NCBI GenBank assembly: GCA_934045905.1
Contig: OW203762.1
Coordinates: 17,516,345-17,580,344, forward strand
Direction: 5' to 3'
Length of the DNA stretch: 64,000 nt
Origin: Leuctra nigra
Lineage: Eukaryota > Arthropoda > Insecta > Plecoptera > Leuctridae
Part shown: positions 1-64,000 of the stretch, one piece after another
Position numbering within the stretch: the stretch's first letter is position 1
Layout: every line of letters starts with the position of its first letter
The notes under the pieces: generated by a model
The model's input: the letters and a program-made list of their open reading frames with translations, nothing else
Database searches by the model: none
Told to the model about the DNA's origin: nothing
Position numbers and translations under genes: made by a program

Positions 1-473
1 AACGACATATTAGAGTGAAAATTGGCAAAAATACCTTAAATGTTGGTACCAATGACCATGCGAAGTTTTTAGTTGGTCGGTCAATCGGTTCCAGTTTAAA
101 TTTCAAAAATCACAGGAAAAATGGTTTCAAATTTGAACCAATTGGAGGATTTGGCTGAATTTTTTTTTGATTGGGTACAATGTTGGTTGCAATGACTTTG
201 CTAAATTTCAAATTGATCGAACCAACCAATCGAAAGATAATTTTTATAAAATTTGAACCAATCACAGGATATCGTTCAGAAAAGATCCCAGGGATCGCAT
301 AGAATACGTTAGTATGTGTACAAAATTTCAGATCGATTGGTTGTGCGGTTTGACCTGGGCAGTGCAGGCAAAAAAAACAACAAAAAAACAAACAAACAAA
401 AAAAAAAAAAAAAAAAAACACACAGAGAAAGTGCCATAAGAGTACCGTGGTGACGCTCGCTACGCTCGCTCAA
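1..473 (-). mobile_element. Helentron-like non-autonomous element, cut by window edge
   Basis: The left terminus of the family (GAGCGAGCGTAGCGAGCG, here as its complement) ends at 473, next to an A-run at about 370-418 that is the T-run of the opposite strand. The interior matches the copies at 30000 and 35677. The other end, with the CTAGT terminus, lies before the window. Confidence 0.8.
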
Positions 474-604
474 TAATGTAGTCAAAATGTAATGTAGGTA
501 TTTCATATACATAGGTATAGGTATACCTTATCTAAAATAATTTATTTTACGATATGGATTGTGTTTCACAGTTATGAAAACAACGTTTTGACTAGATAGC
601 ATCA

Positions 605-878
605 TATTTTACACATTTCCAGCCAAATCGGTCAAGAATTTACAGACTTATTGCTGTTTTAAGTGTTTGAATATCTGTCCAAAGAGATTGATGGAAAAAT
701 ATCAGTACAATAATCTGTTATTTAATTGATCCAGAGTGTTAATGAAAAATTGCAAAGAAAATTGGTAATAAATAATGTATAGTTAGTTATCTTTGATTAA
801 TTGGATCGTGCTATGATTGGCGATGTCGTGCGTGTCGGTGCTCGCTCATCAACGCGTTACACCGAGCGTTTTCCTAGT
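605..878 (+). mobile_element. Helentron-like element, right-end fragment
   Basis: It ends with the family right terminus (hairpin AACGC..GCGTT, then TTTTCCTAGT at 869-878). The left terminus is missing and the interior is diverged. Its right end abuts the inverted duplication that begins at about 885. I see nothing recognisable in 474-604. Confidence 0.6.
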
Positions 879-1061
879 ACATATTCAGTCACGTGATAAC
901 ACTGAATTACCCTGTTGATAATAAATGCTCGACGTGGGATATCCAAAGCCTGGCGCTCGAGATTGTATAGAAGGACGAGAGCCACCGCGTTAAAGGCAAC
1001 CTGTTTCTCACTACAAGGTTAAGTCAGCACTTAGGAAAGAGTAGAAACACATGTATGGTCC

Positions 1062-1134
1062 GGGACAGGCAAAGATGAACCGTCCTAATAATGGGCCGTC
1101 CTATACCTGGCAAGGTATAGCCTGTCGCCGACTT
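1062..1134. mobile_element. Small foldback/MITE-like repeat
   Basis: One end is GACAGGCAAAGATGAACC and the other resembles its inverse complement (the right end is degraded here). Better copies lie at about 26008-26092 and 47198-47282, where GACAGGCAAAGAT faces ATCTTTGC(A/C)TGTC. Confidence 0.5.
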
Positions 1135-1222
1135 TAGGCCACATAAATACACTTATAAGAAGACGAAACTGTCAAAAATATTCAGTTTAAAGCATTTTCT
1201 GCACCGCCAGCAATGTATGTGC

Positions 1223-1244
1223 TAACAATGATGTTAGCACAAAC
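1223..1244. repeat. Perfect 9-bp stem inverted repeat
   Basis: GTGCTAACA and TGTTAGCAC are separated by four bases. The hairpin is kept in the inverted copy at about 25897-25918. Confidence 0.6.
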
Positions 1245-1492
1245 ATAGGGATAAATGTGACAGGTACTAATTTTTCCTTAAAAGTCTTATAGAACAGTTC
1301 CGCCCTTTCATAAGTTCGAGTTCTTCAAATAATTAACACGCAAATTTGGACCCCATGACTGCCCAAAGTACAAAAAATTGTGTATTTTAGTGTTATACAA
1401 CTTTTATTAAAATCGTTTAGATATAGGGCATCCATCAAACGTTCTCCAGCCAGAGCTCTCTGATAATTGTGTGTGGGATTGTGAAGCTAAAG

Positions 1493-2169
1493 ATGGCCGC
1501 TGAATGTGTGGCTACTGTGAATCAGAACAATGTTTCTAAAGAGGTAACTGTTTAAAGTCTCCTTAAAATTAGATTTCAAAGTAATATTTGTTTTATGAAA
1601 GTTGAGATGTTGCTGAACACATATATGGCATTATTATTGTTGTGAGATGAATAGTTTTCAAGGAATTAATTTACAAAGTTTGGTATATTTCTTGCAATTT
1701 TAAAACAGGAAAATTGACAATGACATCACGATCTGCTATTTTGCCATGGCAACAAAGAGATCACCATGGTAACACATTGTTGGAGACTTGGTTATGACGT
1801 CACAACCCTGATTCTCGTTGCCTACCGTTTTTCCCGGCAAAATATCCAATGATGTTTGAATTTGATTTGTATGAATGAAAAGTTTATATTTTGCTAGTTA
1901 TTTGTGTTGATATTTACAAATTAACTAGAATAAAATTTCAAGAGACTTCCCTTTTATGTGATCTGCAAGAAAGGTAATTGATTTTATTTTATTGTCAGTA
2001 TATGCAGGTACTTTTGACACAAAATCGTTCGCCCATTCTAACCTAGAATTGCAGGCTCTGAGAACTATTCATTTATTCTCTTGATTTACTTTTTAAATTT
2101 GATCATGTATAGTTTTCAATCTATAAATTAATCGTATCTTATGCATTGCAGACTGAAGATATGGACTAA
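1493..2169 (+). CDS. Putative two-exon mini-ORF (22 codons), unknown
   Basis: I do not recognise this. An ATG in strong context (AAGATGG) at 1493 opens 17 codons beginning MAAE and reaching a GAG|GTAACT donor at 1543. A candidate second exon starts after a pyrimidine-poor TTGCAG at 2151, reads TEDMD and stops at 2167-2169. The inverted duplicate carries the same start, donor, acceptor and stop, with one in-frame three-base insertion (25643-24936, - strand). It could equally be the first exon of a larger host gene whose other exons were not duplicated, or a chance ORF. It runs towards the ODC-like exon at 2826-3041 on the opposite strand, so it would lie within that gene's first intron. Confidence 0.3.
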
Positions 2170-2825
2170 CAATAAGTTGGACAGAAAACGGTTTGAAAAC
2201 AGAAAACAGTATTCTGGAATTTAAATCTGAACTATTCTTCGTACTCACTGAAGTCTTATTTGCTATAATCTTGATAAATTACGTATGAAAATAACTTAGA
2301 TCCGTTATAATGTGGCATTTTGTCACTGTAGTTCACAGATTATATAAAAAAGGACCCAACTTCTAAGCCGAAAATAAATGTGAATCATTGCTCAATGATC
2401 ATTATTCGTAGTACATCATTGGGAATGCATTAGCCATAAGGAATTTTTAATTTAATGCCTTTTTCAGAAGTATTGATATCAAAAAGTAGCCAAGGCAACG
2501 CAGTCATTCAAACTTGACTTTTAAAAAACAAATGTAAAATAACATTTTTTCGAGTTGAGTGTTTTTTATGTAATAAACATACATTATTTCAATGTGTTCC
2601 CAATAATCTTCTGTGCTGTAGAAGCACAGCTTCACACACGTATAGTTAGATGTTTAAACCTCACTTTTGAATTAACGTGTTGACATGGTGCCCTATTATT
2701 TTGACATTACAATTGCGGCTAGCCTATGACAAATTTGGAAATTTCAATTTAATTATCAATAGGTTAATAAGCATATTAATGAAAATGGGTAAGATCGGCT
2801 GGTGACAGCACTAGACATTCCTGAC

Positions 2826-3041
2826 CGTAATAAGGACGAACCGCGGCAATTGCCGCTTCCATTCCTCGTGCTTCCTGACGACGTCCCCAAGATCCAGGAT
2901 GAAAAACGCTTCGTCCTGCTCTCCCGCTAGACAGATGTCTCGACCAACCTTCAGGACGTCAGCGTTATCCTCCAGGATAACGAGGTCCTTATCTTCTGAC
3001 TGCCCTACCGTCAGGACTTTCAACTCACTTGCGTTCGCCAT
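2826..3041 (-). pseudogene. ODC-family first exon, frameshifted copy
   Basis: On the - strand an ATG at 3041 opens MANASELKVLTVGQ and continues through the ODC N-terminal block LDLGDVVRKHEEW. It is nearly identical to the intact exon at 24063-24279. One base is missing just after the codons for QLP (CCGCG-GTTCG against CCGCGAGTTCG), so the last nine or so codons are out of frame. The donor after TATTACG is kept. No exon 2 is visible on the - strand to the left within the window. I infer a dead copy produced by the inverted duplication. Confidence 0.75.
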
Positions 3042-3121
3042 CGCTCGTCAACTTGTTCTTCAACAATGTGAACGCAAATTCTGCGTTTTAAGGAGGTCTT
3101 ATCATTATCGTTAGAGTTGTT

Positions 3122-3921
3122 AAGGTGCGAATTCACGTTTGATTGTGGCCTATTTTTTAAAAGGTTGGCTGAAATAGCTGGCGAGCGAAATCACCCCCCC
3201 CCCCCCCCCCCCAATCCCAAGTGCGACATGTGAAACGCTGGAGGAGGTCATAAATTTTAACGCCTAGCCAGATTAGATTTCATTCATTCCAGACGTGTTT
3301 ACTTCCGAGAAAATGAATGAGATAACATTTGGTATGAGCTAGGAGAGCCTTTGCTGCACTTGATTTTTGATTTTCAATGTATTCACAATGTTATTGTTCA
3401 TTTTGATAAATTATGGACGTAATCATTGTTAATTATTATTGGACTATAGAATGCGTTTATTTAATTGGTTATTGATTTTCAATGTATTTACAACCACTTA
3501 TTCAACAATATTGTGATTATTTTATAAATTAAAATTAAATAATTATTGTACTTTATACGGGTATATTTTAAGAAATCGATATTTAATATTTAAAGAAATA
3601 GTATAATGTTTACATAATCGTATGCGTTGCATGTAATTTACTCAAACATCACTAACCTAAAGAGCAACATGTACTATACCTCTTTCTACGAAACTTTATA
3701 AAGCAAATAAATGAGTTTGAAAAACATGCACAGCAGCGAGTGAACTGATGCTTTTTTCTTTGGAACTAGGAACTGTTTTGACAGAAATTTTATGTGATCA
3801 GATCATAATAAAACATGATCCGTAATTTTATAGCAAAACTTGTTCAATTTTTTTTTCTCGCAAAGTTACCACATCTAAAATATGGCGCTCTGTGACCCAA
3901 TAAAATGGGTCACTGGTGTGA
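3122..3921. other. Gene-free AT-rich stretch
   Basis: No gene or clear repeat end is visible. A C-run lies at about 3194-3213 and simple AT-rich sequence follows. Confidence 0.6.
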
Positions 3922-4733
3922 ACCAATAAAATTCGGTAGGTACTCGAAAAGAAAAGGATTGGCTGATTAAGGTTTGATGTCATGAGGGTGCGAATTGTTC
4001 AATTTTCAGAGGGGTGGGGGGATAGGAAAAATAAAAATTCCGAGAATATTGGGAAATATAGCAAAGGCGAAAAATACGATTGCCCTCGAATACAATGGGG
4101 GGCCTGGGGGGAGGGCCCCAGCACTATGCGGGTCCAGGGCGCATAGCCCCGGGAAATTTTGAATTTCAGGATTGGATTTGGTGCATTTCTAAACGATTTG
4201 TACACTGTTTGAAGCCCTTTTTCATCACGACATATGGCATTATAAAAAAAGAGGAATTGCTTTTAATTTAAAGGGAGATCAGAAGTGGTGGGCAAGTTAA
4301 ATTAATCTTGGAATAAATAAATCTTATCAAATACAGCTTATTTGCTAATAAATGCAATTTGACAGTTGTTTTGTGTGACAATTTATGTTTATAATATTAG
4401 ATTTATTCCTGAAAAAAAGTAGGTAACCTGTTGTTTCGTGATTAAAAGTCAACATTTTACAGAGGGGGGGGGGGGGAATCTATCCCCCCCTGGGATGCCT
4501 TATTGGGAAAGAGAGCCGGGGATGAGAAAACCAGAGGGGGGGAAATTCCCCCCATCCCCCCCATCAATTCGCACCCTGGATGTCATCATCCCATGAAGGC
4601 TGTGTTTACGCGCATCATCTACCTCTAGTAGGTGAACTCTTATTTCATTGATAATAACAAGGATTGATTGTCAAGGAACCTGACAAGGCGAGACAATCCT
4701 TTTCTTTTCGAGTACCTACCAATTTTTATTGGT
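3922..4733. mobile_element. Foldback element carrying a nested hAT-like insert
   Basis: The outer ends form a long inverted repeat: ACCAATAAAATTCGG followed by TAGGTACTCGAAAAGAAAAG on the left, and the inverse complement ending ATTGGT at 4733 on the right. The stem is about 40 bp. Most of the interior is the younger hAT-like element at 3984-4578. Confidence 0.7.
3984..4578. mobile_element. Non-autonomous hAT-like element
   Basis: Its ends are GAGGGTGCGAATTG and CAATTCGCACCCTG. It is flanked on both sides by the 8-bp direct repeat GATGTCAT (3976-3983 and 4579-4586). Eight-base duplications and CAGGG-type ends are characteristic of hAT. The interior is G/C-run rich with no transposase ORF. Confidence 0.8.
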
Positions 4734-4744
4734 CTGAGTGTACC

Positions 4745-4870
4745 TAGATACAGCCCTGATTACGTCGATCAGTGGTCACCCCACCTGGGCAGTTGGATTA
4801 TAATACTTCTCCACTCAAACAGCCACCTCGTACGACCAGGGTTCGATTCCCGCCATCGCCATGGCATTCG
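4745..4870 (+). other. Possible tRNA-derived SINE head
   Basis: A perfect Pol III B-box-like motif (GGTTCGATTCC) sits at about 4840-4850. I could not fix an A box or a 3' end. Confidence 0.3.
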
Positions 4871-5170
4871 ATCTTGAGATATTTTACACGATTTTAAAGT
4901 ACCTAGTCTGAGATGAGTGCTAGAAATAGTATCAACCTTATAACAAGATAATCATATTCTCACAAGTACTCGTAAAACTCGTAAAATTACTTTGGAAAAA
5001 GAGTGGATAAATATCAATGTTGCGTAGAACTTAGGCGACTGTACTGACACAATCACCGATGGCGATACGCATGCCATAAGTGTTAATTTATTTCGATAAT
5101 TCCATTCTAGAAACATTCGGTAATAGGGAAGTCTCATACATTTTTGTATTTTAAATTCGTAAATCTAAAT

Positions 5171-5748
5171 ACTAGGAAAACGCTCAGTGTACCGCGCTGT
5201 TGAGCGAGCACGGGTACGTGCAAATTTTCGATGATTTTTATGGTGTTTTTTTTATGATCCATCTCAATCAACATAAAAGTATATGCTTTTCATTGAAACG
5301 TGGAAATAGCACCTACATTCTCTGGTACCTAAAACAAATCAGATTCATGTTAAAGTGGAAAAATAGTCATTTCGATACTTCATTTCTAACAGTTATTAAA
5401 AATTTAATGAGTGCATACGTTCTTAACTGATTGGGATGAAAATTTGTCAAATAAAAGACAATGTTGGTCTTAATGATCATGCAAATTTGAGTTTGATCAG
5501 ATTTATCGAAGACCATTTTCATTTTTCCAGCCTATCGGGAGATATTTATTTAAATTTAACCACTGAACGGATTTCAAAAAAATTAGGGTCTGCAAACAGA
5601 AAAGGTTGTCTTTACATTTGTATAAAATTTCAGATCGATCGGTGAAACGGTGCGACTTTTATTGCTCCAGGTAGCAGCAAAAAACAAACAAAAAGAAAAG
5701 AAAAAACAGCGGACCGTGTTAAAAGAGTCTAAAGGAGTCGCTCTTTCA
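5171..5748 (-). mobile_element. Helentron-like element, both ends recognisable
   Basis: It starts with ACTAGGAAAACGCTC (complement of the right terminus) and ends at a degraded left terminus (GTCGCTCTTTCA) preceded by an A-rich run. It is shorter than most copies because the central block is missing. Confidence 0.75.
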
Positions 5749-5876
5749 ATTATGACAAATACACTTTTATCACCAAAAAAATATATACATTTTCAATCAT
5801 TAAATAACACAACGAAATTTCATGTGACATTTTGGACTGTCTGGTGATACACAACAATGGGTTACCTAAGGTGTTA

Positions 5877-6071
5877 CCCAGGGCCGGCGCGAGGGGAACC
5901 TCGAGATCCTTGAAGTCGCAGCCGACGTGGAAGCTGACGCCCACCAGGTCGCCGTCGAGCTCCCGGACCTGACGGATGAGACGAGGACCCTCGAGCAGAG
6001 CATCGCAACCGAACTTGACGCCCATCGCCATCTTGGCGTCGGCGGCGTCGCAGTGGAATCGAAGCACGAGT
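5877..6071 (-). pseudogene. Fragment of an ODC-family exon 4
   Basis: Read on the - strand, a GTCCAG acceptor is followed at 6071 by an exon that translates LVLRFHCDAADAKMAMGVK and then FGCDALLEGPRLIRQVREL, GVSFHVGC. It aligns residue for residue with exon 4 of the main ODC-like gene (42174-42471). The match dies after the codons for DLEV at about 5900-5877, before the glycine-rich LDIGGG motif. It lies upstream of the broken exon 1 at 2826-3041 on the same strand, so the two cannot be one gene in order. I infer the stub of a third ODC paralogue. Several substitutions against the main gene imply an older duplication than the exon 1 pair. Confidence 0.8.
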
Positions 6072-6339
6072 CTGGACGAAATGCACGAAAGTTATGTTTT
6101 ATTTGACCCAGTGGCGGAGAGCATGTATGCTCATTGCAAAACGGTTTCCTACGGCGAACAGTCTAGAGGGTAGACCACAGACATAGTAGTCGTGGAAATA
6201 GGCACATACAATTGCGTTCGAGTTGAAAATGATTGAAAGAGTGAGATAGAGATTTTGGTGGAAGCTCATTCTAGTCCTAAGATAGCACTCCAGTGTGCAG
6301 TGAGCCCGTATCACGTGAAACGAGACGACAAGGGAATTT

Positions 6340-6480
6340 AGAATAGCCCCATAGTATAAAGATCAGTCCGTTCACTTCTTCACGTAGTAGCGTCACTTGG
6401 CTAATTTAACATTGGCGCGCTAGTTTCAAATGTCGACGGTGGCGCCCCAAGTAACCACAGTAGTAAACAGCACTTCAAGA
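6340..6480. repeat. Dispersed repeat shared with 10865-11310
   Basis: The inverse complement of this block matches the sequence on either side of the foldback element at 10910-11232 (GGCGCCACC motif, then GTGACGCTACTACGTGAA). It is therefore an interspersed repeat, here without the insert. Confidence 0.6.
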
Positions 6481-7303
6481 TTGACATTTGCATGTAAACA
6501 CGGCCAAGATTGACGTCTTTTTGCATAATTTCACTATTTACTACTAAATAATGCTGCTTGTGACATGTGACACTTAGTACACAATATAAAATGGTAAAGT
6601 TAGCTTCACGTTAATCAGTTTTTGTTGCAAAATACTGTGAAATTCGAAAGATAGAAGCATTACGGCGCGGCGCAGAGACTGGATGAAGGTTAGTAAATTC
6701 ATTTTCTCTCCCATAAAGAAGTGAAGTGAGTAAGATGCATACTTTTCGTGAAGTTAATTAATTATACCTATACTTTTTCTTTGAACATAGATTCTGATCT
6801 CGCCTGACAGCTGACAGTTCGTGACGAAAGAAGAATGACACGATAGCAAAATACAACGATAGTCTTGGCAGAGGTGGCCTAGGTTCCAGCCTACGAAGTA
6901 AGATCAATCAAGAAGACCTACTAGCTGTCAACTCGATGATACGAAACAGTTTGAATGCAGTTCAGTCAAACTGGATGACTTTACACTCCTTCATACCTAT
7001 TCATTCAATAGTTTGACTTTCGCCAATACAAGCTGACAAATTGCAAGAATATTTCGATGTGAAGTGTTGTTGTTTCGTGTGTTTCGTGGATGTCTGTGGT
7101 AGGAAAAGTGTATTCTCTTTGTCTGGCATGTACATTGTAAGGTAGGATAACTGAATATACATTTATCTAAATCACGGCTTGCACCATTCAATAAGAAAGT
7201 GACTTACCTACCTATTTCTAAGAAGCATAGTTTTACCTGAAATCAATTTGATTCTAGTGAAATACTTTTTGAACACAATGTTGACAGTGAGTGTCTAGAT
7301 GAT
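6481..7303. other. Gene-free stretch
   Basis: I see no gene, RNA or repeat terminus. The short open frames lack coding character. Confidence 0.5.
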
Positions 7304-7823
7304 TGAGCGAGCGAAGCGAGCGACTCCATTTGGCTCTTTTAGCACGGACCTCTGTTTTTTTTTGTTTTTTTGTTTTTGTTTTTGTATGCTAAAGGAAGCA
7401 ATAGAAGTCGCACCGTTTCACCGATCGACCTGAAATTTTGCACACATGTAAAGACAACCTTCTCTGTTTGCAGACCCATTTTTTTTTTGAAATCCATCCA
7501 TTGGTTCATTGTTAAAATAAGTATCTCCTGATAGCCTAAAAAATGAAAATGGTCTTCGAGAAATGTGATCAAACTCATATTTAGCATGGTCAGTAAGACC
7601 AACAATGTCACTTATTTTACAAATTTTCAGCCGAATCTGTCAAGAAAGTATGCACTTATTGACATTTTTAATAGCTGTCAGAAATGAAACATTGAAAATG
7701 AATGTCTTTCCAATGCAACTGAATCTGATTTGCTTTAGGTACAAGAGTGTTTTGATGGTATGTACACTTTTTTAGTGAAAAGCAGATATTTTTATGTTTA
7801 TTGAGTTGATCAAATTTGAATAA

Positions 7824-7979
7824 GGCCCGGTTGCACCAAGTCCCGATAAAGTTAGCGGTAGGATTTATCGGCTGAAACCATGGCAACAGCCAATGAAACA
7901 CAGCCATCTAGACCGCTAAAGCTCACTTTAGGCTAAAGTGAACTTTATCTTACTTATCGGGACATGGTGCAATCGGGCC
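7824..7979. mobile_element. MITE with TAA duplication (PIF/Harbinger-like)
   Basis: The terminal inverted repeat is GGCCCGGTTGCACCA against TGGTGCAATCGGGCC (14 of 15 pair). TAA flanks both sides (7821-7823, 7980-7982). A three-base TWA target fits PIF/Harbinger. It is 156 bp with no ORF, inserted in the Helentron-like element. Confidence 0.75.
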
Positions 7980-8766
7980 TAATTCAATTTGGATCATAGT
8001 TTCCAACAAATCATTTCGAGTTTTTAAGGACCTTGATTGTCTTTTCGTCAATTCGTAGTTCTGATGGCCGTGCCTCCCGTGTTTCTACTTGTCTGATTTT
8101 GCATCCAGGAGGGATTAGAAACATAAGCTCACATTTCAATAATATCATTGAGTGGCGTTTGTTCTCTTCTAGCGTTCACACGTCATTCCAAATCTCTCCT
8201 GCATTTTGCTTCTTTTCGTTGATAATTTTGGCAATTTGGTGTACTTTGTGAAGGTATTAGTAAAATTGAATCGCTTTTAAAGCATAGATATTAGGTATCT
8301 ACAGTTTTTGTCCAGGGGATTGATTATTTAAAATTATTTTCTTCTTGGAAACGTTGGATTTATTCCGTTTCTGAGCTTCTGCCTAGCCTGACATTTCCTT
8401 GAAGGTTGCTATTTTTTTTGAAAGTTTTGATTCATTCAGTTCAAAACATTACGTTGTCTTATTTTAATTGTGGAACGTTGGATTCATTCTGTTTCTAAAC
8501 TAGGTAGTTACTATTTTACCTGATCCGTTTTTTTGTGTGGAACTTTGATTCCTTTCGCTTATTAGTTGAAAGGTGTTTACTTTATTTTCATATTTGCGAA
8601 GTTTTGTTCAAGATTCATTTCGTAACATTACGACATTGAATACATTACGTCTTTGAGCACACATTTCGTGCATTTCAAACATTGATCACACAAATATTAT
8701 TGTACTTTAATTAGGTAGGTACTCTACTTCTTACTTTTTCATTACCTATCTTATCCCTATTTAAAC

Positions 8767-9009
8767 ATGCCGAAAAATGGAAAGACTTCTGCTAGAATGA
8801 AAGCCATAAAGACGAAAAAGCGTCTGCGTGAAATTGAAGATCAAGAAACTGACGAAGCTAAATCTAAAAGGTTGAAACAAAATGTCGTTAATAATAAAGC
8901 ATCAAGGAGCAAAGAGACCCCCGACCAGACTGCTGCAAGGAGATACTCAAACAATCAACGCAATACCCGCTCTCGTGCAGCGGGTATTGCCGATTACTTC
9001 GCATGGTAA
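8767..9009 (+). pseudogene. Truncated basic ORF, possible Helentron protein N-terminus
   Basis: Eighty codons start at an ATG preceded by AT-rich leader. The product is strongly basic with lysine/arginine clusters near residues 16-21 and 34-39. It contains ETPDQTAARRYSNNQRNTRS, a style of repeated Q/R-rich segment that I associate with the N-termini of arthropod Helitron-type proteins; this is recognition from memory, not a search. The frame ends at GCATGGTAA exactly where the sequence rejoins the family's common right half (other copies read GCATGGTCATTGGTACC). The 3' part of the gene was therefore removed by an internal deletion. No Rep or helicase motif survives. Confidence 0.45.
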
Positions 9010-9248
9010 TTGGTAGCAACATTTAAGGTATTTTTGCCAATTTTCAGTCTAATTTGTAGTTATTTTCAAAAGTTTTTGTAATTTTAGGGACATTTTGTGT
9101 GTTGGCTGTCAAATTCACGGCGACTTCGAATCTTCAGTTCAAGGCAAGGTAGTTAGAGCAGAAAGTTTCAAACGAAATGAAACTAATAATGACCGTTTAA
9201 CAGATTGATCTGATATTGTGTACACAGTAATATCATATCATATGAGTG

Positions 9249-10011
9249 TACATCCTGGAATTCAGGTCAACCAACACATGTCTTTGAATACCATGTTATT
9301 TGCGGATGATCAAGTAATTGTTCAGGAAACAGAGGATGAACTCCAAAGATCTATGTTTAACTTGCACAGACTCAGTAATTTATATAATTTGACGATCTCT
9401 TTGAAGAAGACGAAAACAATGGCTTTTAAAGGAAAGGACCCAGTACGTACAAAAATTTTAATAAATGACTACACCCTAGAGCAAGTATCACATTTCACAT
9501 ACTTAGGTTGCAGCATTACGTATGATTATGACATCGACGTTCGTAACAAGTTGAACAAATATCAATACATGTGTGGAACCATCCGAAGAACTCTTAGAAG
9601 TAAGACTAGGAGAGACACACAACTTAAATTTTATAAGGTGATGGCAGTCCCTACTCTTCTTTATGGCTCGGAAACATGGGTGACAACAACAAAAGATTTG
9701 AGCAGAATACAGGCCACAGAGATGAGATTTTTACGATCAGTGAAGGGATGCACCAGAGAGGATAGAATACGCAATGAAGATATAAGACAGGAACTTGGTA
9801 TTTATTCCGTGCTCGACAAAATTGAAATGGGCAAAGCAAATTGGAAGCAGCATCTTGGTCGAATGCCACCTGCGAGAATTCCTCGAAGCATTCTCCATTA
9901 CCAGCCAGGAGGAAGAAGAGATGTAGGGCGGCCCAGAAAACGATGGTGACATAACATTTGGAACCGGAACAGGCATTTATGCCTAATCCAGGATAGAAGA
10001 AGAAGAAGAAG
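9249..10011 (+). pseudogene. 5'-truncated RTE-like LINE, reverse transcriptase C-terminal part
   Basis: The reading frame begins just before the catalytic box (LFADDQ, where the RT family has YADD or FADD) and continues through the thumb region: THFTYLG-like FTYLGCSI, LLYGSETW, RFLRSVKG, GRPRKRW. A TGA at 9947-9949 interrupts it, and the same frame then reads on to NIWNRNR before the tail. The 3' end is a GAA microsatellite, like the RTE-like element at 46.9 kb. The insert is bounded by a 7-bp direct repeat ATGAGTG (9242-9248 and 10012-10018), so it is a real LINE insertion cut short at its 5' end. Confidence 0.8.
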
Positions 10012-10287
10012 ATGAGTGGTCCCAGGTATATTGTTTGAAGGATATCATGTGATTTTTGAAACTTAACAAGGAACCGTTCAATCAAAGGTTTAATCGATCA
10101 ACTTAAAACTTAGCAAGGTTATTGGGACCAATATTTTTGGAAATTTTGGAGATATTTATACAAGTCTGTGACGAAATTCAAGAATTATTGGCTTTTAATG
10201 ACATTTTCGATAGACATAATTTCGGTTCGAGGTGTTGCGTGTATCCGTGCTCGCTCATCAACGCGTTACTCAGAGCGTTTTCCTAGT

Positions 10288-10909
10288 ATTATGTCTATAT
10301 CTTGGTAACACATAGGTAAGATAGTATGATGTAATATCTAGGCATAACACCTCATAGGTTTGGAACCTCAAATTGAGTTGTAATAGCATCCAAAGGTAAG
10401 ACTGCCTAATCTTATGGAGAGTACATTTGCACATTGATCTACCTCGAAGTGTTTTGTGCAAAGAGAGCTGTGTTTTATTAATGCAATCTGAAATTAACTG
10501 TTCAATCATTTCTACACGACGTGTTAATAAAGCCATGGAAGACACATACCATAGACATTGTATAGCCTTCGGCTTCACATACCTACACATTGGAAATAAT
10601 AAAATAAAGTACTATGCATTTTTTGTAATAGACTGACCAATCTAGGACCAACTAACTAAACCTGCTACAGTGTCAATTATAATTGCATTTATACATGTAA
10701 TATCATTGTATGTAATAAATATTAAATAGTAATATCATGAGTTTTCTTTGAATTACAAAAATGATTTATAATATCCTAAATATTTATCAAATATATTGCG
10801 AATTCACTGAGCTATTTGAATTTCTGGCGGCAATTTTTCATCCCTTGAAAATGAGTTGCACTAAGGTGGCTACTTGGGGCGCCACCATCGGCGCTGAAAC
10901 CAGTTTCAT
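10288..10909. other. Gene-free stretch
   Basis: AT-rich sequence without a supportable gene. The last 45 bases are the left half of the repeat shared with 6340-6480. Confidence 0.5.
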
Positions 10910-11232
10910 CCAGGAGGCCAAGTCTTGAAACTTACGCTTTCAAGACGCAAACGCTCTCGGACGTCAATAAGTCCCATTTACTGTAAGAATGACGACCTTG
11001 AAATCTACTGTCAACTGTTTTAATAGGTTTTAATAATGTTTTAATGACTGTATAATATCTGTAATATTAATTATAATGTTAATAAATTGTTTCCAATAGA
11101 TTGCTGGATGACAATCAAATAAGTGGCTTGACTTTATGTTTCAATGTCGATCACTCTTACAGTAAATGGGACTTTATGACGTCCTAGAGCGTTTGCGTCC
11201 TGAAAGCGTAAGTTTCAAGACTTGGCCTCCTG
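10910..11232. mobile_element. Foldback DNA element with ~78-bp terminal inverted repeats
   Basis: CCAGGAGGCCAAGTCTTGAA at the left is matched in reverse complement by the right end, and pairing continues through the CCCATTTACTGTAAG motif. It sits inside another repeat, whose uninterrupted relative is at 6340-6480. No ORF. Confidence 0.75.
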
Positions 11233-11256
11233 GAGTGACGCTACTACGTGAAGGAG

Positions 11257-11309
11257 TGAACGGGCTGATCTTTATACTATGTGAACGGGCTGATCTTTAT
11301 ACTATGATA
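11257..11309. repeat. 26-bp tandem duplication
   Basis: GTGAACGGGCTGATCTTTAT plus ACTATG occurs twice head to tail. The relative near 6350 has a single copy. Confidence 0.6.
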
Positions 11310-11396
11310 GCCCTCCTGGGATGGGATTACATAAAATGACAACTTACTTGTCGCAGCGACAATTTTCTCATTTCAATGTTATTCACGGCCTTCTGA

Positions 11397-11573
11397 GGAC
11401 CTATTTTCGAGATCGTTCGAGCACTCGCATAATCGAGCGTGACGTCAAAGTGACGTCCGTCCAAAGGAAATATCATCCAATAAGCCAAATCAGTTTATAG
11501 TTTTGTTTTGTCTGACGTCATATCAGCTCGTACCCGTATGATATTTTACTCGAACGATCTCGAAAATAGGTCC
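11397..11573. mobile_element. MITE-like element with 25-bp inverted ends
   Basis: GGACCTATTTTCGAGATCGT on the left pairs with ACGATCTCGAAAATAGGTCC on the right, and the stem extends through TCGAG. I could not identify a target duplication. No coding content. Confidence 0.75.
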
Positions 11574-11886
11574 CCTGGCAGGATGGCTATTGAAAAGTGT
11601 ATAGATTCACTTGTTTTGACAGTTCGTACCTACTTACAAGTGCAGTGAAAAAGAAGAAACAATTTATAAATTTAGTTAAGTGGGTATCCTTTACTATAAT
11701 ATGCTTAAAAGAGAAGAACGTCGTCCCCGTAGCAACGTGGCTGAAAATTTGGTTCTTTATACAAATCTTGAATTTCCCACCGATGGGGCGATGCCAAGCT
11801 AGGACGACGGGATCGGCCACTTTGGCGCTAGCGTTGAGGCTGTGCTTTTCAAATCAACGCATTTCTTACCCCACAGTCCGTATTTT

Positions 11887-13211
11887 TGAGCGAGCGAAGC
11901 GAGCGTCTCCATTTGGCTCTTTTGGCACGGACCTCTGTTTTTTTTTTTTTTTTTTTTTTTTTTTTTCTGTTACTGACGATATACAGGTCAGAGTTTTTCT
12001 TCGATCGAGCTGAAATTTTGCACACATGTACGTAACATTTCTGATTGTTGCAGACCCTAATTTTTTTGAAATCCATTGATTGGTTCAAATTTAAAAAAAA
12101 TTAACTTTCGATTGGTTGTTTTGATCAAATTGAAATTTTGACAAGTCATTACCCCCAACATTGTACCCAATCAAACAAAGTTTCAGCCAAATCCTCCCAT
12201 TGGTTAAAATTTAAAACCATCTTTCCTGTGTTTTTAGAAATTTAAACTATAACCGATTGAACGATCAACTTATAACTTCGCATGATGGTTGGGTCCAACA
12301 TTATCTGCATTTTTGACAATTTTCATACTAATCTGTGTTTAAATCCAAACGTTATTGACATTTTACGGACTATTAGCGTGTTGGCTGCCAAATTCACGGC
12401 GACTTCGACTCTTCAGTTCAAGGCAAGGTAGTTAGAGCAGAAACTTTCAAACGCAAATGAAACTGATAATGACCGTTCAACAGTCGATCTGATATTGTGT
12501 AGACACACTTATATCATATGAGTGGTCTCAGGTATATTTTTTGAAGGAGATCCTGTGATTTTTGAAAATTAACACGGAACAGTTCAATCATAAAGGTTCA
12601 ATTGATCAACTTAAAGCTTTGCATGGTTATTTGGACCAATATTTTAGGAATGTTTTGAGATTTCTATACAAATCTGTGGCGAAATTTTAGAATTATTGGC
12701 TTTTAATGACATTTTCGATAGACAGAATTTCGGTTCGAGGTGTTGCGCGTATCCGTGCTCGCTCATCAACGCGTTACTCAGATTCATTGGTTAAAATTTA
12801 AATAAATATCTCCTGATAGGCTGAAAAATGAAAACGGTCTTCGATAATTCTGATCAAACTCATATTTTGCATGATCATTAAGACCAATATTGTCTCTTAT
12901 TTTACAAAATTTCATCCCAATCAGTTAAGAACGTATGAAGTTATTTACATTTTTAATATCTGTCAGTAATGAAGTATCGAAATGAATGTTTTCCAGTGCC
13001 AATTGAAAATTGATTCTGATTTGCTTTATGAACCAGGTGCTTAGATGCTATTTTAAAGTTTCGATGAAAAGCATACACTTTTAAGTTGATATCATAATCA
13101 ATTCCATATGGATGTATATGTTTTCTGTGCGTTGTGTACGCATTTCCGGTTCGAGAATTTGCACGTACCCGTGCTCGCTTATCAACGCGTTACACTGAGC
13201 GTTTTCCTAGT
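11887..13211 (+). mobile_element. Helentron-like element, chimeric 1.3 kb form (copy A)
   Basis: The left terminus begins at 11887, a T-run follows at 11937-11966 and the right terminus CCTAGT ends at 13211. Inside, a first right-end hairpin region breaks off at GCGTTACTCA (about 12780) and is fused to the second half of another family member (ATTCATTGGTTAAAATTTAA). The identical fusion occurs at 33639-34964 between different flanks, so the chimera has itself transposed. Confidence 0.85.
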
Positions 13212-14483
13212 TATGTTATATTATAAGAATTAATGTTGATATTTGGTTATTTAAAGAAATAGTGGATAATTATTAGAAATGATAGTGTAATAATGATATT
13301 TTGATCATATAATGACAGATCACAGAATTATTTTTGTTTCCAGTGCTCTCTTGAAATGACTCACTGCTTAATGGAATTTTGTAACTTCCAATTAAAACAA
13401 TTGAGAGGGTGTCGCTTCAGATTGAAATAGAATTTGCTTTAGATATTGCACTATCTTCTTATTTTTACACATTTAATTATACTAGAGTAAAAAATTTATG
13501 TATCTAAACAGTGAGTACATCTTCTTACGCATGTCAAAATAAAGTTTCGCGAGTTTTAATTCTGAGTGGCACGAACAGCTTACTTCACACTTGTCACAAA
13601 ACCGATGGCAGCACCCTAGCGGGAGATAGTTTGGCTAGTGCCCTATTAAGTTGAAACTCGCCAGTAATGTACGTGACTTGATTTATAGTAACACTTTCGC
13701 GACATTCTGTTCAGTATTTACCGAGTTATTCGTGAAAAACATCGCTTTTTCTGACCTCTTAATTTTAAACGTCAATTTCAATTGAGCAGTGAAAATAAAA
13801 TTTAGTAGGCAGTGAAACTAATTTTCACAAATCGACCTGAACAATATTTGGCCATGGAATCTGGAGCTCGGAAGTTGCGTTACGATTCGCGTCTATAGAC
13901 ATCGAGAATTTAGCACGATTTTCAACGAAACTTGACTTTTCCTGTACATAATTTCAAGCGGGACTTCTTCCTCAACCTTCGTTGGGGAGAGTCACAAATA
14001 CTGCTGGCCTATCTGACCATGTCAGGCGCCATTAAATAACAGAATAATTCTGAATTTTAAACAACTACTAACTGGCCTATGTGCCAAAGTACAACGAGTG
14101 AAAATACCTATATAGCATAATAATAAAATAATACATTATAAAACTACATCGAATATAAATTAAAGCTGGCCAGTATGACCATAGATGTCGAGTGCCATTA
14201 AAACCGGAAGTGAAAGAAAAAGAAAGAAATTTCAAGCGAACTGCCAAGCAAAAAGTTTTGTTTGAATCCGTTAAGTATTTCGAGAGATATTTAATAGAAA
14301 CAAAATTGTCATTGAAATAGTCAATTTCTTATTTATCTTCGCTCTTGTTGGCTACTACATACTTGTAGTGCCTGAATTTTCAGATACCGTACACATAATG
14401 TTTGTACATAACTCTGTCATGACATTTGGAAATTATAAAAATTGTAAAACATTGACACAAATTTAGACTATAGGAGTCAAGAG
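13212..14483. other. Gene-free stretch; right part probably jockey 3' untranslated region
   Basis: No host gene is visible. Sequence from about 14100 to 14483, read on the - strand, follows the stop of the jockey ORF2 and is probably its 3' UTR. I could not place the poly-A end or a target duplication. Confidence 0.4.
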
Positions 14484-17159
14484 TTAGGAAGTAACATCAG
14501 CCAGTCTGCTGATTAGTGGATTTCCATGGTCTCCGAGTGCTGCGTAGAACGACTCTCTCTGATTTTCCATGACTTCGTGGAGATAGGCAAATCCTATATC
14601 TTGGTGTATGCTCTTCGTCCGGGTGAACATCGGAGTGCGCAGGGCGATCTTGAGGGCCCTGTTCTGCACCCTCTGCAGCATTGTTCTCGCTCCCGCTGAA
14701 GTCCTCTCGTACCACACTGGTGAGGCGTACGTCAGTGTGGGCACGATGACGCTCTGGATAAGAAGCAGCTTGCTGGTGAGCGGCATGGATTTGCTTTTGA
14801 GCAGTGGGAACAGCGCCGCCGTCTTCCCGTTGGCCTTGCTGGCAATCTTCTCAGCGTGGGCCTTCCAGGAGAGCTTGGCATCCAGGGTGACACCCAGGTA
14901 AACATTGCTGGGAGACCAGGAGACATCTGTACCAGAGATGTTTATGGTAGGGGGTTGAAATTTCCGTCGCTTGGTGAAGAGTGTTGCCTCTGTCTTAGAT
15001 GAATTTAGGGCTATACGGTTCTCTGTATACCAGTGGCTGAGTACGTCTAATGCTTTTTGCAGAGGCGGGCCAAGTTGATTAGATGCCATAGATTGGCAGA
15101 TGACTGCGGCATCGTCAGCATAGAAAGCTACTTCGGTGTCCGGAATGTTAGTTGGGATGTCATTGGTGAAGATGTTGAAGAGGATGGGGCTAATGATAGA
15201 TCCCTGAGGAACTCCAGCCAGAATAGGCCTCGCTGAAGAACAGGCACCGTTGATGTGTACGGTGAAGGATCTTTGATTTAAATAGGAGTGGATGATATTG
15301 ATTAAGTAGTTGGGGAATTGATATTTAATTAGTTTTTGTAGTAGGCCTTCATGCCAAACTCTATCAAATGCTTTAGCAACGTCCAGGAAAACTATACCAG
15401 TTCCTTTCAGCTTTTTAAATCCATCGTTTATCTTGTCAACCACACGTAGAAGCTGATGTGTTGTTGAATGCTTCTGTCGAAAGCCAAACTGCTCATTGAT
15501 CAGCAGCTTTGTAGCGTTTGCGTGGCCTCTAATTCGAGCATGAAGGACCTTTTCAAAAAGCTTCGATAGTGATGAGAGGAGACTAATCGGCCGGTAATTT
15601 GCAGGGTCACGAAGATTCTTTCCCGCTTTCGGGAACACAATGACTTTGGCTACTTTCCATTGGGTGGGGAAGTGTTGAAGACGGAGACTGGCATTAAATA
15701 TTTCAAGGATACGTTCACCGGCAGGTATAGGAAGTTCTTTAAGAATCGTGTTTGTGATCTCGTCAATACCAGGTGCCTTGCCATTTGCAAGTTCATTTAG
15801 ATATATAATTACTTCGTCCATAGAGCAGAGAACGACTTCATCATCTTCAGCCTGCGCCTTGTGTATAGCAAGATGGGTTCTTACTTCAGCCTCGATATGT
15901 GCTGATGAATTAGTCGGCGGGTTTGGGGAAAACTGATTTTGAAGCGAATCTGCTAGAACTTCTGCCTTATCATGTGGGCTGCATGCAAGGTGTGTACTAC
16001 CTTGAATGGGTGGATTTGGTTGTTTGCTTCTTGTCAGTCGTTTTGCCATGGACCAGAGTGGACGACTCCCTGGTTCTAGTGTGGCTACAGCATCTTCCCA
16101 CCTCTCTCTCCTGTGGCGACGAATTAATTCCTTTACAGATCTGTCTAAGAGCTTATATTCTTCATGTAAATCAGGTGTTCTGAGCGCCTGCCATCTCCTA
16201 CGTGCACGGTTTCGAGTGGCTATTGACAGTTTAATTCCACGTGGAAGATCAAATATTGTGCACCTTTTTGTATTACAAATGGGAACACTGATCGCTCTTG
16301 CTTCCATAATATTTTCCGTTAATTTATTTACTGCTAAATCTATATCCTGATGCGAATCAAGTGGTCCACTCTCCAACTTATTTGATAAATGCTCTCTGAA
16401 CTTTTCCCAGTCTGCTTTTCTGTAATTGAATCGAATGATGGGATCAACGGTCTCGTATGAGTCCCCTACGCTCAAAAGTACAGGATTATGATCTGAAGAC
16501 AATTCTAAAAGTGTTTCTAATTCAATGGAATGTCGCAGATTTTTCACCACCGCAATGTCAAGAACATCAGCTCTTCCTGTAGGGATATGAAGATGTGTCG
16601 CTTCTTGCGGTCCAGTCACAGTAAAGTCACTTATACGGGAGAGTGAAAGGAGAGTGCGGCCATTGGCGTTGACAACTCGCGAGTTCCAGGCTGTATGCTT
16701 AGCATTAAGGTCGCCACCGAGAATAGTCGGGTAATTCGAGTCCATTAATGCTTCTATATCTGCTGTGAGAAGCTTAGTTCGCGGAGGACAATACGTGGCT
16801 ATAAGCCGGAGTGGACCCAGTTTAGTAAAAAGCAGGATAGCGGTAGCCTCTATTGATTTCGTTTCAGGTAAAACAATCTCGTAGTGACTTACTCGATTGT
16901 CAATGATGATTGCAGTCCCTCCTGCTCTCCTGTCTCCTGGACGATCAGTTCTATACACTGAGTGATTGGCAAGCTTAAGCTTGTCCTTAGGGTTAAGATG
17001 GGTCTCACAGACAAGGGCAGCCATTAAATTTCGTGATTCCATCAATAGAAGTAATTCGTCTTTACGAGAACTTATGCTATTAGCATTCCAAATGATTAGA
17101 TTAATTGAATTAATCGCTGGCATTGCGATTTTGTACAGACAAAAGAAGAGTTGGCACAA
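14484..17159 (-). CDS. Jockey-clade LINE ORF2: endonuclease + reverse transcriptase
   Basis: An 891-codon open frame; the first likely domain start is MPAINSINLIIWNANS (residue 13). The apurinic-type endonuclease covers about residues 18-235, with catalytic-type residues E52 (VCETH), D150/N152 (GGDLNA) and D223/H224 (SSDHN). The reverse transcriptase lies at about residues 480-760: NYRPISL at 521, FLDVAKAFDRVWH at 591, PQGSIISP at 651 and the catalytic YADD at 680-683. These motifs match jockey-clade elements. The enzyme would nick target DNA and copy its own RNA there (target-primed reverse transcription). It overlaps ORF1 by 50 bases in another frame, the usual tight arrangement. No stop or frameshift is seen, so the copy may be young or active. 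Confidence 0.9.
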   Translation of the reverse strand: MCQLFFCLYKIAMPAINSINLIIWNANSISSRKDELLLLMESRNLMAALVCETHLNPKDKLKLANHSVYRTDRPGDRRAGGTAIIIDNRVSHYEIVLPETKSIEATAILLFTKLGPLRLIATYCPPRTKLLTADIEALMDSNYPTILGGDLNAKHTAWNSRVVNANGRTLLSLSRISDFTVTGPQEATHLHIPTGRADVLDIAVVKNLRHSIELETLLELSSDHNPVLLSVGDSYETVDPIIRFNYRKADWEKFREHLSNKLESGPLDSHQDIDLAVNKLTENIMEARAISVPICNTKRCTIFDLPRGIKLSIATRNRARRRWQALRTPDLHEEYKLLDRSVKELIRRHRRERWEDAVATLEPGSRPLWSMAKRLTRSKQPNPPIQGSTHLACSPHDKAEVLADSLQNQFSPNPPTNSSAHIEAEVRTHLAIHKAQAEDDEVVLCSMDEVIIYLNELANGKAPGIDEITNTILKELPIPAGERILEIFNASLRLQHFPTQWKVAKVIVFPKAGKNLRDPANYRPISLLSSLSKLFEKVLHARIRGHANATKLLINEQFGFRQKHSTTHQLLRVVDKINDGFKKLKGTGIVFLDVAKAFDRVWHEGLLQKLIKYQFPNYLINIIHSYLNQRSFTVHINGACSSARPILAGVPQGSIISPILFNIFTNDIPTNIPDTEVAFYADDAAVICQSMASNQLGPPLQKALDVLSHWYTENRIALNSSKTEATLFTKRRKFQPPTINISGTDVSWSPSNVYLGVTLDAKLSWKAHAEKIASKANGKTAALFPLLKSKSMPLTSKLLLIQSVIVPTLTYASPVWYERTSAGARTMLQRVQNRALKIALRTPMFTRTKSIHQDIGFAYLHEVMENQRESFYAALGDHGNPLISRLADVTS

Positions 17160-18579
17160 AACTTGCCAGAGACGTAATGATGGGGTGAATGTTCATATTA
17201 ACTATAAAAATTGCAATGCCGTTTATAAGGGCTATCCAATCAATAGTTGATTGTTGAGGTACTACCGGTTGTACGAGTTCAGGAAGAGCATTGGGTGGCC
17301 TCTCTGCTTCTTCTAAGGCAGTGGTGTTTGAGGACGAGGGTTGCTCTGGATTTATCTGAGTGTTCAAAACAGAAGCAAAAGTCCGTGGTTGCGCCAATGA
17401 GACTCGTGGCACGGGCGTGGGTTGCGTCTGAGTATTCCCTCGGTTATCATGCTGTGGAGAAGAGCCATCTTGCTGCTGTGGACGTCGGGCTCGAGTAGCA
17501 TGACGAGTTGCTGCCTTGATGACATCACATCCTCGGTAGCAAGCGGCATGCTGCTGATTGCAGTTACAGCACTTTGCTGTTTCTGGTGACTCCTTACACT
17601 CCTTAACCTGATGCACACCTCCACATCGAACACATCGTGGCTGGCGATGACAAAATTTGGCCGTATGACCCACTCTTTGACAATTAAAACATTGTATGAC
17701 ATTAATCTTCTTGCTCCGTGGGGCCTCGGTGGAGACCACGCAGTAGAGGAGTCTCTTGATTTGGCTGAGGTCCACTGGAGCCTGACCACTCGTACTTACT
17801 AGCGTACATTCAAAAAGGGGCAAAAGACGTGTACTGTCTCCAGGCATCTTCATCTGCCGCACAGAGCGGACATTGAAGCCTTGCTGCTTCAGCTCCTCTT
17901 GAATGTCTTCTGTTTCAGCAGATTGTGGCAGACCTCTCAGAACAAAACGCTGTGATCTAGTGCGCTCAGTTGGAAACGTGTAGTACTCTATTCCCTCAGT
18001 CGAGTCTAGGGCGGAGGTAATTAGTTTGTACGAGGTAATATCTCTAATGATTACTCGAGAAACTTCGAGACCAGGTTTGATTATGAATGCCCCTTGTTCT
18101 GGACATACAGCGGAGAGCAACTCAACTAATGCCTTATGAGATTTCATATTTTGAATCACTATTGGTGGGATTTTATACTTCTTATCTGGCAAAGTCTCCG
18201 CCGTCATCGGGGTCGTGTCCATATCATTTGCACTTGCAAGCGGCTCAAATGAGTTCTGCGTACGCACAAGGTTGATCACTCTCTTGGATGATGGGCCTGA
18301 AGCATCTGACCCAGATGATCGTGTGCTGGGACGATCGTTACAATTACGACGCCTTTTATTTCCTGTCACCATAGTGAAACCATCGGGAACTATGTTCAAA
18401 GACATCTCATTGGTTGCAGACTCAACTTGCATTAGCTCCGTGTCCGATTCATCACTAGACGAAAAATCATTTATAGAAGCTCCTATGGGTTGACTAGAAA
18501 TGTTTATGACATTGTCTACAGCTGAAGGGGCATCTAGCCGGTTTACTTCATCACTCCAAACTTTATATATTCCACTCAT
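17110..18579 (-). CDS. Jockey-clade LINE ORF1: gag-like RNA-binding protein
   Basis: A 489-codon frame from ATG at 18579. Residues 1-130 are serine-rich and low in structure, with a basic patch at NKRRRNC (74-80). Residues about 205-285 resemble the domain found before zinc knuckles in insect retrotransposon gag proteins. Three cysteine/histidine knuckles follow: CFNCQRVGHTAKFC (297-310), CVRCGGVHQVKEC (316-328) and a third around 337-351. The C-terminal third is P/Q/T-rich and ends in a hydrophobic stretch (WIALINGIAIFIVNMNI). Such proteins bind element RNA and help bring it to the target. The stop lies 50 bases inside ORF2, so both frames come from one transcript. Confidence 0.88.
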   Translation of the reverse strand: MSGIYKVWSDEVNRLDAPSAVDNVINISSQPIGASINDFSSSDESDTELMQVESATNEMSLNIVPDGFTMVTGNKRRRNCNDRPSTRSSGSDASGPSSKRVINLVRTQNSFEPLASANDMDTTPMTAETLPDKKYKIPPIVIQNMKSHKALVELLSAVCPEQGAFIIKPGLEVSRVIIRDITSYKLITSALDSTEGIEYYTFPTERTRSQRFVLRGLPQSAETEDIQEELKQQGFNVRSVRQMKMPGDSTRLLPLFECTLVSTSGQAPVDLSQIKRLLYCVVSTEAPRSKKINVIQCFNCQRVGHTAKFCHRQPRCVRCGGVHQVKECKESPETAKCCNCNQQHAACYRGCDVIKAATRHATRARRPQQQDGSSPQHDNRGNTQTQPTPVPRVSLAQPRTFASVLNTQINPEQPSSSNTTALEEAERPPNALPELVQPVVPQQSTIDWIALINGIAIFIVNMNIHPIITSLASFVPTLLLSVQNRNASD

Positions 18580-19540
18580 TGCTCACATTACTTCAAGTCC
18601 AAATGAGCTACAAGCGTCTCTTGGTAGGTTTCGTAGACCTAGTATATAAAACTATTTTCTAATACTTTAAACAGATTCTGACGCGGAAAAATGGTTTGAA
18701 TGGCTCCCAAAATATCTAATATCACCATTCAACACAACAAACATGCAAAACTAGCGATTAATCCACAAATATAAGCGAAAATACTGAGAATAATTCACAG
18801 AACTAACTTTCATTTATGAAGAAACAAATCTAGTCAATTTCTTCGAAACTTTCTAAGTGTAGGAAGCCGTGAAACCATTTGGCAGTGAAGAAAATAATGG
18901 AATTTCCACTGGAGACCTTGACTAGAATCACGGCAAACCAACATTTCATGTGAATAAATGCTGACTTTTTTGGGGTGGGTTATGCGGGGGGTGGGGCACA
19001 AGGGAACATTTCTGTCCAGAGTGTATTTTATTGTTACCTTTTGATATTGGACCTAATTTCCAATACTACGTCTCTCATTTGATATGACTATATAAACAAA
19101 TATCAAGCAAGCAAGAATATACATTTTGTGCTGACTTTACAACTTAACATTTTATCAAAAGATTTTAGTTGGTACACCTACATAATATTGTATTGTTCAT
19201 TGATGTTTTCATGTGTGCAGAGAATATGCGAACGATAAATAATCAGGATAAGTAATAAAGTGGAAACATGCATAACATTTTATATAGTAAATTTCGTAAT
19301 TTTTTAAGATTACATAAAAAGTGACGAATTTCGATTAAATCTCGATACCACTTTTCGTTCATCATAATTGCAAATCAAATCATATTCCATTTTATTATCA
19401 ATCTCGCCTATTTGTTTTAATTCAGTCTCAAATATATATTCTTATCTTGGACCCCCCCCCCCCCCCCCCCGTGATGGACAAGGCCAGTCGGTTGCGGAGA
19501 AGAATACCCTAGACTATGATGTAACATCTCCTGACATGAT
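18580..19540. other. Gene-free stretch, includes probable jockey leader
   Basis: Bases just right of 18580 should be the 5' UTR of the - strand LINE, whose 5' end I cannot place. The rest is AT-rich. A C-run occurs at about 19452-19470. Confidence 0.4.
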
Positions 19541-21039
19541 TGAGCGAGCGAAGCGAGCGTCTCCTTTTGACTCTTTTGACACGGACCTCTGTTTTTTTGT
19601 TGTTTTTTTTGTTTATATTTTTGGCTGTTATCTGGAGCAATAGAAGTCGCACCGTTTCACCGATCGATCTGAAATTTTGCACACATGTAGAGACAACCTT
19701 CTCTGTTTGCTGACCCCAATTTTTTTTGAAATCTATCAATTGGTTAAAATTTAAATAAACATCTCCTGATAGGCTAAAAAATTAAAATGGTCTTCGACAA
19801 ATGTGATCAACCTTATATTTTGCATGGTCATTAAGACCAACATTGTCTCTTATTTTACAAATTTTCAGCCAAATCGTCCCATTGGTTCAAATTTAAAAAA
19901 ATTATTTAATGTGCTTTTTGAAATTTAAGGGGACTGACATGTGAAAAAAATAAAAATTTATGGATTTTTTTTTATTTTATTTTCGTATTTTGTGATGTGT
20001 TTTATTGGCATGGAGATATAAAGCATTTGTTTTTAGTTGATTTTTGCTATCAAAAAAAAAGTTTCAAATGTGCATGTCAGGTTCATTATTATAGACATAC
20101 CAAACTTTAAACTCATTTATCTCAATTTAGAGTTATTTTAGGTTTAGGAACAATTATCTCTGGTTCTATTTGAGATAATTCTATGAACTTTGCGGCATTA
20201 TGTTGATTGGTGTGTTTTATGAATTAACGAAAAACATTAATTCTAAATTTTGCCAAAAAATTTATATTAATTAAACTATGCGTGAAAATTTGTGCAGATA
20301 TTGGTTAAATGTTAAAATATCAATAATTTTTTTAAAAAAAATTTTACAATTTTTCTTTTTCGTTAAAATGTTCTTTAAGGTAGAATGTCTCATATAATCC
20401 AAGAAAGGTTTGAATAGGACTATTGGTTTAAAAGTTATGTGTTCCTAAAAATGGTCAATTTTACATGTTAAATGCTCACATGTCAGTCCCCTTAAACCAG
20501 AACCGTTTGACCGATAAACATAAAAATTTGCATGGTCATCGGGTCCAACATTATCTGCATTTTTGACAATTTTCAGACTAAACTGTGTTTAAATTCAAAA
20601 GTTATTGACAGTTTACGGATATTTTGCGCGTTGGCTGTCATATTTCTCGAATTTCACATTTCACGGCATCTTCGAATCTTCACTTCAAGGTTGTTAGAGC
20701 AGAAACTTTCAAACGTATATTATTATGAAACTTTTTAACTTTTTATAACTTATATTTTTTAACTAGATCCTGTGATTTTTGTAAATTAACAAGAAATCGT
20801 TCAATCATAAAGAAAATTAACAAAAAAACTATGTAAAATGATCAATCGATCAACTTCAAACTTTGCGTGGTTATTGGGACCAATATTTTAGGAATTGTTG
20901 GAGATTTTCATACAAGTCTGTGACGAAATTCAAGAATTATTGGCTTTTAAGGACATTTTCGATAAACAGAATTTCGGTTCGAGGTATTGCGCGTATCCAT
21001 GCTCGCTCATCAACGCGTTACTCAGAGCGTTTTCCTAGT
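19541..21039 (+). mobile_element. Helentron-like element with a TTAA transposon inside
   Basis: The left terminus TGAGCGAGCGAAGCGAGCG begins at 19541 and a T-run at 19592. The right terminus CCTAGT ends at 21039. About 560 bp of its length is the insertion at 19929-20491; without it the copy is about 0.93 kb. Confidence 0.85.
19929..20491. mobile_element. TTAA-flanked non-autonomous transposon (piggyBac-like)
   Basis: GGGGACTGACATGTGA and TCACATGTCAGTCCCC are perfect inverted ends. TTAA sits on both sides (19925-19928, 20492-20495). TTAA duplication is the piggyBac hallmark. The interior is AT-rich without a transposase frame. Confidence 0.8.
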
Positions 21040-21556
21040 AATTAAATTGTAAACAGGATTCGATTAAATAAAATTTTGGAACCTGAATTAGATCATCATG
21101 TTGGATACATTTTATTCTGTTGTGTTTCAAATATTATAAAAATCATTTTAATTCTATATACCATGCAACTGTAGTTTTTGTTTTTATTCTTCATTGAGTC
21201 GTATCTGTTCATATTTTTTTATCATGCTTAAAATGTTTTAATAATATTGAGTTATTCACGATATATTTAAATATTTTCAAAATAGTTTACATGTTTTCTT
21301 TGTTTCTAATTTACGTATGTACACTACAGGTGTACATTGGGGTTAGTGTGGGTTTGGTGCACCTTCCACAGATCTATAAAAGAGCCTTGATTTGCATTTA
21401 TGATCGGTCATTCCGTGAGTTAAAAAAATTATCACGAGACAATTCTTTGCCAGCATATCAGAGTAGTTTTATTTTAATGGTGGTCCATCTTCAGTTATGC
21501 ATTGCCTTGCCCAGAAAGAGATATTGGGTCATGTATTACTTGGCGGGGCTCTCTAG
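21040..21556. other. Gene-free stretch
   Basis: AT-rich; one 101-codon frame at 21291 has no recognisable domain and I do not call it a gene. Confidence 0.4.
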
Positions 21557-21689
21557 TTACACTATACAATTCAAGTTAGGCAATTTGAAATTCTAGCCAA
21601 TGAAATATTGTTTTGCATGAAACTCTGAAATCCAATTGGCTTATGATTGAAATTGTCCAATCAATTGTCTATACAATTGTATAGTGTAA
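21557..21689. mobile_element. Small foldback element
   Basis: TTACACTATACAATT at the left faces CAATTGTATAGTGTAA at the right; 133 bp, no ORF. Confidence 0.65.
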
Positions 21690-21854
21690 TACCCACTTTA
21701 TACATTTACTTTTGTAGCCATAACAAACAACTAAGTATATAATGTATAATGCCTCTTACATCCGCCATTGACTCTTACATCTGCTTTTGTTCCTTGTTTG
21801 CTTGCTCGGTCAATCTGATTGTATATCTGGAGCAGATTTTATTTTTGCTTCTTG

Positions 21855-21892
21855 CATTATTCAATCGTCACTACACAGAGCGTTTTCCTAGT
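21855..21892 (+). mobile_element. Helentron-like right-end remnant
   Basis: Only the terminal ACACAGAGCGTTTTCCTAGT and a short degraded stretch before it remain. Confidence 0.45.
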
Positions 21893-23043
21893 ATTTCTCG
21901 CGTTGTTATTTCTTCACAATATTAACATTTACCGTTGATTTTGTTTTCAGTCACTCGAATGGAGTTCTCCAAGTACTATGGGGATGCAACTCGATGATAC
22001 AATGAGCCTTGGACTTGACTGCTTCGCCGAAGCATCATACGATTTAGATTGATGATTATGAGTTATTAAAAGATTACCTTTAGTTGAGAACTTGAGATCT
22101 ATATGCAATCTAATTCAGCTTTACATGTGAAATATAATAGAAACACAAACAATCCGATAATTCTTTCTAATAAAGAAATCCTGACAACTCTTTCACGAAG
22201 AACTTTCTATTTATAGTTTTCATGTGACTTCATCTCAGTGCCATTGTTGCCACCATCTTGATGGCACCATTCATAATATCTGTTTCTGAGCTTTTTTAGG
22301 GGATGTTTCTTAGTTAGAACGGTTACCTGGGCAACTGTAGGCTCCGGATAAATCTTAAATACGAAGAGAAATCACTCACATTACAAAAATACACGGATTA
22401 ACCTCCATTTATTAATTAGTAAATCTAAATTCTAATTCCGTTAACGTGGCAACATAATGTCCGTTCTCGGGCGAAACATTTATTTTGTTTGCATTGCTGG
22501 AAATATTATGGCAATCTCATGACGTCACTGCTAATCAAAATCTTCTTGGGGGACAGATGATTTTAGTTAATAAGTAATAAGTAATCATTATCATCATCTC
22601 TCTTGATTTAATTTCCTCATTTTATTTGATACCTATGTATTTTCATTTTAATTCTTTCTTGCACAACTGTATTCAAAATACGATTAAATTTTTGTAACAT
22701 TGCTGTCCCCCAGCCAAATAAACAAGATTGAGGCATGTTACCATAGCAACCAGGGTGATTCAACTACATGCTATAAAACAAAATAAGTTCGTACCAGGTG
22801 AATAGAAACGTTAAGTTTGACCTAATTTAAGAATGATTTCATGGCATGTATTCAAATAAAGATTTTCAAATGACACATTTGTCTCTGTTATAGTAATAAA
22901 TGAGGAAACTTTCGATTTTTCTGAATTTTGCGTCGTCAATGTTGTGAAATACTCAACAACCTACATTTTCTTGAGGGCGGTTTCAGAGATATATCTACCT
23001 ACACAGAGTGGAGTTGTCGACATGAAATAATCTTGATTTTAAT
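21893..23043. other. Gene-free stretch
   Basis: Nothing supportable as a gene or repeat terminus is visible. Confidence 0.5.
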
Positions 23044-23112
23044 TGAGCGAGCGTAGCGAGCATCACCACGGTACTCTTATGGCACTTTCTCAGTGTGTTT
23101 TTTTTTGTTTGT
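23044..23112 (+). mobile_element. Helentron-like left-end stub
   Basis: The left terminus and T-run are intact but the element stops after about 70 bp and adjoins the repeat at 23120-23500. Confidence 0.65.
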
Positions 23113-23119
23113 TTGCTTC

Positions 23120-23500
23120 GTTTTTCGCAAGAAGATAAAGGAATAGAAGATAAGAAAGTATACTTGGATTAGCGCAAATTCATTGCGCCAATGCACCTTT
23201 ATAGCACAGTCCTCAAGCAATTATCTCTTTGAATGAATTATTTGAGAACCGGAACCGGAACACATAACTTTAATATCACAGGAACCGGAACCAGACAGTT
23301 GACCTTAATTGAATGCGGATCGGAAGTTTAAGTTGTCGCCAATTACGTTCGAAATGTATCGCCAGAGTTGGTTCAGATTACATCGGATTGTCGTCTCGTA
23401 ATGATTTAAATGAATTCAACTTAAGCAAAATACTGATGCACATTGGTGACATACGATGACATAAGATATAAGAGGTATACAATGTGTGGTAGTGTTTACC
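23120..23500 (+). repeat. Dispersed repeat, copy 1 (second copy at 48838-49215)
   Basis: AAGATAAAGGAATAGAAGAT, CATTGCGCCAATGCAC and CCGGAACCGGAACAC occur in the same order in both places. Both copies are followed by an inverted SINE, so the pair may be a composite repeat. Confidence 0.7.
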
Positions 23501-23506
23501 GTTGCA

Positions 23507-23655
23507 CCATAGAGGTAAGGTGGGAAGGAGGCGGTCGTGGACTATTAGTAGGCTACCTTCCCAGCATTTGCCTATCGACTGAGGAAATACGACCAGAAAA
23601 CACCAGTCAGGAAGAACGGCCTCGGGAATTGAACCCCGTACCTCCGGAATAGGTA
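23507..23655 (-). mobile_element. SINE fragment, inverted
   Basis: Read on the - strand it matches the body of the SINE at 38843 (GAGGTACGGGGTTCAATTCC head, then CAGTCG..GGCAAATGCTGGG and the AGGCCACGACCGCCTCC-like block). The 3' tail is missing. Confidence 0.65.
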
Positions 23656-24062
23656 CAAGTTGTTATTAATAATTTAATTCCATGAAGGAGCATGCATCTG
23701 ATGAAGAGAAAAAAATTATTTAAAATAACATTTCTCATTGGCTTGTAATTTTAATTTACATCACTTTAAAAATGGACGTCGAGACTTATGCAATTTGTTC
23801 AGCGTTTAGTAGTTCTGATATTAGCCGCCAGATCTGCCATTGACCTTGCTGCATAATCGCGTAATGCTGCCTATTGTGTCACTCGAGGTATAATAATATA
23901 GCGAGATATGTAATACAATAAGGTATTTTATAATTATAGGCGATAGTGGCATTGACACATGCTGTCAAAGCCCAACACTCATTAACAACTCGAACGATAT
24001 GATAAGACCTCCTTAAAACGCAGAATTTGCGTTCACATTGTTGAAGAACAAGTTGACGAGCG

Positions 24063-24279
24063 ATGGCGAACGCAAGTGAGTTGAAAGTCCTGACGGTAGG
24101 GCAGTCAGAAGATCAGGACCTCGTCATCCTGGAGGATAACGCTGACGTCCTGAAGGTTGGTCGAGACATCTGTCTAGCGGGAGAGCAGGACGAAGCGTTC
24201 TTCATCCTGGATCTTGGGGACGTCGTCAGGAAGCACGAGGAATGGAAGCGGCAATTGCCGCGAGTTCGTCCTTATTACG
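24063..24279 (+). CDS. Orphan ODC-family first exon, intact
   Basis: ATG at 24063 opens 72 codons plus one base, ending TATTACG|GTCAGG with the same phase-1 donor as exon 1 of the main ODC-like gene. The encoded block QDEAFFILDLGDVVRKHEEW, LPRVRPYY matches the N-terminal part of ODC, just before the cofactor lysine. It has a single VLEDNAD heptad where the main gene has 35. No exon 2 (a VKC-type exon) is visible downstream to 36.9 kb, and the downstream 2 kb is the inverted duplication. I infer either a remnant or the first exon of a paralogue whose other exons were lost. It could still be spliced to exon 2 at 39590, skipping the local first exon. Confidence 0.6.
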
Positions 24280-24935
24280 GTCAGGAATGTCTAGTGCTGT
24301 CACCAGCCGATCTTACCCATTTTCATTAATATGCTTATTAACCTATTGATAATTAAATTGAAATTTCCAAATTTGTCATAGGCTAGCCGCAATTGTAATG
24401 TCAAAATAATAGGGCACCATGTCAACACGTTAATTCAAAAGTGAGTTTTAAACATCAAACTCTACGTGTGTGAAGCTGTGCTTCTACAGCACAGAAGATT
24501 ATTGGGAGCACATTGAAATAATGTATGTTTATTACATAAAAAACACTCAACTCGAAAAAATGTTATTTTACATTTGTTTTTTAAAAGTCAAGTTTGAATG
24601 ACTGCGTTGCCTTGGCTACTTTTTGATATCAATACTTCTGACAAAGGCATTAAATTAAAAATTCCTTATGGCTAATGCATTCCCAATGATGTACTACGAA
24701 TAATGTTCATTGAGCAATGATTCACATTTATTTTCGGCTTAGAAGTTGGGTCCTTTTTTATATAATCTGTGAACTACAGTGACAAAATGCCACATTATAA
24801 CGGATCTAAGTTATTTTCATACGTAATTTATCAAGATTATAGCAAATAAGACTTCAGTGAGTACGAAGAATAATTCAGATTGAAATTCCAGAATACTGTT
24901 TTCTGTTTTCAAACCGTTTTCTGTCCAACTTATTG

Positions 24936-25643
24936 TTAGTCCATATCTTCAGTCTGCAATGCATAAGATATGATTAATTTATAGATTGAAAACTATACAT
25001 GATCAAATTTAAAAAGTAAATCAAGAGAATGAATGAATAGTTCTCAGAGCCTGCAATTCTAGGTTAGAATGGGCGAACGATTTTGTGTCAAAAGTACCTG
25101 CCTATACTGACAATAAAATAAAATCAATTACCTTTCTTGCAGATCACATAATAGGGAAGTCTCTTGAAATTTTATTCTAGTTAATTCGTAAATATCAACA
25201 CAAATAACTAGCAAAATATAAACTTTTCATTCATACAAATCAAATTCAAACATCATTGGATATTTTGCCGGGAAAAACGGTAGGCAACGAGAATCAGGGT
25301 TGTGATGTCATTTCCAAGTCTCCAACAATGTGTTAGCATGGTGATCTCTTTGTTGCCATGGCAAAATAGCAGATCGTGATGTCATTGTCAATTTTCCTGT
25401 TTTAAAATTGCAAGAAATATACCAATCTTTGTAAATTAATTCCTTGAAAACTATTCATCTCACAACAAAAATAATACCATATATGTGTTCAGCAACATCT
25501 CAACTTTCATAAAACAAATATTATTTTGAAATCTAATTTTAAGGAGACTTCCCTTTGGCACCGAATTTTCTCAACTCTTAAACAGTTACCTCTTTAGAAA
25601 CATTGTCCTGACTCACAGTAGCCACACGCCATTCAGCGGCCAT
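24936..25643 (-). CDS. Putative two-exon mini-ORF (23 codons), inverted duplicate
   Basis: Exon 1 is 25643-25590 and exon 2 is 24953-24936. Start, GAG|GTAACT donor, TTGCAG-type acceptor (here CTGCAATGCA shifted by small changes; AG precedes ACT) and TAA stop correspond to those at 1493-2169. It has one extra codon in exon 1 and two or three amino-acid changes. The function is unknown and it may not be translated. Confidence 0.25.
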
Positions 25644-26007
25644 CTTTAGCTTCACAATCCCACACACAATTATCAGAGAGCTCTGGCTGGAGAACGTTTG
25701 ATGGATGCCCTATATCTAAACGATTTTAATAAAAGTTGTATAACACTAAAATACACAATTTTTTGTACTTTGGGCAGTCATGGGGTCCAAATTTGCGGTC
25801 CAATTATTTGAAGAACTCGAACTTATGAAAGGGCGGAACTGTCCTATAAGACTTTTAAGGAAAAATTAGTACCTGTCACATTTATCCCTATGTTTGTGCT
25901 AACATCATTGTTAGCACATAATTGCTGGCGGTGCAGAAAATGCTTTAAACTGAATATTTTTGACAGTTTCGTCTTCTTACAAGTGTATTTATGTGGCCTA
26001 ACGTCGG

Positions 26008-26092
26008 CGACAGGCAAAGATAACCCACTTTAGCATTGCCAGGTATAGGACGGCCCATGCTAGCGCGGGTTCATCTTTGCCTGTCACCGACC
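26008..26092. mobile_element. Small foldback/MITE-like repeat
   Basis: GACAGGCAAAGATAACCC faces GGGTTCATCTTTGCCTGTC. The family also occurs at 1062 and 47198. Confidence 0.6.
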
Positions 26093-26272
26093 ATACATGT
26101 GTTTCTACTCTATCCTAAGAGTGCTGATTTAACCTTGTAGTGAGAAACAGGTTGCCTCAAACGCGGTGGCTCTCGTCCTTCTATACAATCTCGAGCGCCA
26201 GCCTTTGGATATCCGACGTCGAGCATTTATTATCAACAGGGTAATTCAGTGTTATCACGTGACTGAATATAT

Positions 26273-27263
26273 AAAACGCGGTAATTTCGAAATGTAATTT
26301 TCGAGAAGTGTTGCTGGTGTGTAAACATTTTACTAACATAGAGCAGTATCAAGCAATTTTCTACTTTTTGTCAATATCTTTAATTCTATACCCTAGCTAC
26401 AAGCACAACTAAACGTAATATAGCGAAATATATTAAACTTATATTAAAGTATCGAATATCGCCCTCCTTTAGCGCGAAGAAGGCTTCACTGTAAAATTGT
26501 ATTCAATGCCTTCGGGCTAAACCAACAAGCTTAGCAATATTCCAGTAAAGAATGATACACTTGGCATATTAACGAAAACTGATTGGAGACAAATTTGAAT
26601 GACTGCTGGTCATGTTCCATAACAATCCAAGATTGTTATTGTCGTTGAAATGTGTGGTCACCTACTCGAGTGAAACAATGAGTTAGCTTGGACCGACTTT
26701 TGATGGTGCGATCTTACATTATTCGGACAATCAGATTTATACAATCAGATTTATAGAACGGTCACTTTTAGTTGTGCCAAGTGTATGTATAATTCTTCTA
26801 CTAAATTATAAAACCCAATAGATCCCTCCTTGCAAGAGATTTTGTTTATTTTTATCAAAAATATGCCATATACCACAACAAAATGTTCAAATATATATTT
26901 ACTCTATACCTAGTCTATAAATTACTGGAATAATTCTATAAAATGTATGTGATAATTATATCTGATTTGCGGATTTCATTTATTTATTATGAATAATTAT
27001 AACACTTCTTAAGGACATATTTTGGTTTTTAATTGATTGTATAGTTTGTGTAACATTGTAAGTATTTTCAATATTTTAAAATTTACTTTTGTGGATAAAT
27101 AATTTGAAATCAAGTTTATAGTTGTCCAGTCCTTTGTAAGAAGATTGAATAAATTCACATAATTACATTAATATATAAAATGTACATTTCAGTTACGAAA
27201 TAATGAAGCCATTCCCAAAAAGTATATAATTCTTATGTCCTTCATACCGACTATTAAAATATG
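26273..27263. other. Gene-free AT-rich stretch
   Basis: No gene, RNA or transposon terminus recognised. Confidence 0.5.
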
Positions 27264-27640
27264 TTAGGGAAACGCGTTGATAGCGAGCAATGGTACGTGC
27301 AATACACGTACGTGCACACGGCTTCCTATAAAAACTTTTATAAAACTACAAAATCAAGTTAGGTGAAATTCTGTAACACACAGAAAACATTAGTATCTGC
27401 TTGTCATTGCAACTTCGAAAAACCATGCAACTCTGAAACAAAAAGCAAAAAAATATGTGATGCATATATACTCTATGATTCATCATTTTTGACATCCACT
27501 TCATAAGTTCTTGACCAATTTGGCTAAAAATGTGTTGGTTAAAAAAGAGTATAAGATAAATGACCTTGCAAAATTTGAACTTATAGCGGAATCGAGACAT
27601 TTTGATTTTTCAACCAGTCAGAGGATATGTTTGTTAATTT
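27264..27640 (-). mobile_element. Old, truncated Helentron-like element
   Basis: It begins with a degraded right terminus (TAGGGAAACGCGTTGATAGC). The interior is recognisable but diverged and there is no left end. Confidence 0.5.
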
Positions 27641-27711
27641 TAGGGCCGGTATTACCATAAGCTAGCTTAAGGGTATTATGGTAATTTAGTTACCTACCAT
27701 ACATTACTAAT

Positions 27712-28588
27712 TGAATGAGCTTAGCGAGCGTCACCACGGTACTCTTATGGCACTTTCTCTGTGTGCTTTTTTTTTTGTTTGTTTTTTGTGGTCACTGCCC
27801 AGGTCAAACTGCTCTACCAAACGATCTGAAAATTTGCACACATACTTACGTAATCTATACGGTCCCTGGGATCGATTTTGAACGGGAGCCTGTGATTGGT
27901 TCAAATTTAAAAAAAAAACTTTCGATGAGTTGATTTGATCAGTTTGAAATTTTGACAAGTCATTACGACCAACATTGTTCCCAATCTTACAAAGTTTCAG
28001 ACAAATCCTCCCATTGGTTAAAATTTAAAATATATTTCATGTGATTATTGAAATTTAAACCGATCAACTTAAAACTTTGCATGGTAATTGGGACCGACAT
28101 TATCTATATTTTTGACAATTTTCATACTAATCTGTGTTTAAATCCAAAAGTTAATGACAGTTTACGACATTTTGCGTGTTGGCTTTCAAATTTCTCGAAC
28201 ATCATATTTCACGGCAAATTCGAATTTTCAGTTCCAAGGTAGATAGAGCATAGATATGACATTGGATATGACCGTTCAACAGAAAGATTTAATATTGTGT
28301 ACACACATTTTATATCATGAGTGGTCCCCCCAGGTATATTATGTGAACGAGATCCTGTTTTTTTTTTAAATCAACAAGGAACCGTTTGATCGATTAACTT
28401 AAAACTTTGCATGGTTATTGGGAAATATTTTAGGAATTTTTTGATATTTTCATACAAGTCTGTGAAGAAATTCAAGAAATTTTGGCTTTTAAGTTTTAAT
28501 GACATTTTCGATAGACAGAATTTCGGTTCGAAGTGTTGCGCGTATCCGTGCTCGCTCATTAACGCGTTACACAGAGCGAGTTCCTAGT
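27712..28588 (+). mobile_element. Helentron-like element, both ends present
   Basis: The left terminus is slightly mutated (TGAATGAGCTTAGCGAGCG at 27712), a T-run follows at about 27769 and the right terminus TTCCTAGT ends at 28588. It appears to split a TTACC(A/T)-rich repeat seen on both sides (27641-27711 and 28589-28640). Confidence 0.8.
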
Positions 28589-28659
28589 AAGTTACCATTA
28601 GCTATCATTAGTTTACTTAAGCGCCACTTTAGAAAACATCGTGTAATACCAAAGGTATG

Positions 28660-29580
28660 TTTTGCAATTTAATTCCGGAGTTATTTCCTCAGCTTAAATT
28701 AACCTCAGGCTACATTAACTGCAGTTTTTAAGGTATGCCGCAGTGTATAGAGGTGATGCCACGCATTTACAGAAGTGATTAAACTGATTAACATATCAGA
28801 AAATGGCTTACAATTTGTAAAATAGACAGAATATAATCTTGGAGGGATATAACAATTTTCAAACATTATCCACACATTTTGATTTTCATATAATTTTCAC
28901 ACAAATCGATCATAATGATGAACATAGCTTTTCAAACATTTCAGTTAGCACAGAAACTGCAAAACCTATCGTCAACAAGGGACAAATAGGTCCTTGGTTT
29001 GCAACCTTGCAGGGTCGGCCGCCGGCCATCTGGTCTCAGGCACACATTTTATGCGAGTTCTTGCACTGCATTCTTTCTCCTCTGCATAGCTTTTTAACTA
29101 TTGTTCGTCGCGATTGAATTCATGAACATGGTCACGTGACGTCACTGAATATGTTGAGATGTGCATTCCGTCTGTAAAGTCTTAGTGAATAATTCGCCTC
29201 ATTCTTGTTTGGTTGCTCGAACAGATTTCTGCTCACGCGCACTGGCGGAGCGGAATATAATCCTTGACTGGACATTACGCTGGCTAGACGCGTCTTGTGA
29301 ATTACTTTGGTGTTTGTATCATCGCGAGGTTGATCGGCAGTTCCCGATTAAAGTGTCTTTATTTTGTTTTGAGAGTTTATTTACCAATACTGCAGATACG
29401 TAAGACGACTGTCGAACTGGTTATAAGCTCTTACTTCGTTTTGTAATATTTTATTTAATCAGGTGAGTGAAGTGGTCTTATAATTATAATTAGTAAATTG
29501 TTTTGTTTTAGTAATTGTTTTAGTAAATTGACATGATAATTTGTGCCAATAATTCGTAAGCCAATAAATTTTTAATTTCG
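28660..29580. other. Gene-free stretch
   Basis: Two 80-92 codon frames at 28839 and 29161 overlap a somewhat more GC-rich patch (about 28990-29420). I recognise no domain in them and no LTR ends. Confidence 0.4.
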
Positions 29581-29999
29581 TCACAAACTTTTGTATAAAA
29601 ATCTTAAAAAGCTCCTGAAATATTTGTTCGGTTCCTTGTTAATTTGTCCAAAATCACAGGACCCCGTTCAAAATATATACCTGTGACCACTTATTTAATA
29701 TTAGTGTGTGTTACACAATATCAGATCGATCTTTTGAACGTTCATGTACAGTTTGAGCCTTTGCATGTAGTACAAAACTTTGTTTTGTTCGCATGAGTAT
29801 TGCTTGTGAATGATATGCCTTTTGCAAGCATCTGATCTATAAAGACCTTGGAACTGATCTAAGTTGCCGTGATCAAAACTTTAAATTTTCCTCGAGAAAT
29901 TAATTGTCAACCAACACGCAAAATTTAGGTACGTAAAATGTTAATATCTTTTGGATTTAAACACAAATTGGTCTGAAAATTGTCAAAAATTCAGATAAT
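29581..29999 (-). mobile_element. Helentron-like fragment, interrupted by a + copy
   Basis: The interior of the family is in reverse orientation, lacking its right terminus. It is broken at ATTCAGATAAT, where the + copy at 30000 begins. Confidence 0.6.
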
Positions 30000-30887
30000 T
30001 GAGCGAGCGTAGCGAGCGTCACCACGGTACTCTTATGGCACTTTCTCTGTGTGTTTTTTTTTTTTTTTTTTTTGTCCGCACAGCCCAGGTTAAACCGCAA
30101 ATTCAATCGATCTGAAACTTTGCACATATGCTAACGCAATCTATGCGGTCCCTGGGATCTTTTCTAAACGAGATCCTGTGATTGGTTCAAATTTTATAAA
30201 AATTATCTTTCGATTGGTTGGTTCGATCAATTTGAAATTTAGCAAAGTCATTGCAACCAACATTGTACCCAATCAAAAAAAATTTCAGCCAAATCCTCTA
30301 ATTGGTTCAAATTTGAAACCATTTTTCCTGTGATTTTTGAAATTTAAACTGGAACCGATTGACCGACCAACTAAAAACTTCGCATGGTCATTGGTACCAA
30401 CATTTAAGATATTTTTGCCAATTTTCACTCTAATCTGTCGTTATTTTCAAAAGTTTTTGTCATTTTAGGGACATTTTGCGTGTTGGCTGTCAAATTCACG
30501 GCGACTTCGAATCTACAGTTCAAGGCAAGGTAGTTAGAGCAGAAAGTTTCAAACGATATGAAACTAATAATGACCGTTCAACAGATTGATCTGATATTGT
30601 GTACACACACTACATATCATATCATATAGGTGGTCCCAGGTATATTTTTTGAACGAGATCCTGTGATTTTTGAAAATTAACAAGACCGTTCAATCATAAA
30701 GGTTTAATCGATCAACTCAAAACTTAGCACCAATATTTTTGGAGATTTTGGAGAATTTTATACAAGTCTGTGACGAAACTAAAGAATTGTTGGCTTTTAA
30801 TGACATTCGATAGACATAATTTCGGTTCGAGGTGTTGCGTGTATCCGTGCTCGCTCATCAACGCGTTACACAGAGCGTTTTCCTAGT
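30000..30887 (+). mobile_element. Helentron-like element, complete, first of a tandem pair
   Basis: The left terminus TGAGCGAGCGTAGCGAGCG starts at 30000, a 20-nt T-run follows and the right terminus CCTAGT ends at 30887. The next 64 bases repeat the sequence that precedes its left end, followed by another left terminus at 30952. Confidence 0.9.
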
Positions 30888-30951
30888 ATCTTTTGGATTT
30901 AAACACAAATTGGTCTGTAAATTGTCAAAAATTCAGATAATTGAGCGAGCG

Positions 30952-31253
30952 TAGCGAGCGTCACCACGGTACTCTTATGGCACTTTCTCTGTGTGTTTTT
31001 TTTTTTTTTTTTTTTTGTCCGCACAGCCCAGGTTAAACCGCAAATTCAATCGATCTGAAACTTTGCACATATGCTAACGCAATCTATGCGGTCCCTGGGA
31101 TCGTTTTTGAACGGGCTCCTGTGATTGGTTCAAGTTTAAAAAAAATTATCTTTCGATTGGTTGCTCCGATCAATTTGAAATTTAGCAAAGTCATTGCAAC
31201 CAACATTGTACCCAATCATAAAATGTTTCAGCCAAATCCTGTTATTGGTTAAA
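30952..31253 (+). mobile_element. Helentron-like element, truncated second tandem copy
   Basis: Its first 300 bp are almost the same as those of the preceding copy, including the T-run. It stops at GGTTAAA, where an inverted right terminus begins. Confidence 0.8.
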
Positions 31254-31345
31254 ACTAGGAAAACGCTCTGTGTAACGCGTTGATAAGCGAGCACGGATAC
31301 GTGCAAAACCTCGAACCATAATTCCTTAAAAGCCGGCAATAATAT
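31254..31345 (-). mobile_element. Helentron-like right-end fragment, inverted
   Basis: It starts ACTAGGAAAACGCTCTGTGT and contains the subterminal GAGCGAGC-type block. Only about 90 bp survive. Confidence 0.7.
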
Positions 31346-32040
31346 ACCTAAAACAACTGAAATCTAGAAGCACGATCCACTAAATTATATAAAAAATAGC
31401 TGAATTTGCTTCTCATTGCAAGTTATTGCAACAGTTATTGTAAGTCATTGCAACATGATACACACTCATGTGTATTTATTTCAGTATTTAGGTACGTAGG
31501 AATTATGGAATTATTATAAATAAAAAATACAGAGATTCAAACCACAAAATAGGCCATTATCTAAGTGCTAATATGAGCAAACATAATTTAAGAAACATTA
31601 TCTAAACAGTTACTTGCCGTTCCGTATAAAAGAGCTTATTTCTTCTAGCACATTGCTTACCTAACACAAACCTAACACATTGTATCTGATACAAATGAAA
31701 TAAATATTTCATAAACCAACCAATCTATTTCTACAATCAAGCAGACATTTCATCGGTCTACAAATAATTTGCTCAGCCTTTGAAAAGATTGGAAGTAAGA
31801 CTGCATGTTAAAACTATCATAAACAATAAATACCTATACCTATTAACTACATCTTCAAAAATAATAAAATAAACCCTAAGTATAACCTCGCATGTATTGC
31901 TTTAACTATTATCTAACCGCAAACAAATAATTGTTACGTATACAAACAATAAGAGGTAGACAGCTGCTTGCTTCCTAGTTGTTTTGAATGGAGCGCATCG
32001 GGCGGCCGCAACGGACTCCTCGAACCTACAATGCTATTTA
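31346..32040. other. Gene-free AT-rich stretch
   Basis: Nothing recognisable, apart from a GC-rich spot (GGGCGGCCGCAACGG) near 32000. Confidence 0.5.
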
Positions 32041-32044
32041 TATG

Positions 32045-32259
32045 GGAAAACGCGTTTTTTTTTTATTTGTGAACGGATCTTTCTCAAAAACTATACAGGT
32101 CTAAGTTAGTATGAGATGAAGGTGTGTGCAAAATTTCATATCGATACATTGACCGGTGCGGCCTGGGTTGAACCAGCAAAAAAAAAAAAAAAAAAAAAAA
32201 CACACACACAGAGAAAGTGCCGCAAGAGTCAAGTGGAGACGCTCGCTCCGCTCGCTTAA
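32045..32259 (-). mobile_element. Helentron-like left-end fragment, inverted
   Basis: It ends with the complement of the left terminus (GCTCGCTCCGCTCGCTTA) after an A-run and CACACACACAGAG. Confidence 0.65.
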
Positions 32260-32261
32260 TT

Positions 32262-32757
32262 AAAACCATATTTGATGTGTTTTTTTGAAATTTAAACTAG
32301 AACCGTTTGACCGATCAACTTAAAACTTTGCATGGTCATTGGGACCAGCATTATCTGTATTTTTGACAACTAAACTGTGTTTAAATCCAAAAGTTATTAA
32401 CAGTTTACGGACATTTTGGGTGTTTGCTGTCAAATTTCTTGAATTTCATATTTCACGGCGACTTCGACTCTTCAGTTCTAATCCAAGGTAGTCAGAGAAG
32501 TAACTTTCAGTCTCATATGAAATTAATTAATAATAATGACCGTTCAACAGTTTGATCTGATATTGTGTGAGTCCCAGGTATATTTTTTGAACGAGACCCT
32601 GTGATTTTTGAAAATTAACAATTATAATGGTTCAATCGATCAACTTTGCATGGTTATTGGAACCAATATTTTAGAAATTATTGGCTTTTAATTACATTTT
32701 CGATAGACAGAATTTTGGTTTGAGGTGTTGCGCGTTTACACAGAGCGTTTTCCTAGT
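32262..32757 (+). mobile_element. Helentron-like right-half fragment
   Basis: The interior and right terminus (GAGCGTTTTCCTAGT ending at 32757) are present. The left half is missing, with an inverted fragment in its place. Confidence 0.7.
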
Positions 32758-33160
32758 ATTGGTCTTAATGATAATGCAAAATTTGATCAAAAATTTCAAT
32801 CACTAAGATTGCCCCCATTGCCGAGGGGGAGTGACGTTTACTTTCCCAACCCACAGCAATATTATTACGTTCATTCATCTATGATCTGTTCATGTGTGAC
32901 AAAATGCATTTTTTGTTTTACAAACATCCATAATTTTTCCGACGTTTCGTGCTTCGCCGCGACTATAAAACATCAAAATTTACAAATTTAGAGCAAACAT
33001 ATTTTTTGTCTTGCTCACACGACAATAGTTATGAAGCTCACTGGTTCTTTTTTCAATAGGAAATTAAGATTTTTTATGGAAGTGAGAAATTATCATTTAA
33101 GGAATCGTTAGGCACACATCTACTATCATTCTAACTTAGTTTGGGATTGTTTTTGAGAGC
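32758..33160. other. Gene-free stretch
   Basis: No gene recognised. Confidence 0.5.
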
Positions 33161-33545
33161 TGCCCTCTGATTGGTTTAAATTTTAAAACAACTATCTTCT
33201 GATTGGTTGATTTAATCAATTCGAAACTTTGCAACTTTTGTTGTTCAGATCAAAATTTTATTAACTTTTACAAAGCTTCAGCAAAATCCTAGTATTGGTA
33301 TAAAATTCAAAAAAAAAATCTCCCGATGGACGAAAATCAAAATGTTCCGATGAAGCTCAAATTTGGCATAGGCATTAAGACCACCATGTTCTCTTATTTT
33401 ACAAGTTTTCAGGCTTATCAGTTGAGTCATGTACTTTCTGGCATTTTTAACTCATTTGAAAATTTCAGAATTATTTCGAAACGGGATTTCCAGTGCAGCT
33501 TAGATCCGACTTTCTTTAGGCACCCAAGTGTATTCGAGAAAATAA
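33161..33545 (+). mobile_element. Old, diverged Helentron-like interior
   Basis: Motifs of the family interior recur with many substitutions (CCATGTTCTCTTATTTTACA, CTTATCAGTTGAGTCATG). No termini. Confidence 0.45.
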
Positions 33546-33638
33546 GGAACACAACTGACCTCTGGTGGATTTTGTGGTACTAGGTAAATGGCGGCTATCA
33601 AGGGCGCATTTGCATAAATATAAATACAAATATTTGAT

Positions 33639-34964
33639 TGAGCGAGCGAAGCGAGCGTCTCCATTTGGCTCTTTTGGCACGGACCTCTGTTTTTTTTGTT
33701 TGTTTGTTTTTTTTTTTTTCTGTTACTGACGATATACAGGTCAGAGTTTTTCTTCGATCGAGCTGAAATTTTGCACACATGTACGTAACATTTCTGATTG
33801 TTGCAGACCCTAATTTTTTTGAAATCCATTGATTGGTTCAAATTTAAAAAAAATTAACTTTCGATTGGTTGTTTTGATCAAATTGAAATTTTGACAAGTC
33901 ATTACCCCCAACATTGTACCCAATCAAACAAAGTTTCAGCCAAATCCTCCCATTGGTTAAAATTTAAAACCATCTTTCCTGTGTTTTTAGAAATTTAAAC
34001 TATAACCGATTGAACGATCAACTTATAACTTCGCATGATGGTTGGGTCCAACATTATCTGCATTTTTGACAATTTTCATACTAATCTGTGTTTAAATCCA
34101 AACGTTATTGACATTTTACGGACTATTAGCGTGTTGGCTGTCAAATTCACGGCGACTTCGACTCTTCAGTTCAAGGCAAGGTAGTTAGAGCAGAAACTTT
34201 CAAACGCAAATGAAACTGATAATGACCGTTCAACAGTCGATCTGATATTGTGTAGACACACTTATATCATATGAGTGGTCTCAGGTATATTTTTTGAAGG
34301 AGATCCTGTGATTTTTGAAAATTAACACGGAACAGTTCAATCATAAAGGTTCAATTGATCAACTTAAAGCTTTGCATGGTTATTTGGACCAATATTTTAG
34401 GAATGTTTTGAGATTTCTATACAAATCTGTGGCGAAATTTTAGAATTATTGGCTTTTAATGACATTTTCGATAGACAGAATTTCGGTTCGAGGTGTTGCG
34501 CGTATCCGTGCTCGCTCATCAACGCGTTACTCAGATTCATTGGTTAAAATTTAAATAAATATCTCCTGATAGGCTGAAAAATGAAAACGGTCTTCGATAA
34601 TTCTGATCAAACTCATATTTTGCATGATCATTAAGACCAATATTGTCTCTTATTTTACAAAATTTCATCCCAATCAGTTAAGAACGTATGAAGTTATTTA
34701 CATTTTTAATATCTGTCAGTAATGAAGTATCGAAATGAATGTTTTCCAGTGCCAATTGAAAATTGATTCTGATTTGCTTTATGAACCAGGTGCTTAGATG
34801 CTATTTTAAAGTTTCGATGAAAAGCATACACTTTTAAGTTGATATCATAATCAATTCCATATGGATGTATATGTTTTCTGTGCGTTGTGTACGCATTTCC
34901 GGTTCGAGAATTTGCACGTACCCGTGCTCGCTTATCAACGCGTTACACTGAGCGTTTTCCTAGT
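33639..34964 (+). mobile_element. Helentron-like element, chimeric 1.3 kb form (copy B)
   Basis: It is near-identical to 11887-13211 from terminus to terminus, including the internal fusion at GCGTTACTCAGATTCATTGG (about 34530), while the flanks are unrelated. The differences I noticed are in the T-run and a few substitutions. Comparing the two copies fixes the ends as TGAGCG and CTAGT with a T on each side. Confidence 0.88.
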
Positions 34965-35676
34965 TTAGTTATTTGTTATGGCCAAAAAAGTAAATTTATA
35001 GATAAATATAAATTTCATTGTTTTTTGTTTTTTTTACTGCTTTATGGAAACACGAAATGTAAAAACAAACAAATTAATATGTGGACCTTATAGTAGCCAT
35101 CTTGCTAGAAGTGGCTCCATCACGTATCACTTATTTGTGGGAATAGTGAAACTATTCTCAGTTTCAATAAAAATCTGATACATCTATGTTGATTGAGTGG
35201 ATCGTATTTCAATTCAAAATGAGTGTAGATATATTCTACACTCTCTGTGCGTTACGAAATTCTGGATGTTGATGTTGCGCGTTTCGGTGCTCGCTCATCA
35301 ACGCGCTACCCCGGCGTTTTCCTGCAGATGCCGATGGGCATCTACATACCTTGATATTCGGGCTATTGGAACTGATATCGCGGAAAGACTCGAAGAGTTT
35401 CCACATTATATTTTAAAGATGGCGGTCCTTTTTCTACATCGTGGTCTGTACTATGAATGGTCAGTAAGCACCTCATTTTTCTGCAGTAATATCCATTTAT
35501 AATAACCAATTTGCTCTCACGATTGTAATATTTTTGAGTGTGCTAGATAAGAAATTAATTTTGTTTGGTGTAGGTAAATTTTATAAAAAAATATTACGTG
35601 TGTTTCTGGAAATCAATAAAGATTTATGATCAAATACCGTGTAGAGAACACACTTCAAAGTTCAAATAGTACTATT
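34965..35676. other. Gene-free stretch with a decayed Helentron right end
   Basis: A mutated right terminus (AACGCGCTACCCCGGCGTTT then TCCTG) lies at about 35255-35323. The rest is not recognised. Confidence 0.45.
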
Positions 35677-36495
35677 ACTAGGAAAACGCTCTGAGTAACG
35701 CGTTGATGAGCGAGCACTGATACGCGCAATACCTCGAACCGAAATTCTGTTTATCGAAAATGTCCTTAAAAACCAATAATTCTTGAATTTCGTCATAGAC
35801 TTTTATAAAAATCTCCAACAATTCCTAAAATATTGGTCCCAATAACCACGCAAAGTTTTAAGTTGATCGATTGAACCTTTATGATTGAACGATTCCTTGT
35901 TAATTTACAAAAATCACAGGATCTCGTTCAAAAAATATTTAAACAGTCATATCAGTTTCATATTAATACACGTTCGAAAGTTTCTGCTCTAACAACCTTG
36001 AAGTGAAGATCCGAAGATGCCGTGAAATGTGAAATTCGAAAAATATGACAGCCAACACGCAAAATATCCGTAAACTGTAAATAACTGTTGAATTTAAACA
36101 CAGTTTAGTCTGAAAATTGTCAAAAATACAGATAATGTTGGACCCGATGACTATGCAAATTTTTAAGATGATCGGTCAAACGGTTCTGGTTTAAATTTCA
36201 AAAAGCACATGAAATATTTTTTTAAATTTAAACCAATGGGACGATTTGGCAGAAAATTTGTAAAATAAGAGACAATGTTGGTCTTAATGACCATGCAAAA
36301 TATAAGGTTGATCACATTTGACGAAGACCATTTTCATTTTTCAGCCTATCAGGAGATGTTTATTTAAATTTTAACCAATCAATGAATTTAAAAAAAAAAT
36401 TGGGGTCAGCAAACAGAGAAGGTTGTCTCTACATGTGTGCAAAATTTCAGGTCGATCGATGAAACTGTGCGATTTCTATTGCTCCATTTAGCAGA

Positions 36496-36526
<31 letters not shown>

Positions 36527-36577
36527 CAGAGGTCCGTGTCAAAAGAGTCAAAAGGAGACGCTCGCTTCGCTCGCTCA
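35677..36577 (-). mobile_element. Helentron-like element, complete
   Basis: It starts ACTAGGAAAACGCTCTGAGT and ends at the complement of the left terminus (GCTCGCTTCGCTCGCTCA at 36577), preceded by a long A-run at about 36498-36526. The element lies 363 bp upstream of the start codon of the ODC-like gene. Confidence 0.9.
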
Positions 36578-36940
36578 ATAAGAGTAGACCATTGAAAATC
36601 TTGAATACGAATTGCGGGTGGCAGTTGCAGATAACATGTATCTTTCTGCCACAAGCGCTGGCCTCTGCTCTGGCCCTCTGACAAATGGACGAATTTATTG
36701 CAGTTTTTCTTCGCCATAATTCTAACCAGTCGATCCGATATCAGCATGACAAGCTATGAGGCCACCTATTTCTGTGGAGTGAAGTATGTTCTCTACACAT
36801 TGCTTATTTAGATAGTGTGGTCTTGACTTTGACGTAATGGTCGTCTCAATGCCCAATGCACCTCATAATTCTACTCGAACCTCAATAAATAGTCTGCAAT
36901 TGTGATCACTTTGTTACAGAAGTAAGTTACATTAAAGAGC

Positions 36941-37877
36941 ATGGCGAACAGAACCAGAAGTGTCTTGAGAGTCCTGACAATAGGGCAGTCAGAATATCAG
37001 GACCTCGTTATCCTGGAGGGTAGCGCTGACGTCCTGGGGGATAAAGTTGACATCCTGAAGGATAAAGTTGGCGTCCTGGAGGATAGCGATGACGTCCTGG
37101 AGGATGATTGTGACGTCCTGGAGGAAAAAGTTGGCGTCCTGGAGGATAACGTTGATGTCCTGGAGGATGATGTAGACGTCCTGGAGGATAACGTTGAAGT
37201 CCTGGAAGATGATGTAGACGTCCTGGAGGATAACGTTGAAGTCCTGGAGGATGATATATACGTCCTGGAGGATAACGTTGAAGTCCTGGAAGATGATGTA
37301 GACGTCCTGGAGGATAATGTTGAAGTCCTGGAGGATGATCTAGACGTCCTGGAGGATAACGTTGAAGTCCTGGAGGATAACGTTGATGTCCTGGAGGATG
37401 ATGTAGACGTCCTGGAGGATAACGTTGAAGTCCTGGACGTTGATGTAGACGTCCTGGAGGATAACTTTGAAGTCCTGGAGGATGATGTAGACGTCCTGGA
37501 GGATAACGTTGAAGTCCTGGAGGATAACGTTGACGACGTGGAGGATGACGTTGAAGTCCTGGAGGATAACGTTGACGACGTGGAGGATGACGTTGAAGTC
37601 CTGGAGGATAACGTTGACGACGTGGAGGATGACGTTGAAGTCCTGGAGGATAACCTTGATGTCCTCGAGGATAAAGTAGACGTCCTGGAGGATAACGATG
37701 GCGTCCTGGAGGATAAAATTGAAGTCCTGGAGGATAACGCTGACGTCCTGAAGGTTGGTCGAGACATCTGTCTTGCGGGAGAGCAGGACGAAGCGTTCTT
37801 CATCCTGGATCTTGGAGACGTCGTCAGGAAGCACGAGGAATGGAGGCGCCAATTACCAAGAGTTCATCCTTATTACG
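36941..37877 (+). CDS. ODC-like exon 1 (repeat-bearing)
   Basis: It codes residues 1-312 and ends TATTACG|GTCAGG in phase 1. Residues 1-31 and 270-312 match the orphan exon at 24063; everything between is the 34-unit heptad array. The leader differs from that of the two orphan exons. A TTGTTACAG just upstream (36912-36920) could be the end of a 5'-UTR intron. Confidence 0.88.
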
Positions 37878-40800
37878 GTCAGGAATGTCTAGTGCTGTCT
37901 CCAGCTGATCTTACCCATTTTCATTTATATGCTAACTAACTTATTGATAACTAGGAAAACGCTCTGGGTAACGCGTTGATGAGCGAGCACGGATACGCAT
38001 AACACTTCGAACCGAAATCTTGTATGAAAATCTTCAAAAATTCCAAAAATATTGGTCCCAATAACCATACAAAGTTTTAAGTCGATCGATTGAACCTTTA
38101 TGATTGAATGGTTCTTTGTTAATTTTCAAAAATCACAGGATCTTGTTCCAAAAATATACCTGGGAGTGGGACCACTCATATGATATAAATGTGTGTACAC
38201 AATATCAGATCAATCTGTTGATTATAAGTGTCATACTTATGCGTTTGAAAGTTTCTGTTCTAACTACCTTGGAACATTGGAACTGAGGCGTCAATGTTGC
38301 CGTGATCCATAGCAACAAGCAAAATGTCCGTAAAATGCCAATATGTTTTTCTAAAAATTGTCAAAAACACAGATAATGTTGGTCCCAATAACCATGCAAA
38401 GTTTTAAGTTGATCGGTCAAACGGTTCCAGTTTAAATTTTAAAAATCACAGTAAAGATGGTTTTAAATTTTAACCAATGTGAGGATTTGGCTGAAACTTT
38501 GTATGATTGGGTTAAATGTTAGTGGTAATGACTTGTCAAAATTTCAAATTGATCAAACTAACCAATCGAAAGATATATTTTTTAAATTTTGAACCAATCA
38601 GGGGATTTCAAAAAAATTAGGGTCTGCAACCCCCGGAAATGGTCAGTACATGTGTGCAAAATTTCAGCTTGATCAAAGAAAAACTGTGACTTGTATAAAG
38701 TCAGTAACAGAAAAAAAACACAAAAAAACAGAGGTCCGTGCCCAAAGAGCCAAAAGAAGACGCTCGCTTCGCTCGCTCAATTAAACTTGAAGTGAAACTT
38801 CCAAATTTGTCATAGGCTAGCCGCTATTGTAATGTCAAAATATAACGCTCTGAACTTGTATTCCGGAGGCCCGGGTTCGATTCCCGCGGCCGTCCTTCCT
38901 GACTGGGGTTTATTCGTGGTTTTTCCTCAGTCGACAGGCAAATGCTGGGAAGGTACCCTACTAATAGGCCACGACCGCCTCCTTCCCCCCTTACATCCTT
39001 ACCTACTTTTCACCATCATCTCCCAATCATCATCATAATCATTCATCCGTCGCCATTAGCCTCGCTGCAGAACAGTGCGACGTTAAGCCCCAGACAAAAA
39101 AAAATATACTAGGGCACCATGTCAACACGTTAATTCAAATTTGATTTTTAAACATCATACTAACTTAGCGCCAGTGTGTGAAGTAAGCAACAGCACAGAA
39201 GATTATTGGGCACACATTGAAATAATGTAGGATTATTACATAAAAAAAACTTAAAAATGTAATTTTACATTTGTTTTTTAAAAGTTAAGTTTAAATGACT
39301 GCGTTGCCTTGGCTACTTATCAATACTTCTGACAAAGGATTGAATTAAAAAATCCTTATGGCTAATGCATTCCCAATGATGTACTACGTATAATGATCAT
39401 TGAGCAATGTTTCACATTTGTTTTCGGCTTAGAAGTTGGGTCCTTTTTTATATAATCTGTGAACTAAAGGGACACAATGCCACATTATAACGGATCTAAG
39501 AAAATTTCGAGATTATCTTGCCTACTTTACTTCATCTCGCAGTAACGTCCCGTTTGAAAAGCTCAATGTTTTCTTGAATCTGTCTGCAGCTGTGAAGTGC
39601 CACGCCAACACAGTCATGATTCGAGCTCTAGCGGCACTTGGGACAGGCTTCGACTGCGCTTCAAGGGTAATTTCATATGAATCTTTCAGATTTGTCATTC
39701 CACAACAAAATAAATCGATGATCTCGATTCTGCAACCAAGCAGATGATTGTTCATCAATTATATTGAGGATTCTGGAATTTATGTTAATTTGAGTGCGGC
39801 AAATATCAGCTTGATCAGAAGGATTGTTTGACTTAAGACGGCTGGGTAGTGAGTTTGACCTTGGAGAGTTTTTTAATCGATTTTTATCAATATCTTTTAC
39901 CAATGTAATTGTTAACTCGGAAAACGCTCTGGGTAACGCGTTGATGAGCGAGCACGGATACGCGCAACATCTCGAACCGAAATTCTGTCTATCGAAAATG
40001 TCATTAAAAGCCAATCATTCTACAATATCGTCACAAATAACCATGCAAAGTTTTAAGTTGATAGATTGAACCTTGATTGAACGGTTCCGTGTGAATTTTC
40101 AAAAATCCCAGGATCTCCTTCAAAAAATATACCTGGGGCCACTCATATGATATAAGTGTGTCTACACAATATCAGATCGACTGTTGAACGGTCATTATCA
40201 GTTTCATATGCGTTTGAAAGTTAAACTACCTTGCCTCTAACTACCTCTAACTACCTTGCCTTGAACTGAAGAGTCGAAGTCGCCGTGAATTTGACAGCCA
40301 ACACGCAAAATGTCCGTAAAATGTCAATAAATTTTGGATTTAATCACAGATAGTATAAAAATTGAAAAAAATGCAGATAATGTTGGTCCCAACCATCATG
40401 CGAAGTTATAAGTTGATCGTTCAATCGGTTCTAGTTTAAATTTCAAAAAACACAGGAACGATGGTTTTAAATTTTAACCAATGGGAGGCTTTGGCTGAAA
40501 TTTATTATGATTGGGTACAATGATGGTTGCAATGATCTTGCTAAATTTCAAATTGATTGGACCAACCAATCGAAAGATAATTTTTTTTTTAATTTTAACC
40601 AATCAGGGGATTTCAAAAAAATTAGGGTCTGCAAATCTCATATTTGGTCTGGACATGTGTGCAAAATTTCAGTTGGATCGAATAAACGGTGCGATCTGTA
40701 TACGAGCAGACGACAGACAAAAAAAGAAAAAAAAAACAGAGGTCCGTGCCAAAAGAGCCAAAAGGAGACGCTCGCTTCGCTCGCTCAACAAAATAAGGCT

Positions 40801-43800
40801 TTGTACGCGTCTTCAGAACTGTTCAATGAAAATAATCTCATAGCTTGGAATGGTTCATCAGATTTACTTTGTCCCACAGATGTTTAGTGCCCGAAAAATA
40901 GTAAAATTATGGTACTTAACATCTGTTGGACAAAATAAAACTAATAACTTTATTCCAAGCTATGAAATTATTTTCATTAACAGTTCTGAAGACGCGTACA
41001 AAGCCTTATTTTGTTAACAATTACATTGGTAAAAGATATTGATAAAAATCGATTAAAAAACTCTTCAAGGCCACGCTAACTAACTTGTGTTATTTAGGGT
41101 GAGATTGATCAAGTGATGGGCGTCGGCGTCCCGGCGTCTCGCATCATCTACGCCAACCCCGCCAAGTCGGCGTCGCACATACGTCACGCTGCGACGCTCG
41201 GCGTCCATCTCATGACCTTCGACAACGACATCGAGCTGCGCAAGATGTTGACCCTTGACCCGGCGGCTAAGTAAGTCACTCATTATTTTGAATAAAACTA
41301 AGAGAGTGTACAATGATTTAAGAAAAACAGCTACTCTTGGAACCAACTAGAACTATATTAGAAAACACGTTAAAATAAATGAAAACTCTACAATAATTCT
41401 CCAGGCGAGCATCTTACGACGGATATAGAAAGATCTCCGAAATGCAGTGCAGAGTTTTTATTTGTTTTAACGTGTTTTCTAATAAGTAGTACTGGAGTTA
41501 GTTCCAAGTTTTCTTATTTCAGTTTGACTGTTGGTAGTCGTGAATGGAATCCCTGAGGCACTCTGGATAAAGTTGGATGTAAACAATCGCATCTCTGATG
41601 TAATCTGCGATATCCGTTGAGGCGGTCTGAGAGAGATTGGAGTGGCAAACCATTATCAATTCAGGGTGTCATGCGACCATATGGCCGGGTAATCAGTTGG
41701 TAGAACTCTCGCAGGACAATTATTGTTAGAGATCTTGGATTCAAGGTTATCTAATACAAAGATTATCAATGGAACTAAAATTAGCATTACCAATGCTCCC
41801 ATAATTTATAACATTCTCTTGTAAATGTACATTTGATGTGCCTTTTGTCTGTTGCTATTTTGTCTATCTGATCACTATAGTCTGTCCGGCATAATATTCC
41901 TGATAATATTGGAAGGTGGCAATTCATCACAAATAAGTGTTTCATGAAACACTTATTTGTGATGGGTGACCTTCAAGTCTGGCTCGCTAGCTGCTGCAAA
42001 TGGGCCACAGAATGGGGTGGTTGGGAGTTATATCTTCACCCCTTCACCCGATGAGTCTCTCGACGGATGTTACACAGTCCTTAGGAAGACAAGTGATCAC
42101 AATATGAAACACTTATTTGTGATGACCCTAGTCAATGGTGGAGACGTCAAACGGCAGCTTATTTGTTGTCCAGACTCGTACTGCGATTCCACTGCGACGC
42201 TGTTGACGCAAAGATTTCCCTGGGGAAGAAGTTCGGTTGCGATGCTCTGCTCGAGGGTCCTCGTCTCATCCGTCAGGTCCGGGAGCTCGACGGCGACCTC
42301 GTGGGCGTCAGCTTCCACGTCGGCTGCCACTTCGAGGATCTGGAGGTTTACCGCCGAGCCCTCGTCCTGGCCCGAGGTCTCTTCGACTTTGCAGAGCGGA
42401 TGGGATTCAGGATGATGCTCCTGGATATTGGCGGGGGGTTTTCAGGACATTCAGGATCTTCGATTGCCGAGGTGTGAGGAACTACTTGCTTATACTTTAG
42501 TACCTACACTTGAATATAAGACTGTATAGTTACCAACTTTAATCAAACTGCATGGAAACGTTGGACATAATCTAGAACTGACCACTTGAGCTAATGTAAC
42601 GAATAACGACAGCTATAAGCCTAGGGACGCCATGCAACTTTAAAATATCTTTGCAAGTGTAAAAGTTATCACCGATCACTATTAAAAACAATACGCAATG
42701 TTCCTTGCGACTTCCAGATCGCCAGTGTGATAAACTCTGCTCTGAGTGAGTTGTTCCCTGACCCCGAGCTGCAAGTGATCGCTGAGCCAGGGACATTCTT
42801 CGCTACTTCAGCGTTCACGCTCTACACACAGATAAATGCCAAGAGAGTGGTGGGTAAAAGCATTGTTCAACCTTCTTGGTCATCTTTAATTCTAAAGAGT
42901 CTAAATTAAAGTGAAGCTGAGAGTGAAATATAAGAGGCCGGTTTGTACCTCTTGCTTAAGTTAGCTACCGGATAAAGTTCTTGATGTCGTTAGCAAACGT
43001 CTTTCAACTTCTTGGTTGATTCAGAGGATGAAATCAATGTAAAATTATGTGCTTCCTTATTTTATCCGTTAGTTAGCTATCAAGAACTTTAGCAAGAGGT
43101 ACAAAAACTGTCCCTGAATTTACGTTAAACTGTTGACAGATTCACAACGAAGATGGCCGACATTTCATGTACTACATAAACGACGGGACTCACAGCAGTT
43201 TCGGTAGATTACTTTTCAACTACCTCCTGCCAACTCTACCATCACCCGTCAAGGTGAGTTGCACTTCCTTCGTTCAGATGTATTCCGAAATTGTTTCAAC
43301 GCACGCGAATGCACATACCAAATGTATTTGACGATGTGTCAATTCATCTTCAAACATCATGAGATCATGAAGATCACAACATTATCATGATAATATCATA
43401 AGCATAGATAGCCGCACAACCGTTCAAGCGTGTATTTTTTCATTTAGAAACCTTAATGGAGGTTGGGGGCTAAGGGGAGCAGGAGAGGTAGTACATTTGA
43501 TCTGATCACTGGTCCTTACTGGTCCCCAGGGTATGGTGAAGCGAATACATAGCCTCTCCCTACCAAGACCGTAGTGCATGACGAAGAGTCATATCCTACT
43601 CGAGGTGGTCCTGTTAACGCAAAACACTACGGCTCTAGACTGGGAAGTCGATAAACATTCCTGGTTGAGGGCAGCAGCTCAACCAGTACTGGCCTAGGGC
43701 CGAAGAGGCTTCGTGCCAAAAGGGCTGAGGACCAGACACTGCAGGTGGTGTTGAATGTACAACGGAACAGCTGCAGATCTGCGATGCTGGATGGATGGGG

Positions 43801-46800
43801 CAGTCCTGCATTATGTGTGAGCACCGATGCCCCGGGTGGGCCCTGCCAGGAGGCCATTAGGAAGCAGCCCTTCCACCTGGATAGGGTGCAGGGGGCTAAC
43901 GACCCACTCACCTGAAATTTTTCAAAGTTACGAATCCTCATCAGTCTTTGCCTCGGATATACGGACGGATTTTACGGAAATAACTGGAGCGGAAAAGGAC
44001 AACGAATATTGGTACATGGAATGTGAGGAGTTTGTACCGACCTGGCGCAGTACAGAGTCTCACCTCAGCACTGAAGCTGCACGGCATCCAGATTGCGGCG
44101 CTGCAAGAGGTTCGATGGACGGGCACAGGAGAGCTGACCTCGGGGGAGTTTACCATCTTCTACAGCTGCAGCAATGACGTGCATATGCTGGGAGTGGGTT
44201 TCGCAGTGCACATGAGTCTACTGCAGGATGTTATGGACTTCCAGGCAGTAAGTGATCGTATGTGTACGTTGCGAGTTCGAGGGAAGTGGTTCAACACGAC
44301 TCTCATCAACGTTCACGCCCCAACGGAGGACAAATCCGAGGTGGTCAAGGATGAGTTTTACGACCTGTTAGAGACGGTGTATGAGAGGCAGCCGCGCCAC
44401 GATGTGAGGTTGGTGCTCGGAGATGCCAATGCGAAGCTTGGGAGAGAGGACTTGTTGGCACCGCATGTTGGGCGGTTCAGTCTGCATGAGAACTGCAACG
44501 ACAACGGCAGCCGGGTGGCCAGCTTCGCTACGTCTAAGAACATGGTGGTGGCAAGTACTTTGTTCCGGCACAAGGACATCCATAAGGGCACGTGGAGGTC
44601 TCCTGATGGAAGAACTGTCAATCAAATTGACCATGTGGTAATTGATAGGAGGCACGTACGGAGCGTACAGGATGTGCGAGTTCTTCGAGGAGCGGATTGC
44701 GACTCGGACCATTTCCTTGTGGTGTGCCGAATGCGGATGCGCCTTAATGTTGGTCTGCGAAACCAGAGGGTCCAAAGTGTTAGGGAACACTTTAACACTA
44801 AACTTCTGAGTGGCCAGCCCATGCGCGAGTTTAAGAATGAGGTTGCAAGCCGTCTGGACGATGTTGTGTGGGCAAGCGGTGTTGATGATGTGTGGTGTGC
44901 CATGCGTGGTGCAGTCAAGGAGGCAGCTAGGGTGACCATCGGGGTGAAGGGGCCGATATCCAGGAAGGAGTGGTTTGACGACGAGTGTTCAGCCGCTGTG
45001 GAGAGCCGTGCGAGGGCCAGGGTGATGATGCTGCAGTACCCAGGCGATGTGGTGCTTGCAACAGAGCACGAGTACCTCCAACGTACAACCCGGAACCTGC
45101 TTAAGGCGAAGAAGAGGCAACATATGAACGATCTAGCCAGGGACATGGAGGAGAAGAGTCGTCAGGCTAACTCAAGAGACTTCTTCCAGCAGCTCAAGTT
45201 CTCTCGAATGGGTTTCCAACCGCGCGTGTCTATCATACGTGATGCACAGGGCGAGATGGTCGCTGATACAGCAAGGGTGTTGGAGAGGTGGAAGCAGTAC
45301 TTCGAGGGTCTCCTGAAGGCAGACCCACCAGCTGACCCGATACAGGAACCGGTGCCGCATCATGAAGCCGACGGACCTCCTATTAGCTTGGAGGAAGTGA
45401 TGGGCGCAGTACGCAGGCTGAAGAACAACAAAGCGCCTGGCCCAGATGACATTCCTGGCGAGCTGTGGAAGCACGGGGGAGACGCTGTGTGTCGTGGGCT
45501 TCACGTACTTATCTCGAAGATATGGGAGACTGAGCAGCTTCCAGATCAGTGGAAGGAGTCGCTGATGGTGCCAGTCCATAAGAAAGGAGACCGGAAGACA
45601 TGTTCCAACTACCGTGGGATATCTCTGATCGCAACCTCCTACAAAGTATTGTCGTACATTCTTCTCAATCGGTTGACGCCAGTGGCAGAGGATATTCTGG
45701 GAGATTATCAGTGTGGTTTCAGGAACAACAGAAGCACCACTGATCAGATTTTCAGCCTGAGACAGATCATGGAAAAGAGTCGCGAGTACGACTGCGAAGT
45801 CTGTGGTCTGTTTATCGACTTCCAGAAGGCTTACGATAGTGTTCATCGGCTTGGCCTGTACAACATCATGGCCGAGTTTGGCTTCCCGGCAAAGCTGGTA
45901 CGCATGACTGCAGTGTGTATGCTGGGATCGCGGTCACGCATCATTCTCGGGAGTCGGCGGTCAGAACCTTTCGGTGTCGATGTGGGTCTACGACAAGGGG
46001 ACGCGCTGTCGCCATTGCTATTCAACATTGTTATGGAAAGGGCTGTGAGGTCTCTGGAAGGTATCCAAGGCGGCATTCATCTCAACGGTAATGTCAAAGT
46101 GCTTGGCTACGCCGATGACATAGCACTCTTGGGAGAGACAAGAGAGGACATCCAACGGCTCTGTACTCCTCTACTGGCGACGGCGCGGCGAGTAGGGTTA
46201 GAGGTAAACTGTCTCAAGACCGAGTACCTGGCCATGTCGAGGGATAGAGACGACGTCGATGCTATGGAGGTTGGAGGCATGCGGTTTGAGAATGTAAAGA
46301 GCTTCAAATATCTCGGCACCCACTTCACCTGCGACAATGATATGGTTAGCGAAATAACTGCTAGGTTACAGGGGACTGTTCGCTGTTCGTCTGTTGTTTG
46401 CTAGCAGATTGCTGTCTCGTCGCACTAAGCTCCGCATATGGAATAGCGTCATAAGACCGACCGTTCTGTATGGCTGCGAGGCGTGGAGTTTAACCATTCG
46501 TGACCAGCGGAAGCTCCTGTCATTTGAGAACCGCGTGCTGAGGAGTATCCTCGGTCCAGCACAGGTCCAGGGGTTGGGTTCCGGTGGAGGGCAGTTCCGG
46601 TTGCGCCAGCGCACGAATGTGGAGATTCGACAGATGACTCGTCAACCACTGATCACCAGCATAGTCAAGTCTCGGAGACTTCAGTGGGCGGGCCACGTGA
46701 TTCGTGCTCCTGTGGATCGGGTAATCTCGAGAACCCTGCATGGCCGAATCCCATCTACCAGACCATTGGGCCGCCCTAGGAGGAGGTGGGCGGACAATGT

Positions 46801-48581
46801 GGCAAGCGACGCGGCTGCCCTGGGAGTGGGAGATTGGAGGAGGGGAGCGACGGACCGTGTTCGATGGAAGAAGATTGTAGAGGCGGCAATAGGGCTCCAA
46901 GCCTTGTAATGCCAAAGAAGAAGAAGAAGGAATAGAGGTTGACGATGATATATTTTTGATATGATACTGATTCAAAACAGACGTTCACATCAGAAAATCG
47001 TGATTGATATTAATACTTTCCTATGTTATTTCAAATAACTCCATGTTTCCCTGTTTTCTCTGGTTGTATCCAATCTACGAGATAAGGAGAAATTCGGGTA
47101 GTTGATGTGTGTAAAGTAGGTGATAGGCAATCTATAACAATGATAGGCATGATAGGCAGTGTAAAAGTAATTGAAAAGTAATCTACCGAAACTGTCGGTG
47201 ACAGGCAAAGATGGACCCAGTTTAGCATTGCCAGATACAGGCCAGCCCATGCTAACGCGGGTTCATCTTTGCATGTCCCCGAAGATGGAATAACATAATT
47301 GTTTATTTGTGTTGACAGCCTGTGTCTGGGGCAGTGACGTCATCTTCTATCTGGGGTCAGACGTGTAACAGCGCTGATGTTGTATACGAACACATCCTCC
47401 TGCCTGAGATGGAGACAGGGGATTGGTTGGAGATGAGGGACATGGGCGCTTACACCAGGGGGTTGGCGTCGACCTTCAACGGCTTCCCTGTGCCGGTGGT
47501 CCACGTCGTGGTCAGCAGGAGTGTCGGGTCAGTAGTGTTACTGTCACACATGTATATCAAAGTCATAATCTAAAATTGTACAATGTTACAATACAAATTA
47601 AAATATTAATATAAGTAAGTATTAATATATATAAGTTTTTCCGTCGTCATTAGCCTCGCTCCAGAACAGTGCGACGTTAAGCCCCAGACAAAAAATATAA
47701 GTAAGGAGACGGTTGTGATAATGAGAGCAGTAAATCAAAAAAAGTGATTTTAATCGGATTTATCCAAAGACATTTAGTCGTAAAAAGAGTGTGCTGGGTC
47801 CAATATGTCCGTTGGGAACGTTTAGGATATTCAAAATTGGTAGATAGAATTGTTCCTCTGATTTGAATGTTTTCTATACTCAAGGGGCCACAAGTCTGAC
47901 TGGCTGAAAATGGGAAGTGGGAGGAAAACCATGTTCTGAGGAGCGACATTGATTACTTGACCGCGGTGCTGACTTTGTCAGGCTAAAGGCTTCCACTAGG
48001 TTAAAGAAAGTTGTTAAATATGGAAAATCGCATGCACACTGAGGTGCAATCCAGACCATAATTGTTATTGATTATTACAATACCATTGGCACATTTGCAT
48101 TTATTAATAATTAACTAAATATTAACATTCCTTGATCAAATATTTTTTTTCTTCATATTCTGACTGTTGTCGAGTCGGCTACAATCGACGGTAAAGATTG
48201 GAAATAACATTTTCGTAAATCGTCATAATTTCTGAACTATAGGCACAAGTAAAAAATAATAAACATACATAATTTTTTCGTAATGCGCAAAACATTTATG
48301 CGCAAACTCAACTCAAGCTCAAACGTCACTATTTGTCAGCTTTGAGTCAACTTTGGGCGCAAAGAGTGTGTTTAACGTGTTTCAGAAGTATTTTTCAGAA
48401 AATATATTTCGTGTAGCTACAATTAATTGTATCGTGTATTTTCTGTCACAGGCGGACACTGATAGAGAGTTTCTCAGGATCCCTCGAGATTCAACTTGAT
48501 AAGGCAAGAAGCATTCTTGGACTTGACCTTGGGAATCACTCAGCCACACAGAAGAATGAGTGCTATAGGAAAATTTTTTGA
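36941..48581 (+). CDS. ODC-family decarboxylase with acidic heptad-repeat N-terminus
   Basis: Eight exons join without a frame break: 36941-37877, 39590-39666, 41098-41270, 42174-42471, 42718-42849, 43140-43253, 47319-47527, 48452-48581. The product is 689 residues; ODC is usually about 450-460. ODC turns ornithine into putrescine with PLP. Seen here: cofactor lysine in AVKC (K315), FDCAS (D334), IIYANPAKS, R400, FHVG (H444), LDIGGG (482-484), IAEPG (E518), SSIWGQTC (C593) and MGAYT (Y622). Residues 32-269 are 34 exact seven-residue acidic repeats. Changed against canonical ODC: the serine after HVG is cysteine, IAEPGR is IAEPGT, the YDH aspartate is asparagine (FNY, N566) and CD is CN (N594). 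The fold and PLP lysine suggest a decarboxylase, but ornithine binding is doubtful. Alternatives: another substrate, or an antizyme-binding role. Confidence 0.88.
37034..37747 (+). repeat. 21-bp in-frame minisatellite, 34 units
   Basis: The unit is GTCCTGGAGGATAACGTTGA + A, coding V-L-E-D-N/D-V-E/D. All units keep the frame: 714 bp make exactly 34 x 7 residues. Near the end (about 37530-37650) a 42-bp double unit (DVEDDVEVLEDNVD) is repeated three times. L at position 2 and V at position 6 give 4-3 hydrophobic spacing, as in coiled coils, with 3-5 acidic residues per heptad. Confidence 0.92.
37950..38779 (-). mobile_element. Helentron-like element in ODC-like intron 1, with empty site
   Basis: It begins ACTAGGAAAACGCTCTGGGT and ends at the left terminus (GCTCGCTTCGCTCGCTCA). 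The flanks read TTGATA on the left and ATTAAAC on the right. The duplicated locus at about 24345 has uninterrupted TTGATAATTAAA. The element therefore went in between two bases (T|T on the other strand) with no target duplication. Confidence 0.92.
38843..39106 (+). mobile_element. tRNA-derived SINE, full-length-like
   Basis: The head has a Pol III B box (GGTTCGATTCC at about 38874). The body contains CCTCAGTCGACAGGCAAATG and GGCCACGACCGCCTCC, then a CATCAT-rich part, and the tail is GACGTTAAGCCCCAGAC + A-run. The homologous locus at about 24410 lacks it. Short A/T-rich repeats flank it. At least five other copies are in the window. Confidence 0.75.
39590..39666 (+). CDS. ODC-like exon 2 (cofactor lysine exon)
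   Basis: A short 77-bp exon between CTGTCTGCAG and AGG|GTAATT. With one base from exon 1 it reads AVKCHANTV and on to GTGFDCASR (residues 313-338). K315 corresponds to the lysine that binds PLP in ODC, and D334 to the aspartate that contacts the pyridine ring. Confidence 0.9.
39833..41076. mobile_element. Foldback element filling ODC-like intron 2, split by a Helentron
   Basis: The left end is TTAAGACGGCTGGGTAGTGA and the long inverted arm returns at 40793-41076, including CTCTTCAAGGCCACGCT. The uninterrupted relative is 51631-52014. The last bases of its right end are missing; it stops about 21 bp before the exon 3 border. Confidence 0.85.
39915..40787 (-). mobile_element. Helentron-like element nested in the foldback element
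   Basis: The ends are ACTCGGAAAACGCTC (one mutation in CTAG) and GCTCGCTTCGCTCGCTCA. The flanks GTTA and ACAAAAT rejoin to the GTTAACAAAAT present in the related element near 51710. This is a second clean empty site with no duplication. Confidence 0.92.
41098..41270 (+). CDS. ODC-like exon 3
   Basis: It follows TTATTTAG and ends GGCTAA|GTAAGT in phase 2. It codes GEIDQVMGVGVPASRIIYAN, PAKSASHIRHAA and MTFDNDIELRKM (residues 339-395), the barrel segment that in ODC carries the IIYANP motif. It is more GC-rich than the surrounding introns. Confidence 0.93.
41335..41510. mobile_element. Small foldback element in ODC-like intron 3
   Basis: CTTGGAACCAACTAGAACTA..AACACGTTAAAA at the left faces its reverse complement (TTTTAACGTGTTTTCTAATA..GTTCCAAG) at the right. 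Confidence 0.65.
41925..41964. repeat. Perfect 40-bp palindrome
   Basis: Half-site CATCACAAATAAGTGTTTCA is followed directly by its reverse complement. A third half-site (TGAAACACTTATTTGTGATG) lies at 42104-42123, in the same intron. Confidence 0.9.
42174..42471 (+). CDS. ODC-like exon 4
   Basis: Bounded by GTTGTCCAG and GCCGAG|GTGTGA. It codes residues 396-495: LVLRFHCDAVDAK (R400), KFGCDALLEGPRLIRQVREL, GVSFHVGCHFEDL and LLDIGGGFSG. The glycine triplet holds the PLP phosphate in the family. The residue after HVG, serine in canonical ODC, is cysteine (C447). A partial paralogue of this exon is at 5877-6071. Confidence 0.94.
42718..42849 (+). CDS. ODC-like exon 5
   Basis: It follows CTTCCAG and ends AGAGTG|GTGGGT. 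It codes residues 496-539, including SELFPDPELQVIAEPGTFFA and AFTLYTQINAKRV. In canonical ODC the segment is IAEPGRY; here the arginine that contacts the PLP phosphate is T521. The phase only works with the first GT, not with the GTAAAA five bases on. Confidence 0.9.
43140..43253 (+). CDS. ODC-like exon 6
   Basis: It follows GTTGACAG and ends GTCAAG|GTGAGT. It codes residues 540-577: HFMYYINDGTHSSFGRLLFN and YLLPTLPSPVK. Canonical ODC has NDGVYGSFN followed by YDH; here the tyrosine of GVYGS is H557 and the YDH aspartate position is N566. Confidence 0.92.
44023..46404 (+). pseudogene. RTE-like LINE ORF, endonuclease + reverse transcriptase, 3' frameshift
   Basis: The frame is 793 codons from ATG 44023. 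The open frame really begins upstream after a TAA, at KRTTNIGTWNVRS, so the original start may be lost. Endonuclease: ALQEVRW (E29), LVLGDANAKLG and CDSDHFLV. Reverse transcriptase: NNKAPGPDDIPGELWK, NYRGISLIATSYKVL, QCGFRNNRSTTDQIF, FIDFQKAYDSV, GLRQGDALSPLLFN and YADD at residues 696-699. This style of motifs and the AAG tail fit RTE-like elements common in insects. The frame breaks near 46385-46404 and continues one frame over. Confidence 0.85.
46394..46909 (+). pseudogene. RTE-like LINE ORF, C-terminal part after frameshift
   Basis: It continues the upstream protein in a second frame: LLSRRTKLRIWNSVIRPTVL, YGCEAWSL, NRVLRSILG, LQWAGHVIRAP and GRPRRRWADN. It ends at TAA 46907-46909, just before the AAG tail. 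Joined to the previous frame it would complete the RT C-terminal region, so a single small indel separates them. Confidence 0.85.
47198..47282. mobile_element. Small foldback/MITE-like repeat in ODC-like intron 6
   Basis: GACAGGCAAAGATGGACCC faces GGGTTCATCTTTGCATGTC. It has the same family ends as 26008-26092. Confidence 0.6.
47319..47527 (+). CDS. ODC-like exon 7
   Basis: It follows GTGTTGACAG and ends GTCGG|GTCAGT in phase 2. It codes residues 578-646: SSSIWGQTCNSADVVYEHIL, LPEMETGDWLEMRDMGAYTR and LASTFNGFPVPVVHVVVSR. The catalytic-type cysteine C593 is kept; the next residue, aspartate in ODC, is N594. Y622 of MGAYT is kept. In the homodimeric family this region completes the partner's active site. 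Confidence 0.94.
47640..47697 (+). mobile_element. SINE 3' tail fragment
   Basis: CCGTCGTCATTAGCCTCGCT through GACGTTAAGCCCCAGAC + A-run, the end of the SINE family at 38843. It lies in ODC-like intron 7. Confidence 0.7.
48452..48581 (+). CDS. ODC-like exon 8 (C-terminus)
   Basis: It follows TTTTCTGTCACAG. With two bases of exon 7 it reads G-RTLIESFSGSLEIQLDKARS and on to a TGA at 48579-48581. The 42-residue tail lacks a clear PEST-like degradation segment such as vertebrate ODC has at its C-terminus. Confidence 0.85.
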
Positions 48582-48793
48582 GAACCAGATCTGAAGTAAC
48601 TTAGTGTCACTAAATATAATTAGCTAAGTTATTGATACGAATACATGTTAAAAGTAAAATAAGTTTTACCTGTCATTCCATTGTGTCTTCCTTTAGTCTG
48701 TAGACTATCTACAAAAATCTAAACTTGTAAAAAGACTCCCAAGCCCCTTCAGTTAGGTACTACCGCCAAGTGCAGCACTAAACTTGGTGCAAA

Positions 48794-48799
48794 AATAAA
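48794..48799 (+). terminator. Possible polyadenylation signal of the ODC-like gene
   Basis: AATAAA about 213 bases after the stop codon. Other A/T-rich candidates exist, so this is only the best visible match. Confidence 0.35.
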
Positions 48800-48837
48800 A
48801 TTAATTAAAAAATTATACTTTGCGAATTTCGTCAAGA

Positions 48838-49215
48838 AGGATTTTTTCGCACGAAGATAAAGGAATAGAAGATAAGAAAGTATACTTGGATTTTGCAAAT
48901 TCATTGCGCCAATGCACATTGATAGCACACTCTTCAAGCACGATTATCTCTTTGAATGAATTATTTGAGAGCCGGAACCGGAACACAGAACTATATTACT
49001 ACAGGAACCGGAACCAGAACCAGACCGTTGACCTTGACTAAATGCGGATGAGAAGTTGAAGTTGTCACCATTTTCTATCAAAATGTAACGCCAGAGCTGG
49101 TTCCGTTTACATCGGATTGTCGTCTGGTAATGATTTAAATGAACCCAATTTTAGCAAAATAATTATGCACATTGGTGACATATGATGACATAAGACATAC
49201 AAGATACACACTGCG
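48838..49215 (+). repeat. Dispersed repeat, copy 2
   Basis: Matches 23120-23500 in order and orientation, including the AACCGGAACC repeats. Confidence 0.7.
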
Positions 49216-49273
49216 TCGGCGTGATCTTACGTGGTTTTTACACACACTTGTAAACATCCTTTTTTTAAGCAGT

Positions 49274-49510
49274 GTTTAACGCTGCACTGTTCTGCAACGG
49301 ATGAATGATTATAATGATGATTAAGGTGGTGGTGAAAAGTAGGAATGGTGGAAGGTGGGAAGGAGGCGGTCGTGGCCTATTAGTAGGTTACCTTCCCAGC
49401 ATTTACCTGTCGACTGAGGGAATTTGCGACGAGAAAACCCCAGTCAGGAAGAACGGCCGCGGGAATTGAAACTGGGACCTCCGGAATACAAGTCCAGAGC
49501 GTTAAATCTT
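49274..49510 (-). mobile_element. SINE, inverted
   Basis: The reverse complement matches the body of the SINE at 38843 almost end to end; the tail motif is reduced to TTAACGCTGCACTGTTCTGC on the + strand. Confidence 0.7.
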
Positions 49511-50230
49511 TGCTCTGAGCCAAACCTGTTCCGTAAACCTTTTTGTCCTTAAACCTTTTTGTCCATTAATAATTTCATGAAGGAACGTGCATCTGTATGA
49601 CATAAGTTAACTAGTCGCTCCACGCCAGCCAAGTCGTACGGCGCGCGCACACTCTCATTTAAAAAGGCTGGAGCAAACCAACTTTTACTGTAAGCATCAA
49701 AGTGGCATTTTCGGCCTACTGGATCTTAAAATTGGAAAATCTCACCTTGTTGCGAAATATCCTAATTTTGTGCTATGGCCCACCCTACAACATGTACCAA
49801 ATTTGGGAACAATAGGTTTGGGTTTTTAGGTTATTGCTTGCTAGATGGCGGTGAAAACAGTGTTTTAGGGCGGTTTTCATAATAATAATAATCATAGTAT
49901 CCTGGAATTCAAATCCGGTAAACAGGCCACAGCCTAAACGGCTGAACCAATTGATCTCACATTTTTACTACGTGTGCACTTTTGGCGTCTGATTTAACCT
50001 TCACCCCATGAATTTTTTGTGCCGCCATTTTGAAACCGGAAGTGACGTCATATCTCGTCAACGGCTGAACCGATCGGAACGAAATTTGCGCCAAACGATT
50101 CGGACGGTCAACTTTATGGATTATCATTAGCTAAAGACTAAACATTATGTTAATGAATCCGGAAATGACGTCATGAAATTTGAAATACATCGATTGGCAT
50201 TTCGGCAACAAAGATTGATCCGATTATTTT
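49511..50230. other. Gene-free stretch
   Basis: No gene recognised. A GGAAGTGACGTCAT-type motif occurs twice (about 50037 and 50161). Confidence 0.4.
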
Positions 50231-50372
50231 TGAGCGAGCGTAGCGAGCGTCACCACGGTACTCTTATGGCACTTTCTTTGTGTGTTTTTTTGTTTGTTTG
50301 TTTGTTTATTTTTTTGTGGTCACTGCCCAGGTCAAACCGCTCAAGCAATCGATCTGAAATTTTGTACACATA
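50231..50372 (+). mobile_element. Helentron-like left-end fragment
   Basis: The left terminus TGAGCGAGCGTAGCGAGCG starts at 50231, a T/G-run follows, and the match stops after the family motif ATCGATCTGAAATTTTG. Confidence 0.75.
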
Positions 50373-50397
50373 GGCCAGTCTTTCAATACTCTTCTAA

Positions 50398-50760
50398 CTT
50401 TTAAACGGTTGATTATGACTGTATTGTCATGGCAACAACCAATGACATTCCTAGAATAACTATGTTAACTTAATTACCTACCGGTTTTAATAGAGCATTG
50501 AAAAACAAAAAAACACGTGTAAAGTAAGTTTAAAAACAATAGTAAAACAACACAGTAGCATCTTAGTTACACTCTGTTTACTTCTCATATCAATGTCTGG
50601 CAATAACAGCCTTAGTCTTCTTTCAATACTCCTTCCCCCCCCTCCCTGTCTTTCAATTCCCTGTTAAATACGTTAACACTTATATGGTGATCATTGAATG
50701 ACTCAAGGAATGTCATTGGTTGTTGCCATGATAATATAGTTCTAATCAACTGTTTAAAAT
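50398..50760. mobile_element. Foldback element
   Basis: TTTAAACGGTTGATTATGAC..GGCAACAACCAATGACATTC at the left faces the complementary block (GAATGTCATTGGTTGTTGCC..AATCAACTGTTTAAA) at the right. The centre has a C-run. Confidence 0.65.
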
Positions 50761-50982
50761 TAAATGCTAGGACCTGTATATAGGACTACGGCATTTCTTG
50801 TTGAAGACGTATGTTCAAGAATGAGCCAATGAGAGTGAGTACTTAATATAATATTTTGGCACCAAAATTCAAATTTTTTAAATTTGGACAACGGTTGTTC
50901 TTAGAAAAGACACGAGTGTTTGTTTCATGTTTTTGACCACTACTATGTCGAGGACATCTGCAAGGCCTATTTCCCCGTGTAG

Positions 50983-51330
50983 ATGGGTACACCCATACAC
51001 TCCAACTACACAACAATCTTTGGCGGTGATCTAAATGTGAAAAACAAACACCCCAGTTGGAACTCGCGCATAGCAAACACACACAGTAGAACATTATTCA
51101 CACTATCCAGGAAAAGTTACTTCACGGTAGCTGGGCCCGAGAAACAAGTGTGTTTCTCACACACCAAGTATTCGCCGCCAAGTATAGTTGTGTAGTTTGA
51201 GGCAAGTAAAGCCTCGATATCTTCCACGAGGAGTTTTAAGCGGGGAGGGCAGTAAACTACTATCTGTCTCAAAGGGCCGGATCTGGTCGAGAGGAGGATA
51301 CCTGTAGCTTCTACTGACCTTGTTAATTAA
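50983..51330. pseudogene. Rearranged jockey endonuclease fragment
   Basis: On +, 51000-51160 translates NYTTIFGGDLNVKNK..SWNSRIANTHSRTL..FTVAGPE. This corresponds to residues 142-194 of the ORF2 endonuclease at 14484-17159. On -, 51330-51192 translates VEATGILLSTRSGPLRQIVV and YCPPRLKLLVEDIEALLASN, the segment just N-terminal to it. The two halves point in opposite directions and share the 11 bases AACTACACAAC at the join, as in LINE copies with an inverted 5' part. No RT is present. Confidence 0.8.
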
Positions 51331-51367
51331 TTTATTAGTTAATTTAATTTATTTTTTATTCATATAG

Positions 51368-51591
51368 TTTTTCCCGCGGCCGTCTTCCTGACTGGGGTTT
51401 TTTCGTGGTATTCCCTCAGTCGACAGGCAAATGCTGGTAAGGTACCCTACTAATAGGCCACGACCGCCTCCTTCCCACCTCCCATCCGGACCTACTCTTC
51501 ACCATCATCTCCCAATCATCATCATAATCATTCATCCGTCGCCATTAGCCTTGCTGCAGAACAGTGCGACGTTAAGCCCCAGACAAAAAAA
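51368..51591 (+). mobile_element. SINE, 5'-truncated
   Basis: It begins at CCCGCGGCCGTCTTCC and ends GACGTTAAGCCCCAGAC + A-run. It is close to the copy at 38843 but lacks the B-box head. Confidence 0.75.
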
Positions 51592-51630
51592 TGATATAGT
51601 TTGACGTTTTTTTCCTACTTTACGAATTGT

Positions 51631-52014
51631 TAAGACGGCTGGGTAGTGAGTTTGACCTTGAAGAGTTTTTTAATCGATTTTTATCAATATCTTTTTCCAT
51701 TGTAATTGTTAACAAAATAGGGCTATGGACGTGAATTCAGAACAGTTCACTGAAAATAATTTCATAGTTTGGAATGGTTATTCAGATTTACTTTGTCATG
51801 TTTAGTGCCCGAAAATTAGTAAAATTATGGTACTAAACATCTGTTGGACAAAATAAAGCTAATAACTTATTCCAAACTATGAAATTATTTTCATTGAACT
51901 GTTCTGAAGACGCGTACAAAGCCCTATTTTGTTAACAATTTCATTGGTAAAAGATATTGATAAAAATCGATTAAGAAACTCTTCAAGGCCACGCTCACTA
52001 CTCAGCCCTCTTAA
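51631..52014. mobile_element. Foldback element, uninterrupted copy
   Basis: The ends are TTAAGACGGCTGGGTAGTGA and (reverse complement) TTAAGAGGGCTGAGTAGTGA, and the arms pair for more than 100 bp. It is the reference for the empty Helentron site (GTTAACAAAAT near 51710). Confidence 0.85.
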
Positions 52015-52453
52015 CACTATCCGTTGTTTATATGGAGGAAATTGGTTAAAAAAATATTTACTAGAAAAATTACTGCGTTTTTTCGACTTGCCATGTTAAA
52101 GATAGGGCTAACTCAAATTTATAAAGTATCTTATAAATCATCTTGGATCTTGGAATCATCTTTAATATCTTGGAAATTAGTTCGGCTACCCCACTTTTCC
52201 TTGCGTTTATATGGTGCACAAGGAAATTATCTGTTAAATAAGCATATTAATTCAGATATCTATCGCAGACCTCTACTTGGGCATCCCCCTAAATGCGATG
52301 TAAGTTTGCATTGTATAACCTTAAGTTCTGGTAACAAGATATTCAATGTTTCGTTCAACTTTACGTAATGTTCTTGATGTTGGCAGTAAACCCCTTTCAC
52401 CGTTGAAGATTTATGACCTCTGGCTGCAGCGTAATCACTGATGATTTGCGTGA
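52015..52453. other. Gene-free stretch
   Basis: A 114-codon frame at 52024 has no recognisable domain. Confidence 0.4.
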
Positions 52454-53155
52454 CAGGGGCGGATCCAGGGAGGGGCGGAAGGGGCGATCGCCTCCCCCCC
52501 CCATGATTCTTCCTCCACCTTCTATTAGATCAGCATGTTAATTTTTCATTTCGTCATTTACAAAAATATCGTAATCACGGCTTGTTTATTGGCAAGGATT
52601 AATCTTTGCTCTAAAAGTGCCTTAAAACTAAATGTTTTCTTCAATATTTTGAAAAAAATTCGCCTTCGGCGATAGGCTTTTGCTGGCTGAGGGCATGGGC
52701 GTCCACGGGAGGGGGGGACAAGCATGTCAGGATAACATGAACATTTTGTGGTGTTTTACGTATAGTTTCATTTGCTAAACAAAAAACTAAAAAGAAATTA
52801 TTTCAAAGTGTCAACAAACCAAAAAATACCGTGCGGGGCAAGATGGGGGCACTACCCCAAAGTGTCAAAATTTAAAAAATATTGAATTGTTCAACAAAAT
52901 ACACCTCATAACGTCTGAGTATTTGATTTCAAAGTGTCCAAAAACCAAAAAACGCCCTGCGAGGCAGGTGGGAGGCTCGCCCCCCACACCCCCATTAGCC
53001 CGTGGGACAATTGTTTTCCTGGCCTTGCCCCCACCCTCTGGCTGAAATTTTACGGGCGCCTGTGTCTGGGGGGTACCCCCTAGACCCCCTACCATATTTT
53101 CAAAAATCGCCCCCCCCCCCCCCCCCCCCATGACCATAGGCTAGATTCGCCCCTG
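52454..53155. mobile_element. Non-autonomous hAT-like element
   Basis: The ends are CAGGGGCGGATCCAG and CTAGATTCGCCCCTG. The 8-bp flanking repeat is TTGCGTGA (52446-52453 and 53156-53163). The interior has G- and C-runs and repeated AAGTGTC(A/C)AAA motifs, with no transposase. Confidence 0.88.
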
Positions 53156-53163
53156 TTGCGTGA

Positions 53164-54421
53164 CCTCCAGGTCACCCTGACTCGGCGTGGCTCGTTGACA
53201 GCGTCGTTGAGATGCTTGTTCCTCTACAGGGAGACTTCGGCGTTACAAAGTAGTGCCCGGTTACCACCCTGTCGGCGTTGAAATCGTCTTTGCCGTCGGA
53301 CAAAGCTTCGTCCTTCACGATATTACATTATTGACCTGGTTCAACGTTCATTCAACCCTTTGGTTACCTACTCAAGTTTACAATTTTTATGAGATTCTTA
53401 TATTAATATGCATATTTCAGACTGTTACAAGCTTAATGAATAAAATGAACTAGAATCAAATTCTCTACTGTTATATTTGTAGTAAAAAATAATAATTAGG
53501 TACGTTATTATAAATTAATTTTTATCTTCCCAAATATTTATCACACACTCTTCATTCTAGTTAATTTCGTAGATAACAAAAATCAGCTATGACTGTATCT
53601 CTGATATAGTTTCCTTAAAAATTGTTCCTTAGTAGCATTATATATTTACATGTTGATCCCCTGAAAATAAATGAATTCATTAATTACTCCGAAAGTTGCA
53701 GAAATTCAGCTTGGGCCATAAATTTTTGGATTCGAATTAGTAAGTAAGTAGTACCTACACAAATTTTCATGTTCCTCCTATCACTATTAAATTGGGAAGT
53801 ATGGACTGCAATGTAAAGTTCTTACTAATGTCAGAACAAATTCTACTGTTTTTTTTCCTCCAGAGTTGTTTATCGTTCACATGTGTGTCATTACGAATAA
53901 AGCCAAATTCATTCAAATTCAAGTGTATATAGTATTTGACTTGAGATTATTGCAAAAGTATGCTAATTTGAATTAATATGTGATTTCGAGCAAAAAGTGC
54001 ATGCAAATTCATTACTTGTTTACACACACAAAACAAATTGAAGAGTAAAACAAACCTCCGGCTAAAAATGAGGACCCCAGCCTCACGACCAGAATCAACT
54101 CCTGCTTGCAACGTCAGCTTCGATACATTAAAATAAATAAACAAACATGTAAATAAATAAGCAGATAAATTTATTATATATACAAAAAATTAATAGAATA
54201 TACTAAAAATGAGATAAACACAAAACCTACTAAAATCCTTCAGTTCAGACAAACACAATTGTAAAAAATTACTTTAAATTAATTTTCCAAATATTTTGCC
54301 AGAGAAACGCCCCCCTTTCCCATGGGATCTTTCACTATCCAGATGTCTTCCCATCCGTAAAGAATTCGCAGTACGCTGATAACAAAAGAAAATTAATTAG
54401 TTCGAGCTTTGAATATTTAAT
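53164..54421. other. Gene-free AT-rich stretch
   Basis: No gene or repeat terminus recognised; short frames only. Confidence 0.5.
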
Positions 54422-54717
54422 CCGTGAAGCTGGGTTCCCATACTTCGCATCGAATTCGCTTCCGGTTCGTTTCGCTTTCGCAAAATGGCTACCTTTTAAC
54501 AAAGGAAATCGTCCATGTTTACATTCCCATGTTCGCGTGTTTCGGTTTCGTTTCGGTTTCGTCAAAGTTAAAATTGACTCAACTTTAACGAAACCGAAAC
54601 ACGCGAACATGCGAATGTAAAAATGGACGATTTCCTTTGTTAAAAGGCAGCCATTTTGCGAAAGCGAAGCGAACCGGAAGCGAATTCGATGCGAAGTATG
54701 GGAACCCAGCTTCACGG
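54422..54717. mobile_element. Near-perfect foldback element (long hairpin)
   Basis: AGCTGGGTTCCCATACTTCG at one end and its inverse at the other, with arms of about 140 bp that pair almost throughout. Shares terminal sequence with 54894-55371. Confidence 0.85.
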
Positions 54718-54893
54718 TTCGAGCATAGACATTGTGCTCGTAAGGATTAAATATTCAAAGATTGTATAGCCCAATGTCTATGGTTCGAGGTTCGTGCAAC
54801 AAAGGTTTTATCACACGGGAATCGCACGGTTCGTCAGAGCGTTTTTTTGTCATTTTGTCTTCCCACTAAATAATTTTAAAAAATCAGATAGTA

Positions 54894-55371
54894 AAGCTGG
54901 GTTCCCATACTTCGCTTTCGTTTCGCATTCGGTTCGCTTTCGCCTCGCGAAGTTTGTAGTCGTTTCCATAATTTCTGTTTCGCGCGTTTCGCGTATCCTT
55001 GGATACGCGATACATAAATAGTATTCGCCAAAAGTTAAAAACAAAATGACGAATAATAATCAGATAATAAGCAAGAAAGGCAAGAAAATGCGGAAAAAGT
55101 AAAACTTGAAAGTTGAAACGTCAAAACGTCAAAACATATGTTCATTAATCGAATATCGAATATAAGCTCGAGGTCGACCGGAAATGGAGATTCGATATAT
55201 CGCATCACTTCCGGTTTTCGCGCGTTATGATTTCGTCGAAGTTGAAGTTGGTCCAACATTTTTGCATTTCGGAGACGAAATTAAACATAGACGATTTTCT
55301 GTGTTAAAAGGTAGCCATTTTGCGAAAGCGAACCGAATGCGAAATAAAAGCGAAGTATGGGAACCCAGCTT
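54894..55371. mobile_element. Second member of the AGCTGGGTTCCCATAC foldback family
   Basis: The same terminal repeats with a longer, less symmetric interior. TAA flanks AGCTGGG..CCCAGCT on both sides, suggesting a three-base target. Confidence 0.75.
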
Positions 55372-55532
55372 AACGACCCATAACAGCCCAATAGACTAAA
55401 TAATGCCACAAACTAGAGTACTATATGACCTCTGATACGACCTCAAAGTGTTAAATACGATATTTTTAGTAAAATAATCGTATAGTGTTCGTCGGAGTGT
55501 GCCTGGCACTTGGAGGTACCAGAGGTCATAAT

Positions 55533-56628
55533 GAGCTCCAGTGCTCCAGTGCTTCAGTGCTCCAGTGCTCCAGTGCTCCAGTGCTCCAGTGCTCCAGTGC
55601 TCCAGTGCTCCAGTGCTCCAGTGCCCCAGAGCTCCAGTGCTCCAGTGCTCCAGTGCTCCAGCGCTCCAGTGCTCCAGTGCTCCAGTGCTCCAGTGCTCCA
55701 GTGCTCCAGTGCTCCAGTGCTCCAGTGCTCCAGTGCTCCAGTGCTCCAGTGCTCCAGTGCTCCAGTGCTCCAGTGCTCCAGTGCTCCAGTGCTCCAGTGC
55801 TCCAGTGCTCTAGTGCTCCAGTGCTCCAGTGCTCCAGTGCTCCAGTGCTCCAGTGCTCCAGTGCTCCAGTGCTCCAGTGCTCCAGTGCTCCAGTGCTCCA
55901 GTGCTCCAGAGCTCCAGTGCTCCAGTGCTCCAGTGCTCCAGTGCTCCAGTGCTCCAGTGCTCCAGTGCTCCAGTGCTCCAGTGCTCCAGTGCTCCAGTGC
56001 TCCAGTGCTCCAGTGCTCCAGTGCTCCAGTGCTCCAGAGCTCCAGAGCTCCAGAGCTCCAGTGCTCCAGTGCTCCAGTGCTCCAGTGCTCCAGTGCTCCA
56101 GTGCTCCAGTGCTCCAGTGCTCCAGTGCTCCAGTGCTCCAGTGCTCCAGTGCTCCAGTGCTCCAGTGCTCCAGTGCTCCAGTGCTCCAGTGCTCCAGTGC
56201 TCCAGAGCTCCAGTGCTCCAGTGCTCCAGTGCTCCAGTGCTCCAGTGCTCCAGTGCTCCAGTGCTCCAGTGCTCCAGTGCTCCAGAGCTCCAGAGCTCCA
56301 GAGCTCCAGAGCTCCAGTGCTCCAGTGCTCCAGTGCTCCAGTGCTCCAGTGCTCAGTTGCTCCAGTGCTCCAGTGCTCCTGTGCTCCTGTGCTCCAGTGC
56401 TCCAGTGCTCCAGTGCTCCAGTGCTCCAGTGCTCCAGTGCTCCAGTGCTCCAGTGCTCCAGTGCTCCAGTGCTCCAGTGCTCCAGTGCTCCAGTGCTCCA
56501 GTGCTCCAGTGCTCCAGTGCTCCAGTGCTCCAGTGCTCCAGTGCTCCAGTGCTCCAGTGCTCCAGTGCTCCAGTGCTCCAGTGCTCCAGTGCTCCAGTGC
56601 TCCAGTGCTCCAGTGCTCCAGTGCTCCA
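55533..56628. repeat. 8-bp satellite (GTGCTCCA)n, ~137 units
   Basis: A tandem repeat of period 8. The commonest variant GAGCTCCA occurs singly and in runs of three to four (about 56037-56058 and 56284-56315). Because 8 is not a multiple of 3, all + frames and one - frame stay open for hundreds of codons; these are not genes. Confidence 0.97.
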
Positions 56629-56639
56629 CTGGAGCACTG
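56619..56639. repeat. 21-bp palindrome at the satellite end
   Basis: CAGTGCTCCA, one C, then TGGAGCACTG: the last repeat unit is followed by an inverted unit. Confidence 0.85.
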
Positions 56640-58030
56640 TGATTGTGATTGTGTGACTGTGGAGGACTGTGATTGGCGCTACTCTAAGTTGCCATATCAT
56701 ACTTCGTTACTCGTTAGTAGAGGTGTTTATTGAAGCCACTCAGGGGAATTATGAACCCTTCGTCGTGACATATGTATTATTGACAATATTTTGCTTGACA
56801 ATTATTTTATTCCATTTTTATTGCATAAGTTGCTTTAAAACTTGGGTCTCGGTTTTAGCTGTATGCCTTTTTAATTAACTTAAAAGTGAAGTCTTTACAT
56901 TTATTTTTCAGTTAAAAAAAGATGACTTAGGTATGTATTAATTAGTGAACCACATGATCTTTGTCATATTGTCAGGAAATTTACTTTATTATGATCGTTA
57001 GGTACGGTTAGATGTCACTGTTAGAGGTCGTTTGAGTTGCCATATATCTCTGCCAATGCAGAATTTCTCTCAGTTTGCAATATTCATTGCCATGCTTTAC
57101 AATTACATTAAAACATCTAGGTAAGTTTAATTTTGTTTCTAATAAAAAAAAATGCATCATATTTTTACTACCTACTTATTAAATTAAACATAACACGACA
57201 TTGGATAGGTAGCCTATGTCAGGATGTGAAAGACAACTTAAAAATTTGATTTTAATATTTATAATAATTTAGTGACAAATTTTGTTATCCTGCTTAGTGC
57301 TTTGAGATGCCATGCTTTGAGATTATGAATACCTACAGCCAACTTGTTTGGTAACTAAACTACTCCATATAATTGTGCAGCTCTGCCTGCACAAACTCTG
57401 ATATTTTAGCTTGTTATACGACAGTATTAATTAGGCTTTTAGAGCCAGTTTTCTGATCTGTGAACATGTTATGCTTTATATTTTGACTCTCTTACTCTGA
57501 ATTGATTATCCTTCAATTCAACAGATTATACTTTTGTTATCTCATCTTTACTTAAGTCTATGAAGCTGTCCTTACTTTATGAACTATACAGAAGCTTTAT
57601 TTGTATTCCATTATTCGGCTATGACAGCGGAATAGTGGCACTCAATAGTTAGTTTAAACTACATTTGTGCCATTCTCTGCTCAAGTATTGGACTGATTTG
57701 TTGGCAAATGAATCTACACCAAATGTCAAAACTTATGTTTTTGCCTAAATCCCTTGTTAAATGATTGGTTTTCTTGTGGTGATATTTTTAAACGTGTATA
57801 TAAAAAAATGCAATAAAGTTTATATATTTATTTGATATTTTGTGTGTGCTAATTTATTTTTTTGATTAAATCCCAACTTAAATATAACGTTACAAAAGAG
57901 ATAAATATACATTATACAATTATTAGTAATTAGTAAAGTAAAATGGATCAATAATTTTTTGAGAAGGTACACTCTCGTTCGTTCCTCTGGTTTGAATAAA
58001 GCGCCAAAGAGTAGTTCCTCAAGTGGCCAC
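56640..58030. other. Gene-free stretch upstream of ORC4
   Basis: AT-rich, no gene recognised. Confidence 0.5.
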
Positions 58031-58036
58031 GCCATA

Positions 58037-58045
58037 TTTGGCGGG
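58037..58045 (+). promoter_or_regulatory. Candidate E2F site in the ORC4 promoter
   Basis: TTTGGCGGG, 30 bases upstream of the first ATG, close to the E2F consensus TTTSSCGC. Replication-origin genes are typical E2F targets, so position and match agree, but this is inference. Confidence 0.5.
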
Positions 58046-58066
58046 CTTTTTTGATAGATATAGGTT

Positions 58067-58312
58067 ATGAGGGAACAACATTACATTGCAATGGAGAGTG
58101 AACCACTTGTTGAGAAAACAAACTTTACTAATACAAATACTGTGCTAAAAATAAGAAGATTGGTAAAAGAAAGAGTAATCCTTCCATCTGATACCTTTCG
58201 AGGACACGAGAAAGAAAAAGCGGAGTTACTGGGCTTGATTGAGCGCACTGTGACCATTGCAGAGAGCAATTCCGCTCTCCTTGTCGGCCCAAGAGGATGT
58301 GGAAAAACAACG
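58067..58312 (+). CDS. Orc4: ORC4 exon 1
   Basis: 82 codons ending AAAACAACG|GTAATT, phase 0. It carries LKIRRLVKERVILPSD, FRGHEKEKAELLGLIERT, and the Walker A loop at its very end. Confidence 0.93.
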
Positions 58313-61300
58313 GTAATTTGATGATACATTACGAATTATAACCCATCAATTATGTTTTAATTTAATTAAATATACTAACATGTACAAAATATAATTTTGC
58401 AGCTATTAAACAGCGTGTTAGATGAACTTTGTGACCTTATTGAGCTGGAAAAACACTGCCTCGTCGTCAAGTTAAACGGCTTCATTCATGTAAATGACAA
58501 CGTCGCCCTGCGGAGCGCAGTAAAGCAGCTTGGTCTGGAGAATGTTGTTGGAGATCGGGTATTTGGCAGCTTCTCAGAAAACTTGATGTTTCTCTTCGAA
58601 AGCCTCAAATCTGGTAGTCGAGAACGTTCGAAAGCAGTCTTGTTCGTTATCGACGAGTTTCAGTTATTCTGCAGACATCACAATCAGACGTTACTCTACA
58701 ATCTATTCGACATTGTTCAGTCGAATCAGGTAAATATATTTCAGAGGTAACCTGCGAAATAAAAACGCGCACCCCGACTGGGAATCGAACCCAGATCCTT
58801 CGGGTTACCGGCCCTATGCTTTAACCATTAAGCTATCGGGACGCATTCTTAATCAGCAGGTTGGGTTGCCATACAACTCTTGCGAGTCCGAGTATCTAAC
58901 CTATACACGAAGACTGAAGCACTTCGACTTCCTTTGACAACGTGAATACATCTTCTCTCGAATGGCTATGCTCAAACTTCTGAGCTAGGAGTGGATTGTT
59001 TGATTATGATGGACATTTTTAGTGAATCTCTCACTTAGGGATGGTGTTTCAGAGGTAACCTGCGAAATAAAAACGCGCACCCCGACTGGGAATCGAACCC
59101 AGATCCTTCGGGTTACCGGCCCTATGCTTTAACCATTAAGCTATCGGGACGCATTCTTAATCAGCAGGTTGGGTTGCCATACAACTCTTGCGAGTCCGAG
59201 TATCTAACCTATACACGAAGACTGAAGCACTTCGACTTCCTTTGACAACGTGAATACATCTTCTCTCGAATGGCTATGCTCAAACTTCTGAGCTAGGAGT
59301 GGATTGTTTGATTATGATGGACATTTTTAGTGAATCTCTCACTTAGGGATGGTGTTTCAGAGGTAACCTGCGAAATAAAAACGCGCACCCCGACTGGGAA
59401 TCGAACCCAGATCCTTCGGGTTACCGGCCCTATGCTTTAACCATTAAGCTATCGGGACGCATTCTTAATCAGCAGGTTGGGTTGCCATACAACTCTTGCG
59501 AGTCCGAGTATCTAACCTATACACGAAGACTGAAGCACTTCGACTTCCTTTGACAACGTGAATACATCTTCTCTCGAATGGCTATGCTCAAACTTCTGAG
59601 CTAGGAGTGGATTGTTTGATTATGATGGACATTTTTAGTGAATCTCTCACTTAGGGATGGTGTTTCAGAGGTAACCTGCGAAATAAAAACGCGCACCCCG
59701 ACTGGGAATCGAACCCAGATCCTTCGGGTTACCGGCCCTATGCTTTAACCATAGTTAAACAATGGTTAAAGCATAGGGCCGGTAACCCGAAGGATCTGGG
59801 TTCGATTCCCAGTCGGGGTGCGCGTTTTTATTTCGCAGGTTACCTCTGAAACACCATCCCTAAGTGAGAGATTCACTAAAAATGTCCATCATAATCAAAC
59901 AATCCACTCCTAGCTCAGAAGTTTGAGCATAGCCATTCGAGAGAAGATGTATTCACGTTGTCAAAGGAAGTCGAAGTGCTTCAGTCTTCGTGTATAGGTT
60001 AGATACTCGGACTCGCAAGAGTTGTATGGCAACCCAACCTGCTGATTAAGAATGCGTCCCGATAGCTTAATGGTTAAAGCATAGGGCCGGTAACCCGAAG
60101 GATCTGGGTTCGATTCCCAGTCGGGGTGCGCGTTTTTATTTCGCAGGTTACCTCTGAAACACCATCCCTAAGTGAGAGATTCACTAAAAATGTCCATCAT
60201 AATCAAACAATCCACTCCTAGCTCAGAAGTTTGAGCATAGCCATTCGAGAGAAGATGTATTCACGTTGTCAAAGGAAGTCGAAGTGCTTCAGTCTTCGTG
60301 TATAGGTTAGATACTCGGACTCGCAAGAGTTGTATGGCAACCCAACCTGCTGATTAAGAATGCGTCCCGATAGCTTAATGGTTAAAGCATAGGGCCGGTA
60401 ACCCGAAGGATCTGGGTTCGATTCCCAGTCGGGGTGCGCGTTTTTATTTCGCAGGTTACCTCTGAAACACCATCCCTAAGTGAGAGATTCACTAAAAATG
60501 TCCATCATAATCAAACAATCCACTCCTAGCTCAGAAGTTTGAGCATAGCCATTCGAGAGAAGATGTATTCACGTTGTCAAAGGAAGTCGAAGTGCTTCAG
60601 TCTTCGTGTATAGGTTAGATACTCGGACTCGCAAGAGTTGTATGGCAACCCAACCTGCTGATTAAGAATGCGTCCCGATAGCTTAATGGTTAAAGCATAG
60701 GGCCGGTAACCCGAAGGATCTGGGTTCGATTCCCAGTCGGGGTGCGCGTTTTTATTTCGCAGGTTACCTCTGAAACACCATCCCTAAGTGAGAGATTCAC
60801 TAAAAATGTCCATCATAATCAAACAATCCACTCCTAGCTCAGAAGTTTGAGCATAGCCATTCGAGAGAAGATGTATTCACGTTGTCAAAGGAAGTCGAAG
60901 TGCTTCAGTCTTCGTGTATAGGTTAGATACTCGGACTCGCAAGAGTTGTATGGCAACCCAACCTGCTGATTAAGAATGCGTCCCGATAGCTTAATGGTTA
61001 AAGCATAGGGCCGGTAACCCGAAGGATCTGGGTTCGATTCCCAGTCGGGGTGCGCGTTTTTATTTCGCAGGTTACCTCTGAAACACCATCCCTAAGTGAG
61101 AGATTCACTAAAAATGTCCATCATAATCAAACAATCCACTCCTAGCTCAGAAGTTTGAGCATAGCCATTCGAGAGAAGATGTATTCACGTTGTCAAAGGA
61201 AGTCGAAGTGCTTCAGTCTTCGTGTATAGGTTAGATACTCGGACTCGCAAGAGTTGTATGGCAACCCAACCTGCTGATTAAGAATGCGTCCCGATAGCTT

Positions 61301-63626
61301 AATGGTTAAAGCATAGGGCCGGTAACCCGAAGGATCTGGGTTCGATTCCCAGTCTGGGTGCGCGTTTTTATTTCGCAGGTTACCTCTGAAACACCATCCC
61401 TAAGTGAGAGATTCACTAAAAATGTCCATCATAATCAAACAATCCACTCCTAGCTCAGAAGTTTGAGCATAGCCATTCGAGAGAAGATGTATTCACGTTG
61501 TCAAAGGAAGTCGAAGTGCTTCAGTCTTCGTGTATAGGTTAGATACTCGGACTCGCAAGAGTTGTATGGCAACCCAACCTGCTGATTAAGAATGCGTCCC
61601 GATAGCTTAATGGTTAAAGCATAGGGCCGGTAACCCGAAGGATCTGGGTTCGATTCCCAGTCGGGGTGCGCGTTTTTATTTCGCAGGTTACCTCTGAAAC
61701 ACCATCCCTAAGTGAGAGATTCACTAAAAATGTCCATCATAATCAAACAATCCACTCCTAGCTCAGAAGTTTGAGCATAGCCATTCGAGAGAAGATGTAT
61801 TCACGTTGTCAAAGGAAGTCGAAGTGCTTCAGTCTTCGTGTATAGGTTAGATACTCGGACTCGCAAGAGTTGTATGGCAACCCAACCTGCTGATTAAGAA
61901 TGCGTCCCGATAGCTTAATGGTTAAAGCATAGGGCCGGTAACCCGAAGGATCTGGGTTCGATTCCCAGTCGGGGTGCGCGTTTTTATTTCGCAGGTTACC
62001 TCTGAAACACCATCCCTAAGTGAGAGATTCACTAAAAATGTCCATCATAATCAAACAATCCACTCCTAGCTCAGAAGTTTGAGCATAGCCATTCGAGAGA
62101 AGATGTATTCACGTTGTCAAAGGAAGTCGAAGTGCTTCAGTCTTCGTGTATAGGTTAGATACTCGGACTCGCAAGAGTTGTATGGCAACCCAACCTGCTG
62201 ATTAAGAATGCGTCCCGATAGCTTAATGGTTAAAGCATAGGGCCGGTAACCCGAAGGATCTGGGTTCGATTCCCAGTCGGGGTGCGCGTTTTTATTTCGC
62301 AGGTTACCTCTGAAACACCATCCCTAAGTGAGAGATTCACTAAAAATGTCCATCATAATCAAAGGTAAATATATGTTTCCACTTTTCAAAATTGTGTGTT
62401 GTGGGTTTTTAACCTCTAGAGATTGTAGTTTATATGTTTTTCTTTTATATAGGCTCCTATATGCGTGATCGGAATGACTTGCCGCTTGGATGTTGTGGAA
62501 CTGTTAGAGAAGAGAGTCAAGTCTCGCTTCTCGCATCGCCAAATACATATATTCCCCGGGATCGGTAAAGACGGGATGGCACAGATAGATTTGTTTATTT
62601 ACTTGCTACGGCTGGAGGACACTGACACTGGAGAACATCTCAACAAGAAGCAGATCGCACAGTGGAATAAACACGTCGAGAGTCTTGCCGAGCATCCCAT
62701 CGTCAAGAGCATGCTGCTGAGGATGTTTGACATCGACGTTGGAGAAGCGAAGATGAGAGCTTTACTGGTGAGACGCTTACATAACCTTCACAGTCCTTGA
62801 ATCTTTGTATGTGGCAGTCTTCTGTCAATGGCACTGTTCGAACTTGTAGTTTTTAGTAGTCTAACAAAACAATTGAAATTTGTTCCATAAAATTTAGGAC
62901 AGTTTTTTCCTGATTTTTTTCTCTGAGAAATGATGCTCAACCGCACCTCTCTAATTATCCACTGCAGCTTGGCGAAATGTTGATAAAAACCCCTTTTTTA
63001 CTACTTATTCTTCAATTCACGTAATATCCGCCTTTTGTCTTGTGTTCATTTCTCACAGCCGGTTCTCCTGACGGAGTTTTTTTTTGTGATTTTCCTCAGT
63101 CGTGCGTGAGGCATGCTGGAATGTTTGCTACTAATAGCTACTGCTTCCTTCCCCCCTCCCCCCCCTCACATTTCACCCTTACCTATACTACATCATCATC
63201 ACCCAATCATTATCATAATCATTCATTCATCGCTATTAGCTTAGTTGCTAAATTGTCGACGTTACACAAAATAATGATCTTTTTGATCGCCTATTTCATC
63301 CCCAGTTTCATTACCAATTGGTAATTATTATAAGTTTAATTCTACTATGTTGCCAGATGAAGGTGGTCTGCAAGTTGAGTCCACAGCATCCCGAGATCAC
63401 CGTCTCTGACTTGACTCGATGCTATCAACACCTCTCTAAAGACTCCGCCACCGTCACGATGCACAACCTGAGCGTCGTGGAGATGTGTCTCTTGATCTCC
63501 GCCAAACATCACACCGACATCTTCGACAATCAGCCCTTCAACTTCGAGGCAGTTCTTGCTCGATATCTCAAGTTCCTGAGGCAGAATTGCTCCACGCAGA
63601 CCACGTCCAGACCGGTGATTATGAAG
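58067..63626 (+). CDS. Orc4: Origin recognition complex subunit 4, 5' part
   Basis: Four exons in phase 0 join into 386 codons and continue beyond the window: 58067-58312, 58403-58729, 62453-62767, 63357-63626. ORC4 is one of the AAA+ subunits of the nuclear complex that marks replication origins and loads MCM. Seen here: Walker A GPRGCGKT (74-81), Walker B VIDEF (165-169), LGLENVVGDRVFGSFSENL, NQTLLYNLFDIVQS and TCRLDVVELLEKRVKSRFSH, the last nearly invariant in animals. Exon 4 (VHGLSVLEIC-type: MHNLSVVEMCLLISAKHHTD) begins the winged-helix part. A second in-frame ATG (58091) is an alternative start. A candidate E2F site precedes it. Intron 2 is expanded to 3.7 kb by a tRNA-like array. The C-terminal exon or exons lie beyond 64000. 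Confidence 0.95.
58403..58729 (+). CDS. Orc4: ORC4 exon 2
   Basis: 109 codons between TTTTGCAG and AATCAG|GTAAAT. It contains KLNGFIHVNDNVAL, GSFSENLMFLFESLKSG and Walker B (VLFVIDEF). Its donor is part of the 12-bp repeat that bounds the tRNA-like array. Confidence 0.95.
58728..58739. repeat. Left copy of 12-bp direct repeat bounding the tRNA-like array
   Basis: AGGTAAATATAT, covering the exon 2/intron 2 splice donor. The other copy is at 62363-62374. Confidence 0.8.
58770..58842 (-). tRNA. tRNA-like gene, Thr(GGT)-type anticodon, unit L1
   Basis: The 73 nt fold as acceptor GTCCCGA/TCGGGGT (two G-U pairs), D arm GCTT-AAGC, anticodon arm TAGGG-CCGGTAA-CCCGA, variable AGGAT and T arm CTGGG-TTCGATT-CCCAG. 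The A box TAGCTTAATGG and B box GGTTCGATTCC match the Pol III consensus, and a T5 run follows 6 bases after the 3' end. The anticodon position reads GGT (Thr), but base 33 is C instead of the near-universal T and the anticodon stem has an A-G mismatch. It may therefore be a tRNA-derived repeat rather than a working tRNA. Confidence 0.65.
59078..59150 (-). tRNA. tRNA-like gene, unit L2
   Basis: Same 73-nt sequence as unit L1, 308 bp further on. Confidence 0.65.
59386..59458 (-). tRNA. tRNA-like gene, unit L3
   Basis: Same 73-nt sequence as unit L1. Confidence 0.65.
59694..59752 (-). pseudogene. tRNA-like gene L4, truncated at array centre
   Basis: Lacks the first 14 bases (acceptor 5' strand and part of the D arm); the break is the inversion point. 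Confidence 0.8.
59753..59761. repeat. 9-nt centre of a ~2 kb palindrome
   Basis: AGTTAAACA separates GCCCTATGCTTTAACCAT from ATGGTTAAAGCATAGGGC. The arms continue as perfect reverse complements for about 1.0 kb (58740-59752 against 59762-60774). Confidence 0.93.
59762..59820 (+). pseudogene. tRNA-like gene R0, truncated at array centre
   Basis: The mirror image of L4, lacking the first 14 bases. Confidence 0.8.
60056..60128 (+). tRNA. tRNA-like gene, unit R1
   Basis: Complete 73-nt copy on +, same sequence as L1. Confidence 0.65.
60364..60436 (+). tRNA. tRNA-like gene, unit R2
   Basis: Complete copy, same sequence. Confidence 0.65.
60672..60744 (+). tRNA. tRNA-like gene, unit R3
   Basis: Complete copy, same sequence. 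Confidence 0.65.
60980..61052 (+). tRNA. tRNA-like gene, unit R4
   Basis: Complete copy, same sequence. Confidence 0.65.
61288..61360 (+). tRNA. tRNA-like gene, unit R5, acceptor-stem variant
   Basis: One change: the 3' acceptor strand reads TCTGGGT instead of TCGGGGT, breaking a C-G pair. It is the only difference between units that I found. Confidence 0.6.
61596..61668 (+). tRNA. tRNA-like gene, unit R6
   Basis: Complete copy, same sequence as L1. Confidence 0.65.
61904..61976 (+). tRNA. tRNA-like gene, unit R7
   Basis: Complete copy, same sequence as L1. Confidence 0.65.
62212..62284 (+). tRNA. tRNA-like gene, unit R8 (last)
   Basis: Complete copy; the unit is cut 78 bp after the tRNA-like part, at the right-hand 12-bp repeat. 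Confidence 0.65.
62363..62374. repeat. Right copy of 12-bp direct repeat
   Basis: AGGTAAATATAT, the same as 58728-58739; it recreates a splice-donor-like AGGTAAAT inside the intron. Confidence 0.8.
62453..62767 (+). CDS. Orc4: ORC4 exon 3
   Basis: 105 codons between TTTTATATAG and TTACTG|GTGAGA. It contains GMTCRLDVVELLEKRVKSRF, SHRQIHIF and the lid-side helices through KSMLLRMFDIDVGEAKMRAL. Confidence 0.95.
63055..63275 (+). mobile_element. Diverged SINE in ORC4 intron 3
   Basis: It keeps the order of the family motifs (TTTTCCTCAGTCG, GCTACTAATAG, CATCATCATCACCCAATCAT, CGACGTTA) with many changes. Confidence 0.55.
63357..63626 (+). CDS. Orc4: ORC4 exon 4
   Basis: 90 codons between TGTTGCCAG and ATGAAG|GTACGA: LSPQHPEITVSDLTRCYQHL, then LSVVEMCLLISAKHHTDIFD and QPFNFEAVLARYLKFL, ending SRPVIMK. 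The gene continues past the window. Confidence 0.93.
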
Positions 63627-64000
63627 GTACGACGCTAGACTGCATTAATTTTCAATCGCTATTAAATGGATAGTTTCCTTGATATGAATGAGGTATTTCT
63701 TACACTTTTCTAGAGATAAATTTGCTGTGAGACCCCCTGATTTCAAAATAGTGTTTAATTTTGATTATTTTGCATATTTCGCAAAAATCTTCTTGGAAAA
63801 AATTGCGTACCTATGTAGAACGTGTCAACCTAGGTGTAGGTTGTACACTACTACATTTTTGTAATTTATTTTTTTGGCAGTTTTATGTCTTTTTTCTACC
63901 TATTTCACTTGACACAGTTGTGCAACTGCAGTTTCCTGTTTGCATTAATAAATATTTCCAAATTATTTTGGAGGATTACAAAACCAACGCATCGGACCAA
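63627..64000. other. ORC4 intron 4, partial
   Basis: AT-rich intron sequence up to the window edge; nothing else seen. Confidence 0.6.

Follow-up and report, generated by a model that had tools for sequence, protein, structure and literature searches.

A 64,000-nucleotide window of the Leuctra nigra genome (C2:17516345-17580344) contains a plus-strand gene whose eight exons form one open frame for an ODC-fold protein of 689 residues. Within its first exon lies an array of 35 heptads, which occupies 735 bp, or residues 24-268, without indels. We think it probable that this array is a coding minisatellite that grew by slippage and now forms a tolerated N-terminal arm, acidic and perhaps helical, on an ODC-like enzyme that has been neofunctionalised.

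All seven introns of the gene have GT and AG borders, and the exon phases fit (Table 1). The initial annotation had described an ODC-family gene with 34 extra heptads (714 bp, 238 residues) in frame, followed by open and correctly phased exons. Its count is exact, because the exon at 24063 holds a single heptad where this one holds 35, and the seven downstream exons, flanked by AG and GT, are indeed open and correctly phased. Tandem Repeats Finder, run on the window, reports the array at 37011-37754 with a score of 893 and 0% indels, which is far above chance. The 35 units comprise 22 distinct 21-mers, and a 42-bp higher-order pattern is located mid-array. The hydrophobic 4-3 spacing noted earlier is present, with V, I, L, M or F at 65 of the 70 L2/V6 positions. 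The accompanying figure of three to five acidic residues per heptad applies to 31 of the 35 units and fails for four (three residues in 20 heptads, four in eight, five in three, two in three and one in one).

Table 1. Features of the array gene, its window and related loci; positions without a contig prefix are window coordinates.
Feature	Position	Strand	Remarks
Solo exon-1 copy	2826..3041	-	One heptad; frame shifted by 1-base deletion
Isolated exon 4 fragment	5897..6077	-	90% identical to 42168-42348
Solo exon-1 copy	24063..24279	+	Single heptad; exon intact, donor present; lies 12.9 kb upstream and might serve as first exon instead
Likely 21-bp seed in single-copy exon	24127..24156	+	9-mers TCCTGGAGG and TCCTGAAGG, starts 21 bp apart; by eye
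Transposon-like repeat DNA, about 900 bp	35678..36577		5' of start codon; ends approximate
Exon 1	36941..37877	+	Start codon; 35 heptads and the conserved N-terminus of ODC; followed by donor GT at 37878
Heptad array	37010..37744	+	35 x 21 bp, VLEDNVD consensus, partly 42-bp higher-order units
Exon 2	39590..39666	+	PLP lysine K69 within AVKCH
Exon 3	41098..41270	+	
Exon 4	42174..42471	+	H197 retained, S200 to C
Exon 5	42718..42849	+	E274 retained, R277 to T
Exon 6	43140..43253	+	D332 to N
Exon 7	47319..47527	+	C360 retained, D361 to N
Exon 8	48452..48581	+	Includes stop codon
Sister gene	C2:17482666-17495275	-	17 heptads; 58 kb away
Three-gene cluster	C2:27496193-27528168		2, 3 and 9 copies of 21-residue unit DLVHVLEDNVDVLKVGQSGHQ; 10 Mb away
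Detached 63-bp array	about C2:27514944-27515364		Without rest of exon 1; upstream of 3-copy gene
C9 gene			One unit
C3 and C6 genes			More distant; one unit each
C4 gene			Ordinary ODC

Several other features are found in the window. A LINE-type open frame in intron 6 of the array gene (43984-46404) encodes endonuclease and reverse transcriptase domains, and a second LINE-type open frame is on the minus strand at 14484-17192. An 8-bp satellite, GCTCCAGT, extends over 55535-56628 in about 137 copies with 97% matches. Under bacterial scan settings, eleven tRNA-Thr genes with anticodon GGT are predicted in two facing arrays of 308-bp units at 58739-62363. In eukaryotes this anticodon is unusual. 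The tRNA arrays just precede exons that match the C-terminus of ORC4, at 62453-62800, a match below the curated cut-off, and at 63252-63638.

The array carries a net charge of -108 over 245 residues, versus -6 over the following 421 residues. It is presumably an N-terminal appendage rather than an insertion into the fold, because the final heptad re-creates the motif found before the fold in relatives. AlphaFold, given exon 1 alone as a single low-complexity sequence, predicts helices at residues 50-164 and 169-280 with a pTM of 0.38, and the break between them falls within a VLDVDVD heptad. Mean pLDDT is 70.4 for the best model and 57-63 for the other four. The prediction would fit a long acidic helix or hairpin but does not establish either. 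The net charge points to repulsion, and the coiled coil envisaged in the initial annotation is only a possibility. Pfam matches of exon 1 to families including tropomyosin, bZIP and prefoldin (the best 25 of 62 families, with E up to 1) were put down to heptad composition.

When the array gene was placed behind a 24063-type N-terminus, without the array, Pfam searches returned PF02784 (E 3.7e-68) and PF00278 (E 5.2e-18). These fold domains are shared with insect ODCs, a group of fold-type III PLP decarboxylases; the PLP lysine, most PLP-site residues and C360 are shared as well. Of the 20 residues listed as critical for ODC catalysis in an excerpt of PMC5518511, the array gene keeps 16, the replacements being S200C, R277T, D332N and D361N, and these four replacements set the stonefly protein apart from insect ODC. 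Among the divergent genes of this family, 15-17 of the 20 are kept (in the C3 gene, 11 of the 14 that can be read); D332 is lost in all eight genes and D361 in all seven that are readable. The alignment places D332 in the LYDH stretch, and its identification as the D of YINDG was rejected. The ordinary ODC of the same genome (C4) keeps all 19 critical residues read, including D332 and D361; G171 was not read. Because both substrate-binding aspartates are gone, the array protein is probably not an ornithine decarboxylase in the strict sense. The family assignment in the initial annotation stands, together with the in-frame acidic array, and the substrate may be altered. Loss of both aspartates is unusual and not unique, because it is shared by 4 of 134 relatives (P0013, P0061, P0116 and P0117).

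Two kinds of ODC paralogue invite comparison. Antizyme inhibitors (AZIN1/2) differ from the stonefly family in that the latter mostly keeps its other PLP-site residues. Mouse ODCrp (Gm853) is, like the stonefly protein, an ODC paralogue with an N-terminal extension. However, according to an excerpt of PMC5518511, its extension is 14 residues long with no role found, and all 20 critical residues are present, whereas the stonefly protein keeps 16. The same excerpt reports no measured activity of ODCrp on ornithine, lysine or arginine, and the protein has been proposed to be a leucine decarboxylase.

The genome was searched with the 24063-type exon 1 as query (536,196,549 bases in 144 contigs). 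This search produced 12 matches: five array genes, the genes on C9, C3 and C6, the C4 ODC and three solo copies. The array site is the same in the five genes, two of which carry heptads (35 and 17) and three a 21-residue unit (9, 3 and 2 copies); three further family genes have a single unit there. Thus, repeats appear to have grown at one site at least twice, once as 21-bp and once as 63-bp units. The three genes with 63-bp arrays have the array exon 1 followed by exons 2-7, and the 3-copy gene has GA in place of GT after exon 6. In the stretches read, exon 8 was found only in the window array gene and the C9 gene, and exon 7 of the C3 gene was not found. The initial annotation knew of no ODC with such an extension. 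None was found among the relatives and candidates covered outside this genome, but the array is not a single case, because four paralogues carry arrays at the same site.

Two of the single-unit paralogues have repeats of their own elsewhere. In the C3 gene (C3:42353300-42363299, minus strand), a 78-bp repeat combines the exon 5 3' end with the 5' splice site that follows it. It gives 48 matches to GTGAGCATTCAACAG, with 41 exact units between exons 5 and 6, and the frame, counted from where exon 5 begins, stays open over 824 codons. Because the unit includes the 5' splice site, the gene has a run of about 48 donor sites that are nearly identical. In the C6 gene (C6:129700-139699, minus strand), exon 5 is tandemly copied with a 149-bp period; donor and acceptor of copies 1 and 2 are only 17 bases apart, and the copies after them are incomplete.

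A tree of 30 rows was built from nine genes of this genome, 19 database proteins and two half models from Ephemera. The eight divergent family genes form one branch with support 100/100, which adjoins the ordinary ODC of this genome with weak support (87/75). The branching order among the 35-heptad, 17-heptad, C9 and cluster genes is not settled by this tree. Pairwise dN/dS among the eight genes is 0.25-0.48 in all 28 pairs (302-410 codons), as an average over time that gene conversion may blur; the gene bodies are thus kept by purifying selection. The database search produced nothing closer than 55% identity among the matches listed (120 of 7129), and a family-profile search of other species gave a best identity of 54% among the matches listed (120 of 6418). 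Because no listed protein exceeds 55%, the divergent ODC-like family appears at present, within the database searches run, to be known only in Leuctra nigra.

The extension was also sought among ODC relatives, as had been proposed at the outset, and no heptad array was found in 134 relatives or 7990 candidates. The relatives exclude P0001 (the protein itself), P0002-P0004 (double-domain models) and P0123-P0126 (not ODC). The A39 position is preceded by 284 residues in the array protein, versus a median of 34 among the relatives and 49 or fewer in 132 of the 134. The two exceptions, P0114 (154 residues) and P0084 (96), have a repeated ODC segment and no heptads. Among the 7990 candidates scored in the targeted search, none was an array-bearing ODC; of its six matches, two are ODC-like without an array and four have coiled-coil-type domains. 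The literature searched, partly in excerpt and with few subscription journals covered, produced no such repeat or extension on an ODC and, with the same coverage of journals, nothing on ODC family expansion in Plecoptera. By eye, the Ephemera danica models P0002 (734 residues) and P0003 (718 residues) each contain two ODC-like stretches one after the other, so a mayfly, too, has ODC duplicates in tandem.

The source of the repeat unit is the N-terminal VLDxxxDV segment that the stonefly protein shares with insect ODCs; the corresponding motif is VLEDNADVLKVGRDI in single-copy exons and VLDADVDVWKVIRDI in Blattella ODC (P0014). In the single-copy exon, in addition to the likely 21-bp seed, a pair of 14-nucleotide segments (GTCCTGACGGTAGG and GTCCTGAAGGTTGG, at 24087 and 24147) is alike at 12 of 14 positions and 60 bp apart, and this pair is a likely seed for the 63-bp unit of the other cluster. 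The first exon would thus have begun as one encoding the short insect-ODC segment (IHVLDADVDVWKVIRDI in Blattella) with imperfect direct repeats spaced at 21 and at 60-63 bp. These repeats would have given rise to tandem copies by slippage or unequal exchange, with 21-bp units in the window gene and its neighbor and 63-bp units in the other cluster, and later growth would have proceeded partly by 42-bp steps. The mechanism of growth is presumably slippage.

The 35- and 17-unit arrays start and finish alike, and their 5' flanks are 98.5% (716 bp) and 97.0% (433 bp) identical. Because such flanks precede arrays of 35 and 17 units, array length changes fast. The similarity of the two genes stops just past the exon-1 donor; the introns are largely unalignable, and dS between the gene bodies is 0.205. 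Since flanks this similar adjoin such divergent genes, recent copying or conversion between two older genes appears to have transferred exon 1 and its upstream region, with array length changing afterwards. An array-bearing exon 1 with its 5' flank would thus have been passed between genes. The reading frame would survive because the units are multiples of three and almost stop-proof, and because frame-breaking changes would be purged in a working gene. The last copy would supply the normal N-terminal segment, so that the array becomes an appendage that does not disturb the PLP fold behind it. The predicted product is the 689-residue protein, in which a strongly acidic and perhaps helical arm would precede an enzyme with exchanged ornithine-binding residues.

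These properties are those of coding minisatellites, which likewise consist of in-frame tandem units in multiples of three and change length fast between copies. The units here lie in a coding exon, are a multiple of three in length and number 35 versus 17 in close paralogues. Unlike other coding minisatellites, the stonefly case spans several paralogues of a metabolic enzyme, at one site and with two unit sizes.

The arrays might instead be selected, with an acidic arm that performs a function (for example, binding of polyamines or metal ions, or anchoring in a complex) and a length that differs by selection. We regard this explanation as unlikely. The substitutions inside the arrays appear to be mostly neutral, although the evidence is mixed. 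Values of pN/pS are 0.80 (35 units) and 0.91 (17 units), and the nonsynonymous changes number 60.0, compared with 60.3 ± 2.8 expected when the same 85 mutations are placed at random. Counted as distinct events, acid-losing changes show no deficit (6 versus 7.1 expected, P = 0.37), and stops and synonymous changes are at expectation. The hydrophobic pattern at the a/d positions, which would favor a selected arm, is not above the mutation null (65 of 70, P = 0.18). Arrays behind flanks that diverge by 2-3% differ twofold in length. However, when every unit is counted, a number that amplified units inflate, the array has 114 acidic residues versus 96.8 ± 3.9 under random placement (P = 0.0005), and all three possible acid-gaining changes are present. 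This excess could mean selection for acidity, and the choice of which units were amplified could itself have been selected.

Other evidence for a selected arm comes from comparison between genes. The gene bodies are constrained, and at a single site two gene clusters grew units of different size; the retention of arrays in five genes suggests more than one accident. None of the five arrays attached to genes contains a stop or frameshift, whereas the first units of the detached array, a control of one, are interrupted by a stop and a 2-base deletion, with about five later units open in one frame. Nevertheless, we infer that the array is tolerated rather than selected for a function, with a selected function being possible.

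The open frame contributes little to this question. It had been taken as a sign of a tolerated, translated repeat, but this evidence is weak, because stops rarely arise in the unit (of 63 possible single-base changes to the consensus, just 1 creates a stop in the coding frame) and because two of the three minus-strand frames of the array are also open. The argument that an open frame implies selection was rejected, given that the window array stays open in 44% of random placements of the 85 mutations and that acid losses show no deficit.

The openness of minus-strand frames is also compatible with an array exon that is not used. In that case, transcripts would start at the 24063 exon or further downstream, leaving the array as a minisatellite that is abandoned or lies in an intron. 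The 24063 exon has the same donor and strand as the array exon and is itself intact. In addition, the repeat DNA lies just 5' of the array exon; the 17-heptad sister gene lacks it, as judged from the break between two upstream matches. Each heptad-array gene has a solo copy upstream on its own strand, the 24063 copy for the 35-heptad gene and the 3041- copy for the 17-heptad gene. These solo copies had been annotated as two sister first exons with one heptad each. The heptad counts hold, but the copies do not belong to separate whole sister genes; they are one inverted duplicate pair of solo exons (878-3123 matches 23982-26273, with 95.6% identity over 2.3 kb), whose likeness to the array gene ends before exon 2. 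Nor is the 3041- copy intact, its frame being shifted. A third solo copy, at about C2:17458.5 kb, shifts frame at its very end, judged by comparison.

Because its upstream copy is frameshifted, the array exon is the sole intact first exon for the 17-heptad gene in the stretch read, which argues against an unused exon. The upstream region shared by the two heptad-array exons at 97-98.5% identity, the exon order in the three 63-bp-array genes and the intact start codon and donor of the array exon also count against disuse. We therefore consider an unused exon improbable, and transcription and translation of the array exon are presumed. An assembly artefact or collapse is very improbable even though tandem arrays commonly cause assembly errors, since 735 bp is short relative to long reads, the published Leuctra nigra assembly was built from PacBio Sequel II data (an excerpt of PMC10280035), the 35 units include many distinct sequences and the paralogues hold different arrays of their own.

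A tolerated coding minisatellite on a neofunctionalised enzyme thus remains the reading we favor. A bolder version, to which we give only a small chance, is that ODC duplicates gave rise to a new family of PLP enzymes tuned by a polyanionic arm of variable length. Such an arm would have been invented at least two times from the same motif, and it may bind polyamines or metal ions or set assembly.

This ODC-derived family has lost the ornithine-binding aspartates, yet purifying selection persists, and therefore a substrate may await discovery. Moreover, one genome presents a natural series on one fold, with 1, 2, 3 and 9 long units and 1, 17 and 35 short units. With this series one could test whether coding minisatellites are no more than tolerated or turn into parts of the proteins that carry them.
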